Assembly (NCBI RefSeq): GCF_003991905.1
Contig: NZ_RSCL01000012.1
Span: 62,001 to 126,000 of the forward strand
Direction of reading: 5' to 3'
DNA: 64,000 nt
From: Dulcicalothrix desertica PCC 7102
GTDB taxonomy: Bacteria > Cyanobacteriota > Cyanobacteriia > Cyanobacteriales > Nostocaceae
A model generated the notes under the pieces. That model searched no databases, was not told the DNA's origin, and saw nothing but the letters and a program-made list of their open reading frames with translations. A program made the translations under genes and the position numbers. Shown one piece after another: positions 1 to 64,000 of the stretch; the stretch's first letter is position 1, and each line of letters opens with the position of its first letter.

Positions 1-6
1 TACTAT

Positions 7-288
7 ATGCCTATAGCGCTTCTATGTGAAGGTAATCACTCAAAGGAATATTTGGAATTGCTACTTCTAGATTCTGCAAACGCCTTTGCCAGTCAACTTA
101 GTTATTTATGTGCTGCACTTAATGTTGATAGCTGGCGCATTGGTAGAGTTTTATGTAAGGTATTTCCCATTTCCAGAGAAGGCGCCCAAGTTTTTGATGA
201 AAATAGTACAGCCCAAGAGGAGTTCAATAATTTTGAGCTTACTGAGTGGAATTTGGCAGGTATTACGACAGATAGCGAGACGTTTTAA
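7..288 (+). CDS. Hypothetical protein, possibly 5'-partial
   Basis: I do not recognise this 93-residue reading frame. It ends 17 bases before the ParA-like gene and runs in the same direction, so it is probably the preceding gene of that cluster. The two codons before the ATG are open up to the window edge, so the true start may lie outside. The composition is ordinary for a soluble acidic protein (ends with an N/E/F-rich stretch); no motif is visible. Confidence 0.45.
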   Translation: MPIALLCEGNHSKEYLELLLLDSANAFASQLSYLCAALNVDSWRIGRVLCKVFPISREGAQVFDENSTAQEEFNNFELTEWNLAGITTDSETF

Positions 289-305
289 TTGGAGACAAAT
301 TAAAT

Positions 306-1046
306 ATGGCGAGAATTCATTTAATCGATGGTGAGAAAGGAGGAGTAGGGAAGTCACTGTTCGCGCGCGTCATGGTGCAGTACGCTATCGACAAAAAATT
401 AGAACATTCTTTGGTAGATGCTGATATGACGAACCAGGATGTGAAGCGATTTTACCCCACTGCTGTTGATGCTGAGTTTAGCGAAGCCTTAAATAAAGGA
501 AACAAAGCCGACATAATTTTTGAATTAGCCCGGAACAAACCAGTTATCGTCAACCTTCCTGCCAACGTATTCCCCCTTGTTCAAAACTGGATAAAAAAGG
601 GACGGTTATTAGAAGTCGCCGATAAATACGGTGTAGATGTTTGCAAGTGGTTTGTTTGTGACGGGGGTTTTGAATCTATCGACTTGTTTTACCAATCGAT
701 GAATTTATACAAGGACACAATGCTGCATGTTTTCGTCAGAAACCACGGGAAGACCGATGATTGGAGCTTTTTAGACGGTGATGCAGCCTATAAGGGATTG
801 AAAAATAAGTACAAAAATACACTGCAAATAATAGACTTTCCCTTACTTTACCCAGGAGACAGATACTTTATCGACTCAAAGAAGTTTCGGTTCGATGCAC
901 CCGACATTGAGAAAACCATGCCGATAATGTCACAGCAAAGACTATCTACTTTTTTGGAAGACTCCGAGCGCGCGATTGAAAATACCCATTTGTGGGCAAA
1001 AGACAAACAGCCCAAGAAAAAAGATGCAATCAAACAGCATTCCTAA
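306..1046 (+). CDS. ParA/MinD-like P-loop ATPase
   Basis: A 246-residue P-loop ATPase. The N-terminus carries a deviant Walker A box, GEKGGVGKS (residues 9-17), with the signature lysine at K11 and the catalytic-type lysine at K16, followed by a VDADMTN segment that fits the switch I aspartate region. This is the SIMIBI/ParA-MinD-MobD class; members partition plasmids or act in conjugative transfer. No DNA-binding N-terminal extension is present, so it is the short form. It is followed 14 bases later by the next gene (start 1061) and then by a membrane protein, suggesting an operon. Without a recognisable ParB partner I cannot assign partition with certainty; a transfer-type ATPase is the alternative. 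Confidence 0.85.
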   Translation: MARIHLIDGEKGGVGKSLFARVMVQYAIDKKLEHSLVDADMTNQDVKRFYPTAVDAEFSEALNKGNKADIIFELARNKPVIVNLPANVFPLVQNWIKKGRLLEVADKYGVDVCKWFVCDGGFESIDLFYQSMNLYKDTMLHVFVRNHGKTDDWSFLDGDAAYKGLKNKYKNTLQIIDFPLLYPGDRYFIDSKKFRFDAPDIEKTMPIMSQQRLSTFLEDSERAIENTHLWAKDKQPKKKDAIKQHS

Positions 1047-1060
1047 CTAGGAGGCGCCTG

Positions 1061-1972
1061 ATGAATTACGATTTTCATACTTTGTATTCTAGTGATACGG
1101 CTTTTAACTGCGATGTTGTTTCCGAAAGTAAACATGAATACATGGGGCGATTATATATCCTTGCCGCAGAAGAGCCAAAACTATTAAATCTTGGGATTGA
1201 GAAAGAATGGTTTCTCAGCCATTCTCAAGGACAGTTCTTAGTTTGCGGTCATATAAATACTGATGGGCAATGGTCTTTATCGTCTTATAAAAGTTTAGAA
1301 CCGAGTTTACGGTACACAACTCAAAGTGAGATATTTGACCGTGTATTCAGTACTGACTATGTAAAAGAAGTTCTACAATTGCGTAGCGAACTAGGTATGG
1401 AATTACAACAGCCAATTTTACTTAACAACGGCGCCAATGACTCAAATGATGAATCTTCGGATGCTACAGTAACAAAAGTTTACACCAATTTCTCAAACAA
1501 CGAGAATATAAGCATTGACAAATTGGATATTTTGAGAGACTTACTACTGCGTTTGTCTCCTCTTGAATTGAAAGAATTTGAAGAATCTGGCTTACATACA
1601 CAAGAGTCAGCAGTAACTATTGTTACCTTGCCCCAGGAATCTGTGTTAATAGAAGAAATGCAAAAAGTTGAGTTATCAGAAATTCAAGATGCCTTAATTG
1701 AGAAAGTATTAGAAGATTACCAGCAACACAACACAAGCGAGTTTATATTAACTGATGAAGCAACAGTGACGATTCACGTTGAAGAAGATTACTTTGTATT
1801 GCTCTCAACAGAAGATGGACATACTATTCTCAGTGCCACAATGGAAGGGGAAGTCCTCGACAAATTAAAGGAAGTTGATGCACGACAATTTATGTTCATG
1901 TTGCAACAACAAGAGGCGCCTGTTGAGTTAAACACTCAAAACCCCGCTGTTGACCAGCTTACAATGGATTAA
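1061..1972 (+). CDS. Hypothetical acidic plasmid protein
   Basis: The 303-residue product is unrecognised. The frame is open further upstream, but the ATG at 1061 is preceded by a strong AGGAGG-type ribosome binding site (inside TAGGAGGCGCC) and is chosen over the upstream start at 992, which would overlap the ParA-like gene. The protein is acidic and rich in E, L and Q, with a Ser/Asn-rich stretch near residues 120-150 and a compact C-terminal half beginning at about residue 165. It lies between the ParA-like ATPase and a membrane protein and starts 14 bases after the ATPase stop, so it is probably co-transcribed and functionally tied to it. Confidence 0.7.
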   Translation: MNYDFHTLYSSDTAFNCDVVSESKHEYMGRLYILAAEEPKLLNLGIEKEWFLSHSQGQFLVCGHINTDGQWSLSSYKSLEPSLRYTTQSEIFDRVFSTDYVKEVLQLRSELGMELQQPILLNNGANDSNDESSDATVTKVYTNFSNNENISIDKLDILRDLLLRLSPLELKEFEESGLHTQESAVTIVTLPQESVLIEEMQKVELSEIQDALIEKVLEDYQQHNTSEFILTDEATVTIHVEEDYFVLLSTEDGHTILSATMEGEVLDKLKEVDARQFMFMLQQQEAPVELNTQNPAVDQLTMD

Positions 1973-1974
1973 TT

Positions 1975-2655
1975 ATGGTGCATACCTTACGGCAAGCCAA
2001 AAATGAAAGTTTCTTAAATCGCTTACTCGAAGGTAAAGACGCAGATTTTCAAAGACGAGTACTGGCAATTACAGTTGAACACGGACTTTCCACGAGTGAC
2101 CCTTTATTTCTAGTCATGCTAGCAACTGGTCAGCTTCAAGTATTACTAGAGGACAAACCCAACGAGTTAGAAGGATTATTTGAACGGTGGTCTACTGCCT
2201 TATATGACCACTTGGAAAAAACAAAGCAAGCTATGGAGGAACAAAAACGTATTTCTTTAAAGGGTTTAGAAGTAGAAATCGGCGCCTGTGTTCAAAGACT
2301 GATTAAAAAAGCAGAGTCAAAGCAGCAATCACGATTAAAAGTAATGCTACCTGCGCTTGGGTTAATAGTAGCAGCAACTGGATTTGGTGTTTTAGCAGGT
2401 TTATCCGTTCCTGTATGGTTAGCTGGTGGTTATGCTCCCCTCAAACCAAGATTACTAACTGTTTCGGAGACAGAAACATTAAGCTGGGCAAATAGTTCTC
2501 AAGGTAAACTCGCGCGCAATATTTCTATTTGGAACTCTGAAAGTTTAACCAATCTCTATTGCACTAAAGCTTCTGCCCAAAACTCGTTAGTTGCTAGAGA
2601 ACGAGGTCAAAAGCGAATATCTGATTACTGTTTGTTACGAGTCAAGGCGCCTTAA
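1975..2655 (+). CDS. DUF6753-like single-pass membrane protein
   Basis: A 226-residue protein that begins 2 bases after the previous stop, which indicates translational coupling. Residues about 1-115 are helical and charged and include the segment DPLFLVMLATGQLQVLLED, which I associate with the DUF6753 family of cyanobacterial plasmids (from memory, not checked). Residues about 123-147 form a hydrophobic membrane span, and the C-terminal 75 residues follow it. The ATPase - soluble protein - membrane protein order suggests a small membrane-linked plasmid maintenance or transfer module. The function is unknown. Confidence 0.65.
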   Translation: MVHTLRQAKNESFLNRLLEGKDADFQRRVLAITVEHGLSTSDPLFLVMLATGQLQVLLEDKPNELEGLFERWSTALYDHLEKTKQAMEEQKRISLKGLEVEIGACVQRLIKKAESKQQSRLKVMLPALGLIVAATGFGVLAGLSVPVWLAGGYAPLKPRLLTVSETETLSWANSSQGKLARNISIWNSESLTNLYCTKASAQNSLVARERGQKRISDYCLLRVKAP

Positions 2656-2704
2656 CTATTAATTGAGACATAATTTAATGAAATGTAAGCAAAAGGATTT
2701 ATTT

Positions 2705-2929
2705 ATGAACAAGCCAAACAATTTCATGGACATACTCACAGCGATACAAGTTACCTGCGCCTGGTTAATTTCTATCAGTTTATTCGCTTTGTCGCTAATT
2801 TTATTGATGCCGTTACCGCTCAACGCTATAATTTTAGCGCTTGTTGCTATTGGCATTTGCCCTCTGGTTACAGTTTCGGACGAGTTGAAAATATTTGTTG
2901 CATTAATTGGCTTTATTGCTTTACTTTGA
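2705..2929 (+). CDS. Small two-span membrane protein
   Basis: The 74-residue product contains two hydrophobic spans (about residues 8-30 and 33-70, the second possibly two short helices) and little else. The ATG at 2705 is preferred over one at 2663 because AAGGA lies just upstream. It follows the single-pass membrane protein in the same direction and is probably the last gene of that cluster. No family is recognised. Confidence 0.5.
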   Translation: MNKPNNFMDILTAIQVTCAWLISISLFALSLILLMPLPLNAIILALVAIGICPLVTVSDELKIFVALIGFIALL

Positions 2930-3017
2930 ATTTCCAAAAATTGAACTTTTTTTTCGGATTCGATAGTTATTATCAGTACACGTAAGTGTTAGGGAATATT
3001 GCATGGAATTGTGAACC

Positions 3018-3731
3018 ATGAGTAAAATCAGTGTAATTGTCATCGAAGACAACGATTTAACGCGCGTCGGGATTCGCACAACACTACAGCAAAACCAAGA
3101 CATTCAATTTGTGGGGGAAGCAGTCAATGCTAGAGACGGGTTAACACTCTTTAAGTCGTCGAAACCAGATATCACAATTGTAGATATTGGTCTGCCCGAC
3201 AAGGATGGTATTGAACTGACAAGAGAAATCAAATTAATTGCAAAAGGACTAAATTTTCAAACCAAAGTATTAATTTTGACACTAAATGACGATAAGCAAG
3301 CTGTATTAGCTGCATTTGCTGCTGGTGCTGACTCTTACTGTATGAAAGATATCAAATACGATAATCTGCTCGAAGCCCTCCATGTCACATACAACGGCAA
3401 CACTTGGATTGATTCAACAGTTTCTCGAAGCATATTGCAACAAAATCCAAGCTTGCTGGACAGAGGATTTTATGGCGCCAGTAAATTTATTTCTCCAGCA
3501 TCAAACAACGATGAGGATTTAGAATTTCTTCAGATGTACCCTCTAACCGAGAGAGAATTAGAAGTATTACGTTTGATTGCCTCCGGTTTTACCAACGCAA
3601 AAATTAGCGAAGAGCTTTACATCACAGTTGGAACGGTAAAATCTCATGTACGCAATATTCTCAACAAACTATGCGCTGACGACCGTACCCAAGCAGCAGT
3701 CAACGCTCTACGTTATGGGATAGTAAATTAG
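3018..3731 (+). CDS. NarL/FixJ-family response regulator
   Basis: A 237-residue two-component response regulator. The receiver domain (residues 1-125) has the acidic pair E10-D11, the phospho-acceptor D56 in the IVDIGLPD strand, T88 and K110, so all the phosphorylation residues are present. A linker of about 45 residues leads to a LuxR-type DNA-binding domain beginning LTERELEVLRLIASG, with the recognition helix in TVGTVKSHVRNIL. No histidine kinase gene is in the window, so its partner must be encoded elsewhere. A stem-loop follows the stop codon, so transcription probably ends before the next gene. Confidence 0.93.
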   Translation: MSKISVIVIEDNDLTRVGIRTTLQQNQDIQFVGEAVNARDGLTLFKSSKPDITIVDIGLPDKDGIELTREIKLIAKGLNFQTKVLILTLNDDKQAVLAAFAAGADSYCMKDIKYDNLLEALHVTYNGNTWIDSTVSRSILQQNPSLLDRGFYGASKFISPASNNDEDLEFLQMYPLTERELEVLRLIASGFTNAKISEELYITVGTVKSHVRNILNKLCADDRTQAAVNALRYGIVN

Positions 3732-3766
3732 AATTAGTTAAATTTACAACCTTTTTGTATGAAACA

Positions 3767-3804
3767 GCGATTACACTCGAAATTTAAATTTGAGTGTTAA
3801 TCGC
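3767..3804 (+). terminator. Inverted repeat, probable terminator of the response regulator gene
   Basis: Arms GCGATTACACTC and GAGTGTTAATCGC (one bulged base) are separated by an AT-rich loop, 36 bases after the response regulator stop. There is no strong T-run, so it could instead be an operator. Confidence 0.5.
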
Positions 3805-3865
3805 CTGACTGTCAAATTAGAATTAACCAGCTTGTGCGTGAAAGTTAGAAATGTTTTGAATATGA

Positions 3866-4714
3866 ATGCTCAAGATTATGACGCAAAAAAATTTAGATGA
3901 TGTTATTAAGCAGATAGAATCTGAAATTGAAATTGATGCTCAAGGCAAGGGGAAAGGTAGTATTCGTGCGACTGCTAGGCTTGCAGGTGTGGATGATGAA
4001 TCAATTAGAAAAGCCCTGATATATACTGCCGACCAAAAGCCGACAAAATTAGCTCAAATGCTTATGGGTTTTGGATTTAGCCCTGCCGACCTAAATGATT
4101 GGCGCCAATCTAAAATTCCTGACCTTGCAATTTCAGTTATCTTTACATACTATGCATATAATGCAGGAAGATACTGCACAGAGCAGGCGAGGTTAGTTTG
4201 TCAAGCATTTATGACCATCGGCATTCGTAGTTGGATGCAAAAAATCAAGGGTTGGGAGCAAGAAACGGCGCCTCTACAAATACTCCCTACACCATCCTTA
4301 GAAGAAATTTCAACTTTGCTTGATTTAACACTTGGTAAAGCTGGGTTGGAGCCAAAATTAGTCGCAGGCGCCAAACTAAACGCAATAGCTAAAAGATATC
4401 CTCACTTACAGCAAGAAGCTGAAGAAGCAAAGTCAATGCTTGCTATTCCTGTAGAAAATAAATTGCTGGCGCCGAGGCAGTTAGGTGAGATACTTACAGA
4501 ACACACTGGTGAGGTTTGGTCGCCACAACGGGTTAATAAATTTCTGACTGAAGAGGGTTTTCAAGTGCGTAACCCAGAAGGCAATCCCGATTATCTTCCA
4601 ACTGAAAAAGGTAAACCATATTCCCAAATGACGTTAAACACAGCGAAAGGACGTGATAAAACAGTGCAACACCTGAGATGGTTTGAATCAGTACTTGAAA
4701 CTTTGGAATTGTAA
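3866..4714 (+). CDS. Phage antirepressor-like DNA-binding protein
   Basis: The 282-residue product has an N-terminal part with the segment GSIRATARLAGVDDESIRKAL, which looks like a helix-turn-helix, and a middle part (about residues 75-130) containing aromatic and charged residues as in antirepressor-type proteins. The C-terminal segment LAPRQLGEILTEHTG followed by VNKFLTEEGFQ resembles the winged-helix ANT/KilAC module of phage antirepressors. From this I infer a transcription regulator of phage or plasmid origin. An internal Met at 3878 is an alternative start. A copy of the dispersed 23-bp palindrome lies 39 bases after the stop and may terminate transcription. Confidence 0.6.
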   Translation: MLKIMTQKNLDDVIKQIESEIEIDAQGKGKGSIRATARLAGVDDESIRKALIYTADQKPTKLAQMLMGFGFSPADLNDWRQSKIPDLAISVIFTYYAYNAGRYCTEQARLVCQAFMTIGIRSWMQKIKGWEQETAPLQILPTPSLEEISTLLDLTLGKAGLEPKLVAGAKLNAIAKRYPHLQQEAEEAKSMLAIPVENKLLAPRQLGEILTEHTGEVWSPQRVNKFLTEEGFQVRNPEGNPDYLPTEKGKPYSQMTLNTAKGRDKTVQHLRWFESVLETLEL

Positions 4715-4752
4715 TAAATGTAACTACCAAGTGCGAAATAAGTCTAAATTGC

Positions 4753-4775
4753 CGAACGGCAACTCTTGCCGTTCG
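4753..4775. repeat. Dispersed 23-bp palindrome, copy 1
   Basis: Perfect 10-bp arms CGAACGGCAA / TTGCCGTTCG with loop CTC. Three further copies occur at 51775, 62494 and 63416. It lies shortly after the antirepressor-like gene. The rest of 4776-5002 holds two GGCGCC sites and no gene. Confidence 0.85.
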
Positions 4776-5002
4776 ATGAGTATAAGCTTTTTGAGCAACG
4801 TTACTTGAATATTGTTATTTTGAGATAAGGAAAGGCGCCTGAACACACTTTGAGTTTAAGACAACTGTGTTTTCAAGTAAGTCAAAATATAAATGGCGCC
4901 TAATTCAAGTAAATTTACAGTAGTGTTGGCTTTCGGTAGTAACTAATATATTGGTTAAACAAATTAATAATTTTTGGTTATAACGAAAATTCTTGTGACT
5001 CA

Positions 5003-5920
5003 ATGATTCCCATCATCTACTCAAATCGATTCCTGCTGCATGAAACTGGCTACATGCATCCCGAACAACCAGAACGATTAACTGTAATTGTAAATAAATT
5101 AAAAGCCTCAACTGTTGCCGATGAAATCGAATGGATAGAACCATCTTCCTCACGAGATGCAATAAAGGCAATAGAACAAGTTCATTCCAATACCTACATC
5201 GACTTGGTTCGCGCTTATTCTATTAGAGGTTGGGGCTGTTTTGAGTCAACCCAGATTTTTCCAAACAGTTTTGAGGTGGCTTGTCTTGCCGTAACTGCCT
5301 GGTTAGATGGAGTAGATCAAGTTTGGGCACAAGGGAAACCAGCCTTTGTTCTAGCTAGACCGCCAGGACATCATGCACTCCGAGATGAAGGCATGGGGTT
5401 CTGCATTTTTTGTAATCCAGCCATTGCAGCTATTTACGCATTGGCTATTGGAAATATAAAGCGCGTTGGTATTTTGGATTGGGATGTTCATCATGGTAAT
5501 GGAACCCAAGCGACCGTAGAAAATTACCCTAACATTGCCTTCTGCTCGATTCATCAATCCCCCGGTTATCCGCATACGGGGAAAATAGAAGAGCAGGGAA
5601 AATTTCACAACGTTTTAAATCTCCCAATTGCTCCTGGTAGCACTATAGAAAATTATTATCAATTGTTTGAAACCAAAGTTCTTCCCTTTTTCCATAACTT
5701 CTCACCAGATTTGCTCATTGTCAGTGCTGGGTACGATGCAAATCAAGCAGATTTACTGTCTAAAATTAATTTACAGCCTAAAGACTATGCTACACTCACA
5801 CAATACTGTTTGGAAATTACACCAAAGGTTTTGTTTGGTTTAGAGGGTGGGTATGAATTAGAAAGTCTTTCTCAGTCAGTTTTAGAAACTATCAAATCTT
5901 GTGTAAATCAAAGCAAATGA
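5003..5920 (+). CDS. Histone deacetylase family amidohydrolase
   Basis: A 305-residue arginase/deacetylase-fold zinc hydrolase. It has RPPGHHA with H123-H124, DWDVHHGNG with the zinc ligands D161 and H163, SAGYDA (third zinc-binding aspartate) and the C-terminal LEGGY glycine-tyrosine motif, so the active site appears complete. In bacteria this family deacetylates acetyl-lysine proteins, acetylpolyamines or small acetylated metabolites; the substrate cannot be read from sequence. It stands alone between the antirepressor-like gene and a minus-strand cluster. The length is normal for the family. Confidence 0.93.
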   Translation: MIPIIYSNRFLLHETGYMHPEQPERLTVIVNKLKASTVADEIEWIEPSSSRDAIKAIEQVHSNTYIDLVRAYSIRGWGCFESTQIFPNSFEVACLAVTAWLDGVDQVWAQGKPAFVLARPPGHHALRDEGMGFCIFCNPAIAAIYALAIGNIKRVGILDWDVHHGNGTQATVENYPNIAFCSIHQSPGYPHTGKIEEQGKFHNVLNLPIAPGSTIENYYQLFETKVLPFFHNFSPDLLIVSAGYDANQADLLSKINLQPKDYATLTQYCLEITPKVLFGLEGGYELESLSQSVLETIKSCVNQSK

Positions 5921-6018
5921 ATCATTGCGTAAAAAATATAATTATAAGTTTACTTGTTTGTTGGATTAAAGGCAGCAAATTCAAAACTGTGTAGTTGCTG
6001 CCCTTGGATTTATCAAAA

Positions 6019-6453
6019 TTAACAAATCTGATGTATAACCTCTTTTACTTTTTGTGGTTGAGATTTTAACGCTTCTTGTAGCTTCATTCGCAAAATCCCT
6101 AACTTCTGATATTTACCATTGACTTTATCTGAAATTCCCATACGCCTTGCAGCAGTACGAGCGCGCTTTTGTGGTAACTTCTGTATCAGAAGTGCGAGTG
6201 ATTCTACATCTACTTCATCTCTAATAGTTTTGGTTATGCAATCAACTGGAGCATTCGGAGATAACATGGTATCATTAATTCCTTCATGCCGAAATGTGTT
6301 AACGTTATTAACTTCAAGTAAACAACTGTCTGTATCAGCTATACGATTCCACAGTTGTACTAAAGTTATAGATAAATCCAGCGCTATCATTGCTGTGGCT
6401 AAATTGAACAAAACAACAATAATAATTGTTAGGCAGTCTTGAAAGTTTTGCAT
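6019..6453 (-). CDS. Hypothetical membrane-anchored protein
   Basis: The 144-residue product has an N-terminal hydrophobic span (about residues 8-32) followed by a soluble, basic helical part that includes QKRARTAARRMGI near residues 95-107. I do not recognise a family. The opposite-strand frame over the same bases is weaker (Ser/Cys-rich, no ribosome binding site). It is the most downstream member of a row of minus-strand small genes. Confidence 0.55.
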   Translation of the reverse strand: MQNFQDCLTIIIVVLFNLATAMIALDLSITLVQLWNRIADTDSCLLEVNNVNTFRHEGINDTMLSPNAPVDCITKTIRDEVDVESLALLIQKLPQKRARTAARRMGISDKVNGKYQKLGILRMKLQEALKSQPQKVKEVIHQIC

Positions 6454-6549
6454 TTTCTATTTCTCTAAAAAATCGCGCGATTTTAGAGTGCGCTTTGTGT
6501 CATCAGTAAAATGCCCGTAAGGGCGTACAATTGTCTTCTATCGTTGTAA

Positions 6550-6855
6550 TTAAGCAGAGATAGATTCTTCAATCATTGCAATCAAGGCAAGGAATTCGGT
6601 TTCTGGAGATTGTTGTGCTTTAAAATATACACGGAAAGACCCATCCGAGTAACTTTTAAGGTCTTTTTCGTCAAATGATATTTCTTGTCGCTGTAACCAT
6701 TGAATAACATAGGAATAAAACTCAGCTAAAAATAAAGCAGGAAAGTAAATTCTTCCGCTAATTACTCCAGTATGTAGATGAGTTAACACCTGAAATTGAG
6801 GTTGCGATAAAACAATTGCCATACAATTTTCTGTTTTTACATGAAGTGTGAACAT
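6550..6855 (-). CDS. Hypothetical protein
   Basis: A 101-residue soluble protein of unknown function with no visible motif; it contains a mix of aromatic residues and a short acidic C-terminus. A second Met at 6822 could be the start, and neither has an obvious ribosome binding site. It is in line with the other small minus-strand genes of 6-9.7 kb. Confidence 0.5.
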   Translation of the reverse strand: MFTLHVKTENCMAIVLSQPQFQVLTHLHTGVISGRIYFPALFLAEFYSYVIQWLQRQEISFDEKDLKSYSDGSFRVYFKAQQSPETEFLALIAMIEESISA

Positions 6856-6921
6856 TTGTAAAAGAGGGAATGATTATTGTGCGTTCATTCCCCTGCTGTT
6901 AGGCGCCATTTTTATACACGT

Positions 6922-7242
6922 TTATCTCGACATTTGGTAAACACTGCTATCTATTTCCAGGTAGTAAATATTACCAATATGCTCTAGTAGGAAATATTCA
7001 AGGTCAGAGACTTGAGTTAGAGTAAGTTCAGTGGGGAGAGCAAAACCATCTTTTTGTAGAGTAATTTTAGGGTAATCCCGCTTTCCACATTTCCCTGTTT
7101 TCTGCAAATGGTATTTGACTTGGTTGATTTGTAAGTCGTAGTTGTTAATCGAATAGCAATTTAGAAACTCAGAGAAACTTGAAAGCGAATTGATTTGAAG
7201 TGAATGTGCTTTTCCATCTTCTGTTCGGCACGATATAAACAT
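6922..7242 (-). CDS. Hypothetical protein
   Basis: A 106-residue protein of unknown function, rich in Leu, Ser and Tyr, with a basic central stretch (KTGKCGKRDYPKITL). The start is supported by GAGGA ahead of the ATG. A GGCGTGAGCC motif lies 38 bases upstream and is shared with other small genes of this window. Confidence 0.55.
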   Translation of the reverse strand: MFISCRTEDGKAHSLQINSLSSFSEFLNCYSINNYDLQINQVKYHLQKTGKCGKRDYPKITLQKDGFALPTELTLTQVSDLEYFLLEHIGNIYYLEIDSSVYQMSR

Positions 7243-7280
7243 ACTATTTTCCTCGCTGCATTTGTTTCACAACTCTTCAA

Positions 7281-7290
7281 GGCGTGAGCC
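7281..7290 (-). promoter_or_regulatory. GGCGTGAGCC motif upstream of small gene
   Basis: This 10-bp motif reads GGCTCACGCC on the gene strand and can form a GGC/GCC mini-hairpin. It lies 38 bases before the start at 7242. The same sequence precedes three other minus-strand small genes by 35-43 bases. Confidence 0.5.
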
Positions 7291-7507
7291 TGCAAAATGA
7301 AAAAAAACTATTTGAGCGGCGCCTGCTATTAGTGACAGATAATTGCTTCCCTAATACTTGATTTGTGTGTGCTTAAATAATCAAGCATTTGGGTGTTTAT
7401 AATATGGCGCCGATGTTAGAACAGACTTGGTATAATTTAATTGCAGCAAGGTTGTCACATTTTGTGACAACCTCTGGATACTGCTTGTACCAACATTTTC
7501 CAAAGCG

Positions 7508-7756
7508 TTAGTTCAAACATAGGAATTCTTCCTCGCCTGCTAACTCAGATTCTGGAAGTTCATCACAATAACCCAGTGGGTAATCGAAAACTATCGTGTA
7601 ATTCCATATGTTATCATCATCAAGACGCAATCCTGTAACTCTACCGATAGCCCACTTACTTGGTTCACAATTACTTTTCATGGCAACGCGCGAGTTGAAT
7701 GTGTATTTTGGAGCTTGAGCGCAAAAATGAGCAAATTTTATTGTGATAATGTCCAT
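7508..7756 (-). CDS. Hypothetical protein
   Basis: An 82-residue acidic protein. The central segment KWAIGRVTGLRLDDDNIWNYTIVFDYP looks like a small beta-barrel (SH3-like) fold in pattern, but I cannot name a family. A GGCGTGAGCC motif lies 43 bases upstream, as for its neighbours. Confidence 0.5.
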   Translation of the reverse strand: MDIITIKFAHFCAQAPKYTFNSRVAMKSNCEPSKWAIGRVTGLRLDDDNIWNYTIVFDYPLGYCDELPESELAGEEEFLCLN

Positions 7757-7799
7757 ATTTCTGTGTAATTAAAGTACAAAAGTGTGCAATTTTAATTCC

Positions 7800-7809
7800 G
7801 GCGTGAGCC
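7800..7809 (-). promoter_or_regulatory. GGCGTGAGCC motif upstream of small gene
   Basis: Identical 10-mer, 43 bases before the start at 7756. The interval 7810-8055 around it contains two GGCGCC sites and no gene. Confidence 0.5.
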
Positions 7810-8055
7810 TAAAAATATGCTTTGAAATTACACAAATTTTAAAAAGCTTTTATTCAACCAGCTTTGATGAAGTGGAACGCGCTTCAACCCACGGCGCCAC
7901 TACCAATGCATAATCATGTTATTTTTCTGACGCGTGTGTTATAATTTTGTCACTGGCAATATACAGTGTTTGTACTAAGATAATTGCTGGCGCCGAATAA
8001 AAAAATAACGATTCAGGAAAATTTTCCTGCCCCGTTAAATATTCTCTTGTGTACA

Positions 8056-8781
8056 TTAATGTTGATTCACATATTTAACAAAATTTGAAACTTTCCAGTT
8101 TAAACCGTGAACTCTATCAGCAATATTTGGTTTAGATGAACTACCGTCACATAAAAAACAATCTTCACATCTTGTTCTGTCATCTTCTGCATTGCGGCAA
8201 AGAATCTCATTATTACTCAAAGGTGCATCGGGAGCTATAATTCTAAAAGTTCTCCAACCTTGATGTTGAGCTTGTTTTGCTTCTGAAGAGGTTTGTACTG
8301 ATGCCATTAAATATTTCTTCCACCGCTCATCGCAGTGAGACCAAAAATGAGAATAACCTGTCCACTTGTTCGATGCTAAAATGATTGGTTCCCACACATC
8401 AAATGGTACTGCTGTCGGGTCTCCATAAGAACCAATTCTAATTGGGTAGCGATACCGTTCTATGATACCTATCTCTTTGGCGCCGAATTTTGGGTAGGTT
8501 CCTGCTATGTATTTACGGTAGATGTTATTAAGGTAGCCAAGTTGAACGTAGCAACTTCCAGTTTGGCTCATTTTCAGCGTACATGTGCCACAGATACCGG
8601 TGTCGAATCCTTGCTTGGCTGCATATGTAGGAAGAAATTCTTGTTGCAAAATCCATGATTGTAGTAATCTTCCAGTCCTGCGGTTTGGCGTAGGGTAAAC
8701 AAAACCAGTTAGTACTAGAAATATAGGGGAAGCATCTATTAAAGATGCCCCTTCCCAAACAAGGTAGCTATTTTCTAACAT
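8056..8781 (-). CDS. Cys-rich phage/plasmid-type hypothetical protein
   Basis: The 241-residue product has cysteines arranged as possible metal ligands: CGTC near residues 64-67 and a C-terminal cluster CRNAEDDRTRCEDCFLC (about residues 196-212). The layout recalls small phage and plasmid proteins with conserved Cys clusters (Gp88-like type), which are of unknown biochemical function. I infer a zinc- or iron-sulfur-binding protein. The start ATG is at 8781; no ribosome binding site is evident. Confidence 0.55.
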   Translation of the reverse strand: MLENSYLVWEGASLIDASPIFLVLTGFVYPTPNRRTGRLLQSWILQQEFLPTYAAKQGFDTGICGTCTLKMSQTGSCYVQLGYLNNIYRKYIAGTYPKFGAKEIGIIERYRYPIRIGSYGDPTAVPFDVWEPIILASNKWTGYSHFWSHCDERWKKYLMASVQTSSEAKQAQHQGWRTFRIIAPDAPLSNNEILCRNAEDDRTRCEDCFLCDGSSSKPNIADRVHGLNWKVSNFVKYVNQH

Positions 8782-9009
8782 ATATTGAGGGATGATTTTA
8801 ATGAGTTAAAAGTGTGAAGCGATTGAAAAACGTCAATTGACAGCAAAAAGGGCGATAAAGCTTTGTTTATCACCAGAGTATTTACAAATATTGAAGTGTT
8901 GGAATGGAGAGATATTAATACTTCAGTATACAAGTATTAAGTTTTAATGAATATCCCCCAGCATAATCTTTATCTGGAGGATAATCAGCACAAATACAAC
9001 GACAATAGC

Positions 9010-9402
9010 TTAGAAACAATTAGTCTCATCAATTATTTCTGACTGATGGGTGATATTTGTGCGTTCTGCGTATTGCTGCCTGCGCTGCCATGATATTTGA
9101 TTTTGTGCGATTAGTTCGTCCAAAGTTTTACCAAATTTACGGCTAGCATATTCAAGCAATTGTTCTAGAGAATAGCGCTTTTCTTGAACTTTACCAAAAT
9201 CATTAGTAAAGCGCTCTTTGAATTCGTTCCAATCAAACAATTCTTTTAAAGAACGCTTGGCAACCAGTCCAGAAAGCTCACGGATAGCGTAGTAGACTTT
9301 TGAGTACACACGCACTTGATAATCAACAACAGCGTATTCACCCAAAATTGAACCGTCGATTTGTTGGAAAGACGGCATAGCAGATTTTTGCTTAGTAGGC
9401 AT
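9010..9402 (-). CDS. Hypothetical protein
   Basis: A 130-residue protein, basic and mostly helical, ending NITHQSEIIDETNCF. The ATG at 9402 with GGAG upstream is preferred to the TTG two codons earlier. A looser form of the shared motif (TGCGTAAGCC) lies 33 bases upstream, at 9435-9444. No family is recognised. Confidence 0.55.
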   Translation of the reverse strand: MPTKQKSAMPSFQQIDGSILGEYAVVDYQVRVYSKVYYAIRELSGLVAKRSLKELFDWNEFKERFTNDFGKVQEKRYSLEQLLEYASRKFGKTLDELIAQNQISWQRRQQYAERTNITHQSEIIDETNCF

Positions 9403-9477
9403 ATTCAAACTCCATTATCTACATTTTTGTACTGTGCGTAAGCCCAATAGTGTTAGCGTTCGTACAATTGCCTGAGT

Positions 9478-9723
9478 TTACCACCAAGCTGAGTCATCGC
9501 AGTCAGCCATCAAATCTTTCTTGTCACAATACATCTGGTACTCAATCTCCAATTGCTCCAAATCCACATCTGTTGCAAGAAGGCGCACTTCGCACATTAT
9601 TTCTTTAACATCAAGAAGCTCACTTACAAGGGCATAGTAACTCTTGACAAATTTATCGGCTTTACCCAGAAATTTTTCGAGATTGGTTACAAAAGCTTGC
9701 TCGCAGCTAATTTGTTGAATCAT
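9478..9723 (-). CDS. Hypothetical protein
   Basis: An 81-residue, mostly helical acidic protein of unknown function. A GGCGTGAGCC motif lies 35 bases upstream of the start, which is the main sign that it is a real gene of the same group as the genes at 7.0, 7.6 and 16.6 kb. Confidence 0.5.
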   Translation of the reverse strand: MIQQISCEQAFVTNLEKFLGKADKFVKSYYALVSELLDVKEIMCEVRLLATDVDLEQLEIEYQMYCDKKDLMADCDDSAWW

Positions 9724-9758
9724 ACATGTTTAACCAAATTGGTTTCATGCTCGATGCC

Positions 9759-9768
9759 GGCGTGAGCC
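9759..9768 (-). promoter_or_regulatory. GGCGTGAGCC motif upstream of small gene
   Basis: Identical 10-mer, 35 bases before the start at 9723. The rest of the gap up to 10079 (about 310 bases) shows three GGCGCC sites within 75 bases (9779-9846) and no coding region. Confidence 0.5.
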
Positions 9769-10079
9769 GTTCTAAAATGGCGCCATTGGAAGGCGCCTTA
9801 TTCTGTCACAATAATAATTTTGTACGCTGAAGAGAAAGCTGGCGCCGTTACTGTTAATAATGGCTGCATAAAACTAACTTGCCCAACATACAAAGGAGTA
9901 GATGAATATTTTGTAGTTAAAAAGGTATAAAGGACTAAATGAATACTTTCAGCAATCCCTGGTTTATCTTGAAAGTAAAATAAAAAGATTATTTATGTAG
10001 ACTTCAGATTTAGCATCTTAATTTTTGGGAACAATAAACGTATCCAAATATAAATCAATTCCTAAAGTCAATTACCTGA

Positions 10080-10577
10080 ATGCGTAAAGTTATATATTAC
10101 TCAATTAAAGCTTCTGTAATTATCAGTCTTATCTGTTTAAACGGTTGTAACAATGCGGGGCAAGCTGCTGATTGTCAAAAGTATTGGCAAGTAGTAGTAA
10201 AGATGGCTAAAATACCTAGTGATATACCCAAGACTCAGGTCAAGACAAAAGAATCTATGGTGAAAGGTATAAATGCGATTGCCAATCTCCAAGACAAAAT
10301 AGGTCGTTCTACTAGCAATTTAAAATTTCAAGAGGCAAAATCCCAAGTGTTGCAAAAAAAATACATCGAATCAAGTAATACTTTAAGTCAAACTTTTCGT
10401 GACAGAGCAAATGAGATTGCCTCTTTACCTGGCAATCCCAGTGAGACAGAATTGAATAAAGCATCATCAAAGGTCAAGCAGCAACAAAGAGATGCTACTG
10501 AAAAATGGAATCAAGCCAATGATGATTTCCTTGAGTATTGCAGAACTTACGCTCCCGATTTAGGGGCTTCCAATTAA
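10080..10577 (+). CDS. Putative lipoprotein
   Basis: The 165-residue product has a type II signal peptide: basic RK start, hydrophobic core and lipobox LNGC (residues 20-23), so C23 should be lipidated after export. The mature part is helical with many K, Q and S residues. It resembles cyanobacterial lipoproteins of unknown function. It precedes another plus-strand hypothetical gene by 62 bases. Confidence 0.7.
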   Translation: MRKVIYYSIKASVIISLICLNGCNNAGQAADCQKYWQVVVKMAKIPSDIPKTQVKTKESMVKGINAIANLQDKIGRSTSNLKFQEAKSQVLQKKYIESSNTLSQTFRDRANEIASLPGNPSETELNKASSKVKQQQRDATEKWNQANDDFLEYCRTYAPDLGASN

Positions 10578-10639
10578 ATAAATACCCTAAAAATTACATG
10601 TGTTAGACTTGTGTCTCAAACAACAAAATATTAATCAAA

Positions 10640-11113
10640 ATGAGTAAGCATAAGAATTATAGGGATTGGACGTGGCAAATAACAAAGGAAGGGGGAGGTC
10701 CAGATTCTTTTTTCACAGCGACTTTTGACCCAGATGATGCTCAACGTTTATCAAATAAAGTTCGTGAATATCTACCCTCTGAATTTGTTCGCAATCAAGA
10801 TTTTTATAACCCGAACCTTTATAAAGACTATTCACTTTATGAAAGCTACTTAGACAAAAATGCTTATAAAATGATGCTTAGTAAGCACAACTGTTGGATT
10901 TACACGCAAATAGAAGTTGTTGACCATAAACTTTATATTGAAAGCGGTTACTGTGTTACTAAACCTAATGACACAAACTTTATAATTGCTCTTGCCACGT
11001 CAGCCGATTTAACCCTTTGTAATTGGAAAATATCTTGTGGTGGACAAGGTTACAATCATGTTGAAATTGCTCATGGTTCAAACACTAATGATTTGCTTAG
11101 TTACCTCACTTAA
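10640..11113 (+). CDS. Hypothetical protein
   Basis: A 157-residue soluble protein rich in Tyr, Asn and Asp. It starts KHKNYRDWTWQI and ends with a beta-rich segment. I do not recognise a family. It may share a transcript with the lipoprotein gene upstream. No odd features. Confidence 0.6.
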   Translation: MSKHKNYRDWTWQITKEGGGPDSFFTATFDPDDAQRLSNKVREYLPSEFVRNQDFYNPNLYKDYSLYESYLDKNAYKMMLSKHNCWIYTQIEVVDHKLYIESGYCVTKPNDTNFIIALATSADLTLCNWKISCGGQGYNHVEIAHGSNTNDLLSYLT

Positions 11114-11241
11114 GTTTATAATCGAACTATTGTTAATGCCTAATCCAATGAATAATATAAGGTCAAGCGTTGCTGTTTTGATATTGTAGGTTGCGAACAC
11201 CTGTTAATAGACTCTATAGTTAAAATTTACTATAATTATTA

Positions 11242-14200
11242 TCAACTTAAATCTTTACCAACTTCTTTCAATTTTTGTTGTTTTGCTGATTTTGACGTGT
11301 TTTGCCAATACTGCTGTTCTTCTGTGGTGAGCTTATTAATGGATGCTTCCTGGTTCTTGGCAGCTTTATAAATTACTTCTTGGTTATCATTTACGATTGA
11401 TAAAGTTTGTTTCTGAGCATGATAAATAGCCACATACTTAGAATCAATTATACCTGTTTGCAGAACTTCATCTTTATTGACAGGGTTATCTTTAATTGCA
11501 GCGAAGCTCGCATTAATTAAATTTTGTTCCCAATTGGGGCGCCTTACACCAACTACTTCTCCAGAGTGAGGGTTACGGGAACTTGCTGCTTTATCTAACT
11601 GTTGCTGATTTGTTTTATTAGCTTTCGGGTTTTGCTTCTCTGTGGCAATATTAGATTTAGCAGCCGTAGCTTGGTTGCGATGAAGTTGCATCTGTTGTTC
11701 AGCTTTAAAGATGTTTAGAAGCAGTTCATCTAGAGGAACGGCAATAAACTTTGTCCTTTTAGAGTTTTGTAACTGGTCGTATTCTAAGGGAAAGTTGAGA
11801 GTGTCGGTAATCTGAGTTGTGTCAGCTTGGTTAGAGTGCGTACTATTCAGATGGGAGCAAAAGTAAAGTTCTTTCTCAGTCCCTTTCTGAGCAATGGCGA
11901 TAAAACTTTCTGTGCCAAGTTTTTTGTTGATTTCTTGAGATAGCTGTTTTAAGGTTTCTAGATTATCTGGTATCAGGGTTTGTAATAAGTCACTGTTAAT
12001 TGGCACTGCTTTTAACGATGCCTCATCATCATGTAGAAGCGCTTGATGATTTTTTTGCTTGTACTCCTCTTTAAGAAGTGGTTTAAGAAATTCCAACAGG
12101 GTTGGTTGTTTGTTTTTTACAGGCGCCTGTTCACTCGTCCAGATTTCAGGGTATTTGATAGTTTCGGCGTTTACCTTGATGTTAGCTACTGTGGCAGGCG
12201 CCGATTCGAGAGTTGCTTTAAATTGAAAACCTTGAACTTGCTTACCATGCGCGCGTAACTTCTCGCTTAAGGCCGCAAATGATTCTGAATCAATGACTCC
12301 CAACGGTTTGCCATCAACTAAAGCAATCGGTTTAGCTGCGTTAGAGTTTTGAGAACAGTTAATTGTTATAGTACCTTGTTCCCCTTTCCATTCTCGGTCA
12401 GCAAAAGCGTACTTTTTTAACTGCCCTACTTTCAACTGATTACCTTGGGTGCTGGTGATGATAACTGCAGCGCTTTTGGGTGAGGTAATTTCTGCTTCAA
12501 ATGAAGTTCCGATAGGTAATTGGGCTGATTCGCTGCGAAATACTCCCAGCTTTTTATCTTCGACAACTAGCCAACGCTTCGACATTTCAGGGTTGGCTGG
12601 GTCAGGCCCCTTTTCGATGCTGCATCCGACTTTTTCACCACCCCAGGAGCGTCCTAAATGCTCGTTACATGGTTTGTGGGTTCCTACAACTGCAAAATCT
12701 GTGAACTGTAGAGAGTGTAATCGTTCTACTAACTCCTCTCCAAAAATTGCGAAAACTGCTGATGTTTTCTTAAAACCCCTTTCTGTATCTTCTTTACTTG
12801 CTGTTGAAACTTGCCACATCGCGGTTGCTAGTGCTTCTTTATCAGAGTCAGGAATACTTTGTGCTGTGGTGTCCGCAAACTCCCGCACTTGCTTGAAAGC
12901 GGCTCGAACTTGGCTTTGTGTTATACCTGGTACAATTTCTGCTGTCAGTTCTTTGAATTCCTGTTTTGTAATTTCTGGATAATTTTTAGCGCTTTCTTGA
13001 GAGATATAGCCTAAGCGCTTGTATTTCTGTTGTTTATCAAGCTTCAGTTCTGGCTTACCATCAGCGCCAAAAACTGGGGCAAGTGCTATCCACTTGTTTC
13101 GGGCGCCTTTGCCAGAAGGGTCATTATTTTCAACGATTAGTATATCGAGTTTTCTGTTATCGAAAGCGTTAGGATGTTTAAATTCTGCCAAGCCTAGTAT
13201 TTCTAGTTGGTTGCCTTTTGGACTAGTTGCAATGATTCTTGGTCCCGGCGCCTGTTCGACTTCACGACCAATTTCGATTGCCCGATTTATCAATGTGTCG
13301 TAGGTTTTCTTGATTTGTAGAGCGTTCTCTCTTTGAGATGAGGTAAATGTAACTTGCTTGAATAAATCTTGAAATTGTTGTGTAGAGCGCGCTTGGAGGG
13401 TATTTTCTGTAAATGCCTCGTTCGTTAATGCAGACATAATATCGATGGCGCCGTGACCGTTGAGTTTTATACCTCTAGTTGTGTATACATCATCAACCTT
13501 CCTTTCTTCTACCCAAGGCGCCACGTCAAAGGTTTTGATAATGGAAGAACAAGCGTTTACAATCTCTGGGTCAGAACGGTTGGCGCTTTTTCCCCTGTCC
13601 ACCTCAATTTGTAGCTGCCCTCCCAGTACACCAACTAAATCGTGATAAAACTGCTTGCATTTTTCTAAAAATTTATTTACATCTTCTGATGACAGTGAAG
13701 GTAAATTCTTCTTATCTCGACTTTCGTTATATTCTTCAAGCGTCTGAGTTTCAGCAATATTAATTTTATTTTTATGATTTTCTACACAGAACTGTGCTAT
13801 ATGTTTAATTTGTTTTTTAATACTATCAGGGTATTGAACAGGCTTATATTGATTAGACTCTGCCAATAACATCTTCGCCGCAGCGCAAGAAATATCTTTC
13901 ATCAACGACCAAGCGTCTGCATTTGGAATTGATACACATTCATTTTCAAGCGCGATGCTTTTCATGCATAAATTGGCAACTAAGCCAACTTTATTTTCCA
14001 TCGCGTCTAAAGCGATTTGCTCAAAAGAGCCTGTATAAGCTTTTTTATCGGGTTTGACGATTTCAGCATAACGTTTATGACTCAGTTGTTTTTCTTTAAT
14101 CTCTGCTGTTGTGTGGGGAAAGTCACTCGCAAGCGCTATCGCCATCCGGTCGCCATCACAATCTGACAGCGAATGCTTGAGTCCCTGCGGCGCCATCTTA

Positions 14201-15618
14201 ATTGTGCCGATATCGTTTGGTTCGTTTGGTAGATGGCGGTTGATGTAAACATCTACGGTGTTCGAGTTGGCAACCGGACTGCGATAAACGATTAATTCGG
14301 TGCCATCAGGTTTGTTCGGATAGCAAACTTCATTTGGCTCTAGGTCGTGACAAGTTTGTGCCATTGCTGAGTCAAACTTGATGAATCTACCTGTTGCACA
14401 ATCCATATATTGTTGGCGCCAATGTTCAGCTAGTTTATCTACAATTTTGGGATGCTCTAGTAACTGGCAGTGTCCTTGTAAATCGGCTTTGAGAACGCGA
14501 TAAATTATATCTTGGTCGCTGGCGCCAAAAGCATCATCAATAAGTTTTTCTAAACCCTGTAAATTCAAACTGTCAAAATCAATAAAATCTTCCTGTTCAG
14601 TTTCCTTTTTTATCTGGTGTTTGTGTTTATCATCCATCAATTCAATATAATCAGCAGCAATCTTTCTAGGGTCACTTGCCATCTGGGATAATTCTTCCAG
14701 GCGCCTTTCTAGTCGTGGTAGTACATCACCTTTTACCCCTTCTGGAAATAAATTCCAAAATTGGGCGCCTGTTGATGTGATTCCATAGTACGCATCGGTT
14801 TTATTCCCAATACCCATCGTCATCAAGTATTCACCAGGTTGAGGAGGAGTGGGGGAGGGGGAGAAAGGGAGAGGGGGGGAATTAGAAGAAGTTAAGACTG
14901 ATTTTCTGCACTTCCCTACTTCCGCGCTCTCCCACTCCCCCACTCTCCCACTCCCCCGCTCTCCCACTCTTCCCTTAAGTTGGTCGGTTGAAATAATTAG
15001 GTCGTAGCCATTCCCAACATTACTTAAATTGCGCGGGGCGAATGTACCTTTACCTACTTGCCATGTTTGATTTATTGATTGAGAATCATTGTTTGGGTCA
15101 AGTCCCGCGCGTCGTTCCTTAATACCAAACCTAGTTTGAAAAGGAGTTTCTGGCTCGTTACCTAAACTTTGATGTAACTGAGCATCAATTTTGCCATCAC
15201 CATCACCCACAAATTTAATTGCTTCTGAGTTCGGCATTACTCCACCGTTGGCGCCAGTGCTAGCATCAACTAACAACACCCTTAGATTTTGACGCTCACT
15301 GAAACTTTTACACGGAGTAAACATGTTGCTGCCATAAGCGGCGCCGAAGTGTGGTTGGTCGAATACTTTTTCTCGCAATGCTTCATCCATGAAATAGAAG
15401 CGGTCATCAGCAGCAAACTCAAGGCTTAATCCTTGTTTTGAAAACTTTTGTAGGTCTGCTTCTTTCGTTAAGCCTTGGTAGACGGCGCCTAATTTAAATG
15501 TGGAAGAAGGTGCAAAATATTCTGCAAGACAATGTTCAATCGTTTCTGTCAACGGTTTACCATCAATAAAGATAGATTTTCCAGTTTTGGTGCAGAAATG
15601 CTCTAAGGTAATTGACAT
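11242..15618 (-). CDS. Large protein with polymerase-like D-x-D-G-D motif
   Basis: A 1458-residue protein. Residues 486-490 read DCDGD within HSLSDCDGDRMAIAL, which matches the metal-binding loop of double-psi-beta-barrel RNA polymerases (NADFDGDQMAVH in RNAP beta prime; D-x-D-G-D in YonO and eukaryotic RdRPs). About 45 residues upstream, VYRSPV resembles the R-x-P strand of the same barrel. An early segment has VGDGDGKID (about residues 137-145). The C-terminal half carries repeated 'TSPKGNQL' type modules (around residues 810 and 1055) that may be small beta domains. Residues about 214-259 are an in-frame low-complexity insert encoded by a G/C-run palindrome. I infer a cyanobacterial single-chain polymerase relative; catalysis is unproven, and a non-catalytic barrel protein is the alternative. 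Confidence 0.6.
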   Translation of the reverse strand: MSITLEHFCTKTGKSIFIDGKPLTETIEHCLAEYFAPSSTFKLGAVYQGLTKEADLQKFSKQGLSLEFAADDRFYFMDEALREKVFDQPHFGAAYGSNMFTPCKSFSERQNLRVLLVDASTGANGGVMPNSEAIKFVGDGDGKIDAQLHQSLGNEPETPFQTRFGIKERRAGLDPNNDSQSINQTWQVGKGTFAPRNLSNVGNGYDLIISTDQLKGRVGERGSGRVGEWESAEVGKCRKSVLTSSNSPPLPFSPSPTPPQPGEYLMTMGIGNKTDAYYGITSTGAQFWNLFPEGVKGDVLPRLERRLEELSQMASDPRKIAADYIELMDDKHKHQIKKETEQEDFIDFDSLNLQGLEKLIDDAFGASDQDIIYRVLKADLQGHCQLLEHPKIVDKLAEHWRQQYMDCATGRFIKFDSAMAQTCHDLEPNEVCYPNKPDGTELIVYRSPVANSNTVDVYINRHLPNEPNDIGTIKMAPQGLKHSLSDCDGDRMAIALASDFPHTTAEIKEKQLSHKRYAEIVKPDKKAYTGSFEQIALDAMENKVGLVANLCMKSIALENECVSIPNADAWSLMKDISCAAAKMLLAESNQYKPVQYPDSIKKQIKHIAQFCVENHKNKINIAETQTLEEYNESRDKKNLPSLSSEDVNKFLEKCKQFYHDLVGVLGGQLQIEVDRGKSANRSDPEIVNACSSIIKTFDVAPWVEERKVDDVYTTRGIKLNGHGAIDIMSALTNEAFTENTLQARSTQQFQDLFKQVTFTSSQRENALQIKKTYDTLINRAIEIGREVEQAPGPRIIATSPKGNQLEILGLAEFKHPNAFDNRKLDILIVENNDPSGKGARNKWIALAPVFGADGKPELKLDKQQKYKRLGYISQESAKNYPEITKQEFKELTAEIVPGITQSQVRAAFKQVREFADTTAQSIPDSDKEALATAMWQVSTASKEDTERGFKKTSAVFAIFGEELVERLHSLQFTDFAVVGTHKPCNEHLGRSWGGEKVGCSIEKGPDPANPEMSKRWLVVEDKKLGVFRSESAQLPIGTSFEAEITSPKSAAVIITSTQGNQLKVGQLKKYAFADREWKGEQGTITINCSQNSNAAKPIALVDGKPLGVIDSESFAALSEKLRAHGKQVQGFQFKATLESAPATVANIKVNAETIKYPEIWTSEQAPVKNKQPTLLEFLKPLLKEEYKQKNHQALLHDDEASLKAVPINSDLLQTLIPDNLETLKQLSQEINKKLGTESFIAIAQKGTEKELYFCSHLNSTHSNQADTTQITDTLNFPLEYDQLQNSKRTKFIAVPLDELLLNIFKAEQQMQLHRNQATAAKSNIATEKQNPKANKTNQQQLDKAASSRNPHSGEVVGVRRPNWEQNLINASFAAIKDNPVNKDEVLQTGIIDSKYVAIYHAQKQTLSIVNDNQEVIYKAAKNQEASINKLTTEEQQYWQNTSKSAKQQKLKEVGKDLS
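14842..14975. repeat. Low-complexity palindromic insert within coding sequence
   Basis: A purine-rich half (GGAGTGGGGGAGGGGGAG type) is followed by about 45 bases and then a complementary pyrimidine-rich half of CTCCCACTCCCCC units, so the strand can fold back on itself. It lies in frame inside the 1458-aa gene and encodes Gly/Arg/Glu- then Pro/Ser-rich residues. A similar unit occurs in another gene at 47086-47220. Confidence 0.7.
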
Positions 15619-15759
15619 AGTGCAAGTTGCAATACAGTCAAATACAATTTTGTTTTCTGCTAGTTTCTGGTTAATAAGTCTAAAGACAGAAGTTTTGCTA
15701 TCGCTTTAGTGCTAAAAGGTTATTTGGCGTAACATCGGAATAAGCCGGAGGTAGTATAT

Positions 15760-15984
15760 ATGGATAATCCACAACCACAACGTAAGTATACTTCACCATA
15801 TAGTTTTGATACACAGAGCGAATTACTAACTCAGGGTATAACTCACATTGATGATTTAGCTGCAATAGCTGGTTTGAAGATGCAACAAGAAGAAGCTTTT
15901 GAAGAATCTGAGAGGTTGTTTGAAGAATGGTTGGATGCACAGGATTTTCCTCCACCTTCAAAAAGAAGTGAGGATCAATTTTAA
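15760..15984 (+). CDS. Small hypothetical protein
   Basis: A 74-residue acidic helical protein. It is preferred over the overlapping minus-strand frame because a GGAGGT ribosome binding site sits just before the ATG. The sequence includes HIDDLAAIAGLKMQQEEAFEESERLFEEWL, a single long helix in pattern. It is divergent from the 1458-aa gene. Function unknown. Confidence 0.6.
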   Translation: MDNPQPQRKYTSPYSFDTQSELLTQGITHIDDLAAIAGLKMQQEEAFEESERLFEEWLDAQDFPPPSKRSEDQF

Positions 15985-16041
15985 GAAATGGCGCCAGTCT
16001 TTGATGCGTGTAGTTGTTGATTGTTTGTGTTATTACAAGCC

Positions 16042-16344
16042 TTATGGTCTTTGTTTATTTTTCTTAACCAAACGCTCCCAACTACACTGACCACGTAACC
16101 CTTGAATAACTTCTAATTGTTGGCGCCTGTAATATAGAACTAAATGAGTACCTTCAGCAATGCCTGGTCTATCTTTAAAGTAAACGAGATAATCGCCTGT
16201 TGGTTGATAATAAGAATCAACAACCCCGATACAATTTGTTAAATCTAGCCAGTTATGGCAATCGTACCCATTTATCCTGACTTTTGTACCTCTTTGAATC
16301 ACAGAGAAATCAAGCTCTAGCTGAGTTATGTTGTTTTTATTCAT
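16042..16344 (-). CDS. Hypothetical protein
   Basis: A 100-residue protein with a beta-rich middle (RGTKVRINGYDCHNWLDL; GDYLVYFKDRPG), suggesting an SH3-like barrel similar in style to the gene at 7.6 kb. It is basic at the C-terminus. Family not recognised. Confidence 0.55.
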   Translation of the reverse strand: MNKNNITQLELDFSVIQRGTKVRINGYDCHNWLDLTNCIGVVDSYYQPTGDYLVYFKDRPGIAEGTHLVLYYRRQQLEVIQGLRGQCSWERLVKKNKQRP

Positions 16345-16386
16345 AACTTTTATGAAAGGATTGTTGGCGCCTGTATTGATTTTTGG

Positions 16387-16749
16387 TTAATATTCACTGG
16401 GTAACAGCAATACTTTTTCTATCAAGTAAAGTTTTATACGAGGTAGAGGAAAATTCGTGTACGGGATTTCCTGTCGCAAAACTTCTTGGTTTGTATCCCA
16501 CTCACAAATTAAGACACCAGATTTTTCTTGTACAAGTAGGCGCCAAATCTGGAATTCTCGAAGTTGAGGCAAGGATAGCAATTTAGCATTTTGGTGTGAA
16601 GCGATAGCGTCAAGCAACCAAAAGCATTCAGCAGCTTCAGCAAGATACTTAATACCTGAAGTATATTTGATGCCTAACCAATGCTTATAAATTTCATCAG
16701 AACCAACAAACCGCTTGAGTTTGGCAGTAATTTGTTCAGCACTTTCCAC
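16387..16749 (-). CDS. DUF6876 family protein
   Basis: The 120-residue product carries the features I associate with DUF6876: an N-terminal LKRFVGSDEIYKHW, a central KYTSGIKYLAEAAECFWLLDAIASHQ, and a C-terminal YTNFPLPRIKLYL ending LLPSEY. The family is found on plasmids and phages, function unknown. The start is GTG with AGAGGT upstream. A GGCGTGAGCC motif lies 35 bases further up. Confidence 0.75.
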   Translation of the reverse strand: MESAEQITAKLKRFVGSDEIYKHWLGIKYTSGIKYLAEAAECFWLLDAIASHQNAKLLSLPQLREFQIWRLLVQEKSGVLICEWDTNQEVLRQEIPYTNFPLPRIKLYLIEKVLLLPSEY

Positions 16750-16784
16750 AACTGTTACCTCTGTATATATTTCACATAACTAGA

Positions 16785-16794
16785 GGCGTGAGCC
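16785..16794 (-). promoter_or_regulatory. GGCGTGAGCC motif upstream of DUF6876 gene
   Basis: Identical 10-mer, 35 bases before the GTG start at 16749. This is the fourth copy, nearly 7 kb from the others, always in the same position relative to a small minus-strand gene. Confidence 0.5.
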
Positions 16795-16949
16795 ATATAA
16801 AAGCTATTGCATAATCATTTTTTTAGTACCTTCTCATCACTATAAATGGTTGCCTTAAATTGAACATTATCTTTTGCTTACTTTCTAACTAATGTATAGG
16901 AAGCAGTTTTAAATATAATTCTGAGATAGTCCTTCAGAAAACTACAAAT

Positions 16950-17159
16950 TTAACCAAATTCTGCCATGAAATCGTGCGTAACTGCTTGAGAATTTAATCT
17001 GTGAACAGATTCATTTGTAATTTTGTGGTCATAATCTGAAATCCAAACTACAAGGAAAGGATTTTTGGTTCTAAACACACCATTATGTAAAGCAATCTCT
17101 AAACCTCTAACAATGGCTTCAAGCAAGGCATCTGAATGAAGTATTTCATATTCATCCAT
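16950..17159 (-). CDS. Small hypothetical protein
   Basis: A 69-residue protein with no recognised family (ALLEAIVRGLEIALHNGVF helix, then a beta-like FLVVWISDYD). It is in the AT-rich stretch 16.6-18.3 kb that lacks GGCGCC and lies 24 bases downstream of the nuclease-like gene, so it may be co-transcribed with it. Confidence 0.4.
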   Translation of the reverse strand: MDEYEILHSDALLEAIVRGLEIALHNGVFRTKNPFLVVWISDYDHKITNESVHRLNSQAVTHDFMAEFG

Positions 17160-17183
17160 AGCTTATTTTTATATTTACCGTAT

Positions 17184-18059
17184 TCAATAATCAGAATTAT
17201 ATATTAAATTTATAGCCTTGTTAAATGCAAGCAGTTCAGCTATTTTATCGATAAGTAATCCCATGCAAAAACCAGGTGCATTAAATTTTGGTAATATTAC
17301 TTCTGATTTTATTTTGCCACATGAATTCAAATTAACTATACAACTTTTAGCATAATATCTGGTATAATCTACTCCTTGTACACCCTGAAGAGAATAACCT
17401 GGACGACCTAATAGATGATGAAGCTCAGAAGCTTTATTGATAATTGGGTTATTTTCCAAATAAGTATCGACTTCTATGTAAAGACAATCTTTTTTAATAT
17501 AATAGTATTTTTGTTCGTTACTTAATTCTAAAAACTCTTCTAAAGTCATGCCATATTTTTCTGGATTAAAAGGTTGTTCGATTTCAGACTTAAAATTTTT
17601 TTGAGATATTACCTGCCCTATTATTCCATCAACAATAGTCAATTTTATATTATGGCATAAATCTTCAAACTCTTTTGTACTAACAATGAATAATGGAAAT
17701 GATGAATAATGAGATACTTGAAGTTTTAAATTAAAACCTTTTTCTCTTAGTACATTATTTCTTTGTTCTGAGTAATACTTAGTTCCTAAGTTAAAACCCT
17801 GTTGCAATCCGTCATATTCTATACAAACTATAGGTTTATCCTCTAGGTCACAAAGAGTATAGTCAATACTAGTTTTTTTAAGAAAATCAATTTGAGATTC
17901 ACTTAACTTTAAGTTTTTAATCGTGTCTTTGTCTATATCAAAAATATTCATGAATGGAAGATTATGATAGATATAATAATCTTTTGACCATTGTCTAATT
18001 AATTTATAATAATTTCCCCTTTCTGAAAAGCTACCAAATACATGCTGTTTAACTCCCAT
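17184..18059 (-). CDS. PD-(D/E)xK-like nuclease-fold protein
   Basis: A 291-residue protein. Residues about 66-85 read IDYTLCD...PIVCIEYDG, the pattern of a restriction-endonuclease-like core (D, then E-Y-D-G), followed by RNNVLREKGF, a helix like that in DUF2726-type and Vsr-type nuclease folds. The usual E/Q-x-K is not clean, so activity is uncertain. The gene is AT-rich and its whole neighbourhood (16.55-18.3 kb) has no GGCGCC, unlike most flanking DNA, suggesting recent arrival. It lies between small genes and the TPR-CHAT gene. Confidence 0.5.
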   Translation of the reverse strand: MGVKQHVFGSFSERGNYYKLIRQWSKDYYIYHNLPFMNIFDIDKDTIKNLKLSESQIDFLKKTSIDYTLCDLEDKPIVCIEYDGLQQGFNLGTKYYSEQRNNVLREKGFNLKLQVSHYSSFPLFIVSTKEFEDLCHNIKLTIVDGIIGQVISQKNFKSEIEQPFNPEKYGMTLEEFLELSNEQKYYYIKKDCLYIEVDTYLENNPIINKASELHHLLGRPGYSLQGVQGVDYTRYYAKSCIVNLNSCGKIKSEVILPKFNAPGFCMGLLIDKIAELLAFNKAINLIYNSDY

Positions 18060-18271
18060 CTACCAATACCTCAATCAAAACCCTTATATAATAGCTTACA
18101 CAAATTATAGAAGAAGGTTATTTATCTTAATATATTGAGCTTTCATATTATGTAATATAACCTTATAAAAATTAATATTGATGATACCGTGCTTGAGGCA
18201 TAGATTCATTAACCGCGTTTTCAAGCATTATTATTTATCCTTTTTTCTTTCTTTTACCTTATTACTTTTGT

Positions 18272-21200
18272 TTAATTTCCCTGACAAATCCATGCTCCCC
18301 AGTAAAAAGGATGTTGGAGCGGCGCCTGTGTAGGATCGCAGTTAATATGAGTTTGTATTGATAGGTCATTTACTTGCAATAGTTCTTTTAGTACTTCAAT
18401 ACCCAAAGCAGATTGTTGTAATTGTGAAACTGTAATAGTGCGTACATAATTTTGAGCGTTCTGCAATGCTTCTAAGGGTTTGATTGCTAATTTTAAATTA
18501 TCGAAAAATCTATCCATTAGTAGTGCAGTTGCTTTATCTGGAACTTGCCACAAGCTCATTACGAGTGTTTTTGTGCCCGCAACTGCAAAAGCGCGTCGTA
18601 AACCGAAGACTCCTTCCCCAATTTTTAAGTCTCCTCTACCAGTGTCGCAAGCCGATAGCACTGTTAGTTCGTTTGCCCATAAGTCTAAACTGGCAATATC
18701 TTGAGCAAATACAAAACCTTTACCTGCTTTCTTGGGTAGTTTTCCACTCCTTAACCATGTGTTGGCGCCTGCAAGTGCTAGTCCTGAACGCAGCATTGGG
18801 TTTTTAAGGTTGGATGTTCCCAAACGATTTATTTGTATATCATCTGGTAATTGTTGACGGGAGTCGGGTAAAAATAAGCCGTGTGTGGCAATAAGCATAA
18901 TGGAAGGCGCCTTCGCTGACATTAGGTTGGTTTCACACGCTTCTTCACCTATATATAAACGTGCGCTTTCTAGTTTTTGGGCAATACTTTCTCCCAGCAA
19001 CCTTGTACCAGGCGCCTGTGATAATACATCACCAAGTGTATTTACAAAGTCTTGTTTATCAGGTTGGATATTTAAAGGCGACGAAACAAAAGTACTGCTT
19101 GTGTCAGTTAAATCAAAATCAGGGTCAGCAAATATAATAGGTGCCGATGCTGTTCGCGTTGTTGTATGGTTTTCTCTAAGAATATCACCTCCAACACCAA
19201 GGTAGGAGATTTTATATTCATCTATTAGTAATCGTGTACCGCTATCATCTATTGGTAATATTTGGAACGGTAGTAAGTTGAGAGTTGCATCAGGCGCCAA
19301 GATTAAATGTTTATAGTTACTTACTATATTTAGTATTGGCTGCAATAATATTTGGGTGAGGTTTATTGCTGTACCAGGGTTATATTGTTTGATTTGTAAT
19401 TTCGGTGATGTATTCTTTTTTCCCCATGCTAACGTTTGGCGCCTATAATCTGAAGCTTCTAAATGTGTTGCTGCAATCAAATAATCAATTGGCTCAACCT
19501 TGCCTAAATCAACCATTTGTACTGCTGCTGGTTGACCTGCTGGTAATATAAATGCTGCGTAACGTGATTCATAGCAGCAATCATCACTATTAGCCGGGAT
19601 AGCATGAAAATTAAATACATTAAAGCGAACAAATTCGATGAGTACTGAGTTTACAGGTAAAGCAGATGCTACAGTATGACGGTTTGGGGGTTGTTGAAGT
19701 AGTTGAATTTCTGGAACTTGTGATGCAAGCTGTTTTTGCAAAATGTTGTATTGTTTTTCTAGGTCTACTGTTTGTTGCTGATATACGGTGCCGTCGATAA
19801 GATTATCATTCTCATCTATAAATAAATGTAGTTTGATTAAGCGCGCGTTTAGGTCAATGAGTTGACGAAACTGTTCTTGAAGGTGAGGATATCTACTACT
19901 GTATAGTGCTTGGTTGTAAGATGCGAGTGCGGAAGCGGTTAAAGCTTTGCGTTTAAAAACAAAATCTAATGCTTCTTGCTGTGCTGTCTTACAGTCAGAG
20001 AGATGTTTGCATACTAAAGATAAGAAGAAATCTAAGTTGCCTCTAATCTTTTCTACAAATGCTAGACGGTCGCTGTCGGAACTAAAGGCAAATATTCGAG
20101 CAATCAATTTATCGTTTATTAAACCCGCACGCACTCGATAGGATAGTGCATCTGTATAGCGTCCTGTTGCTGCATAAACTGTTGCGAGATTATTCAAACT
20201 TTTTGCTACGTCGGGGTGTTCGTCTCCTAAAAACCGTTGTCGCATGAAGAGTGCTTCGGTGTGCTTTTGTTCTGCTTCTATATATCTTTCCTGTAAACGA
20301 TATAGTTCTGCGATGTTGTTGAGACTGCTTGCTACATCTGGGTGCTGTTCCCCAAATAGGGATTTTCGGATTTGAAGTGCTTTAAAATATAAAGGTTCAG
20401 CTTCTGTGTATTTTCCTTGAGAATTATATACAGCAGCTAAGTTATTCAAGCTGCTGGCAATTTGTGGATTATTGGCGCCGAAAATCTTTGTTATAAGCGA
20501 AATAGCTTGTAGTAACATAGATTCAGCTTGTGAGTATTTTGATGTTGTTTCGTATAGTACTGCTAAATTGTTCAAACTTGCTGCTACATCTGGATGTTCG
20601 CCAAATATTCGTTGTCTCATTGATAAAGCATCTAAATGCATTTGTTCTGCTTCTACGTACCGTCCTTGCATTCGATAAACTTCAGCTAATTCGCTTTTGG
20701 TAAAGGCTATATCTGGATGCTGTTGCCCTAGAAGTTGTATTCTAATTTCTAAGATATCAAGAAACAGTACTTCAGCTTCTGAATAACGTCCTTGCATTTT
20801 GTACTGCTTTGCAAAGTTTTGTAAGTTATTCACATTATCAGGATGAATTCTACCAACTGAACGTTCCCATATTGAAGATGCTTCGAGGTAAAGATTTTCT
20901 GCTTCTTGATAACGTGCCTGATACGAGTACACTACAGCAAGATTACCCAGATTTTTTGCTGTTTCTGGGTGGTTGGAGTCAAATATACTTTGTTGTATAG
21001 ATAGTACTGCAAGATAATTCTGTTCAGCTTCTAAATAACGTGCTTGTATTAAATAAATATCCGCTAAATTACTCAAGCTCATTCCTACATCGGGATGTTC
21101 ATCTCCAAACAATGATTTTCTCATGGAGAGTGATTTTAGATGCGTTTGTTCAGCTTCGGAATATTTTCCTTGCTCCTGATAAGTATTGGCAAGGTTATTT

Positions 21201-21688
21201 AAAGTGGAAGCAATATACGTATGTTCATCATCCAATAATTTTTCCCATATACTTATAACTTGCAGGTAATTAGTCTCAGCTTCCTTGAAACGCCCTTGAG
21301 AATTATATAATACAGCTAAATTATTCAACGTTGCAGCAACATCATAATGTTCTGACCCTTCTAGATGTTGTATCATTTCTAACGCTTCTAAATATTTCTT
21401 TTCTGCGTCGGTGTAACGTCCTTGTGTTTCGTATAGTACTGCAATATTATTCAATGTTCGCCAAACATTAGACGGTAAATCTAATTCTTCACAAATCTCA
21501 ATAAAAATTCGGCGTTGGACGGGTAAACCGTTAAAAAAGTGATTAATGGTTGACCAAGATGCAATACCTCTTTCAACTGCTAATGCCTTCTGGGTAAGGC
21601 TTTTGGCTTTTAAGGAATTTTTGGCACGTTGAATACCTTTCTGTGATGCGATGAGAGAACTCCCAGCCATAAGTACACCTAGAAACAC
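18272..21688 (-). CDS. HTH-TPR-CHAT protease-like protein
   Basis: The 1138-residue product has three parts. Residues about 15-70 (KGIQRAKNSLKAKSLTQKAL...) form the helix-turn-helix-like module that also heads many cyanobacterial NACHT proteins. Residues about 70-530 are about a dozen 42-residue tetratricopeptide repeats of the kinesin-light-chain type (each with LNNLA and GRY-x-EAE). The C-terminal CHAT domain (about 700-1138) keeps the caspase-type dyad: H936 in IATHG and C1014 in LSACDTG. CHAT proteases cleave protein targets; Csx29 (TPR-CHAT) is switched by a type III-E effector. Here the gene is divergent from, and 110 bases from, the RT-Cas1 gene. HTH-TPR-CHAT proteins are common in cyanobacteria, so a CRISPR role is inference. 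Confidence 0.9.
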   Translation of the reverse strand: MFLGVLMAGSSLIASQKGIQRAKNSLKAKSLTQKALAVERGIASWSTINHFFNGLPVQRRIFIEICEELDLPSNVWRTLNNIAVLYETQGRYTDAEKKYLEALEMIQHLEGSEHYDVAATLNNLAVLYNSQGRFKEAETNYLQVISIWEKLLDDEHTYIASTLNNLANTYQEQGKYSEAEQTHLKSLSMRKSLFGDEHPDVGMSLSNLADIYLIQARYLEAEQNYLAVLSIQQSIFDSNHPETAKNLGNLAVVYSYQARYQEAENLYLEASSIWERSVGRIHPDNVNNLQNFAKQYKMQGRYSEAEVLFLDILEIRIQLLGQQHPDIAFTKSELAEVYRMQGRYVEAEQMHLDALSMRQRIFGEHPDVAASLNNLAVLYETTSKYSQAESMLLQAISLITKIFGANNPQIASSLNNLAAVYNSQGKYTEAEPLYFKALQIRKSLFGEQHPDVASSLNNIAELYRLQERYIEAEQKHTEALFMRQRFLGDEHPDVAKSLNNLATVYAATGRYTDALSYRVRAGLINDKLIARIFAFSSDSDRLAFVEKIRGNLDFFLSLVCKHLSDCKTAQQEALDFVFKRKALTASALASYNQALYSSRYPHLQEQFRQLIDLNARLIKLHLFIDENDNLIDGTVYQQQTVDLEKQYNILQKQLASQVPEIQLLQQPPNRHTVASALPVNSVLIEFVRFNVFNFHAIPANSDDCCYESRYAAFILPAGQPAAVQMVDLGKVEPIDYLIAATHLEASDYRRQTLAWGKKNTSPKLQIKQYNPGTAINLTQILLQPILNIVSNYKHLILAPDATLNLLPFQILPIDDSGTRLLIDEYKISYLGVGGDILRENHTTTRTASAPIIFADPDFDLTDTSSTFVSSPLNIQPDKQDFVNTLGDVLSQAPGTRLLGESIAQKLESARLYIGEEACETNLMSAKAPSIMLIATHGLFLPDSRQQLPDDIQINRLGTSNLKNPMLRSGLALAGANTWLRSGKLPKKAGKGFVFAQDIASLDLWANELTVLSACDTGRGDLKIGEGVFGLRRAFAVAGTKTLVMSLWQVPDKATALLMDRFFDNLKLAIKPLEALQNAQNYVRTITVSQLQQSALGIEVLKELLQVNDLSIQTHINCDPTQAPLQHPFYWGAWICQGN

Positions 21689-21798
21689 TCTTTATTAAAG
21701 TCATATACCAAGTCATATATTTCAGTCAATAAGTCATATACAAACTCATATACTCGACTGCAACAATTAATTAGAAGGGCAACAACAAGTACAAAATC

Positions 21799-23802
21799 AT
21801 GTTCATAGAGCAACTTCTTGCCGCATGGTATCACATCCGTTGCGGGAGTCGTAGTGCTGGTGTTGACGGAATTACCGTTGACCTATTTGCTGCATCTGCT
21901 GACTCACAAATACAAATGATTTTGAATCAAATACAACAGCAATCTTATCATGCTAGTCCAGCCAAAGGGTTTTATGTTACCAAGAAAAACGGCGCCAAGC
22001 GATTAGTTGGTATACCGACTGTTCGAGACAGAATTGTGCAGCGTTTATTACTCGAAGAAATGTATTTACCCTTAGAAAATGCTTTTCTTGATTGTAGTTA
22101 CGCTTATCGTCCGGGACGCAGTATTCAAAAAGCTGTGCAGCATTTGTATGGGTACTATCAATCACAGCCAAAGTGGATTATCAAAGCTGATATAGCAAAC
22201 TTTTTTGACAATATTTGTCATGCTTTGCTACTTACAGTAGTAGATAATTTGAAGCTTGAACCTATTTTAATGCAATTGCTGCAAGGGCAAGTTAAAGCGG
22301 GAGTCGTGATTGGTGGGCAAACAATTTTCCAAAATAAAGGGGTATTACAGGGAGGAATACTTTCTGGGGCACTTGCAAATTTATACTTAACGTATTTTGA
22401 TCAAAAATGTCTTGACCATCGCATCAAAATGGTGCGGTATGGTGATGATTTCAGCATTGCTTGTGATACATGGAGGGAAGCAAACCAGATTTTAGATAAA
22501 GTTACTCATTGGTTGGGAGAACTTTATTTACATTTACAGACCGAGAAAACACAGATTTATGCATCTCATGAAGAATTCATATTTTTGGGACATCGCTTTG
22601 CTAATGGAAAAGTTTATGCACCTCCACCACCTGATACGAAGAGAAAGGGGGAATGGACGACAACAGAATCAGGATATCCATATTTTCGTCCAAAAGCGCG
22701 CGAGTTAAAGTTTGAATCTCGTTTTCCCAAAGCTTGCGACATTAGTAAACCCAGCAATTTACCCAAAGCTCCAACTACTCATCTTTGGCACGATTCTATG
22801 TCTACATTATACGTATCTGACCAAGGCGCCCACTTGAGCATCAAAAACCATCAGTTCCAAGTTTACTATCAAGGAGAATTACGGATTAAAATTCCTGCAA
22901 CCCGTGTCAGTAGCATTGTACTGTTTGGTTGCTGCAATGTATCACATGGCGCCGTTACTTATGCATTAAGGCGCCGGATACCAATTATATACCTTTCTCA
23001 AAAAGCTAGATATTATGGTCGGTATCAAGCAGAGAGCAATGCAAAAATTAAGTATTTAATTCAGCAGGTAATGTGTTCACAAAAACCAGAATTTATCAGA
23101 AAACAAGCTGAAAGCATTGTTTGGGCTAAATTACATAACTCGCGCGCGTTGCTGCTGAAATTAAATCGTCGTCGTCCATCCAGAAAAGCAGCTTCGGCAA
23201 TTGATTTGATTGCTAATTTGATGGATGATTTACCACAAGCTGAGTCAATAGATGCACTGCGAGGTTATGAAGGTAAAGGTGCAACATTATATTTTCAGGC
23301 ATTGGGTTCACTATTTACAGGAGTATTTGCTTTTGATAAACGTACAAAGCGTCCTCCAACAGACCCAATTAACAGCCTTATGAGTTTAGGATACACTTTG
23401 CTGAGTCAAAATATTTTCTCGTTAATACAAGCTGTTGGTTTACATGCTCATTTTGGCAACCTTCATGTACCCGATGAAAATCATCCAGCTTTGGTTAGCG
23501 ACTTAATAGAAGAATTTCGCGCGCAGTTGGTAGATTCCTTGATAGCTTATTTAATTAATTCCAAGATTTTTACACCAGAGGAATTTACACCACCTGATGA
23601 AAAAGGAGGAGTGTATCTCCAGCCTCACTCAATCAAAAAATTTCTCAAACACTGGGAAGAAAAGCTACAATCGGAGATAACACATCCCCATACAGGGTAT
23701 CAAGTAAATTTCCGACGATGTATAGAATTACAAGTATGGGAGTATGTTGCTTGTTTAATGGGAGAAATTGATGTCTATCGACCAATGGTTTGGAAACTAT
23801 AG
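21799..23802 (+). CDS. cas1: Reverse transcriptase-Cas1 fusion
   Basis: A 667-residue adaptation protein. The N-terminal reverse transcriptase (about residues 1-275) is of the group II-intron type, with the first metal aspartate D131 (KADIANFFD) and Y214-G-D-D217. The C-terminal Cas1 (about 330-667) has E491 (GYEGKGA), H556 (FGNLH) and E571 (DLIEEFR), a complete metal site. Such fusions can acquire spacers from RNA by reverse transcription before or during integration. The gene precedes leader and array 1 by 59 bases. No Cas6 domain is fused at the N-terminus, unlike some relatives. Two further GGCGCC sites within the gene suggest long residence in this host. Confidence 0.96.
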   Translation: MFIEQLLAAWYHIRCGSRSAGVDGITVDLFAASADSQIQMILNQIQQQSYHASPAKGFYVTKKNGAKRLVGIPTVRDRIVQRLLLEEMYLPLENAFLDCSYAYRPGRSIQKAVQHLYGYYQSQPKWIIKADIANFFDNICHALLLTVVDNLKLEPILMQLLQGQVKAGVVIGGQTIFQNKGVLQGGILSGALANLYLTYFDQKCLDHRIKMVRYGDDFSIACDTWREANQILDKVTHWLGELYLHLQTEKTQIYASHEEFIFLGHRFANGKVYAPPPPDTKRKGEWTTTESGYPYFRPKARELKFESRFPKACDISKPSNLPKAPTTHLWHDSMSTLYVSDQGAHLSIKNHQFQVYYQGELRIKIPATRVSSIVLFGCCNVSHGAVTYALRRRIPIIYLSQKARYYGRYQAESNAKIKYLIQQVMCSQKPEFIRKQAESIVWAKLHNSRALLLKLNRRRPSRKAASAIDLIANLMDDLPQAESIDALRGYEGKGATLYFQALGSLFTGVFAFDKRTKRPPTDPINSLMSLGYTLLSQNIFSLIQAVGLHAHFGNLHVPDENHPALVSDLIEEFRAQLVDSLIAYLINSKIFTPEEFTPPDEKGGVYLQPHSIKKFLKHWEEKLQSEITHPHTGYQVNFRRCIELQVWEYVACLMGEIDVYRPMVWKL

Positions 23803-23860
23803 TTCTTTTGCATTGGCAAAATCGACTTTTATTAGTTCAACTTATCAATAAATCCTGATT

Positions 23861-24061
23861 GATAAGCATCTGAGGGGGTCAGCTAATGCCTGAAACCCGC
23901 ATTCTCTCGTTGACCCCCTCAGATTGATTACTGCGTAAAGCTTTCAAGGTGCTAGAGTATGGAGTTATTGATAGTAATTCTTAATTATTTGGCAATAATA
24001 TTGACCCCCTCAGATAATGGCGTTTACAATGGTTACTACACAAGCCTTTCAGAAGGCTAGG
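23861..24061 (+). promoter_or_regulatory. CRISPR leader 1
   Basis: 201 nt directly before array 1, matched along its whole length by the 201 nt before array 2. It contains the 13-mer TCTGAGGGGGTCA at 23869 and its reverse complement TGACCCCCTCAGA at 23911 and 24002. The last part (GTTTACAATGGTTACTACAC...) is the best conserved and abuts the first repeat. Its position fixes transcription of the array as left to right. Confidence 0.9.
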
Positions 24062-25483
24062 GTTCGGCTTATTTAATAAGTCGCTTGATTGGAAACTTAT
24101 AGCTTCAATGGAGCTTCGTCATGCCAAACAAAGTTCGGCTTATTTAATAAGTCGCTTGATTGGAAACTGTTTTCATAGTTTTTTGGTGCTATGCACTAAT
24201 TTGATGTTCGGCTTATTTAATAAGTCGCTTGATTGGAAACTCGTTTTCATGGATTTTTTCCAGTAAACTATAAATGTTCGGCTTATTTAATAAGTCGCTT
24301 GATTGGAAACAATGATAAGTTTCTTCATTAGAAACTCCTAAATAATGAGTTCGGCTTATTTAATAAGTCGCTTGATTGGAAACTTTTAGGCCTGCACAAC
24401 AAAGGGGCAGGAGATAAAGGTTCGGCTTATTTAATAAGTCGCTTGATTGGAAACATGTTTGACTCCAGAATGTAAATTATGCAAAGAAATTGGTTCGGCT
24501 TATTTAATAAGTCGCTTGATTGGAAACACAATGATAAGTTTCTTCATGAGAAACTCCTAAACAATGTTCGGCTTATTTAATAAGTCGCTTGATTGGAAAC
24601 TGTATTCATGCTTAGATTGTTCTCTAAAGAACAATTGTTCGGTTGTTCGGCTTATTTAATAAGTCGCTTGATTGGAAACTTTCATAGTTTTATTGCGTTC
24701 ATTTAACGCAAAAGAAGTTCGGCTTATTTAATAAGTCGCTTGATTGGAAACTTGATGGAAGAAGCAGCCTTTCTAGTGATAGTAGCCATAATGGTTCGGC
24801 TTATTTAATAAGTCGCTTGATTGGAAACTTTACAAACCACTTCATAAAATGACCTCAAAAAAAGGTTCGGCTTATTTAATAAGTCGCTTGATTGGAAACT
24901 GTTGTACTCAAGGCGTAGATTTTCTAAATCGCGAAGTTCGGCTTATTTAATAAGTCGCTTGATTGGAAACTTTGTAAGCATGTTGCCTCCTTGGGCATAA
25001 AGTAAAAACAGTTCGGCTTATTTAATAAGTCGCTTGATTGGAAACAAGAGTGGGAATCAAAAGCAACAATACTTTTTTCATTGTTCGGCTTATTTAATAA
25101 GTCGCTTGATTGGAAACATTACTCAGCTTTTACTCACAATTTGACTTATAGTGAGCAAGTTCGGCTTATTTAATAAGTCGCTTGATTGGAAACAATCTTG
25201 CGCTTCTTGGTTCATAAAAAAAATCTCAACTGTTCGGCTTATTTAATAAGTCGCTTGATTGGAAACTTCGCGTACATAATTTTTCCTCCTGGAAAAATAT
25301 CGGTTCGGCTTATTTAATAAGTCGCTTGATTGGAAACAGAGTGGGTAGTTATCTTGGATAACTTTAATAAAGAGTTCGGCTTATTTAATAAGTCGCTTGA
25401 TTGGAAACAGTCGTAGGTCTTTCATAATGAAGCCATAATAAAGGAATAGTTCGGCTTATTTAATAAGTCGCTTGATTGAAAAC
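24062..25483 (+). CRISPR. CRISPR array 1 (20 repeats, 19 spacers)
   Basis: Twenty copies of a 35-nt repeat that begins GTTCGGCTTATTTAATAAG and ends TCGCTTGATTGGAAAC; starts are 24062, 24133, 24206, 24276, 24349, 24420, 24493, 24566, 24645, 24717, 24794, 24865, 24936, 25011, 25083, 25159, 25232, 25303, 25374, 25449. Only the last is altered (GATTGAAAAC), which marks the leader-distal end. Spacers are mostly 35-42 nt, with one of 44. CTTATTTAATAAG inside the repeat is palindromic, giving a crRNA hairpin, and the 5' tag would be the 8 nt ending GGAAAC. Spacers 4 and 7 are near copies. Most spacers are antisense to what look like gene starts. Confidence 0.99.
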
Positions 25484-25500
25484 TAGTACAACAAATATAT

Positions 25501-25533
25501 AAAGGGTCGAAGGTATCGTTTCGACCCTTTTTT
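25501..25533 (+). terminator. Rho-independent terminator after array 1
   Basis: Stem AAAGGGTCGA / TCGACCCTTT with a short loop and a T-run, 18 bases after the last repeat. It ends the pre-crRNA transcript before the second cas1. Bases 25534-25718 hold one GGCGCC and no gene. Confidence 0.85.
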
Positions 25534-25718
25534 GATGTGCAAAATTCAAATCATATAACCCATATACAAAGTCATATAAAAACAACTTTTACTCATACAC
25601 GGACTCATATACAGGTTTGAGACAATGAAATTAAGTCAGAAGTAAAGAGATAACGGCGCCACTAAAGCCCTATCATTCTTTTTATTTTTAACTTATATCC
25701 TTTTACCTTTTACATACT

Positions 25719-26756
25719 ATGTCTGTAATTTACCTGACCGAGAAGAAAACATCATTTAAAGTTCAACACCAGTATTTGAAGATGTTTTTTAATGGAAGAC
25801 AGCGTACCATTCGCATTCGTAATATCAGCCAATTCATTATATTCGGCGCCATTAAGTTACCGAAAGATGTCATGCAAATTATACGTCTTAATCAAATACC
25901 CGTCCTTTATCTAACAGAAAACTTGGATTTTCTAGGACGTGTCGAAAATCCATCGTCATTGCAAACTAAATACCTAACTCATCAACGTCAACGCTTGCAT
26001 GATTTTGAATTTAATCATGGGACAGCAGAAAGTATTACCTGGGCTAAATTGCACAACCAGTATACTTTTTTGCAAAGCTGGACTCCTCATCGTGTAGACT
26101 ATACAATTAAACAGGCGTTAGATTACTTAAAATTACTGATGGATAACTTGCCTGCTGCATTATCCATCCATGAACTGCGCGAATATATGGAAGAAGCTGA
26201 CAAGATTTATTATTGTGCAGTTGCTTCTATCATCAGCTTTTATAACCCATGCACGCAAACAACACTGCAACAAATTAATCAATTACTAAAATTGGGTAAT
26301 CAACTGCTGCATCAATATATATATACCCATCTTATCTCCACAGGACTTCACCCTGACTATGGGATTATACACAGTGATGCTCATCACGAGTTGCCCTTAG
26401 CATGGGACTTTAGCGCAGAATTTCGCGCACCTGTAGTTGACGACTTGGTTATAAATTTTGTCCGTAATCTTCCTAACTTGAATAGTAACGGTAACGGTAA
26501 CGGTAAAAAATGCCCTCTTAATCTAATTCAACATTTCCTTAAATGTTGGGAAGGAAAGTTAAAGACTTTTGTGCTACACCCTTGTGCAGGAGAGGTCAGT
26601 TATCGCCAGTGTATTGATATACAAGTACGCGAATACGCTGCATCTTTATTGGGTGATATTGAGTATTACCGTCCTCTAGCGTTGAAACTTCATCCACAGA
26701 ATAATGCTGTTACTAACATCGCAGAGAACCAAAAACCAGTATTAACCTTGGTGTAG
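25719..26756 (+). CDS. cas1: Second Cas1, degenerate active site
   Basis: A 345-residue Cas1-family protein without RT, homologous to the Cas1 half of the RT-Cas1 fusion. An ungapped match places LREYMEEA against LRGYEGKG, so the metal-binding Glu (E491 in the fusion) is M157 here; DFSAEFR against DLIEEFR puts A233 where E571 stands. H218 (GIIH) is kept. With two of three ligands gone, integrase activity is doubtful, although E158/E159 or E234 might substitute. The fold-defining helices and C-terminus (VREYAASLLGDIEYYRPL) are intact and the frame is open, so it is not decaying randomly. It is followed 2 bases later by cas2 and probably forms a complex with it. Confidence 0.9.
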   Translation: MSVIYLTEKKTSFKVQHQYLKMFFNGRQRTIRIRNISQFIIFGAIKLPKDVMQIIRLNQIPVLYLTENLDFLGRVENPSSLQTKYLTHQRQRLHDFEFNHGTAESITWAKLHNQYTFLQSWTPHRVDYTIKQALDYLKLLMDNLPAALSIHELREYMEEADKIYYCAVASIISFYNPCTQTTLQQINQLLKLGNQLLHQYIYTHLISTGLHPDYGIIHSDAHHELPLAWDFSAEFRAPVVDDLVINFVRNLPNLNSNGNGNGKKCPLNLIQHFLKCWEGKLKTFVLHPCAGEVSYRQCIDIQVREYAASLLGDIEYYRPLALKLHPQNNAVTNIAENQKPVLTLV

Positions 26757-26758
26757 CC

Positions 26759-27037
26759 ATGTTTTATCTAATTTGCTACGACATTGTTAGTGATACCCGT
26801 CGCAACAAGGTGTCAAAACTCTTGGAAGCTTATGGGTTGAGGGTACAAAAGTCTGTATTTGAGTGCGTCTTAGACGAAAAACAGTTTGCAACTTTATCTC
26901 AATACTTAATGCGACTTGTCAACAGACGCGAAGACCAAATCAGATTTTACCCGATGACTGTGCATAATCGTTGCAAAGTAGCTGTACTCGGCACGAAACC
27001 AGAATTTACCATTGATGATGCAGCATTTATTGTTTAG
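26759..27037 (+). CDS. cas2: Cas2 adaptation protein
   Basis: A 92-residue ferredoxin-fold protein beginning MFYLICYDIVSDTRRNKV, the typical Cas2 first strand with its aspartate, then KLLEAYGLRVQKSVFEC. The length and pattern are those of a complete Cas2, which bridges Cas1 dimers in the spacer integration complex. Its start is 2 bases from the stop of the degenerate cas1, so translation is coupled. It is the only cas2 in the window and must serve the RT-Cas1 too. Confidence 0.95.
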   Translation: MFYLICYDIVSDTRRNKVSKLLEAYGLRVQKSVFECVLDEKQFATLSQYLMRLVNRREDQIRFYPMTVHNRCKVAVLGTKPEFTIDDAAFIV

Positions 27038-27198
27038 CTGCAACCTTACATAGAATTTACACCACTCAGTATATGGTCGTTTATAAACAAGCGCGCGCTC
27101 CACCGTAGTGCTGAGAATAAGCACGCGCGTTGCTTCTACATACCCTACATCATTGCAAATAACCTGAATCGAACATTAAATACTTTTATGTAATTATC

Positions 27199-27498
27199 AT
27201 GTCCAAACCTCGCCGCATCACAACACGAGAATTAAATATAATGCAACTGTATATTGCTTGGGAATATGGAATGGCACCGCAGCAATTTTACAGCAAATGG
27301 GATGTCAGTTACGAACAAATTGCTTTAATATGTTGTCGTTCTGACTCCACAGTTAGAGGTTGGTTTAGAAGCGGTAATAATAAACGGTATCCAACTTTTA
27401 ACGATAGGCGCCATCTAGCACTTTTAGATTTCTTGCTAGAACACTTTGAAGAAATTCCTCAAGCATTGTTAGAACTTTTATATCCTTCTCAGTCCTAG
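27199..27498 (+). CDS. Helix-turn-helix-like protein near cas2
   Basis: A 99-residue protein with two short helical segments around SYEQIALICCRSDSTVRGWFRSGNN, a helix-turn-helix pattern with an Arg/Trp-Phe recognition helix. The C-terminal part is helical (LLDFLLEHFEEIPQALLELL). It resembles the repeat units of the proteins at 45.9 and 48.3 kb in having T-x3-W and a following leucine-rich helix. It may regulate the adaptation genes or be an independent plasmid gene. Confidence 0.55.
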   Translation: MSKPRRITTRELNIMQLYIAWEYGMAPQQFYSKWDVSYEQIALICCRSDSTVRGWFRSGNNKRYPTFNDRRHLALLDFLLEHFEEIPQALLELLYPSQS

Positions 27499-27544
27499 AT
27501 ATTAAATACTCACAGTGAGGAACATCCCAATTTGGAATAACCAC

Positions 27545-27615
27545 GTCATGCTGAGAAACGTAAACGCAGTTTTCCCGCAGGGTAGCATCTTAGAGAACTC
27601 GAATATTACCAAGAT
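27545..27615 (+). repeat. Interspersed repeat, copy a
   Basis: GTCATGCTGAGAAACGTAA, then about 35 bases ending in CCGCAGGGTAGCATCTTAG. A second copy is at 28180-28235. The pattern resembles widespread bacterial intergenic repeats of the 'TCATGCTGAG...AGCATCT' type. The short open frame across 27515-27730 is not supported as a gene. Confidence 0.6.
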
Positions 27616-27778
27616 TCTTTACTACGCTCAGAATGACAATTTATATTTTTGCAAAATTGGCATGCCCTCCACACATTGGCACCTCTGTCAATATCAACTT
27701 GGAATTTTTTCAGCTTTGCTTTTTGATTAACTTAGCTCTTAGTTTTGCACAGAACTACACAATTTAGGAAACTCAATC

Positions 27779-27976
27779 ATGACTTATGCTGACAAGTTAC
27801 ATCCTTGGTGTATCATCAGAACATTATCGAATTGTCAAAACCTGATGATAGCAAGATTTCGTAGTCGAGGTGAAGCGACTAATTATTTAAATGCCTTGCA
27901 AAGACTAATTCCCGATGGAACATTTACAATAATATTTGAAATGGTGAAAGAAACAACCTTTGTAGAGGACAATTAA
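27779..27976 (+). CDS. Small hypothetical protein
   Basis: A 65-residue protein with the segment HPWCIIRTLSNCQNLMIARFRSRGEA then YLNALQRLIPDG. I have the impression of a conserved cyanobacterial small-protein family with this RFRSR core, function unknown, but cannot name it. It lies between cas2 and array 2. Confidence 0.55.
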   Translation: MTYADKLHPWCIIRTLSNCQNLMIARFRSRGEATNYLNALQRLIPDGTFTIIFEMVKETTFVEDN

Positions 27977-28179
27977 ATAGCATTCTACCACTACTTCTAA
28001 AATACAAGGTTTGGTTTCGCGCAAGCATAACTTAACCTTGCATCTTTAGCATGATTCTATTTTTGCATACTGGAGGGGTGACAAAGGCGCCTGTCATCTC
28101 CAATTCGCAATTCGCAATTCGCAGTTCTCAATTATACTGCAAGCAGATAGAATCTAAACTCATGTCATACCGAGAAACT

Positions 28180-28235
28180 GTCATGCTGAGGAACGTAAAC
28201 GGAGTTTTCCCGCAGGATAGCATCTTTAGGATTTT
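28180..28235 (+). repeat. Interspersed repeat, copy b
   Basis: GTCATGCTGAGGAACGTAAA, then GGAGTTTTCCCGCAGGATAG and CATCTTT; matches copy a at 27545 with a few changes. It ends 48 bases before leader 2. The rest of 27977-28282 has one GGCGCC and triplicated AATTCGC units near 28112-28130, and no gene. Confidence 0.6.
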
Positions 28236-28282
28236 TACGTCATACACCATTGATTAGTTTCACTTATTATTTGGCTGTGACT

Positions 28283-28483
28283 GATAAGCATCTGAGGGGG
28301 TCATACAATGTCTGAAACCCTTATTCTCTCGTTGACCCCCTCAGATTGATTGCTACGTAAAAGTTTCAAGGTATTCGTGTATGGATTTATTGAGAGTAAT
28401 TATTAATAATTTCAAGATAATCTTGACCCCCTCAGATTATGGGGTTTACAATGGTTACTACACAAGCCTTTCAAAAGCTTGCC
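28283..28483 (+). promoter_or_regulatory. CRISPR leader 2
   Basis: 201 nt, the same length as leader 1 and alignable end to end, with TCTGAGGGGGTCA at 28291 and TGACCCCCTCAGA at 28333 and 28424. The distal part GTTTACAATGGTTACTACAC is identical to leader 1. Both arrays are therefore expected to be served by the same adaptation complex. Confidence 0.9.
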
Positions 28484-29382
28484 CTTCGACTTATAAAAAA
28501 AGTCGCTTGATTGGAAACTTCTACTTTCTGTTATCATGGATTGTGTCCAAAAAACGCTTCGACTTATAAAAAAAGTCGCTTGATTGGAAACACTTTATTT
28601 TCACCATTCATAAACACAATGACCTAACTTCGACTTATAAAAAAAGTCGCTTGATTGGAAACATGTTGAGGTAACAAGATTATGTTACTAAAACCAAACT
28701 TCGACTTATAAAAAAAGTCGCTTGATTGGAAACTAAAAAAACGACATTGTTACATTGTCATCAGTGATGGCTTCGACTTATAAAAAAAGTCGCTTGATTG
28801 GAAACATAATACGATCGCAATTAGTTCCATTTTCCAAACCTCCTTCGACTTATAAAAAAAGTCGCTTGATTGGAAACATTTTTTTGTGAATTTTTACACT
28901 TCCAACCCCATACTTCGACTTATAAAAAAAGTCGCTTGATTGGAAACAACAATTCTGAATTTCATAGCAGATATTCTCAAACAACTTCGACTTATAAAAA
29001 AAGTCGCTTGATTGGAAACACCATAAACAACCTCTTGCCTATTATTCAGGCGTAAAAACTTCGACTTATAAAAAAAGTCGCTTGATTGGAAACTCTCCTT
29101 GTGCCTGCTGATATAATCAGGGCATAATTAAGCTTCGACTTATAAAAAAAGTCGCTTGATTGGAAACAAAACAAGGAAAACTCTCATAAATTTTTCATGA
29201 AGTCTTCGACTTATAAAAAAAGTCGCTTGATTGGAAACTAAACAGTCATTTTTAAAGCACATGAAGTGCAAAAATGCTTCGACTTATAAAAAAAGTCGCT
29301 TGATTGGAAACTTAGCCATTATTTTTTCTCCAAGAATACAAAGTATACTTCGACTTATAAAAAAAGTCGCTTGATTGGAAGC
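28484..29382 (+). CRISPR. CRISPR array 2 (13 repeats, 12 spacers)
   Basis: Thirteen copies of a 35-nt repeat that begins CTTCGACTTATAAAAAAAG and ends TCGCTTGATTGGAAAC; starts are 28484, 28557, 28628, 28699, 28771, 28843, 28913, 28985, 29059, 29133, 29204, 29277, 29348. The last repeat ends GGAAGC. The 3' half is the same as in array 1 while the 5' half differs, but a hairpin is kept: CGACTT pairs with AAGTCG. Spacers are 35-39 nt. Eight of twelve, read antisense, contain a clear start-codon context. Confidence 0.99.
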
Positions 29383-29395
29383 TAATAAAAAATAT

Positions 29396-29430
29396 AAAAA
29401 GGGTCAAAGCTGTTGCCTCAACCCTTTTTT
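29396..29430 (+). terminator. Terminator after array 2
   Basis: Stem AAAAAGGGT / ACCCTTTTT with a T-run, 14 bases after the last repeat and equivalent in place to the one after array 1. It may also serve the convergent cmr operon in the other direction. Confidence 0.75.
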
Positions 29431-29502
29431 ATTAATCCACGTCTTAGTGTGTGAAAGTAGTTTTGTTTTATTTGTAGTACAGATAATAGATAATCGCGCA
29501 CC

Positions 29503-31224
29503 TTACTTTAATAAGTTCGCAATATCCTGTAGCTCTTGCTGCAACTGGCTATTGCCAACAAATAAGCCAAAATGTATAATAACTTTTAAAAAGTGTTTTT
29601 TGACTTCTTCTTGATAGACTGTTAAAACATCTTGATAGTTGCTATTTTGTTTAGTGCCCAATAAGTATTTTATAACCTCTTCGGCTTCTACTCCCAATAA
29701 GTTGTGCATTAATTGGTTACGATGGTCGTCTTCATATTCTCGTTCGTACTGACTTACCCATTCTAGTAAACCCCACATTAAAGGTTTAAAATTTGGTTGT
29801 AAATAACATAGCCATGCAAGCATTCCTGTGTTACTTCCAATCACGCTAAAATTACCATAATCGCCTTTATGCAGTTTTTCTAAAATCTTTTTTAATGATT
29901 CATTGTTATTGCTATTATCAGTGGGAAACTGTAGTTTACGCAGAATATTTAACTTTTCTTCTTTAATATTCTTGCTTTTATGCACTTTCATTAAATTTTT
30001 TAAGCGATTATCTGGATATTTTTTACCGTTGTAGTCAGTATCGTCAGTTACAAATCCCAGTCCTTTTTTGTTCCAAATTATTACTTCGTCGGTATTTAAT
30101 TTGACAAGTTTACCATCTATTTGTAATTGAATTTGAGGATATCTCTTGTATAATACATAAATAATTGCTGCTTTTAAGAAAGTTTCTTGAGCAGCACATA
30201 ATAAGGTAATGCCTTGTATGTAGTTCTTATTCTTAAAGAATATCTCAACTAATTCCAAAGCATCTATTATTCGCTGCATAGCTACTTGCGGTTCATACTC
30301 TTGCCCTTTAGTTAAGCTATTACTAATATTAAATACATCTACAAGCTGTGTCAGGCGCCGTTTCACACTCTCATCAATGTTATCAATACCGTCTAAAATC
30401 TCTAAAGCGGCACCTGGTAATCCGTTTAAAATAAGTTGTTTCGCTTTTTGAATTTGGAGACCTCGCCAATAGTTAGAGCTATGGATTAACTGCGAATCAT
30501 ATTTTAAATCGTAGTTTTGGTCATAATAAGGACTGCTGACTAAAAAGCTAACGTTACTGAATTTGCCTAAACTTACAAATTGTACTGCAGATGATATGGC
30601 TGGCGTGCCTGCTTGGTGGCTCACATAAACATCTTCAGCTTGATTATATTGAAGTTTGGCTAGTTCTTGACTTAAGCTTTGTTCTACTAAATATAATGTG
30701 TCGTTCCAGTTATCTATTCCTGAACTTATTTGAGTTACTGGATTAATTTGGGGGTCAATTGATGCAAATATTAGTTGCGGGTGAACAAGTTCTTTAATCT
30801 GATACTTATTCTGGATATATTTTTCTAAAATTGGCTTAAGTTCACAAGTATCTTGCCAATAGGGGGATTCTGCATAAGAATGCTTTTCAACGTCGTTAAA
30901 AATTTGTTGTTGGTCAGTTATCAAGAAAATTATTTTATCTGGATATTGAATTCCATTTCTATTAAAGTATTCAAAGAAGGTATCTAAAAGCGGGAAAGAT
31001 AAATCTTTAAATTCTGTATTTGCGACATGATTTTGATACACTAAACCCAATACTCGTGCAGGAACAGGATAAAGTTTTGTATTTTTGTCAATATTTGGCG
31101 CGTAAAATTCATCACAATTTTGAATTGGTGATTTCTCATTGACTTTTGAGTATAAACTTCCCCAATTATTATTTGAATTTAGTTGTACGTCGCTACTGCC
31201 AGTTGTAATTAACCATATTGCCAT
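29503..31224 (-). CDS. CARF-HEPN ribonuclease (Csx1/Csm6-like)
   Basis: The 573-residue product is the last gene of the cmr operon. The N-terminal part has a Rossmann-like CARF pattern: first strand AIWLITTGSSDVQL and, near residue 205, VSHQAGTPAISSAVQF, which fits the nucleotide-binding G-T/S-P turn. The C-terminal part is helical and has R502-NQLM-H507, the R-x4-H motif of HEPN RNases. Such proteins bind cyclic oligoadenylate made by Cas10 and then cut RNA. It starts 11 bases after the RAMP gene stop. The exact subfamily (Csx1, Csm6 or other CARF-HEPN) cannot be fixed by eye. Confidence 0.85.
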   Translation of the reverse strand: MAIWLITTGSSDVQLNSNNNWGSLYSKVNEKSPIQNCDEFYAPNIDKNTKLYPVPARVLGLVYQNHVANTEFKDLSFPLLDTFFEYFNRNGIQYPDKIIFLITDQQQIFNDVEKHSYAESPYWQDTCELKPILEKYIQNKYQIKELVHPQLIFASIDPQINPVTQISSGIDNWNDTLYLVEQSLSQELAKLQYNQAEDVYVSHQAGTPAISSAVQFVSLGKFSNVSFLVSSPYYDQNYDLKYDSQLIHSSNYWRGLQIQKAKQLILNGLPGAALEILDGIDNIDESVKRRLTQLVDVFNISNSLTKGQEYEPQVAMQRIIDALELVEIFFKNKNYIQGITLLCAAQETFLKAAIIYVLYKRYPQIQLQIDGKLVKLNTDEVIIWNKKGLGFVTDDTDYNGKKYPDNRLKNLMKVHKSKNIKEEKLNILRKLQFPTDNSNNNESLKKILEKLHKGDYGNFSVIGSNTGMLAWLCYLQPNFKPLMWGLLEWVSQYEREYEDDHRNQLMHNLLGVEAEEVIKYLLGTKQNSNYQDVLTVYQEEVKKHFLKVIIHFGLFVGNSQLQQELQDIANLLK

Positions 31225-31235
31225 AACTTATCTCC

Positions 31236-32918
31236 TTACCAAACTTGTGTAAAATCAGTTTCGGTCTCTAAAAATCTGATAAAATCATCTGAAAATTTTT
31301 CCCTATCTAAAGATATATCGGGGAAGATAGTTAGTAACTCAATGTAGTTTATTACTACTATCTCTCCGTTGGCATTGCTGCTGTAACAGGGGTACATACG
31401 ATGCCAGATACGTCCTGTTTTACCCATGCTACCTGTTAAACGATGGGGGTTTTTAATTGATTTACTTGGACTATAATTTTGATGGAACCAATATATCGCT
31501 TTACTTTTGTCACCTTCTGTAAAGCGTGCCCAAACTTGAACCTTGCGAGGATACCATGACTCACGCCATTTAGTTATTCCTTGTTGAGCTTGTTTATTTT
31601 CTGGTATCCATGTTTTAATTATGTTGCGAGTATTATTAATAAATTCGCGAATTTCTTTGAGTTCATTTATATTTAAACATAATGGTGTTGAACTATCTAG
31701 AAATTCCCAATGTGAACCAATTATCTGTTTCTGTTTCTTTGGTGCCTCATCGCCTTCTAGTTGTTCCGGCGCCTTATAGTATTCAGGAAAGAATTTTTGA
31801 TGGCAGATACGGCGCCAAGATTTACCAAAGCTACTAAATAACAAGCTGAATTTGATTAGACTCTCTGTAGTCTGAATTAATTTAGTTCTTGTATCGTCAT
31901 CTATTTTATCTTGAAAGCAAAAGATATTTAGCGTGCCTTGACTCAAAGTGTAAAATTGTTTGTCTGGATGCACGTTAATATCATCATCGCTAAAATCAAA
32001 GCTTGTTCCCAGTAAACCAACAGATGCTTCTTTGTTATTAAAGCCACCCCATAATTTGCTCGTAATATCTTGCGCGGTTGTTTTATCAGTCATCCCTCCT
32101 AGTAACCTAAGAGTATGTCCACGCAATGCAGCTTTAAACATGTTGCATCGAAATTCTTTCTTGCCGTTGACTAACTTGGATGTAACTCCTTGTCCTTTCA
32201 ACTCTACTTGCAGCAATGGTTGGTAATGGTTGACTCCCAAAAAATGCCCATAACCTGCACTAACTCTTGACCCAATACCTACCCCCATCGCGCGTTCCCA
32301 TACTTGCCAAATTTTATCCCATTCAAATGGTTGTAATGGTACACGACTAGAAATTCCAAATTTGAGAGTTGCTTTGTAGAGCGATATTTGGGCGTTAGCG
32401 TTAGTTTTTTGGTCTTCAATTACTTGTTTTTCGCTTTGGGAGTGGACAATATCAACCAAGCGCTTTGTCCACTTCATGTCTACTGGGTAAGCACCATGAA
32501 AACGCAGTATCCCTTGTGTGTAACTACCATCCGATAATTTTTTACCGCAGTAAAGTTCAACTTCTTCTAAGGTGCATATTTGCTTGCAAGCACGTAAAAA
32601 ACCACCTTTCATACTTGCCCCGGAGTAATAAGGAAAACCCCCTGCACCAATAATAGGACGAATTACTCCTTCATCTTGCCCACTATTGGTAACTAGGCGC
32701 CAGCTAATTTTGTAATCTCTGGTTTCAACGTTATTGCCAAACCTTGGAATAAATTCTTCTGGCGCCAATGCCATATCATCCTTATCGGGAAAAACTTTAA
32801 CCCACTCGTCCACCCATTTATATGCATCCTGGCGCCGTTTTCCCTTTTCAACACGATGAATTTGACATCGGTCTTGAATTTGCGCGCGGAACATCATTGG
32901 TACATTATCACTGCTCAC
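31236..32918 (-). CDS. Two-domain RAMP protein (Cmr6/Cmr1-like)
   Basis: A 560-residue RAMP-superfamily protein, about twice the normal length of Cmr6. The first RAMP domain has GASMKGGFLRA (about residues 98-108) and a glycine-rich loop GVGIGSRVSAGYGHF (about 215-230). A second begins near 240 with FKAALRGHTLRLLGG and GLLGTSF, which recalls Cmr1. The gene may thus be a fusion of the two end subunits of the Cmr complex, which would explain why no separate cmr1 and cmr6 are seen. It overlaps the end of cmr5 by 11 bases. Confidence 0.8.
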   Translation of the reverse strand: MSSDNVPMMFRAQIQDRCQIHRVEKGKRRQDAYKWVDEWVKVFPDKDDMALAPEEFIPRFGNNVETRDYKISWRLVTNSGQDEGVIRPIIGAGGFPYYSGASMKGGFLRACKQICTLEEVELYCGKKLSDGSYTQGILRFHGAYPVDMKWTKRLVDIVHSQSEKQVIEDQKTNANAQISLYKATLKFGISSRVPLQPFEWDKIWQVWERAMGVGIGSRVSAGYGHFLGVNHYQPLLQVELKGQGVTSKLVNGKKEFRCNMFKAALRGHTLRLLGGMTDKTTAQDITSKLWGGFNNKEASVGLLGTSFDFSDDDINVHPDKQFYTLSQGTLNIFCFQDKIDDDTRTKLIQTTESLIKFSLLFSSFGKSWRRICHQKFFPEYYKAPEQLEGDEAPKKQKQIIGSHWEFLDSSTPLCLNINELKEIREFINNTRNIIKTWIPENKQAQQGITKWRESWYPRKVQVWARFTEGDKSKAIYWFHQNYSPSKSIKNPHRLTGSMGKTGRIWHRMYPCYSSNANGEIVVINYIELLTIFPDISLDREKFSDDFIRFLETETDFTQVW

Positions 32919-33372
32919 CTTGTTTTTCCTCCTGAGAATTTTGATATCGCTGTGTCCACCAAACCAAACTGTCGCAAAGCTGAGTTAAAACACTGAGAGT
33001 AACTCTTTGATGCTCAATAGAAAAATTCTCCACATCCCAAAGTTTATCGGTCATATTCCGAATATCTTCGGTTTTAAAACTACGTACCCCGTCACGGTTC
33101 GTTATTATTGTTATTGTTTCATTAGGTACTTTTACACCTGCTTTACCCATGATATCTACTAGCGTCTTCCAAGTTTCTCGCCAAAATTCTCCTTTTTGTT
33201 GCTCTTCTTGTTTTCCCTTACTAAGCAAACGTAGGTGTTCACCCCAAAATCTTTCTAAACCATAGGCTACAGTAACCCGCATTTTATGCGATTCTTTAAG
33301 AACGCCTTTATCACGATAGTCCATGACAAGCTTTTGCGCTTCTTTATCTAATTCGTATAAATATAAAGCCAT
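32908..33372 (-). CDS. cmr5: Cmr5-type small subunit
   Basis: A 154-residue, wholly helical protein in the position of the small subunit of type III-B complexes, between cmr4 and the last RAMP gene. Helices such as KLVMDYRDKG, YGLERFWGEHLRLL and LTQLCDSLVWW fit Cmr5. Small subunits line the complex and bind the target RNA strand. It begins 2 bases after the cmr4 stop and overlaps the next gene by 11 bases. Confidence 0.75.
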   Translation of the reverse strand: MALYLYELDKEAQKLVMDYRDKGVLKESHKMRVTVAYGLERFWGEHLRLLSKGKQEEQQKGEFWRETWKTLVDIMGKAGVKVPNETITIITNRDGVRSFKTEDIRNMTDKLWDVENFSIEHQRVTLSVLTQLCDSLVWWTQRYQNSQEEKQGEQ

Positions 33373-33374
33373 AT

Positions 33375-34277
33375 TTACAACCCTTTAATTGTTAAACTAC
33401 AGTGCCCAAAACCAATAGACTCTAAACCGCCAAGATATATATCACCTTCTGTAGTACCATCAATAGGTTTCCATTGTTTATCGGTTGGCTTGATGGCAAT
33501 AGGAAATACTAAAATTGTTTTTTCTGGTAATGCTTCGACATTAAAAAAAGCTCCTCTCTTGGCTTTTTTCATATCTTCTTCTAGAGCAACTCGACTTTGA
33601 CGATATAATGCCATATCATGAATTACCGCCATGTCATTATCGTTCACAATAATTGCAGGTAGATTTTTTCGAGTAGGTAAATATGCCTCGAATTGTTCCT
33701 GTTGTTTTTCTTGCTCTTCTTCATTTTGAGGTGGGTCTATGGTAATAAATCCTAAATTAAAGAAAAGAATTTGTTTATTCGCTAAATCTTTTGTATTTGA
33801 CTGAGATTTCAAAGCATTTAAAAGATATTTGGAGCTTCGATATTCTTGCGGTGGTTCTACACTAATCTTAGCAATACGTTGATACCGCTCTAATAAACTA
33901 GGGCAACTAACCCAAACAATTGGTTGACCTGGACAAAATACTGGCAACCATACAATTGAAGCATGTTCTAATTTAATTAATGCTTCGCTTGTCCCGTCAG
34001 GTACTCCCTGTACTGCTTTTTTACCATACCAAATGTTTTCATCTAAATCTGGCGGAATTTCAATCTTATCATCTTTACTTTTTTGTACTTCCAATAATTG
34101 TCTATACTGCCGCATGTCCGCACGCAGACGACCACGAATAGAACTGCCATTGATAATGCCAGTTTGAGTAAATTGGTCACGGAAAATTAAATTTAAATTG
34201 CCGTTTTCTTCTCCCGCTGTTGCACCAATATGAACTGGCGCCAATGTTTCAATAATCCCGTATACTTGTTTATACAT
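33375..34277 (-). CDS. cmr4: Cmr4 backbone RAMP subunit
   Basis: The 300-residue Cas7-type backbone subunit. It has APVHIGA at residues 13-19, the GSSIRGRLRADM helix start (about 44-55) and the C-terminal glycine-rich loop GGLESIGFGHCSL. In Cas7-type RAMPs the target-cleaving aspartate lies five residues before the R-D pair (R33-D34 here); this position is L28, with N27 and N29 beside it, so the usual Asp appears missing. The complex may therefore not slice target RNA. The ATG directly follows the cmr3 stop with no gap. Confidence 0.9.
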   Translation of the reverse strand: MYKQVYGIIETLAPVHIGATAGEENGNLNLIFRDQFTQTGIINGSSIRGRLRADMRQYRQLLEVQKSKDDKIEIPPDLDENIWYGKKAVQGVPDGTSEALIKLEHASIVWLPVFCPGQPIVWVSCPSLLERYQRIAKISVEPPQEYRSSKYLLNALKSQSNTKDLANKQILFFNLGFITIDPPQNEEEQEKQQEQFEAYLPTRKNLPAIIVNDNDMAVIHDMALYRQSRVALEEDMKKAKRGAFFNVEALPEKTILVFPIAIKPTDKQWKPIDGTTEGDIYLGGLESIGFGHCSLTIKGL

Positions 34278-35375
34278 TTAAGCTACTCCTGATTGTAAGG
34301 ATAAATCTTCAATTTCAATAGGTAAACACAAACCACAACCCACTTGTTTCATTGGGTATCCTTCACTAGGAAACCACTCTTCATCCCATTCACACCAAGG
34401 TTTTCCTAAAGGTTTATCGAAAACATAAACAGTTCCAGGTGGAACAGCGTAACGTCCCCTTCCAAGTCTTCCTGCAAGACTGCTACGACATGGGATTGGC
34501 TTATCGGTTAATATATTTATTGGTTTGGGAAAGTCTTTGTGTTGAGGGTAACGATAAGACAAACGTGTTGAACCCCATATTCCTGGTGTAATTAAAGCAC
34601 AGTACTTTTGAATTGGTTTATTAAGTAAATCTAAAACTTCTTCTCTAGTAATTTCCAGTGTTTCAAGTTCAACTATATGATTTTCTCCACCAAAACGATG
34701 CCATCCTTTTAATTGGGGAGGTAATTCCTGAGTTGACAAATAAACTAAATGGATATTGGGTGGCATTTGCACCGCGTTTTCTAGAAATAAACCATTATTT
34801 TGTAAAGTATTACGTCGCTCATCTTCCATATGTGGGTGAAGAATAGGGATATATTTCCAAGGAGGTTTACCACAAGCTCTGGATTTCTTAATATTTGCGC
34901 TTGTCCGAGTCCAAAATGTAATTCTTTGCCAAGAATAGTCAGGCTCTAGTTTTGGTTCTATCTTTTTTTTGAATTCCCAATTTTTATTTACATCTAACCT
35001 CCACTCATTAGTTTCATCTTCCCCCATAACACGATGCCAAGGAATAGGAACATAAAATTCTTGCTCGCGTTTGGCTTCTGCCCAAAATGGTCCTGCTGTA
35101 TATAATTCATCTTTAAATTTTTGAATGATTTCCCTTTTTTGAGTCTCAGTCAAATTTTTATCTTCATTAATGTGTTGAGTATAAGCGTTAATCAATAATC
35201 CAGATAATGTTACTGCATCTGGTGGAAATTTACTCCCCGAACGTCCTACCAAATTTTCTGGTGATAAAAAGGCGCCAGAACTCCCATACATCATACCCAG
35301 TGGCTTAATTACAACCAAATATTTAAATTGAACAGGATTGATATTTTTTCTTGTGTATCTTTTAATTGAAGTCAT
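34278..35375 (-). CDS. cmr3: Cmr3 (Cas5-type) subunit
   Basis: A 365-residue RAMP. It contains MMYGSSGAFLSPENLVG (about residues 28-44) and SGLLINAY, typical of Cmr3, plus AGRLGRGRYAVPPGTVYVF near residue 300. Cmr3 caps the crRNA 5' tag next to Cas10. It lies between cmr2 (37 bases upstream) and cmr4 (adjacent). The length is normal for the family. Confidence 0.9.
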   Translation of the reverse strand: MTSIKRYTRKNINPVQFKYLVVIKPLGMMYGSSGAFLSPENLVGRSGSKFPPDAVTLSGLLINAYTQHINEDKNLTETQKREIIQKFKDELYTAGPFWAEAKREQEFYVPIPWHRVMGEDETNEWRLDVNKNWEFKKKIEPKLEPDYSWQRITFWTRTSANIKKSRACGKPPWKYIPILHPHMEDERRNTLQNNGLFLENAVQMPPNIHLVYLSTQELPPQLKGWHRFGGENHIVELETLEITREEVLDLLNKPIQKYCALITPGIWGSTRLSYRYPQHKDFPKPINILTDKPIPCRSSLAGRLGRGRYAVPPGTVYVFDKPLGKPWCEWDEEWFPSEGYPMKQVGCGLCLPIEIEDLSLQSGVA

Positions 35376-35412
35376 TATTATTCACCTATAAAATTTTCAT
35401 TTAATCCGCTCA

Positions 35413-37227
35413 TTATTCATTGCCACCATCCCCACATAAATACCAACCAACTGTAATTAAATTTTCAATCCAATCAATCATCGCTTGAGCAGGTTTAGAA
35501 TTATTCATCGGATTATTTATACCAACTATGTAGTTTTCATGTTCTATTAAAATATCCCTTACGTTGGGAAAATATATATTAAAGAAATCTAGAAATGCGT
35601 TACGATTCTGAATAATTTTGTTTTGCTGATTAGTTGTTAAACTATTGATGTCAACTTCCCGACGATTTGGCGCCAAACCGAATGCATGGCGAACTTTTAA
35701 CTCAGCTAAATCACCATAAACATGGCTCCAATTAGGAAAATACTTATAATTACCTTCTTGAATTTCATTACTATTTTGTTGAGTTCTTCTACAATGTTCT
35801 TCCCATTTGGCTAAGGTATTACCATTTCTATCGCGATATTTTTGTAAAATGTCTAAATAATCCCAAGGACAAGTCCACTCAACATACTGCCCACTATTAA
35901 ATAAAACACGAATTGTAACCCGATTACGTTGACGTGATTTAGCGACAGCTTGCGCTTCTCTACAATGCTGCAATACATCGCGCTGCGGAACACTACCTGC
36001 TACCCAAACAAAACCAACACTAAGAGTTATATCTTGCTTGTGTTCTTCCCATTTTTTTGGTATTCCCATTAACCATTTAAATGCGTTTAAAGGTTTAATA
36101 GGCTTTGCTGGATTGCTGCTATAAATTATACCAAGAAAATCATCTCCTCCTGCGTAAATAACTCTTCCCAAATCACATTTATAGAATCCTTGTCCCCATT
36201 CGCGTAAAGCGTTTGAGAAATTCCTGATATTGCTTTCAGCATTGTCACAACCAGCAAATTCAATCAGCTTATCTCCAACTTTATCCCCATCACCCATAAA
36301 CCAACCAGTCCATTGTCCGGGAGTGTCTTTTGTTGGTTTGCGTTGAATCTCTCTAAAGCCTTGTTCTAAAGGTTGGATGCCAATTGCATCTACAATTTCG
36401 TGCCAAGTAACAAGTCTTTTTACTAATTCGGGGATACTTAACCTTTCATCGGGTGTAATAAACTTGCCCTCTGGAGTATTTAACTGCTCATTTGGCATAG
36501 TCGATTCAACTTGAGGTTTAACTTCAGGAATCACTAACTTGCCACCTTCTGCAATAAATCTACCATCTGGACTGGGTTGATTTGCATTATACTCAGTTAT
36601 TTCAGCTAATTTGATATAAAATTTTGTAATTTCTTCATCCTTGGCGCCATAGCCAAAGTCTTGAATCTCCCGTTTTTTATTTCCCAATTTTGGATAAGCG
36701 ATAGCGTCACTTCCCGTCAAGCTAGAACTTTCTCCCATCCAATTGAGTGCTGTCCAAGCACGGGACAGTTTGCGTGTTTCCAAATCCTTCATTGCAGCAG
36801 TAATTGCTTCAGATTCAGTATTACCAGTTCCACTTCCCCAAAAAAGTTCCCAAGCATGGTTTCCCCAGTTATTCCATTCTTCATGCCAATAATAAGGTTT
36901 AAATTCGGACAATTTATCTTCTATCCAAGCTTTACACTCACGCAAAATTAACTTCCATCCATCCAGAAGTGCTTTGTGAGCGTCCTTGTAACTAAAATGA
37001 CCCTTTATCAAAATGCGATTAGACATCCCCTTCTGGATATGTACCAAACCAGGAGAGATTACATTCTCAACTCCAGCAGCTTGAACTATCCGTAAACTCA
37101 GGAAAGAGAGTATATTGGAGGCGCCGAATAAATCTCTTAGCTTGCGGGACTTTTCAATTGAACCCTGTACTGGAGCATAGGTAACAACTGTATATGTGTA
37201 CTGTGGTTGCGATTGTGGTTGTTCCAC
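35413..37227 (-). CDS. cmr2: Cmr2/Cas10 with GGDD cyclase motif
   Basis: The 604-residue large subunit, first gene of the operon. GWFMGDGDKVG (about residues 305-315) and AGGDDFLGI with G360-G361-D362-D363 are the paired palm-domain motifs that bind ATP and metal for cyclic oligoadenylate synthesis. No HD-nuclease motif is seen at the N-terminus, and the protein is clearly shorter than canonical Cmr2, so DNase activity is not expected. Residues about 245-275 are a Pro/Glu-rich, partly repeated linker. Together with the CARF-HEPN gene of the same operon this predicts signalling-based immunity. It is divergent from the interrupted WYL regulator gene. Confidence 0.93.
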   Translation of the reverse strand: MEQPQSQPQYTYTVVTYAPVQGSIEKSRKLRDLFGASNILSFLSLRIVQAAGVENVISPGLVHIQKGMSNRILIKGHFSYKDAHKALLDGWKLILRECKAWIEDKLSEFKPYYWHEEWNNWGNHAWELFWGSGTGNTESEAITAAMKDLETRKLSRAWTALNWMGESSSLTGSDAIAYPKLGNKKREIQDFGYGAKDEEITKFYIKLAEITEYNANQPSPDGRFIAEGGKLVIPEVKPQVESTMPNEQLNTPEGKFITPDERLSIPELVKRLVTWHEIVDAIGIQPLEQGFREIQRKPTKDTPGQWTGWFMGDGDKVGDKLIEFAGCDNAESNIRNFSNALREWGQGFYKCDLGRVIYAGGDDFLGIIYSSNPAKPIKPLNAFKWLMGIPKKWEEHKQDITLSVGFVWVAGSVPQRDVLQHCREAQAVAKSRQRNRVTIRVLFNSGQYVEWTCPWDYLDILQKYRDRNGNTLAKWEEHCRRTQQNSNEIQEGNYKYFPNWSHVYGDLAELKVRHAFGLAPNRREVDINSLTTNQQNKIIQNRNAFLDFFNIYFPNVRDILIEHENYIVGINNPMNNSKPAQAMIDWIENLITVGWYLCGDGGNE

Positions 37228-37824
37228 GATGTTTCCCTAGTTTGATAGTACGACTGTAAATTAATTAAGCTTGAATACTCAAAAATCAATAATTAGATGT
37301 ATAAGTAAATTTTGATGCATACCCACAAAGTGATATTACGCGAGGATACATTGAAAACAAGTATCATTTTATATATTGACAGAGGATGTTCATAAGTCAA
37401 GGGGGTCTCGTGCGAATAACGGTTATTTTGTAAAATTCTTTGGTTGAAGAGAAATTTAAAAAAATTTTCTTAATAGCATGACACCCCAAAAAAACCCAGA
37501 AAAGCCATCTTAATATTCAAGATAGCGAGATGGAGGTTTCACATGTCGGTAACTATCGATGCTAACTATCAATTTCAAGAGACAATACATCTAAGGTAAA
37601 TTCTGCAAGAGCCGCACGAAGGAGTTAGGGTAATTTTGTACGGCACGGAAAAACAGATTGGAATCGGCAGAAGCGCTATCAAGGCTGGACTGATATCCCA
37701 CTAAACTCGAGGGAGACATCATAGGCACCGCTTCCATATCTATATGGGCATGGAATACTCAATCTAGGTAAATAAACGTTTATCTTGCCTTTATCCACAA
37801 AAACGACTAAAAATAACATAAAAT
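37228..37824. other. Divergent intergenic region cmr2 / P-loop-WYL gene
   Basis: A 597-bp gap that should hold the promoter of the cmr operon (minus strand) and of the WYL gene (plus strand). It contains TTGACAGAGG near 37377. At 37543-37599 there is an ATG with a good GGAGG ribosome binding site that opens only 18 codons; a second frame follows at 37603-37702 (LQEPHEGVRVILYG...). The two look like remains of a small broken gene, possibly an antitoxin-type protein. No GGCGCC is present. Confidence 0.5.
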
Positions 37825-38033
37825 ATGAATACACCATTAATTTGTCATTTCTTAATTGGTTCACCAGGCGCGGGGAAATCAACCATAGCGCAAAAACTAG
37901 CTAATTATGATAAAAATTATGTGATTGTTTCGACAGATAAAATTCGCTTTGAGTTGTATGGAGATGAAAGTATTCAAGGTAAATGGGAAGAAATAGAGCC
38001 AATTGTTATCAAGCAAATAAAAGACATAGTTAC
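37825..38033 (+). pseudogene. P-loop/WYL CRISPR-linked regulator, 5' fragment
   Basis: The N-terminal 69 codons of a gene interrupted by an ISAs1-type element. It has the Walker A box IGSPGAGKS (about residues 11-19) and VSTDKIRFELYGDESIQG, as in polynucleotide-kinase-like P-loop proteins. The frame runs into the element after the target site ACATAGTTAC. It continues at 41018: joining the two parts restores codons D-I-V-T-S-G-K-Q without any frame change. The intact protein would be 685 residues. Confidence 0.85.
38024..38033. repeat. Target site duplication, left copy
   Basis: ACATAGTTAC, repeated exactly at 41008-41017 on the other side of the element. Ten base pairs fits ISAs1-family insertion. 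Confidence 0.9.
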
Positions 38034-38055
38034 CAGGGTAAGCGCATCTCAAATG

Positions 38056-39291
38056 CTATTGACAAGGGGGTTCAGAAGCATCATCACAAGATAAACAAGC
38101 AGCAAGAATCGTCAACATATAGTTATTGTCCATAGCAGCTCGTTTTGATTTTTGACGATTACTACGCTTAAAGGATTGCTCTAAATTTAATGCATTGAGT
38201 GCAAGTCGTCGTAATAATGATAAGTTTTGTGGAGCATGACCAGTGCGAACGCGACAAGCATCTTCATTGAATGTTACATCTAGGCTCCAGTGTAGACTAT
38301 TCTCAATTCCCCAATGTAAACGGATAGCTTGTGCCAATTTATTTGCATCACAGTCTAAGCTAGTTAGATAAAACTGAACTTCGCGCGTTGTTTTATTCCA
38401 TAAATGCCGTACACGTATAACCATAACCACGCATTTAAGTCCTACCCAATCCGAATGATTGTGTAAAGATGGTAGTTGAGAAATAGGAACACACCAAACT
38501 TGTCTCTTTTCGGTACGATGATGACCTCTTTCTACCCTTTCTGAGTAACTATTAATAATGCCTTCAAATCCCTGGCTTAAATGCTTCTCAAACCAATCTT
38601 TTACTTCAGAATGAAGTGTAGGATGATTCCCTTTCAGTGCTAAAATATAGTTAGCATTTGCATGATAAATTTGAGATGCAATTGCAGTTTGCGTACCCAT
38701 TGCATCAATAGTAATAATGCATCCCGCTAAATCTAATAATTCTAACAACGCAGGAATTGCAGTAATTTCATTTGATTTATCGGCAACTTTCACTTGTCCT
38801 AAAACTAAACGATGCTGACTTGACCATGCACTAACCAAATGTAAAGCGGATTTTCCCTGTTCTCTATCGTAAGAACCTTTAAGAGTTTTACCATCAATAG
38901 GGATTATTTGTGCGCCAACTGTTTCAACTATTGACTGTACCCATTTCTGAAAGCATTGCTCAAATACTTTTGGGTTAATACGTTCAAATACTCGTCTAAA
39001 TGTATCTGGGCTAGGGATACCCCAACGTAACTCTAAAAATTTTTCTAACCAATCATGTTTACTTAATCCATAATTTTGCATATCTTCCCATCCCTCACCT
39101 CCCGCAATTACCGATAATATTCCAATAATTAAAATATCCATTAATGAATGATAACGTGTTCTTTCTACGCGCGGGTCTTTTATCTCGCTAAAAATTAATT
39201 CCATTTTTTCTATTAGTGCATTTGCATTTGCTATACTTAAAGTCTTAGAGTTTTTAGTTGTAAGGTTTTCTGATTTGAAACCTGGAGTCAT
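38056..39291 (-). CDS. ISAs1-family DDE transposase
   Basis: A 411-residue transposase that appears complete. Its features are the N-terminal DPRVERTRYHSLMDIL domain, IPIDGKTLKGSYD (first catalytic Asp region), CIITIDAMGTQTAIA (second Asp) and the C-terminal HWGIENSLHWSLDVTFNEDACRVR with the catalytic Glu. It moves the element by cut-and-paste. The stop codon lies 7 bp from the left terminal repeat. The frame is intact, so the element may still move. Confidence 0.95.
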   Translation of the reverse strand: MTPGFKSENLTTKNSKTLSIANANALIEKMELIFSEIKDPRVERTRYHSLMDILIIGILSVIAGGEGWEDMQNYGLSKHDWLEKFLELRWGIPSPDTFRRVFERINPKVFEQCFQKWVQSIVETVGAQIIPIDGKTLKGSYDREQGKSALHLVSAWSSQHRLVLGQVKVADKSNEITAIPALLELLDLAGCIITIDAMGTQTAIASQIYHANANYILALKGNHPTLHSEVKDWFEKHLSQGFEGIINSYSERVERGHHRTEKRQVWCVPISQLPSLHNHSDWVGLKCVVMVIRVRHLWNKTTREVQFYLTSLDCDANKLAQAIRLHWGIENSLHWSLDVTFNEDACRVRTGHAPQNLSLLRRLALNALNLEQSFKRSNRQKSKRAAMDNNYMLTILAACLSCDDASEPPCQ

Positions 39292-39519
39292 AAGAAATAT
39301 CCCCTTCTTATAAGTAGATGCTTTGCTTTAACCGCTTACTACTGCGAGCATTCGGTTGTGTTATGAATGTTTGCTACTTTTTAGTCAAGCATGGTGAGTG
39401 CTTTAAAACTCTTTATGTTTGTTATTTTATAAGGTTTATAAACACGCTTACATCCCCCAATTTTTTTCAAACCTGTTTTTGACGCTCCCTGAATTCCTTT
39501 GCGGTCGTTCAGCCAGTCA

Positions 39520-39707
39520 GTCAAGAACAGGTAACGGGTGGCAATACTGCTCGGTTAAGCGGGGGAGGCAGGGAAGCAGGGAGGCAGAGGAAGAAAAAAA
39601 TCCTTCCCCTGCAACCCTTTCAACCCTTGCCCCCCAGATCAGCCTTAACGCAAAATCTCGCGATTCCGAGCAGTATTGTAACGGGTGGGGGTCTGTTCTT
39701 GACGGGC
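39520..39707. repeat. Long hairpin repeat inside the IS element
   Basis: Outer arms GTCAAGAACAGGTAACGGGT (39521) and, in reverse complement, CTGTTCTTGAC (ends near 39702) enclose GCAATACTGCTCGG / CCGAGCAGTATTG, and inside them lies a purine-run / pyrimidine-run core (GGGGGAGGCAGGGAAGCAGG and CCTTCCCCTGC). The core is of the same type as the inserts at 14842 and 47086. It looks like a non-coding mobile palindrome nested in the element. Confidence 0.65.
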
Positions 39708-40231
39708 GGCAGCCCTCAAGAGCAGCTATATGGGTAGTACTAATTAATTTGAATAACTTCAAAATTATGGAATTAATCAGTTTCTTAACTTCTTACTTCA
39801 AATATTGTGAATTATTAAGTGTATAAATTATGTTAATAAATAGCTTAGTCTGAAAATGTATGTGAAAACGACAGAAAAAACATTTGTAGCAATCGTTTAA
39901 TTATTGAAGCAACTAGTATCTTTTTGTCAAAAATATATTTATTTGCTGATTCAAAGACTAACTTTTGTTTTGTAAGCAATACTCTTACTTGTTACATTTA
40001 TTAGCTAATTTGAAGCTGCAAGCAGAGTTTTGGATTTACTACCGAGAATTATTGGCTTATAGAGATTCTCCTTCTCTTCAAAGAAAACTTGAACTAACAG
40101 AAAAATTTTGGAAAATTTTCTGTTTAATTAAATATGTTTTTAAATTATAAAGTAAACTTATATTGAAATTCTTACCCGTCTGTCGGGAGCGCAAATTTTG
40201 GGATACCCAAACGACCTGTTTATTTAACTCG

Positions 40232-40333
40232 CACCTGTTTTTTACTGACTAGTGACCGATAGGGCACTCAAGTCAGTAAAAAACAGGTACCGGGTTGGGG
40301 TTTGGGGAAGGCACTCCTTCCCCAACACGTTTG
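40232..40333. repeat. Two consecutive hairpins inside the IS element
   Basis: An 18-bp perfect inverted repeat ACCTGTTTTTTACTGACT / AGTCAGTAAAAAACAGGT with a 20-base loop, followed by TTGGGGAAGG-CACT-CCTTCCCCAA. Either could act as a structured RNA or a terminator. The remaining cargo, 39740-40230 and 40340-40990, is AT-rich; a 61-codon frame at 39965-40150 is not convincing as a gene. One GGCGCC lies at 40543. Confidence 0.65.
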
Positions 40334-41017
40334 GGCTTTATGATAATTGTGAAAAACTCTTTATTTCTTAATAAACCTCAGAAAACTGATAACTTTATTT
40401 TAATTGTATTGGATTTGTGGAGTATCTATTGGTAGTTATAGTTTTTGACTCATTTTCAGACCAGATGAGTTTTAGCGGGCGCAAATAAAGATACTAAATG
40501 TTTAATTCAATTAATAATTCATTATTTCAAGTAGAGTTATGTGGCGCCGCGTCGTATAGCTACGCATGGCTTAAGTTATTTGTAAGAATAATAAATTTAT
40601 TTAAAAACACCACATAATAACTACTTACCCCAATATATTGAGCCGATACATATTAATTTACATTATAACTTGCCCATGCGTGAAAAGAAAATTATATTTA
40701 TTAGCCATAGCTACTGCCCGTCTTTCTGTCGAAAATAAATACTGAGTTTTTCAATATTATTTTTGTTATTTATACTTAAATAGTATGAATTATTAATCAA
40801 TTTTTAGTTAATTAAATATAGCGCTTGTAATTCAAGTGTAATTTATCAAGATTAAAGATTTAAACTTGATGCCTTTTAAATAAGCATTCGATTACTTGAA
40901 TAATATTAAATTACTATTTAGTGTTTTGTAACTATTTTTGCTGACAAAAGCATATTTTATTCAAAAAAACTGTGTTTTAAAACACAAATTTAGATGCGCT
41001 AACCCTGACATAGTTAC

Positions 41018-42866
41018 ATCTGGTAAGCAAGTAATTTACGATGCAACAAATGCCAAGCGCGTTTGGCGAATGTCACTGTTAATCAAATTAAATGTACTCA
41101 ACATTCAATGGATTGCATGGCATTTAAACACGCCGTTAGATATTTGTAAAATATGGAATAAGAAGCGCAAACGTCAAGTTAGTGATGAAATTATCGCTAA
41201 TTACCATCAGTATCTAAAAGACTTTCCAGCAATTCCCGCTGAGGGATTTACTGCTGTACATACAATTCATACTGCTGCTGGAAAATTTGACATTAATCAA
41301 ATTATCGAAAAAACCAAAATAGTATCTAAAACTCAAACCAACCGTACTAATCGCACTCAAAATTCTCAAGTTCAACTACATCAGTATTCGCGTTTACTAG
41401 ATTTTGAAAGATTAATGCATTTGATTGCATTAATTATTCAATATCCTGGTATTGGAGCATTGTATCAAAATGAACCTTCTACTTTAACGCAAATCCTCTC
41501 ATCAATACCCAAAATCAATAGCGAAGTTGAAGAAGTGTGCGCTTGTATAGCCAAACTATATGGAAAAATTTATGCGGATGGAGATGCAATAGCAGCAGAT
41601 TTAGAGTGGCTTGAGCAGAACGGAATTACTAGTGCTAATAATCTTAATAACGACTTAGATTTGTATAATATTGAGTATGAAGAGCTAACAACCCATGCTT
41701 ATTCAGACCAAAATGCTTTTTCTCGCTTGCTTAAAACTATTCGTTTAGTTATTCATCACCCATTTTTATTTGACTCACAGCAAGGTGGAAGCTTGAAAAC
41801 TCTTGTCACCGAATTAGTAAATCGTAAAATTATTGATGATGAATATTTAGACAGGATACGCAGCGATATTGATAAATATCTAAAGCCGTATAAAATACTT
41901 CCTAATTTTTCTCTAAGACGCGGATATTTTGCTGGAACTGCACTTTTAAATCAAAATGAGTTAAGTAAAGTTTTTAATATATTACAGTCGCAAGTAATAA
42001 CTTTCGATGACCCATTAACACTACAAGTATATGAAAACTTTAAAGAACGGATGATTTTAAGTAAATTTACGGTTGAGGATGTTTATCCTCTGCGTGCGAT
42101 AGGGAATCGTAGTATTGTAGATGTTAAACATTTACCTTTTGGTGCATTATTGAAAAGATTGGAATTTTTAGAAGAAGCTATTATCAATGGAAAAATATTA
42201 GAATTAAAAAATGTCGTCGAAACTGCTAAATTTCCCAATTGGGAGAATCAAGAAAGCATATTTATGGCTTACCCTTTGCAAATAGTTTTTCATAATGTTG
42301 CTTGGTATTTAGGATATGAATTTTATCAAGATGGAAAACCTGGGTTATTTGGATATCAACGTTTAGATAGGCTAATAGCAAGTAATTATTCTCAACAAGG
42401 TAGAAGTACAAAATTACAAGAAAAGTCATTGAAAAAGTTGAATAAGCTTTACAATTCAAGCGCAGGAATATTTCTAGGTAGTAGTGTAAGCGATCAACAG
42501 AAGTTTTTAAGTTCTAATAAATTAGAGCGGCAAAGTGTAGAAGTAGCGGTTGAATTATGGTGCAATGATTATAGCTTTAAGTTCATCAGCGAAGGAACTA
42601 GACGTTTTCCCACTGAGCAACTTGCTATGTCACCACTATTATCATCTTATAACCAGATTGATAAATCTATATTTAAATTACCTAGAACTTCGGATGCTGT
42701 ATTTCCAAATCGTTTTCAAGTTAAATTGCCAAAATGGTCTTTATCTGATATTGATTTAAAGCGTTGGATTCTTGGATTTGGAGGTAATATTAGAGTTGTT
42801 CAGCCTGATTCTCTAGCGAACGAAATTAAATTAACAGGTGAAAATATTTTGAAAGCTTATGAATAA
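41018..42866 (+). pseudogene. P-loop/WYL CRISPR-linked regulator, 3' fragment
   Basis: The main part (615 codons) of the interrupted gene. It begins in the P-loop domain (VIYDATNAKRVWRM...), then a helical middle region, then a WYL-type module: LQIVFHNVAWYLGYE...GLFGYQRLDRL and the C-terminal LKRWILGFGGNIRVVQPDSLANEI, typical of WYL proteins. Large WYL proteins of this type accompany cyanobacterial CRISPR loci (TIGR03985-like, from memory). The frame stays open 80 bases upstream into the element, with a TTG at 40938 as the only early start, so a truncated protein lacking Walker A might still be made. WYL domains sense nucleic acid or nucleotides and often regulate cas genes. Confidence 0.8.
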
Positions 42867-42914
42867 TATAAAAGAATACATTTACTAGATATTCAATTTA
42901 TTGCAATAAAAATA

Positions 42915-42932
42915 CCCTTGATAGTCCAAGGG
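42915..42932. terminator. Short hairpin between convergent genes
   Basis: CCCTTG-ATAGTC-CAAGGG between the ends of the WYL gene and the sigma factor gene, a likely bidirectional transcription stop. There is only a weak T-run on the plus side. Confidence 0.4.
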
Positions 42933-42947
42933 CACCGATACACTTTT

Positions 42948-43574
42948 TTAAAAGTCCTGTGATTGAACCATTTGCAGAACTAGTTGCCGCAGTTCTTCTA
43001 ACGCGCGCTCTCCTCTTTTACGGAGTGTTGTGGACTGAACTGTTTTGCCTTGTGCTGCGTAGTAGTCGGAGATTTGTTGCCAGGACATATCCTTGAAGAA
43101 ACGGAGCTTCAACAGTTGTTGCTTTTCAATAGCAAGTTTGCTTAAAGCTTTGTGAAGTTGCAGATGCCTGTCATCTTCATCCGTTGAACTTTCTGCACAG
43201 GCGCCTGCCATTGCTTTGAGTAAGGTGGTGCTGGTTTCAAAGTCGGCAGGGTCACGGAAGCTGGTATTTTTGTCCTTGCTTTTACGGCTCAGTTCCGAAA
43301 CGACAAAGACAGTCGTCTTTCTTAGCCAACCTTGCAAGTTGTGGATTGGCTTACCTTTTTCTATGTTTGCGTTCAAGCGATGAACTGCTTCAAGAACTAC
43401 ATCTTCATCGGTGTAGTCTTTGCTCAGTTCTAACTGCCACAGACGAATGCGGGCATTTGTCAGCAATTTTTCCCAGTCAACTGTAGAGAGTTCTAACTGA
43501 GGGTAATCCTTTTGAATTCTTGCTAAGTATTTGGTTGCGAAGGTTTGAGGCTTTGCTGCAAGCTTCTTATTCAT
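42948..43574 (-). CDS. Sigma-70 family RNA polymerase sigma factor
   Basis: A 208-residue sigma-like protein. The N-terminal half has a region-2-like helical part (ARIRLWQLELSKDYTDEDVVLEAVHRLN and LQGWLRKTTVFVV). The C-terminal half is region 4: LHKALSKLAIEKQQLLKLRFFKDMSWQQISDYYAAQGKTVQSTTLRKRGERALEELR, with a clear helix-turn-helix. The size is that of ECF-type factors. No anti-sigma gene is obvious next to it; the small membrane protein upstream is on the same strand and could be one, but only as a guess. Confidence 0.85.
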   Translation of the reverse strand: MNKKLAAKPQTFATKYLARIQKDYPQLELSTVDWEKLLTNARIRLWQLELSKDYTDEDVVLEAVHRLNANIEKGKPIHNLQGWLRKTTVFVVSELSRKSKDKNTSFRDPADFETSTTLLKAMAGACAESSTDEDDRHLQLHKALSKLAIEKQQLLKLRFFKDMSWQQISDYYAAQGKTVQSTTLRKRGERALEELRQLVLQMVQSQDF

Positions 43575-43850
43575 AGATTTTCCCCTTATTTGGTTGACTA
43601 AATACTTACAAATTACTGATGTGTGCCTTATCGCTGGCTCAAAAGAAGCTTCTTTTTCCTACTTTATTAATTTACATATTTCAAAATCTTCTTCCGGATA
43701 TTTTCAGTGTATTTTTACTTGCTACTGTATTTTTATATAGATTGATTGTTGCGGTAATTACTTAATTGCTTAATCACTCATTCTTGCCTTTGTGAGCCAA
43801 TCAGGAAAATTTCACAAATTTATTGTGATTTTTCTGACTGGCTCAAACCT

Positions 43851-44138
43851 TTACGGCAGAGGTTGCTCTAGTGAGGCGCCGCAGTTGCTGGTTTTGATGA
43901 GGTTGTATTCAAACTCCCAGAGTTTGATTGTCAACTCACCTTCACCGCAGCTTTTGGATGTAATCACCACCAAGCTCGGCACCATGATTGTGAGAGACAC
44001 AACCAGCAGAAGCCAAGGCAGTGAAGCGAGGGTGAGAGGTTGCTTGGTAACGCTCTTGAGGCTTTTTGTTAGTTTCGCCATTGTTTTCATTGCTCCGTTT
44101 GGTGTTTTGGTTTGAACAGCAGGTTTGTTGTTTTTCAT
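43851..44138 (-). CDS. Small membrane protein
   Basis: A 95-residue protein with a basic N-terminal tail and one strong membrane span (LASLPWLLLVVSLTIMVPSLVVI, about residues 38-60), then a short extracytoplasmic or periplasmic tail. The ATG at 44138 has AAGGA upstream; a TTG further upstream is less likely. It lies upstream of the sigma factor gene on the same strand with a 276-base gap. Function unknown. Confidence 0.5.
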   Translation of the reverse strand: MKNNKPAVQTKTPNGAMKTMAKLTKSLKSVTKQPLTLASLPWLLLVVSLTIMVPSLVVITSKSCGEGELTIKLWEFEYNLIKTSNCGASLEQPLP

Positions 44139-44700
44139 TGCTTGCCAATCCTTGGTGTAGTGGTTAAACAGCAAACGGAATACCGAAATCTACTACCGAG
44201 CTTTTACTTACTCTTTCGCCTCACACTAATTAATTGACAAAGGAGCGTGCAAAGTGTGACAAAAATGAATTATATTTTTTTTAAATCTGTGAATTCTTTA
44301 TTGGACAAGGATTTTAACCTTAAATAAGCTTAGTATTTTTGATAGCTCAAATGTCTAAATTCTGAAAGGCTTATACATTAATACTTATACAAACTATATT
44401 GCCTGAGCTTATTTAAGTATCTATATAGATAAGTTATATTTATTAAAATATCTAAAAGCATATGCAGCAAGTCTTTGGAGCAAACATAGCCTCACAATTT
44501 AATAAAATGTGGTTGATTCATGTCACATTTTAATCGGCGCCAGTCAATTAGTGAATGAAAGGGCTTATATCTAGGGTGAAGACAATGAGGTTTCGGGAGT
44601 TGAGATTTTTTACTTTCTATCTGTGTCTCGTGGCGCCAGATTAAAAGCTTGTACCGTGAAACATTGAAGCATTTAATTTTAAGGAATTGGAGTTTACATC
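44139..44700. other. Intergenic region without genes
   Basis: 562 bases, AT-rich, with two GGCGCC sites (44537, 44630). No RNA gene, repeat or open frame worth reporting was seen. The 3' end carries the ribosome binding site (AAGGAATTGGAG) for the gene at 44701. Confidence 0.6.
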
Positions 44701-44931
44701 ATGAACACCACTATATCCAGACCAGAAAATTGTACGTGTAGCAACGAACAATTGTTAGCTTTAGTTCAGGAATATACTAAGCTATCTAAGTTAATTAAAC
44801 CGTGTGACGAAGATATAGATAGAATTACAGTGATTCTAGAATTAGCACAGTATGACCCAGAATTAAGCTCTCTTATTGATAAAGCAGATGATTTAATTGC
44901 TGACGAACTTGGTTTATGTATTGACTCCTAA
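44701..44931 (+). CDS. Small hypothetical acidic protein
   Basis: A 76-residue helical acidic protein (EQLLALVQEYTKLSKLIK...LIDKADDLIADELG). It has GGAG ahead of the ATG. No family is recognised; small proteins like this are usual in cyanobacterial plasmid gene clusters. A second frame overlapping its end (44897-45139) is not supported. Confidence 0.55.
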   Translation: MNTTISRPENCTCSNEQLLALVQEYTKLSKLIKPCDEDIDRITVILELAQYDPELSSLIDKADDLIADELGLCIDS

Positions 44932-45270
44932 GAACAGAGACGTATTAACAGATAGCTTATTAGCATCCGATATCCAATTTGATTATCGAAGGTGCCTGTT
45001 AGCTTATCATGGCAGTAATACTTATGCGCGTGCTTGTAAAAATTTAATTAGCCAAACAACCATAGTTGTGTTGTCAATTATCTACCAACGCGCATTAAGA
45101 AGGCGCCTGTTTATAGACGTATCATTTAGTAATGAGTAATGGAGTAATAATTATCATTAATATACTGCTGATGAAGCAGTTTTAATCGCGTTAATGCTTG
45201 AGCAGACACGCAAACTAAACGAAGCAAATGATGAATGATTAAAATATATACAAGTAAAGGCTTTTGAATT

Positions 45271-45519
45271 GTGAGTGCAAACAATATACCATTGAGTGAA
45301 ATCATTCTTTTTTTGGAATGCATTGCCCAAAGGAATTTTGATGAGTTAAGAAATGCTGCACGTTATTTTATGACACAGCATGAACCAATTGAACTTGAAG
45401 AAGTTTTTTTAACTCGTATCGAACCTGTGCTTGATAAAGATTCGTTACAATGGCTGAGGACTGAAAAATTTACCAGACTTAACCTTATTATGTCAAAGTC
45501 GTGCGTAGTGAGAAATTAA
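45271..45519 (+). CDS. Small hypothetical protein
   Basis: An 82-residue mostly helical protein with a GTG start. No motif recognised. It is convergent with the ribbon-helix-helix gene. The preceding gap (44932-45270) holds one GGCGCC and no other firm feature. Confidence 0.45.
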   Translation: MSANNIPLSEIILFLECIAQRNFDELRNAARYFMTQHEPIELEEVFLTRIEPVLDKDSLQWLRTEKFTRLNLIMSKSCVVRN

Positions 45520-45543
45520 TCAACGAATACGGATTTTTCACCA

Positions 45544-45726
45544 TCAAGCCGAATTGCTCTTTTTTCTCTCCATAGCAAGCTTTTTTTCTTGCTCATCGCA
45601 CCATACAGCAACTAAATCCTTAACAACAGCACTCATGTCCGTTTCTGCCTGGACGCATAAGGACTTGAAACGGATTTTTAATTCTTTGCCAATGATCAAC
45701 TTAACTGTGTCTTCGCTTTTTGCCAT
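45544..45726 (-). CDS. Ribbon-helix-helix-like small DNA-binding protein
   Basis: A 60-residue protein starting MAKSEDTVKLIIGKELKIRFKSLCVQAETDMSAVVKDLV, the pattern of a ribbon-helix-helix (CopG/ParG-like) domain: one beta strand with alternating residues and two helices. The Met at 45726 is used because the strand begins just after it; a further Met ten codons upstream is possible. Such proteins are plasmid partition, copy-control or antitoxin regulators. No obvious toxin gene lies beside it. Confidence 0.65.
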   Translation of the reverse strand: MAKSEDTVKLIIGKELKIRFKSLCVQAETDMSAVVKDLVAVWCDEQEKKLAMERKKSNSA

Positions 45727-45923
45727 GTCATTTATTTTGGCATGGTATGTTCCCATTGAATCACTATTCCCATATGCTCTTATTCCCCTATTCCCATATT
45801 CCCTTATCTTGTATATAATGTACGTATAGACTGGTGGTTGCCAGATTGGTTAGAATCATGGCAAAAATACTATATTTTTATTAGTATTTTTCCGAAAATT
45901 ATCCTGTTTAAATAAGACTTTAA

Positions 45924-46493
45924 TTGCCATTTGCTGCAATATCTAAAGGTAGGAACAATTGGAGACTACCTTTGGAGCCAGAAGAATATTGTCGTAAATG
46001 GGTACCGATTTATCAGGATAAAAAGCCTGGGGAACGGGGTTACAGGGCAGCTTGCATTCGAGAGCTTGCCAGAGTATCAGGTGTTAAGGGAACGACTATT
46101 GATATCAATTGGGGTTCGGATTTTTCAGAACGCCCAAGTTACCTGCCTAAGATGCTCGCCCTAGCTCACACCATTAACTTGATGAAACAAATGTTTTCCC
46201 AAGCCCCAGGTACATTCAAAGATGAAATAATGTTTGAACCTATGGAACCAAAGGATTTTTGTGCCAAGTGGGTTCCAAGAAAAAGCAACTTTAAACCAGG
46301 AGAATACGGCTATCGCAAAGAGTGCTGCGAGTTTTTGGCGTCCTTGACAGGCTACAACGAAGATACTTGTAGCAATTGGTTATCAACCCCAAGTGATGTA
46401 CCTAAGCTGGCACGGATGTATTTCCGCTTGTTGGATACTGTTTGGGAAATTGATAAATTACTTCCCAAAAATGTAAATAATTTTAAAGAATGA
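45924..46493 (+). CDS. Protein with duplicated C-x2-W-x-P / PGE-x-GYR domain
   Basis: A 189-residue protein made of two copies of one domain. Copy 1 (about residues 17-75) has EPEEYCRKWVPI, KPGERGYRAAC and a helix-turn-helix-like GVKGTTIDINW. Copy 2 (about 106-165) has EPKDFCAKWVPR, KPGEYGYRKEC and LTGYNEDTCSNW. The gene at 48335 has a third copy. The start is TTG at 45924, the first start codon of the frame. The domain probably binds DNA. The end overlaps the next open frame. Confidence 0.6.
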   Translation: MPFAAISKGRNNWRLPLEPEEYCRKWVPIYQDKKPGERGYRAACIRELARVSGVKGTTIDINWGSDFSERPSYLPKMLALAHTINLMKQMFSQAPGTFKDEIMFEPMEPKDFCAKWVPRKSNFKPGEYGYRKECCEFLASLTGYNEDTCSNWLSTPSDVPKLARMYFRLLDTVWEIDKLLPKNVNNFKE

Positions 46494-46618
46494 AAAAACT
46501 TAAACTTTTAGGTTCTATTTTAGGTATAATTATTGAAACGGCAAAACCCCCCGTACCAAGACTCGCAATCTGTCGGAGGGCTTTGCTCCCCATACAAGTA
46601 AAAGGGATATTTTTCATT

Positions 46619-48118
46619 ATGCACTCGATAACAGAAGACGACAAGGCGCCTATCTTTAACGTGCCATTAAACTTGGAATATAACTTTGACTACGTGCGAT
46701 TTAATGAACCCAGCTTACAAAACACAGCAAAAGCGACTCTGGGAAGTTTTTTTGGTTTTGTGCGTCAAAGCTTCGATGGTCTGCTTAGTGTTGGGCAGTC
46801 TCTACAAAATTTTTACTTCGATTGTCTCTCCAAATGCCCCCAGGGGAAAAAGGTTTTTGAAGAATGGCTTAAAAGCAATGATTGGGGTAGCACTCGCTAT
46901 TTAGCAACCTCAGCGATGGAAATATGGGGTTGGTTTGAAAAGCTCGCTCCAAAAATACAGCGTCTTGTGCGTCAAAATGTTCAAAAGTGGAGCGTCTCAG
47001 CACTTCGCCAATTAACCAAAGTCAGTACCGATTTGATAAAAGAATTAGTACGCACAGGTAAGAAGACAGCACAACAGGTCAAGAAGAGTGCGGGAGGGGG
47101 AGAAAGGCAGAGCGGGGGAGTGAGAGAAAGAGAAGAACAAGAAGTACTTCAGGATGCTAATTCCTCCCCCTCACTCACTCATTCCCTCACTCCCCCACTC
47201 ACCCACTCCCCCACTCCTTTTGCTCCTGGAGCAAGAATCACAGTTAAAAATGACGATATGGGCTGGAATGGACACAGTGGAATTATTACGTCCCAAGATG
47301 GAGATAATTTTTGGGTTTTGCTTGACCACACAGTAGCTCAAGGGATGTTTGTAAAGAACTTGCTCAAACCCCATCAAATAGAGCCAGAAGTTCAACGAGC
47401 AGTTAATAAACCACATAAGGAAGAATTTTTTACTGCTGCCCAAGTTGAGGAGAAAATAACCAAAGCGTTGGCACAACGAGATCGGGAAAAAGCAGAAGAA
47501 GAGCAGGGGCGGTTTATAGAAATTCGCGACGCGGCACTACAAGCGGCAAAACGCGAGCTTATTGCAGCCGAACAACATGCTCAAAAAATGGCACAAGCAA
47601 AACAAGCATTAATTGAGCAACTAGCTGCTAAAGAAGAGGAACTGCAATCCGTCCGCGCGCTACAAATCGAAAACCAAAAATTAGAACAACGAGTGACTGA
47701 GTTAGAGAAAGCTTTGGAAGGCGCCAGTGCGAATAACTGGGGTAACACTTTCAACGCCCAAGCCGCTAAAGTTGTTAATTCAGACCTGGAAAACACTATT
47801 GCGCCACTAATGGCAAAAGTTGAGCGTCTGCAAAATGTTATTGAGTTAAAAGATAAAGAATTAACTCAACTGAGGGCAATGAGCGTCAAGCAACAAGAAG
47901 AGTTGAAAGCATTAGAACAAAATACAGCATCGGCGCCAACCCAAGAGGAAATTATCAAAACATTTGGAGAAGTAGGAGAAAAACTGGGTTGGCACGGTTG
48001 GGGGCGCCGAGGCTATCGCTCAGAAGATGGGACGTTACACACTGGTATAAATGCGCTTGCTGCTTTCATCTCAGATTTAACCCACTCTGATAACTTTTGT
48101 CCCGAAGTCGCGTTTTAA
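46619..48118 (+). CDS. Coiled-coil protein with KOW/SH3-like domain
   Basis: A 499-residue protein. The first 155 residues are soluble and helical (FNEPSLQNTAKATLGSFFG...). Residues about 156-200 are an in-frame low-complexity insert encoded by a G-run/C-run palindrome. Residues about 202-258 form a small beta domain (GARITVKNDDMGWNGHSGII...). Residues about 275-440 form a long coiled coil rich in E, K, Q and A. The C-terminus has GWHGWGRRGYRSEDGTLHTG. The ATG at 46619 follows AAAGGGAT; a longer frame from 46490 would cross an apparent stem-loop and is not preferred. A plasmid structural or partition-aid role is possible but not shown. Confidence 0.65.
   Translation: MHSITEDDKAPIFNVPLNLEYNFDYVRFNEPSLQNTAKATLGSFFGFVRQSFDGLLSVGQSLQNFYFDCLSKCPQGKKVFEEWLKSNDWGSTRYLATSAMEIWGWFEKLAPKIQRLVRQNVQKWSVSALRQLTKVSTDLIKELVRTGKKTAQQVKKSAGGGERQSGGVREREEQEVLQDANSSPSLTHSLTPPLTHSPTPFAPGARITVKNDDMGWNGHSGIITSQDGDNFWVLLDHTVAQGMFVKNLLKPHQIEPEVQRAVNKPHKEEFFTAAQVEEKITKALAQRDREKAEEEQGRFIEIRDAALQAAKRELIAAEQHAQKMAQAKQALIEQLAAKEEELQSVRALQIENQKLEQRVTELEKALEGASANNWGNTFNAQAAKVVNSDLENTIAPLMAKVERLQNVIELKDKELTQLRAMSVKQQEELKALEQNTASAPTQEEIIKTFGEVGEKLGWHGWGRRGYRSEDGTLHTGINALAAFISDLTHSDNFCPEVAF
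47086..47220. repeat. Low-complexity palindromic insert within coding sequence
   Basis: The purine-rich half GCGGGAGGGGGAGAAAGGCA and following GGGGGAGTGAGAG are answered, about 45 bases later, by a pyrimidine-rich half of CTCACTCCCCCACTCACCC type. It is the same kind of unit as at 14842-14975 and again keeps the host frame open. Confidence 0.7.
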
Positions 48119-48334
48119 ATGGGAACCGAAGATTGGCGCCTATTAATAACCATTCTGGGTATAAGGGCGCCACTACCAGAAACGGTATAAAAAAAAGCGT
48201 AAACAACAAGAAGCGTACTCCTGTTAAAGGTAGTGGGACACAAGGACTGCCAACTGTAGTAATGCTTGCTGCCCTGAAGGGGGTTAGTAAATAACATAAC
48301 AGCCAAGAAAAGCTTGAAAATTAGTGATGATTAG

Positions 48335-48706
48335 ATGCAAGTTCAAAGTAAAGTAGCAGACAAGACTACTAAAATTCCGCGTTGGTTAACTAAATTTATC
48401 TTGTCTCAAGTACAAGGACAACAAAATAACCAACGAATATTTTTGGCACTTCTCGAACCAATGGCGCCATCTGAGTGGTGCTTGACATGGATTCCGATTA
48501 TCCATCCTGGTGTTGAACTTCCCCATCCAGGAGAAAGAAATCCTCATGGTTACATGAAAGCATGTACTACAACTTTATCAACTTTAACGGGGTACAATGA
48601 AAGAACTATCGAAGGCTGGTTTTATGGCAAAACCTACCATTACTCAGTAGGAATTTTGCTGCGATGCTTTGATTTGATATTTAAATTGCAACAATTTTTG
48701 AAATAA
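48335..48706 (+). CDS. Single-copy C-x3-W-x-P / PGE domain protein
   Basis: A 123-residue protein whose residues 42-110 match the repeated domain of the gene at 45924: EPMAPSEWCLTWIP, HPGERNPHGYMKACTTTLSTLTGYNERTIEGWF. It is thus a paralogue on the same strand with the coiled-coil gene between them. It likely binds DNA through the Thr-x3-Trp helix. A short basic frame at 48097-48294 between the two genes is not clearly a gene. Confidence 0.6.
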   Translation: MQVQSKVADKTTKIPRWLTKFILSQVQGQQNNQRIFLALLEPMAPSEWCLTWIPIIHPGVELPHPGERNPHGYMKACTTTLSTLTGYNERTIEGWFYGKTYHYSVGILLRCFDLIFKLQQFLK

Positions 48707-49218
48707 CATCATACAGAAGTAAGCAGTGCTATCAATGTATCGTAGTTTTAGCAGTCAGAAAATACAGGCGCCCTTTCTTGTGGGCATCTTTATATACTGA
48801 AATTCGCTCAAAAGTTTAAGGCGCCTGAAAGTTGACATAGACCATGTGCTTATTAACAGTATATCCACTATCATCATACGAGTGGTATAAAACAAGCAAT
48901 GCTAACCAAAAATATCTTTTCTACAGAGAATATACAGCACAAAGAGGATATTATTTTTCCTTATCATTTTGTTGATTAAAAAGTTATGAAGGTGCATTCA
49001 ATCTAATCTATTATTTAGTTAGCTTTTATGCAATATCACTGCATTTAACAACCGAAGAGGGCACTTTCTACACTTACGGTCTTTAAAAAGAGAACGATTA
49101 TTATACCCAAATTTTTGCATATAGAATCGATGCTTCAGTTATGTACTCTATTTATAAGGAGGTTGGCAAATAATTAAGTATTTGTTAAAACATTAAGTGC
49201 TGCCAACTAACGATAGTC
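48707..49218. other. Intergenic region without genes
   Basis: 512 bases, AT-rich, with GGCGCC at 48766 and 48820. It should contain the promoter of the helicase gene. I see no RNA gene or repeat. AAGGAGGTTGGC at 49156 is a Shine-Dalgarno-like stretch too far from the GTG to serve it. Confidence 0.5.
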
Positions 49219-51741
49219 GTGCTTAATTTGATTACAACGGCGCCGCCAAAAATAACTTCTACGCTTGACCTCGACTTAAGACAATACCAGTCAGAGGCAA
49301 TCTCTCAAACCTATCAACACTTTGAGTCCGGCTTATGTTCAGTGTTATTGTACGCCCCAACAGGCGCCGGGAAAACGATTATCGCTTCTAAAATAATCGC
49401 CGATTATGTTCGAGCGGGTAAGCGCGTCTTGTTCATGGTACATCGAGGTAAACTAGTACGCCAAACGCTTGATAAATTAAGCAAATATTTTGGAATTGAA
49501 GCTGGTGTAATTTGGGGTGATTATTACGCTCCTGACTACAGTAAACCCGTTCAAATCGCCATGCTGCAAACAATACGTAATCGCGAACTACCACCAGATA
49601 TTGATTTGGTTATCCTCGATGAAGCACACACTGGCGCTTACTTTCAGATATGGCGCCAAATCATGGACAAGTACTCAGGCGGTATTTGGGTATTAAGTAA
49701 AACAAAATTTCTTGGCTTATCAGCTTCACCTTGGCGTGCGAAGAATGACCAAGGATATTGTCAATTTTTCCAAACAATCGTAAAGGCGCCATATCCTAAG
49801 CAATTGATTGAAATGGGTCATTTGTGCCGCGCGCGTCAATTTGCGTTTACCAACCTCATCGATGAATCAAAGCTCAAAGTCGTAAATGGCGAGTATACAG
49901 AAAAATCAATGGCAGACGTTTGTACTCCTGCATTGAATAGTGAGATAGTTAAGCTATATTTAGAAAAAGACCCAGATTTAAAGCGTAAACTGATTGCGTT
50001 TTGTGCATCAGTCAAACAAGCCTCGGATTTGGCACATCAATTTAGTTCGGTCGGTGTTGAGGCTGAATGCATCGTTGGTGAAACACCCGAAAACGAGCGT
50101 GAAGAAATATTTTCTAAATTTAGTAGCGGCGCCATCAAACTCATATCAAGTGTCGGCGTCCTCACGGAAGGCTTCGATGAGGCCTCTGTAACCAGTATAC
50201 TGGTGTGCCGTCCAGTTAAATCAAAAGCTTTATGGGTACAAATGAACGGTCGTGGGTTGCGACCCATGAATGGAAAATCTGATTGTTGGTTTCTTGACTT
50301 TTGTGGCAATTTAAAGAGATTGGGTTTACCAACCTATTCGTTTCCACTTGTTTTATGTCCCGACCCTAAACCAATTGCACCAATAGCCACTAAAACATGT
50401 CCGCAATGTAGTTCAGAAATTGCAATTTACGAAAAAGTGTGCCCGCATTGCGGATTTATCTTCGATTCGGGGTCTAAAAAAGCAAAAGCAATAAAACGTA
50501 AGTTTGAGGAAATTTTATCTCCTGAACAACAAAAACATGTGCGTTTTCTTAAAAATCGTGCGGTCAATGCTTTTAATAAACGCAAACCGATTGACGATTT
50601 AGACTCATTGTTTTTTGAAGAATTTGGATATGAGGCGCCATCCGATTGGTACGATGGCTTAATCTTTGGGCACGAACTGGATGCTTGGGAAGTATACGTA
50701 CAACATTATTGGCGTTATCTGCTAGTTGTTACATCTAATCCTGGCTCAACAAGTGCAAAAAGTAAGATGCAGCAATTAATAGAACGCGAGTTTAAGTCAG
50801 CAATACAGTATGCTAAAGATAATTTTAGGCGTTCTTATAGTGAATACAACGCCTCAAGAGATAATATTGAAGTGCGGGTATCAGAAAGTATCAAAAAATT
50901 AATCGACTATCAGCCTTGGTGGGTAATAATTGGCTCAACACAACCACCAGATGCACATTCGATTATTTATAATTATGAATTTTGCAAGTCCAGGTACGAA
51001 CTACGTTTTACTGACAAACCGCATCTTTTAGAAGCTTATATGGAATTACTAGGTATGGCAATTGCCGAAGGTATCGAGTATCATACGCAAGACCAATCAA
51101 CAATCGATAAACATATTTATACAATCAAGCATAGTATTGCAACGAGTACATTTAAATTTGTTAGAGATTATGTTCAACGCTTAGACCTGACTATTAAACA
51201 AAGAGTTTGGGCATCCTTAAGTCAGGAAGAGAAACAAGCATATCGTAAATGGCAAGATGAGAATCCAGTCCAAACAGCCGAAAATAAACCAAATTCATCT
51301 GTGGATAATACTAATTCACATTCCACAAACATTAAGAAAGATAATAACGTTAACGCTAAATCACACTCTACAGCCATTAAAGGAAATAGTAACGTTACCA
51401 CTGCTGAACGTACTAACACAAAAAGTCCAGATACAGGAGTTGCTAAAAATACTCATACACCAGTTGTAAAAGTAGCAACTCAATTAAACCTTTTTACTTT
51501 AGCTGAAAATAGCGAAACAAAAGCCGCAAATGATATCTACAATCCGTTACGACTTCAAGTTGGCGACGTGGTTGCAAGTAATAATCCAAATAACCAAGCT
51601 TACAATTGGTGCGGACAGATTGTAAAAATCCATCCCAGTGACCCCAGGTTATGTTACGTCAGCTACCCGGAACGACAAAAATTATTAAATCTTAAAAGTA
51701 ATGAAACTTGGTGTAGGTTTGTCGATTTACGTCGTGTTTGA
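49219..51741 (+). CDS. DEAH-box SF2 helicase with zinc ribbon
   Basis: An 840-residue helicase. Motif I is APTGAGKT (residues 46-53, K52), motif II DEAH (134-137), motif III GLSASPWRAK, motif VI QMNGRGLRP. A four-cysteine zinc ribbon CPQC...CPHC follows near residues 394-412. The C-terminal 350 residues are helical; residues about 690-760 are a Ser/Thr/Asn-rich linker, and the last 60 residues form a small beta domain. This resembles the type III restriction/Rad25-like helicases of plasmids and phages. The start is GTG. No nuclease or methylase gene adjoins it closely, so a restriction role is not supported. Confidence 0.9.
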   Translation: MLNLITTAPPKITSTLDLDLRQYQSEAISQTYQHFESGLCSVLLYAPTGAGKTIIASKIIADYVRAGKRVLFMVHRGKLVRQTLDKLSKYFGIEAGVIWGDYYAPDYSKPVQIAMLQTIRNRELPPDIDLVILDEAHTGAYFQIWRQIMDKYSGGIWVLSKTKFLGLSASPWRAKNDQGYCQFFQTIVKAPYPKQLIEMGHLCRARQFAFTNLIDESKLKVVNGEYTEKSMADVCTPALNSEIVKLYLEKDPDLKRKLIAFCASVKQASDLAHQFSSVGVEAECIVGETPENEREEIFSKFSSGAIKLISSVGVLTEGFDEASVTSILVCRPVKSKALWVQMNGRGLRPMNGKSDCWFLDFCGNLKRLGLPTYSFPLVLCPDPKPIAPIATKTCPQCSSEIAIYEKVCPHCGFIFDSGSKKAKAIKRKFEEILSPEQQKHVRFLKNRAVNAFNKRKPIDDLDSLFFEEFGYEAPSDWYDGLIFGHELDAWEVYVQHYWRYLLVVTSNPGSTSAKSKMQQLIEREFKSAIQYAKDNFRRSYSEYNASRDNIEVRVSESIKKLIDYQPWWVIIGSTQPPDAHSIIYNYEFCKSRYELRFTDKPHLLEAYMELLGMAIAEGIEYHTQDQSTIDKHIYTIKHSIATSTFKFVRDYVQRLDLTIKQRVWASLSQEEKQAYRKWQDENPVQTAENKPNSSVDNTNSHSTNIKKDNNVNAKSHSTAIKGNSNVTTAERTNTKSPDTGVAKNTHTPVVKVATQLNLFTLAENSETKAANDIYNPLRLQVGDVVASNNPNNQAYNWCGQIVKIHPSDPRLCYVSYPERQKLLNLKSNETWCRFVDLRRV

Positions 51742-52083
51742 TTACAAAGCTTGGAAAAAATTGAAAGGATTTCTCGAACGGCAAGTTTTGCCGTTCGGTA
51801 GAATAGTCGTAAACCACTTATGGTACATAGTATGTTAGCTTAATAGTACTATAGTTTTACACTTGATTCCTGATAAATATTTTTAGGGCTTACAATCTAG
51901 TTTCATTGGCGCCGTTTATTTTTACTGTTGGCGCCACCCATACGAAAACAGTGCTCTTCGCAGCGTCGGCAATCAAGAGTAATCCATAATTTTGTACTAT
52001 TGAAGCACTTATTGGAGTGGCGCCATTACCATACGTAATCAGTACAAAAGTATTTTATCTATATCTGGTATAATAATTGATAC
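51742..52083. other. Intergenic region with palindrome copy 2
   Basis: 342 bases between convergent genes. The 23-bp palindrome CGAACGGCAA-GTT-TTGCCGTTCG is at 51775-51797, 34 bases after the helicase stop, where it could terminate transcription. Three GGCGCC sites follow (51908, 51929, 52018). Confidence 0.7.
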
Positions 52084-52713
52084 TTATTGCAGTTTACTAG
52101 CTACAATCCAACGAAAACAAACAGGATTATTATATTCATATTCGATTTCATCTTCTGCCTGAATTATATTAAAGCCAGTCTCTTGAACTAACGTCGAATT
52201 TGTATCACCATCAAAGTGACTAAAAAACATAGGACTTCCGAACCAATCCGGTGATATTGTATCAGGAGAATCTCTATAACCCATTGTCAGCATCATTAAT
52301 CCACCCTTTTTTAACATGCGATAAATATTACTTAGTAATTGCTTGTGTTCCGTGCGCGGAACATGCGTTATTGAATAAAAAGCAACTACTGCATCAAAGT
52401 AGTTGCTCTCAAATTCCAGATTAACCATGTCAGATAAGATAAACTTTGCTTGAGGAACGTTTTGTCTTGCGAGAGAAAGTTGCTCGCTTGAAATGTCTAT
52501 TCCTATAACTTGAAAATGCTTTGATAAAATTTGTGTCATTGGCACTCCTGCACCACAACCTAATTCTAATACCTGAGCATTTACTGGCAGAAAATTGATT
52601 AGTAAATTTAAATACTTCTCGCGTACCTTTATTCCCATCGCTTCTACTAGTTGAAGATAGCTTTGAGTAATCTGGTTGTAACCTGTAGCAACAATTTCCT
52701 TTGGATTATTCAT
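52084..52713 (-). CDS. Class I SAM-dependent methyltransferase
   Basis: A 209-residue methyltransferase. Motif I is VLELGCGAGVP (about residues 49-59), then VIGIDISSEQL for the acidic ribose contact, FILSDMVNLEF, and FDAVVAFYSITHV for motif IV. The fold is complete, and the substrate is probably a small molecule as for UbiE/Methyltransf_11-type enzymes. It is isolated between non-coding regions. A GGCGCC-free, AT-rich gene. Confidence 0.88.
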   Translation of the reverse strand: MNNPKEIVATGYNQITQSYLQLVEAMGIKVREKYLNLLINFLPVNAQVLELGCGAGVPMTQILSKHFQVIGIDISSEQLSLARQNVPQAKFILSDMVNLEFESNYFDAVVAFYSITHVPRTEHKQLLSNIYRMLKKGGLMMLTMGYRDSPDTISPDWFGSPMFFSHFDGDTNSTLVQETGFNIIQAEDEIEYEYNNPVCFRWIVASKLQ

Positions 52714-53741
52714 AATTTTTATTTATATAAATGCAGCTTGCACTCGACCTAACCGCAATCCACTATGCTATGAAATGCTTTTACTATTTTAAAATAAATC
52801 ATCTTAAATCAATTAAAGCGCGTAAATTGTAAATACCTGTACAGCGTGCAATAGTTACTGCCTCATTGACGGTTTTACTTTTCCTTGTTATTATCATCCC
52901 TGTGTAAACGACCCAACTACAGAGACGGGTGCCAGTTGCAACATTCAGTTGTAATTGCCCCCCAACTGTACTTGGTATCCGCAGCGCGCGCGGTAGTTAA
53001 AGAAAATATAAAACATAGAACTTACATATATTCCTGCTGAAGCGCAAGTACAACAGTGACTTCAATTTTATTTTCAATTAATTTTATAATATTTAGGTAC
53101 TATTTAGTATCTGGCTGACGAGGCGCCTTTTATTTATATGCTAGTCAGTTGAGTAAAAAACTAGACTATAGTCCAAGTTCTCTACGTCGTTAGTCTAGGT
53201 ATCATTTAACGAAAATGCCTCAAAATAAATATAAGACTTTTAAACGAAGTCGAAGCGCTCGCGCAGCGCACCCAAGGAGAGTAACTGATATTAAAGATGT
53301 GCAAGCAGCTTTAAAGGAAGGCGTGTCGCAGCGCGCGGTTGGCAGATACTGAGCAATTTAGTTTTTGAGGAGCAAGTAATTTTAAATGAACAACTCGAAC
53401 AACAATCAAAACAAGTAGTAATCAAAGTATTGCATTGAGGAACGACATCACTTTAACCCCAGCATGATTCTAGAAGACAACAAAATGTTGGGATTCGGAA
53501 ACATTACTTTTTACGCGCGCCAAAAGCTGCATCACCTCCCAATGCTTTGGGATAAAGGCGCCAATCATTTTGTTTGAGAGTTAAAAGCTGTATCTACCAT
53601 AATTAGGCGACTTATAACGGCGCCGCATTGAATTTATAACGCTTGTGTATCTTTTTGGCAGAATATTTTCGCGTTTTCTCACGGGTATTGGGTCAATTCG
53701 ACCTGTCCTAAACATAAGCTTGCTTTGGAGGATATGAGCAT
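52714..53741. other. Long intergenic region with coding remnants
   Basis: About 1 kb without a firm gene. An inverted repeat CTAGACTA / TAGTCTAG (53161-53198, 22-base loop) precedes a 45-codon frame at 53215-53352 (MPQNKYKTFKRSRSARA...VSQRAVGRY), basic and ending abruptly. A further frame at about 53347-53439 (ILSNLVFEEQVILNEQ...) looks like the tail of another reading frame, so this may be a decayed gene. GGCGCC lies at 53122, 53558 and 53620, and the AGGAT before 53742 is the next ribosome binding site. Confidence 0.4.
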
Positions 53742-55220
53742 ATGACGACGGAAAATCAAGGTTTTGAAGTAATTAGCGACTCACCTGCATTGGGAGAAGT
53801 GAATTTAGAGCAATATCTTAGTCAACCTTATGTACTGCATAAACACGCGGATGCTTCAAGGAAACTGCAACGAGGCACGATAGATATTCTTGAGTTTTCC
53901 TCCTACCTAAAAGAACAAAACCGCGTAATGAAGAGAAAAAATTATAAAGAACTAGTTGTATCACTGGGTTTGGAAGGAGAGGACAGGAAGTATCTGAAAG
54001 TAGGCGCCACATTTTCTGATTTTGACTTTAAAGATTTAGCTTTGATTGAACCTGCCACAATATTTTTACTTGCTAAGAGTAGCAAAAAGTACCAATCAGT
54101 GATTGACCAACTCAAAAATGAAACTAATATTACTCAACAAAGAGTACGTGAATTAATTCAACTGAAGCGTAAAGCTCAGAAAGAGAAAAGTTCAGATGCA
54201 AATGGTAGTGTTTGGCGCCAACAAGAGAAAGGTAAAAAGTATTGCCAAATTGGAGCAATCCACGAAGAAGATGAGTTTACCGGCACGGTCATACAAAAAA
54301 TTGTTGATGAAAAAGGCATTCCTCCCCAAACTGTAGTTAGAAATGCGATGTCACTCGTTCAAGCTTACTCCTCAGCGCAGTTGGTATGGGCTAATAATTC
54401 GACTGAATTAAACAATGATGACCTAAAAAGCTTCTTTGACGTTGTTAAAATTGATACTCCAAACGGTGTTGAGGCGCCTAACTACAATTCTTCTTGCACA
54501 GACACTGAATCACAATCACCCGAAAATGAAGAAGGTAAGGAAGTAACATCGAGGAACGAAGTTGATGACTCGGATATTAGTGAGCCAGTAGTGGTGTTTG
54601 ATAGTGGCGCCGCAAAAGAAGTTAATAACGACGTGAATGATTCGGATGTTGGTAAGCCAGTAGTTGTGTTTGATAGTGGCGCCGCAAAAGAACTTAATAA
54701 CGACGTACATAACTCAGATGTTGGTGAGCCAATAGTAGTGTTCGATAGTGGCGCCGATTCAGAGGTTAATAAAGATATTAATAACTCGGATGCTAGTCAG
54801 CCAGTAGTGGTAAGCGGCACCGATTTAGAATTAGAAGAAGCAGTAATAATTGCGGAATATTTATCCAAACTTGAAACCTGGGGAGAAGTAGTGGCTGTAA
54901 TGGAAAATTGCCCAGGCGAATTGAAATTACTATCCTGGGAATTGCTTGACGAGAATCAAAAAGCGCGGTTATATCAACTAAAGCACGAATTTGAGGTCAG
55001 CAATACAAAGGTAGAGACTAATGAAGAAATGTCAGATAAAACCTTAAATCCAAACTCTCTGAACACTTTAAAAGTCGGAGATAAAGTGATGTGGGAGAAC
55101 TGTTACCCACATTTACATAGTTGGCAGCCTTTCATTATTACAAAGATTGAAGGGGATGAAGCAAGACTTGATTATTATGCTAATTCTGTACCTTTGGCAG
55201 AATTATCACTGGTTGAATAA
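53742..55220 (+). CDS. Protein with 24-residue tandem repeats
   Basis: A 492-residue protein of unknown function. Residues about 1-245 are soluble and helical, basic in the middle (QLKRKAQKEKSSD). Residues about 275-360 are three full and one partial copy of a 24-residue acidic repeat (SDxGxPVVVFDSGAAKEx). Residues about 365-430 are helical, and the C-terminal 60 (LKVGDKVMWENC...ITKIEGDEARLDYY) form a small beta-barrel domain like that ending the helicase at 51.7 kb. The ATG follows GGAGGAT. Family not recognised. Confidence 0.65.
   Translation: MTTENQGFEVISDSPALGEVNLEQYLSQPYVLHKHADASRKLQRGTIDILEFSSYLKEQNRVMKRKNYKELVVSLGLEGEDRKYLKVGATFSDFDFKDLALIEPATIFLLAKSSKKYQSVIDQLKNETNITQQRVRELIQLKRKAQKEKSSDANGSVWRQQEKGKKYCQIGAIHEEDEFTGTVIQKIVDEKGIPPQTVVRNAMSLVQAYSSAQLVWANNSTELNNDDLKSFFDVVKIDTPNGVEAPNYNSSCTDTESQSPENEEGKEVTSRNEVDDSDISEPVVVFDSGAAKEVNNDVNDSDVGKPVVVFDSGAAKELNNDVHNSDVGEPIVVFDSGADSEVNKDINNSDASQPVVVSGTDLELEEAVIIAEYLSKLETWGEVVAVMENCPGELKLLSWELLDENQKARLYQLKHEFEVSNTKVETNEEMSDKTLNPNSLNTLKVGDKVMWENCYPHLHSWQPFIITKIEGDEARLDYYANSVPLAELSLVE
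54564..54825 (+). repeat. 72-bp tandem repeats within coding sequence
   Basis: Units start at 54564, 54636, 54708 and 54780 (last one partial). The first three each carry one GGCGCC at the same place in the unit, so the iterated palindrome was copied with the repeat. The fourth has GGCACC there, one base different. Confidence 0.9.
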
Positions 55221-55445
55221 GTTATATTGGGCTTAAGAGCGCTTCGGTAATGCTTTGCTCGGTGCCTCTCGGAAAAACCCTATACAGTTGATAGTAAAAA
55301 ATAAATACCGCACCAATCTTTATTAGTGGTGATGGTATAGTTCCAATTAGCACTCAAGTTTCACATTAAAGGGTACTAAATTACTATCAGCTGTCGTTAG
55401 GCATTGTTGAGATATAAACGCAAAAATCACAAGTATTCATTTTTG

Positions 55446-55700
55446 TCAATTAAAAAAATCATCTACCCTAATATCTCTCCAAATATCAGAAATTTGCCAT
55501 CCTGAGTTGCCGACAGATTGCACTATGGGGTTATCGCGCACTGCAATATAATCAGATTCTTGATTCGGTATAGCTATAGGTTTTTGCTCTAAGCTAACCA
55601 TTGGAGTATCCTTAGTATCGGGTTGAGTATTTTGCTCAGAATCCTCTATTTTCTTGATTTTAAGGAGAAGTAGTTGTTCAGATTTTTTGATTAGTGTCAT
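55446..55700 (-). CDS. Small hypothetical protein
   Basis: An 84-residue protein, basic N-terminus (LIKKSEQLLLLKIKKIED), Gln/Pro-rich middle and WQISDIWRDIRVDDFFN end. No family is recognised. The C-terminal WxxxDIWxDIxVDDFF motif hints at a conserved peptide. It is divergent from the SUKH gene. Confidence 0.45.
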   Translation of the reverse strand: MTLIKKSEQLLLLKIKKIEDSEQNTQPDTKDTPMVSLEQKPIAIPNQESDYIAVRDNPIVQSVGNSGWQISDIWRDIRVDDFFN

Positions 55701-55868
55701 ATGCTGGTTTGCAACTAAGAGTCGGACTTAATTTGTATATCTACAAAAAGATGGACTCTTTATTATACCTTCTAGTACTCAAAGGGAGGCGCCTCAATGG
55801 TGAAACTTTACTCTTCGACACTGGGAAGTTGGTTTGATACAATAGATTATATTAAGAGTTTTTAAAAT

Positions 55869-56795
55869 ATGTCTACTGAGCAAAATCAACCTAAAGAATT
55901 CGACGCAGTGCGTGGAGAAGAAGTGGCATCGCCATTAGATGGTAGTGTTTTAGGTGGTATTCAGGGTGTTAAAAGGCGTTTAACAAATTCCCATTCTGAT
56001 GTAAAAATTGCCGCTCTTAATGATGCAATTAAATATGGCGATATTGGTTTAGATTTAGTCATTGATGCATTACAAGATTCTTCACAGCAGGTGCAATTAG
56101 TTGCTGCAAAATTATTGCAACAGAATGGAGGGGAAAAGGCTCAAAAAGCATTATTAACTTTTTCTAAGCTTGACATTATATCTCCGAAAAATATAGCTTT
56201 AAGAAGGGTCTTAGACAAAATACTCACAATTTTAGAAGAAAGGGTACCAGATATAGCATCCGCATTACAGCCTGGGCTAACTCGTGAAGAAATTGATAAA
56301 ATAACCAAAGATTTTCCCTTGAAGTTACCAGAAGAAGTATATGAATTATATCAGTGGCGAAATGGAATATCAGGCTATGTAGGATTTGGATTAACATGGA
56401 ATGGTATTCAAGGAGGATTTAGCCCCTTAGCAGAAGCCATCGAAGATTTTTATAATGTAAAACAAAGAGGTTGTCCATCAAATTTTTTGCGTCTTTTCTT
56501 GTTCATTCATTATTTGGGAGGAGATTATTTTGCGGTCAGTTTAGATAATGCAACATATCCAATCATCCATTTTACCGAAGATAATGAAATTACTATTCAA
56601 AATTTTTTAGGATTACAAAGGTTCTCACCCAGCTTAACGACTTTACTTTACGCTATCGTAGAATGCTTTCAGGTAAATGCTATATACATTTCTACTCCCT
56701 CAAATGATGATAGCAGCTTGGAATTTAACTACGATAAGGTCAGGAATATTATTCGTAAATATAATACAAGTAATCTAAAAATTTATAACTCATGA
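55869..56795 (+). CDS. SUKH (SMI1/KNR4)-like protein with shared N-terminal domain
   Basis: A 308-residue protein. Residues about 8-90 (EFDAVRGEEVASPLDGSVLGGIQGVKRRLTN...) make a domain that also begins the next gene, ending in a HEAT-like helix pair (VIDALQDSSQQVQLVAAKLL). The C-terminal half matches the SUKH pattern: LTREEIDKITKDFPLKLPEEVYELYQWRNGI, then YFAVSLDNATYPIIHFTEDNE. SUKH proteins include toxin-immunity proteins and peptide-binding modules. No polymorphic toxin is visible beside it. The start has no strong ribosome binding site. Confidence 0.7.
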   Translation: MSTEQNQPKEFDAVRGEEVASPLDGSVLGGIQGVKRRLTNSHSDVKIAALNDAIKYGDIGLDLVIDALQDSSQQVQLVAAKLLQQNGGEKAQKALLTFSKLDIISPKNIALRRVLDKILTILEERVPDIASALQPGLTREEIDKITKDFPLKLPEEVYELYQWRNGISGYVGFGLTWNGIQGGFSPLAEAIEDFYNVKQRGCPSNFLRLFLFIHYLGGDYFAVSLDNATYPIIHFTEDNEITIQNFLGLQRFSPSLTTLLYAIVECFQVNAIYISTPSNDDSSLEFNYDKVRNIIRKYNTSNLKIYNS

Positions 56796-56902
56796 TTTTT
56801 ATTCTCATTGTTCATTATAAGTTTACATAAATTTAGTTATTATACGCACGACATTAAAAAGCTGGTTTGATATAACAGATTAGATAAATAGTTTTTAAAA
56901 TC

Positions 56903-58162
56903 ATGTCTACTGATAAAAATTTACCCAGAGAATTTGACGTAGTGCTTGGAGGGGAAGCACCACCACCGTTACAGGGTGCTGTTTTAGGTGGGATTAAGGG
57001 TGTTAAGAAGCGTTTGACAAGTTCTATAGTCAAAGTAAGAATAGATGCTGTAAATGAAGCCTTGCAATATGGTGAGTCAGGTTTAAACCTAGTAATTGCG
57101 GCATTACAAGACGAATCATCACAGGTACAGCTTTCTGCCTATTTACTTCTGCGAGAAAGGACAGAATTAGAAATTAAACAGGCAATAAAAGCATTTCAAA
57201 GTTGGAAATTACCTGAGCGCTTAGAGTGGTATTCAGACCATCATGTTAGTAAATTTTTCAACAAAGAAGTTGAGGATTTTGACCCACAAATCGGTATAAC
57301 CAACCCGACAGGAATTGCTTATGCTGTCAGATGTGAAGCAGGCGAAGAAAATTTTGAAATCTTTAGAGAGAAGTTGGAAAGTCTAACCCAAGATGCACAA
57401 GCTAGTAAACTAGAAGCTTTAGTAATTGGCATGTGGGATGAATATGGTGATGATGATTCTAGCTGCGTCGTTGATGCTTTAGTATCAGTTAAGGACAAAT
57501 TAAAAAATCTAAAAGCTATATTTATCGGCGATATAGAATTTTCTGAATGGATGATTTCTAGCATAGAGCAAAGTGATATTAGCCCTTTATTAAGAGCTTA
57601 TCCTCTATTAGAAGTAATACAACTACGTGGAGCTTCCAATTTACAATTTAGCCAGTTACACCATGAAAATTTGAAGGCTATTATTATTGAAAGTGGTGCA
57701 TTAACTCGTGAGACAATAGCTCAAATTTGTGATTTACAGTTACCTGCATTACAACATCTAGAAATATGGCTGGGTAGTTATCGCTATGGAGGAAATTCAA
57801 CTGTTGATGATTTAATGCCTATTTTAGAAGGTAATCTATTTCCACGCTTGAGCTTTTTGGGATTGCGAAATAGTAATTATTCTGACGATATTGCTTGTGC
57901 GATAGTCAATACACTTATAGTCAAGTTTATTAATATTCTTGACCTAGCAATGGGAACTCTTTCTGATGAAGGCGCCGAAGCTTTACTAAACTGTTCTGCA
58001 ATTAATAAACTCGATATTTTAAACGTTCATGAGAACTATTTATCTGACGAGATGATTATGCGCTTATCTCAGTTAGATTGTCAATTAGTTAACCATCATC
58101 AAAAACGAGAGGAAAATGATGAAGACCCTCGTTACAGACGCTACTGTTCTATTGCTGAGTAA
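56903..58162 (+). CDS. STM4015/LRR-like protein with shared N-terminal domain
   Basis: A 419-residue protein. Residues 1-90 are about half identical to the start of the preceding gene (PREFDVVLGGEAPPPLQGAVLGGIKGVKKRLTS...VIAALQDESSQVQLSAYLLL). From residue about 170 it is built of leucine-rich repeats: KLKNLKAIFIGDIEFSEWMI, LLEVIQLRGASNLQF, LPALQHLEIWL, LSFLGLRNSNYSDD, LDILNVHENYLSD. This combination resembles the STM4015-type LRR proteins linked to WGR domains. The shared N-terminus suggests a common docking or regulatory role for the pair. It lies 107 bases after its paralogue in the same direction. Confidence 0.7.
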   Translation: MSTDKNLPREFDVVLGGEAPPPLQGAVLGGIKGVKKRLTSSIVKVRIDAVNEALQYGESGLNLVIAALQDESSQVQLSAYLLLRERTELEIKQAIKAFQSWKLPERLEWYSDHHVSKFFNKEVEDFDPQIGITNPTGIAYAVRCEAGEENFEIFREKLESLTQDAQASKLEALVIGMWDEYGDDDSSCVVDALVSVKDKLKNLKAIFIGDIEFSEWMISSIEQSDISPLLRAYPLLEVIQLRGASNLQFSQLHHENLKAIIIESGALTRETIAQICDLQLPALQHLEIWLGSYRYGGNSTVDDLMPILEGNLFPRLSFLGLRNSNYSDDIACAIVNTLIVKFINILDLAMGTLSDEGAEALLNCSAINKLDILNVHENYLSDEMIMRLSQLDCQLVNHHQKREENDEDPRYRRYCSIAE

Positions 58163-58440
58163 TTTTAATGTTATTAACTCGCATAAATATATGCCATGTG
58201 AGGCTATTTTAACCGATACTCCACAAAGCGCGACTAAAGGCGCCGTGAGCGTAGTGGAAACTACAACCTACCTACTACCATCTCCTACGTTTGGAGAACA
58301 CTTGGTTAAAAAAAAGAACATGAAAACCAGATTGCTTATGTAGTGGGCTATACTACAAATAAACGCGATGTTCTTGTTCGTTGTGCTGTTATCAATCTTT
58401 GGGCTTTGTTTCTTAATTTATATGTAAACTAACTTAACGA

Positions 58441-59730
58441 ATGGACGAAGCAGAATTTACAAGCAGCCTATTTAAAGGGCTTGGGCGCCCACACTGTTAC
58501 TATCAGCGACACAAAGATTTTCCCTATCGTGAGGCACTTCTCCATGCATGTTTATATAATCCTGCTTATGACCACCAAATAGAAGGTGCGCGCACAAACT
58601 ACTACTGGGAACTTCTGAATATCACTGCTTGTAACACTGATATTCGTCAAAACATTCTAGAAGCTTTGAGAAATCCAGTTGAGGAAATGGATATTGAGCA
58701 ACTTTTTGGCTTTGCTCTTAACTATGCTCGTTCTGGGGATACCGTTGCTCGCCAGTTAATGTACTCGTTGGGTGCTGAGTATGCTTGTGCCGGTAGTACT
58801 GTAGGCGCCGAACAACTTGTTGAGCTTGATAACATTGATGCTTTTCTATTTATAGCAGAGCATCGGGGAAGGACAAATGAAGCACAGCCAGATTTTTGGG
58901 ATAACGATTTTCTCCTCAAACAAATCGAGAAGCACTTGAGTGCAGAAAAAATCCAAGAGCAATTAAAGAAGGCACAACAAACTAATGTTTTTATCGCGCG
59001 CTATTTTACTTTAATCTCATCTCAAGATACTGCACGTACTCTTAAACCTTCTTTAAGCCAACAACCTTACGAAGAAATTAAGCGTATAATTTTGGAGAGT
59101 CAACGAAGAATAGCATCTGCTGTGTTCTATCGTTGGGGAAAACTTGCATCTGATGATGATATTTATCGGGCAGCACAGGATTTATTGACTCTGACTGATA
59201 CAAAAATAATTCCTTTATATTTAGGAATGTTTTGTAAGCGAACATTTCCGTTTGGTTTGTCACCTTTATTACCACTTGTTTGGTCTAATGAGGAACGTGT
59301 CGCCAGTTATGCCATTAGAGCAGTAGCAATGTTTCACGATTCACAAGTCCGCGCGCTTGCACTACAATTAATTGCTGCCAAACATCACACGAGTGATGCA
59401 ATAAAACTATTTATCCATAACTTTCAAGCTGGTGACGAACTTTTCTTAACAGAGATTTTTGAACAAAATATTGACGATGATGATTTACATTCTCTAATTT
59501 GCAGTTTGATTGATGTTTTTGAACAAAATTTAACACAATCATCTCAAGATTTGCTGATAGCACTATATGAGCAAAGTCCATGTTCTATATGTCGTCAACA
59601 CATCGTTGACTGTTTGGTAAAACTTGCAAGTTTACCAGACTGGATAATTGATGAGTGCCAGTACGACGCGAATGAGAAAATTCGGCTTGCTGTCCATCAA
59701 TATTGTGAAGCAAAACAATCGCAGTTTTAA
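58441..59730 (+). CDS. Hypothetical HEAT-like helical protein
   Basis: A 429-residue, almost wholly helical protein (HACLYNPAYDHQIEGARTNYYWELLN..., then repeated 30-40 residue helical pairs to the C-terminus RLAVHQYCEA). The layout looks like HEAT/armadillo-type repeats, a scaffold. I cannot name a family. It follows the LRR gene by 278 bases that contain one GGCGCC and no gene. Three GGCGCC sites within or at the edge of it suggest long residence. Confidence 0.6.
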   Translation: MDEAEFTSSLFKGLGRPHCYYQRHKDFPYREALLHACLYNPAYDHQIEGARTNYYWELLNITACNTDIRQNILEALRNPVEEMDIEQLFGFALNYARSGDTVARQLMYSLGAEYACAGSTVGAEQLVELDNIDAFLFIAEHRGRTNEAQPDFWDNDFLLKQIEKHLSAEKIQEQLKKAQQTNVFIARYFTLISSQDTARTLKPSLSQQPYEEIKRIILESQRRIASAVFYRWGKLASDDDIYRAAQDLLTLTDTKIIPLYLGMFCKRTFPFGLSPLLPLVWSNEERVASYAIRAVAMFHDSQVRALALQLIAAKHHTSDAIKLFIHNFQAGDELFLTEIFEQNIDDDDLHSLICSLIDVFEQNLTQSSQDLLIALYEQSPCSICRQHIVDCLVKLASLPDWIIDECQYDANEKIRLAVHQYCEAKQSQF

Positions 59731-59959
59731 ACTACTGCTGCTATCTGATGCAGAATATTTATCAAGATTGGGTTAGACACCGTTTCTACACCCTTCTTAA
59801 AATAATTAATGAGTATAGCGAAAAACCAGATTGAAAGGTGCCAACAGTTAATACAGTCAACAAAGTAGCACCTCTCAGGCGAAAACATCCCACAAGTTAT
59901 CGCTTTGTATCGAGACTTCACCGTATAAACGAACGCTGTGTCGAGAGCGAGTGTATGAA

Positions 59960-61999
59960 TCACGATTGGGGAGCGGTGACACCAAAATCAAATTTATTTT
60001 GTTTTTTGTCATCTAAAAATAAATTTAGTTCTTTGACACTTGTAGTTCTTGCATTTTTGGCTAAAATTAACTCAATTGCTTCTTTAATTTTTGTAATTTG
60101 ATATTTAGACCTTCCATCACTTCTACTACTTCTCTCATATATGTCATTTTGTGGAGATTCAAATACAATTTTACGATACCTGACATACTTTTCAAGCATT
60201 ATATCTAATAGCGTTTGACCATCTTTAGTCATCGTATTAACATCTGCACCATGTTCGAGTAATAATTTTATGATGTCAGCAGAAAACTGGTCACGATTAA
60301 AAGCTGTTATTATTGGTGTATTGCCAGAAGAATCTTTTGCATTAACATTGGCGCCACTTTTTATCAAAAGCTTTACAATATTTTCATTATTCTCTTGGAT
60401 AGCCAAGTGCAGTGGCGTTCTAGTTTCTCGCTCAGTACTTATTAGATTAACATCGGCACCTTTATCAATCAATGTTTTTATAATTTCTTCTCGATGATAC
60501 TCTTGATTTATAATAGCTGCCATTAATGCTGTAGTTCCATTATTGTCAAGTGCATTCACATTTGCTCCATGTTTTATTACCATATTTAATACTTCTTTAA
60601 GATTATTATTGTTCTCTTCATTTCTATACCTATTTCTATATTCATTTCGATTCATTAAATTTACAAGTAAAGAATCGCTTCTTGCTCCATCAATTTTGTT
60701 ATTAGGATTCGCACCATTATCTAGTAAAAAATTGACTAATTCCATTGTCTGAGAAGATTGTAATTTATATAAAATTAAATTACCAGATTCAGGAATATTA
60801 AAATTAGCTCCGCGTTTTAAAAGAAATTTCGCATCTTCATTGTCGGCACAAAATATTAATGGAACAGTATTTGACTTCTGACGGTCGCGACTGGAATGGT
60901 TATAATTAGGAACTAGTAAAGCCTTAATTCTAGCATTGGGATTAAGACCTTGTTGTACATATTCCCTCAATTTGTCTGAGCTATCACATGTATCGCTAGG
61001 CGCCATCTGAGACATATTAGCTATATTTCCTGTGTTGCTAACAGGCAAATTTTCTTTGTTGGACATCTTAGACATCAATAAAGATGAAACACTACCAACG
61101 ACTAGTGTAATGGAAGTTAATATTATGGCTGGTAAAAATTTAGTTTTTTTATTCAACAATTTTTGCGGATTCCTCAGCACATCTAACGCTTCCCGTGCAG
61201 AAGAAAAACGTTCGTTTGGGTCAGGCGCCAGCATTTTCTCCAACCAATTAGCAAAACTATCAGAAATTTGAACTTTCGAGCGAAAGTCAACACTCAAACC
61301 CTTAGCCGGTAACTCCGTAGGAGAACGACAGGTTAATAAAAATAATAACGTAGCGGCTAAACCGTATAAATCGCTCGTAGGCGATACGGTTCCGCGAAAT
61401 TGTTCCGGTGCAATGTAACCAAAAGTCCCAACAACCGTACTACCATGCATCATCGTCGTGTAATAGGTATCCCGTACCGCACCAAAATCTACTAAAAACA
61501 CTAAACCGTTATCATCACGAATAATATTGTTAGGCTTGATATCACGATGAATCACCCAAGGCTCTAGCTCGTGCAAGTAAATCAAAATTTCTAAGATTTG
61601 TTCAGCAACGTCTTTAACTGCTGCTTCTTTTGGGCGCCATCCCGATTCTATCCAAGTAGCAAGGGATTTACCTTTGGCCAATGCCTGAACAATACAGAAT
61701 TGGCGGTCGTTTTCTGTATCAATACAAAACGAATCGTAATAACGGGGAATTCCCTGGTGTTGCAGTTTTGCGAGTACTTTTGCCTCTCGCTCAAACAACT
61801 CCAGTACTTTCCAATCACTCATTTTCTTGAACGATAAAACCTTGAGAGCAAAACAGTTACCTGGCTGTTCTACATCTTCGACTGCGAAGGTTACTCCACT
61901 ACTTCCCTCACCCAAAACATCAATTACCCGGTAACGTATTCCCTCTGGAGCGGTAATGATATCTCCCTGCTGGTATGGTAAATCTCTCATGCAACTCAC
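59960..61999 (-). CDS. Serine/threonine protein kinase with ankyrin repeats
   Basis: A 679-residue protein. The kinase domain (about residues 16-275) has VLGEGSSGVTF (glycine loop), FALKVL (ATP-binding Lys), VIHRDIKPNN with D153, VDFGAVRD and GYIAPEQ, so it appears active. One membrane span (FLPAIILTSITLVVGSVSSLLM) lies near residues 293-315. The C-terminal part (about 345-640) consists of ankyrin-type repeats (TPLHLAIQENNENIVKLLIKSGANVNAKD and similar), with asparagine-rich insertions. The kinase is therefore cytoplasmic and the ankyrin part is on the other side of the membrane, or the span is a hairpin. Cyanobacterial Hanks-type kinases of this build are common. Confidence 0.92.
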   Translation of the reverse strand: MSCMRDLPYQQGDIITAPEGIRYRVIDVLGEGSSGVTFAVEDVEQPGNCFALKVLSFKKMSDWKVLELFEREAKVLAKLQHQGIPRYYDSFCIDTENDRQFCIVQALAKGKSLATWIESGWRPKEAAVKDVAEQILEILIYLHELEPWVIHRDIKPNNIIRDDNGLVFLVDFGAVRDTYYTTMMHGSTVVGTFGYIAPEQFRGTVSPTSDLYGLAATLLFLLTCRSPTELPAKGLSVDFRSKVQISDSFANWLEKMLAPDPNERFSSAREALDVLRNPQKLLNKKTKFLPAIILTSITLVVGSVSSLLMSKMSNKENLPVSNTGNIANMSQMAPSDTCDSSDKLREYVQQGLNPNARIKALLVPNYNHSSRDRQKSNTVPLIFCADNEDAKFLLKRGANFNIPESGNLILYKLQSSQTMELVNFLLDNGANPNNKIDGARSDSLLVNLMNRNEYRNRYRNEENNNNLKEVLNMVIKHGANVNALDNNGTTALMAAIINQEYHREEIIKTLIDKGADVNLISTERETRTPLHLAIQENNENIVKLLIKSGANVNAKDSSGNTPIITAFNRDQFSADIIKLLLEHGADVNTMTKDGQTLLDIMLEKYVRYRKIVFESPQNDIYERSSRSDGRSKYQITKIKEAIELILAKNARTTSVKELNLFLDDKKQNKFDFGVTAPQS

Positions 62000-62664
62000 T
62001 AATAATTAAAAAACATTACTTTTATATTAAATTTGTATGAAAACTAAATTATTTCATGACTGTAAATAATTTGTATGTTTTTAGGTAATTTTTGATAAAT
62101 ATGCGATAGGGAAAAAGTTAAGTTATCTTAAAATCATTTCCTATGTTATGGGTTGTGGCAGGGAATATCTCAGTAAAAATGAAATTATGTTGGTGAAATT
62201 ATGGTGTTTAAATAAATCAGCTTTACACAATTGAAACAATTAGTTTCTGCGCTGTTATGGCCGCGTCACGGGTGTACGGACTTACGCAAGTAACACAAGT
62301 ATTCGAGGATACTTCCTTTGTCAGAAATTAGTCAATAACTTCACGCCATTGAGAGGTCACCATTTTGATAATAAGAAGCTTTTCTATTGTCCAGTCTTAA
62401 CAATTTGACACAACTCACGGCGCCTTTGGTTTTGCGTACCTTCAATTAACGGTTTAACAAGGCTCAGAAAAACATGTTCGGCAGTATTCTCCCCGAACGG
62501 CAAGTCTTGCCGTTCGATGGAGTAGTAAAGCAAAGTAGTTCATAAATATTAAGCAAGTACATTAAATTATCTTACTTGTGTTATTGAAGGCGCCGCACTA
62601 CTGACATTTTTTAAGAACAGTAGGTTTGCGTGAAATCTCTTTTACGATGTAGATTTAGAAAAAG
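62000..62664. other. Intergenic region with palindrome copy 3
   Basis: 665 bases without a gene. The 23-bp palindrome CGAACGGCAA-GTC-TTGCCGTTCG is at 62494-62516. It is preceded by TTCAATTAACGGTTTAACAA, which recurs in near form before copy 4 at 63362. GGCGCC lies at 62418 and 62590. Confidence 0.7.
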
Positions 62665-63314
62665 ATGATATGGAATCGGACGTATAATAAATACCCAGGC
62701 GGCACAAAAGTGAAAGCAATGATTTTCGACATAGACGGCACGCTCCTACAGTCCGATGTAAATGACGACGCTCCGGTACTTGGCATCAGTTCGCTCCGGT
62801 ACTTGGCGATGTCAGCTTGCGTCCGTCCTGGGGGATGTATACACAATTCACTCTTCTCTGGTATCTTGGCTGAGATTCTGAATGACAATGCTATAGAAAC
62901 AACATCAGAGAGAGTGGGCGCAGTTCGAGATCACTTTGTTGAAAGTGTCCGTCGTCATCTCTCTGAGCAAGGTCCGTTTGTAGAGATGCCAGGTGCGAGG
63001 ACTTTTGTGCAGAATCTTCACAATTCGACCATGTATCGAATTGCCTACGCAACAGGCGGTTGGCGTGGATCGGCACTACTAAAACTGTCGCTCTCAGGCT
63101 TTCCTATAACGGGCTAGCCACCTCCGATGACCATTTCCAGAGGAAGGAAATAATGCTTAACGCGCTCCGGCAACTGAATCGGGTCTTTGAAACCGTTACA
63201 TACTATGGAGACGGACACTGGGATGCTGTCGCTGCCAAAGCGCTTGGGTGGCAGTTTGTTCCCGTTGGTACAAAGCTCAATGGGTTAACTAGGTATGAAC
63301 AGTGTGTATCCTAA
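62665..63314 (+). pseudogene. HAD-superfamily hydrolase, frameshifted
   Basis: Two overlapping frames together make one HAD phosphatase. The first (to 63117) has MIFDIDGTLLQS, the DxDGT nucleophile motif, and IAYATGGWRGSALLKLSLSGF; the second resumes LATSDDH...TYYGDGHWDAVAAKALGWQFVPVG, the C-terminal acidic motif. A single-base shift near 63100-63110 separates them. A partial duplication of CTCCGGTACTTGGC near 62770-62805 is a second defect. GC is higher than in neighbouring genes and no GGCGCC is present, so it is probably a foreign, decayed gene. It is flanked by copies 3 and 4 of the 23-bp palindrome. Confidence 0.8.
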
Positions 63315-63415
63315 CAATTGTCGAGGTCAGGCTTGCAAATGGCGCCCATATCAGTTGACACCCTCAATTAACGTTTCAACAAGCTTTGGAGAAACATAAA
63401 AGGGCAAGATTCTGT

Positions 63416-63438
63416 CGAACGGCAACAGTTGCCGTTCG
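63416..63438. repeat. Dispersed 23-bp palindrome, copy 4
   Basis: Arms CGAACGGCAA / TTGCCGTTCG with loop CAG. CTCAATTAACGTTTCAACAAG precedes it at 63362, matching the flank of copy 3. Confidence 0.85.
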
Positions 63439-63575
63439 GAGTCGTCGTTTATTTATACTATTTTTGGCTCGTATTTTTAAAGGCGCCTAAATTTTCCCAT
63501 ATAATTTGGGAGATTATGGGTGGTTGTGTCCAAAATCTATTTGAATAGTCTCTTTATTATTAGTGCTGGACACGC

Positions 63576-64000
63576 CTAAGCATAGCGTTTTTTCCAAGCA
63601 GCGAAAATATCATCACGCTTATCTTCTGGCTTAATAAATCGATAAACTCTTTCCCTGTTACCCCTACTCCCAAATCGTCCAACATAGGATAATTTCAACC
63701 CCAGCTTACTCAATATTTTTTGAGCAATTGTAATGGCGCCTAATCTACTAGAAATAGAAACCCCCAAATAGTTCCTGATAATGTAGCGATGCTGCACAGC
63801 CAGAGCTTTAAACTGCTGAACTTGTGGGTCAGAACGACGAAACATCACCCCTGGAGTCAGAAAATAACTAATTTTCAGATTTTCCAACAACAAAACCACA
63901 GGTAATAACTGCCCTCGGTTAAAATCCGGCTTCCAAATCGCATTATCACCCGCTTCTATTTGTGCCTTAGCTGTCTTTGCATCACGTTCAATAAGATGCT
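63576..64000 (-). CDS. CyRepA1-type plasmid replication protein, C-terminal part
   Basis: The frame is open from the window edge, so this is only the last 141 or so residues. The segment includes LPVVLLLENLKISYFLTPGVMFRRSDPQ, RYIIRNYLGVSIS, KLGLKLSYVGRFGSR and NRERVY, which I associate with the C-terminal end of CyRepA1-family replication proteins of cyanobacterial plasmids (recognised from memory, not by search). CyRepA1 is the initiator of large cyanobacterial plasmids, so an origin may lie close to the right edge. Confidence 0.65.
   Translation of the reverse strand, partial: HLIERDAKTAKAQIEAGDNAIWKPDFNRGQLLPVVLLLENLKISYFLTPGVMFRRSDPQVQQFKALAVQHRYIIRNYLGVSISSRLGAITIAQKILSKLGLKLSYVGRFGSRGNRERVYRFIKPEDKRDDIFAAWKKRYA

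Follow-up and report, generated by a model that had tools for sequence, protein, structure and literature searches.

The RT-Cas1 of Fusicatenibacter saccharivorans (Record-seq), which shares the RT-Cas1 module with the locus described here, reportedly acquires RNA-derived spacers and favours AT-rich stretches and the ends of transcripts; we know of no start-codon enrichment in that system. Type III-B RT-Cas1 systems, as represented by Marinomonas mediterranea MMB-1 and Arthrospira platensis, contain spacers of ~36 nt (PMC9048733, in excerpt). The excerpted text of PMC11014452 describes the Marinomonas RT-Cas1 as acquiring spacers in either orientation and without regional preference, unlike the present arrays, in which antisense Shine-Dalgarno (SD) sequences with an ATG are over-represented. 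RT-Cas1 spacers are hard to trace to their origin: millions of Arthrospira spacer sequences have yielded almost no matches (PMC5513706, in excerpt); the present arrays resemble those of A. platensis and MMB-1 in having hardly any matchable protospacers. The terms start codon, antisense, and ribosome are absent from the main text of PMC5513706. When the type III-A system of Streptococcus thermophilus adapts (Zhang et al. 2021, excerpted from the review PMC9048733), sequences near start codons, the coding strand, and hairpin-forming sequences are enriched, much as in the arrays reported here. However, that system has no known RT, the spacers measured were newly acquired from the host genome, and the peak lies ~10-50 bp downstream of the start, whereas our signal lies over the SD and ATG. 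Antisense orientation in type III systems is already known, but start-site enrichment in RT-Cas1 arrays has not been reported as far as our literature search reached. A repertoire that displays its own target class from sequence would provide, without any protospacer, a handle on RT-Cas1 sampling and on type III crRNA efficacy.

Locus organization and array orientation

The window analysed is a 64,000-nt stretch of Dulcicalothrix desertica PCC 7102 (NZ_RSCL01000012.1, 62,001-126,000, forward strand), and all coordinates are positions within it. A second Cas1 and Cas2 are located between two arrays (A1 and A2, with 19 and 12 spacers), 3' of the RT-Cas1 gene, and a type III-B effector adjoins them:

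21799..23802, +: RT-Cas1 fusion, 667 aa; RVT_1 61-267, Cas1 337-621, RT motif YGDD (Pfam, NCBIfam, PADLOC)
23828..24061, +: leader of array 1, 82% identical to the second leader, containing a TGACCCCCTCAGAT-type motif three times (repeat search, sequence)
24062..25483, +: CRISPR array 1, 20 repeats of 35 nt and 19 spacers (repeat search, sequence)
25501..25530, +: predicted intrinsic terminator at the end of array 1 (hairpin and T-run scan)
25719..26756, +: second Cas1, 345 aa (Pfam, alignment)
26759..27037, +: Cas2 (Pfam)
28250..28483, +: leader of array 2 (repeat search)
28484..29382, +: CRISPR array 2, 13 repeats of 35 nt and 12 spacers (repeat search, sequence)
29396..29429, +: terminator-like hairpin at the end of array 2 (hairpin scan)
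29503..31224, -: Csx1-type CARF-HEPN signalling effector (PADLOC)
31236..32918, -: Cmr6 (PADLOC)
32908..33372, -: Cmr5 (PADLOC)
33375..34277, -: Cmr4 (Pfam, PADLOC)
34278..35375, -: Cmr3 (Pfam, PADLOC)
35413..37227, -: Cas10b/Cmr2, translation containing GGDD (Pfam, NCBIfam, PADLOC)

Judged from its predicted products, the locus combines type III-B CRISPR-Cas with adaptation by an RT-Cas1 module: Cas10b, Cmr3, Cmr4, Cmr5, Cmr6, and Csx1 were called by PADLOC, with no call of Cmr1 among the ten proteins searched, and the predicted RT domain lies N-terminal to Cas1 and is accompanied by Cas2 and an array. The [YF]GDD motif is conserved in all 43 aligned sequences, the copy in the window included. 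In the second Cas1, the residue aligned to E491 of RT-Cas1 is not Glu.

The first-pass annotation had read the crRNAs as running from left to right on the basis of leader position and the GGAAAC repeat end, and this direction is supported. Similar leaders lie to the left of both arrays (279-nt stretches including the first repeat share 82% identity), the last repeats are degenerate at the right ends, and hairpins with T-runs follow immediately to the right.

Start-site-like sequences on the target strand

We refer to the strand bound by the crRNA, i.e. the reverse complement of the spacer, as the target strand, and we counted as SD+ATG a strict SD core (GGAG, GAGG, or AGGA) located 3-9 nt before an ATG. 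Eight of the 31 spacers (A1_4, A1_7, A1_11, A1_13, A1_17, A2_5, A2_8, and A2_12) contain SD+ATG on the target strand, compared with one (A1_1) on the other strand; the shuffle mean was 0.56, and none of 2000 shuffles reached eight. These spacers occur in both arrays and are scattered along their length. Start-site-like sequence in antisense orientation is thus enriched by these counts, with statistical support, as the first-pass annotation had claimed, and its observation of SD-like spacing before the ATG is borne out. Its SD excess on the target strand was present but twofold rather than threefold (SD core at any position, 10 versus 5 spacers). An ATG with an open frame to the spacer end was found in 22 of all 31 spacers on the target strand and 11 on the other (shuffle mean 12.8; 22 reached in 0/2000); the count of 13/19 given earlier for array 1 was reproduced, while that for array 2 is 9/12 instead of 8/12. 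ATG alone, already regarded as weak evidence, gave a weaker signal (25 versus 17.4 by shuffle, 4/2000). Spacer A2_3, singled out earlier as an exception in sense orientation, does carry GAGG 10 nt before an ATG on the spacer strand, but it counts only at a wider spacing, at which the totals become 8 and 2.

Varying the SD core and its spacing, in 10 combinations, did not remove the excess (p versus related arrays, 8e-7 to 5e-5). Spacers A1_4 and A1_7 represent the same site captured twice, offset by 2 nt (94% identity over 36 nt), and merging them left 7/30 versus 35/1,211 in relatives (p = 3.5e-5). Since the SD+ATG test was chosen after the pattern had been noticed in a sample of only 31 spacers, its p-values are post hoc; the relatives, the host arrays, and a phage-trained matrix provide comparisons separate from it.

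In 78 related arrays, whose orientation was taken from the repeat end and not from each leader, 35 of 1,211 spacers (2.9%) contain SD+ATG, approximately the shuffle level, compared with 8/31 in the window (p = 5e-6). Some of these arrays lie near RT-Cas1 without adjoining it, and at a few loci (e.g. L055, L056, and L061) the sequence examined contains a sister Cas1 but no RT. Before 15 spacers of locus L081 were removed as duplicates of L043, the count was 36/1,226 (shuffle mean 33). The window proportion was also higher than in AT-matched relatives (10/373; p = 1e-5) and, in the comparison with the host's other arrays that had been suggested, than in its own non-RT arrays (5/127; p = 6e-4). 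When arrays of 10 or more spacers were ranked (n = 49), the two in the window came first and second. Relatives whose RT-Cas1 proteins are ~50-80% identical have no SD+ATG excess; the same enrichment, for which a scan of other RT-Cas1 type III arrays had been proposed, is therefore absent there (35/1,211). The excess is thus not a general trait or consequence of RT-Cas1 acquisition, and the enzyme family alone is not its cause.

With a start-site matrix trained on phage genes (hit, score of at least 2), 8/31 targets (26%) scored as hits, compared with 0/31 on the other strand, 2.2% of relatives, and 3.6% of shuffles. At thresholds of 4 and 6, the window gave 2/31 and 1/31, random sense sequences 1.8 and 0.4%, and training starts 39 and 15%, so that its shortfall relative to true starts widens; the true-start figures (65/39/15%) were measured on the training starts themselves and are optimistic. 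In random sense 37-mers from Nodularia phage and T4 genes, SD+ATG occurred in 2.3 and 3.3%, respectively (probability of at least eight, 4e-7 and 6e-6). Estimates of the share of spacers that may derive from initiation regions disagree, ranging between an eighth and a half.

Candidate sources and causes of the enrichment

Phages, plasmids, and viral contigs yielded no protospacers for the window spacers, and the start-site reading is therefore based on the form of the sequence and not on confirmation by an annotated start. Viral contigs were scanned for four 20-mers, and one of these, from A1_17, was found, in two contigs; each time it forms the SD and start of an ORF (251 and 93 aa), and the flanks differ. 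A peptide match of A1_16 in a viral contig lies within a reading frame, differs upstream, and was taken as chance. Matches of array 1 spacers in 217 family genomes (two candidates scored per genome) were short and near chance.

As a whole, these data may best be explained by arrays that are enriched for foreign initiation regions, taken up preferentially and stored antisense, although we advance this explanation tentatively. An unusually large share of the spacers would come from the regions where translation of AT-rich genes, probably foreign ones, begins, with mRNA or DNA of phage-like elements as the source, and the storage direction would make the crRNA complementary to the transcript's SD and AUG. 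Initiation regions may be over-sampled because their AU-rich, structured sequence is favoured by the adaptation module, and the antisense orientation may be fixed or reinforced because the Cmr complex needs crRNAs that pair with transcripts. A more specific version, which we consider unlikely, is that RT-Cas1 here samples initiation-competent mRNA (e.g. 30S landing-site fragments) and that the crRNP partly blocks the SD and AUG; if so, the arrays would amount to an inventory of start codons from foreign genes, and a block of translation initiation would be added to RNA cleavage and cyclic-oligonucleotide signalling. That the module captures exact mRNA 5' ends is disfavoured, because the ATG lies at varied distances (1 to 35) from the target 5' end and the A1_4 target reads through a TAATG overlap, as at operon-internal starts; a terminal purine preference was not evident by eye. 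The antisense start-site enrichment claimed in the first-pass annotation is supported statistically; its suggested causes, mRNA 5'-end capture or selection, are hypotheses. An RNA phage source was also considered and set aside, since the SD+ATG targets, except A1_4 and A1_7, represent distinct start sites that would exceed the supply of one small genome.

Selection after random uptake, in which crRNAs on early, accessible, ribosome-competing initiation regions protect well and are kept, is rather unlikely: type III antisense bias has been ascribed at least partly to such selection (excerpts of PMC8482600 and PMC9048733), and the scatter of SD+ATG spacers along both arrays agrees with it, but the enrichment is missing from the 78 related arrays, on which selection is presumably similar. 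Slightly less likely is the capture of structured regulatory DNA or RNA (hairpins, operators, or attenuators), by which start sites would be carried along because regulatory hairpins lie just upstream of genes. Stems of at least 7 bp occur in 7/31 window spacers (0.6 expected), stems of at least 6 bp are more frequent in spacers of the RT-Cas1 relatives (188/1,158) than in non-RT arrays (85/1,068), and in three of the eight SD+ATG spacers (A1_4, A1_7, and A1_17) the ATG or SD core lies in the loop of a 7-8 bp stem; S. thermophilus type III-A adaptation, as excerpted from PMC9048733, reportedly favours hairpins as well as sequence a short distance downstream of start codons. Yet the hairpin excess is common to the relatives and the SD+ATG excess is not, and the other five SD+ATG spacers (A1_11, A1_13, A2_5, A2_8, and A2_12) have stems of only 4 bp.

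That one striking pattern out of many possible arose by chance in AT-rich spacers is improbable: the pattern was indeed picked after the sequence of 31 spacers had been read, but p is ~1e-5 versus AT-matched relatives and ~1e-3 after correction for 100 tries, and the phage-trained matrix, the strand asymmetry, and the top two ranks among 49 arrays concur. Least credible, at a very low probability, is a role of the spacers as antisense regulators of host genes, for which the sole support is that SD+ATG targets can be read as a regulatory design; in the host genome, 25-32 nt cores of six spacers (A1_4, A1_7, A1_13, A1_17, A2_5, and A2_12) matched only the array copies at up to three mismatches.

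Stem-loops and strand bias in type III arrays

The stem-loop excess over non-type-III arrays, with array type assigned from the repeat end and the Cas1 neighbourhood, also arose as a hypothesis from reading the spacers. Non-RT arrays with the GGAAAC repeat end contain stems at a frequency not significantly different from that of the RT-Cas1 relatives (23/167 versus 188/1,158; p = 0.50), so the RT was rejected as the source of the excess and its effect is inseparable from that of type III. The excess probably belongs to type III in general and would represent a second, testable rule of spacer choice for such arrays. Terminator capture was also rejected: T-runs followed none of eight stems in the window, and among the 188 relatives' spacers with stems of at least 6 bp, 5 had them on just the target strand and 19 on just the spacer strand. 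Hairpins were not centred within spacers beyond the level of shuffles.

In the window (n = 31), target-strand bias in purines (14 versus 15) and in open frames (11 versus 9) was nil. Among the relatives, the target strand is more often purine-rich (636 versus 456 spacers; p = 6e-8) and more often contains open frames (401 versus 304; p = 3e-4).

Start-site motifs in the spacers of the two arrays

The RT-Cas1 type III-B locus lies in a genome of 11.4 Mb and is laid out, from left to right, as follows.

21799-23802, RT-Cas1
23828-24061, leader 1
24062-25483, array 1 (19 spacers, A1_1 to A1_19), followed by a terminator
25719-26756, second Cas1, followed by Cas2
28250-28483, leader 2
28484-29382, array 2 (12 spacers, A2_1 to A2_12), followed by a terminator-like hairpin
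Opposite strand, after this hairpin: Csx1, Cmr6, Cmr5, Cmr4, Cmr3 and Cas10b

The first-pass annotation had proposed that spacers of both arrays are antisense to translation start sites. The 31 extracted spacers were compared with dinucleotide-preserving shuffles (n = 2000), and, in agreement with that proposal, a strict SD core (GGAG, GAGG or AGGA, 3-9 nt ahead of ATG) was present on the target strand, i.e. the strand that a crRNA would bind, in 8 of 31 spacers (shuffle mean, 0.56; at least 8 in 0 of 2000) and on the spacer strand in 1 of 31 (A1_1); this test was chosen after the pattern had been seen, and its p-values are post hoc. The count was 5/19 in array 1 and 3/12 in array 2, matched by 0 and 7 of 2000 shuffles, respectively. 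An ATG open to the end was found in 22 spacers on the target strand and 11 on the other (shuffle mean, 12.8; target count equalled in 0 of 2000), and an ATG alone in 25 and 17 (shuffle mean, 17.4; equalled in 4 of 2000). Across 10 combinations of core set and spacing, the count stayed at 8 or 9 for the target strand and at 1 or 2 for the spacer strand. The signal demonstrated in the window is an enrichment at the level of sequence.

The share of spacers lying over a start was estimated in two ways. A start-site matrix was trained on 100 ATG starts from T4 and a Nodularia phage, and 37-mers were scored. A score of at least 2 was reached by 65% of 37-mers over its own training starts versus 6% of random sense 37-mers. 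Among window spacers it was reached by 26% on the target strand and 0% on the other; the targets of relatives gave 2.2% and shuffled targets 3.6%. The values for training starts, random sense 37-mers and window were 39%, 1.8% and 2/31 at threshold 4, and 15%, 0.4% and 1/31 at threshold 6. Read as a mixture, the fraction of spacers over a start would be a third at threshold 2, an eighth at 4 and a fifth at 6, whereas the motif count, with T4 as yardstick (35 of 58 ATG starts carry SD+ATG), would put it at no less than four tenths. Because these estimates disagree, the share is poorly fixed, but it exceeds background by every measure.

Distribution among related arrays and search for protospacers

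A search for RT-Cas1 covered class and family genomes as well as genome contigs; the arrays found in the fetched stretches were made non-redundant by script, leaving 78 arrays with 1,211 spacers besides the window after removal of one duplicate array (15 spacers). The relatives are cyanobacteria, with Rhizonema, Fischerella, Calothrix and Nostoc among the nearest named ones. The start-site excess did not extend to them as a wider RT-Cas1 trait: the target strand carried SD+ATG in 35 of 1,211 spacers (2.9%) and the spacer strand in 25 (before duplicate removal, 36/1,226 on the target strand versus a shuffle mean of 33). The window differed from all relatives (Fisher, p = 5e-6; p = 8e-7 to 5e-5 over the 10 combinations), from AT-matched relatives (10/373; p = 1e-5) and from the host's other arrays, 10 in number and located close to four further Cas1 genes (5/127; p = 6e-4). 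When the 49 arrays of 10 or more spacers were ranked, the window arrays came first and second (26 and 25%), and the third array reached 13%. As far as sampled, the enrichment is therefore a property of this D. desertica strain. In the literature covered, which included passages of PMC5513706, PMC9048733, PMC11014452 and PMC8482600, natural RT-Cas1 arrays are not described as enriched for SD sequences or start codons.

The spacer search of phages, plasmids and viral contigs yielded short matches and no protospacer. In blastn (E up to 1), neither array matched 50,697 phage records; against 72,556 plasmids, array 1 gave three short matches (E 0.4) and array 2 none. Viral contigs were scanned with 8 patterns representing pieces of 9 spacers (A1_4 and A1_7 sharing one), and three loci matched. 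The match in the viral contig L167 is gene-internal and was taken as chance. A 20-mer of A1_17 recurs in two viral contigs, each time covering the SD and start codon of an ORF (251 and 93 aa) but with different flanks. In the host genome, cores of six spacers matched the arrays only.

Stem-loops and candidate causes of the start-site excess

Of the 31 window spacers, 7 contain a perfect stem of at least 7 bp, A1_4 and A1_7 among them (0.59 by shuffle; 0 of 1000 shuffles). Stems of at least 6 bp were found in 188 of 1,158 spacers of RT-Cas1 relatives (shuffle, 75) and, slightly raised as well, in 85 of 1,068 from non-RT arrays of RT-Cas1-bearing genomes (63); two smaller groups gave 11/80 (5.1), for a distinct clade that has an RT close by, and 7/78 (4.5), for a sister Cas1 with no RT found. 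After length matching, RT-Cas1 exceeded non-RT spacers for stems of at least 6 bp (181/1,119 versus 79/1,007; p = 4e-9), with an excess in each of the four G+C classes, and for stems of at least 7 bp (66 versus 28; p = 5e-4). Per array, the mean stem was longer than in shuffles for 47 of the 55 arrays with RT-Cas1 and for 28 of the 39 without (p = 0.007). By repeat end, non-RT arrays had such 6-bp stems in 23/167 (GGAAAC), 54/704 (TGAAAC) and 8/197 (others) spacers. Since GGAAAC non-RT arrays, which have a large GGDD protein at 4 of 6 loci, differ from other non-RT arrays (p = 0.005) and not from RT-Cas1 arrays (p = 0.50), the stem-loop excess is best read as a type III trait, in agreement with an S. 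thermophilus III-A adaptation report as told in PMC9048733. Stems of at least 6 bp are about twice as frequent in RT-Cas1 and other GGAAAC-repeat arrays as in the remaining arrays of genomes that bear RT-Cas1.

The antisense orientation itself is expected from the type III bias, about 65% of spacers being of the coding strand according to PMC8482600. The relatives' target strand is purine-rich (636 versus 456 spacers), a bias absent from the window's own spacers. Of the candidate causes of the start-site excess, we rank highest an acquisition bias, which would favour AU-rich, structured initiation regions; selection comes second, and third is the passive uptake of regulatory hairpins. A1_4 (24311-24348) and A1_7 (24528-24565) differ by 2 mismatches in 36 nt with a 2-nt offset, and appear to derive from a single site, or from two related invaders, sampled twice; this resampling, a single pair, speaks for a preferred site and against random sampling. 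In A1_4, A1_7 and A1_17, the ATG or SD core lies within the hairpin loop, but the remaining five SD+ATG spacers have stems of at most 4 bp, so that the start-site and stem-loop signals overlap only partly.

The A1_8 target (24601-24644) is a palindrome with an 8 bp stem upstream of an ATG; similar stretches (81-100%) in several family genomes suggest a common operator. Among the relatives' 188 stem spacers, a T-run follows the stem exclusively on the spacer strand in 19 spacers and exclusively on the target strand in 5, the reverse of the general antisense bias. In an array at 13282 of the fetched stretch L051, spacers 2 and 5 share 30 nt in opposite orientation, one site being stored both ways.

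Repeats, leaders and Cas1 proteins

All 31 exact genome copies of the 15-nt repeat end sit in arrays 1 and 2, and both arrays close with a degenerate repeat. Both leaders contain a TGACCCCCTCAGAT-type motif three times (23868-24015 and 28290-28440), with the first copy in inverted orientation to the other two. Group II intron RTs have the motif YADD; at the corresponding position (residue 214), YGDD or FGDD is found in 43 of 43 aligned RT-Cas1 sequences. Relatives of the second Cas1 (>40% identity) occur in 29 of 71 screened, partly redundant loci. The site equivalent to RT-Cas1 E491 lacks glutamate in 22 of the 23 distinct sequences of this family and is mostly Ser, and the protein is possibly an inactive partner of RT-Cas1; in many sequences a Glu adjoins this position.
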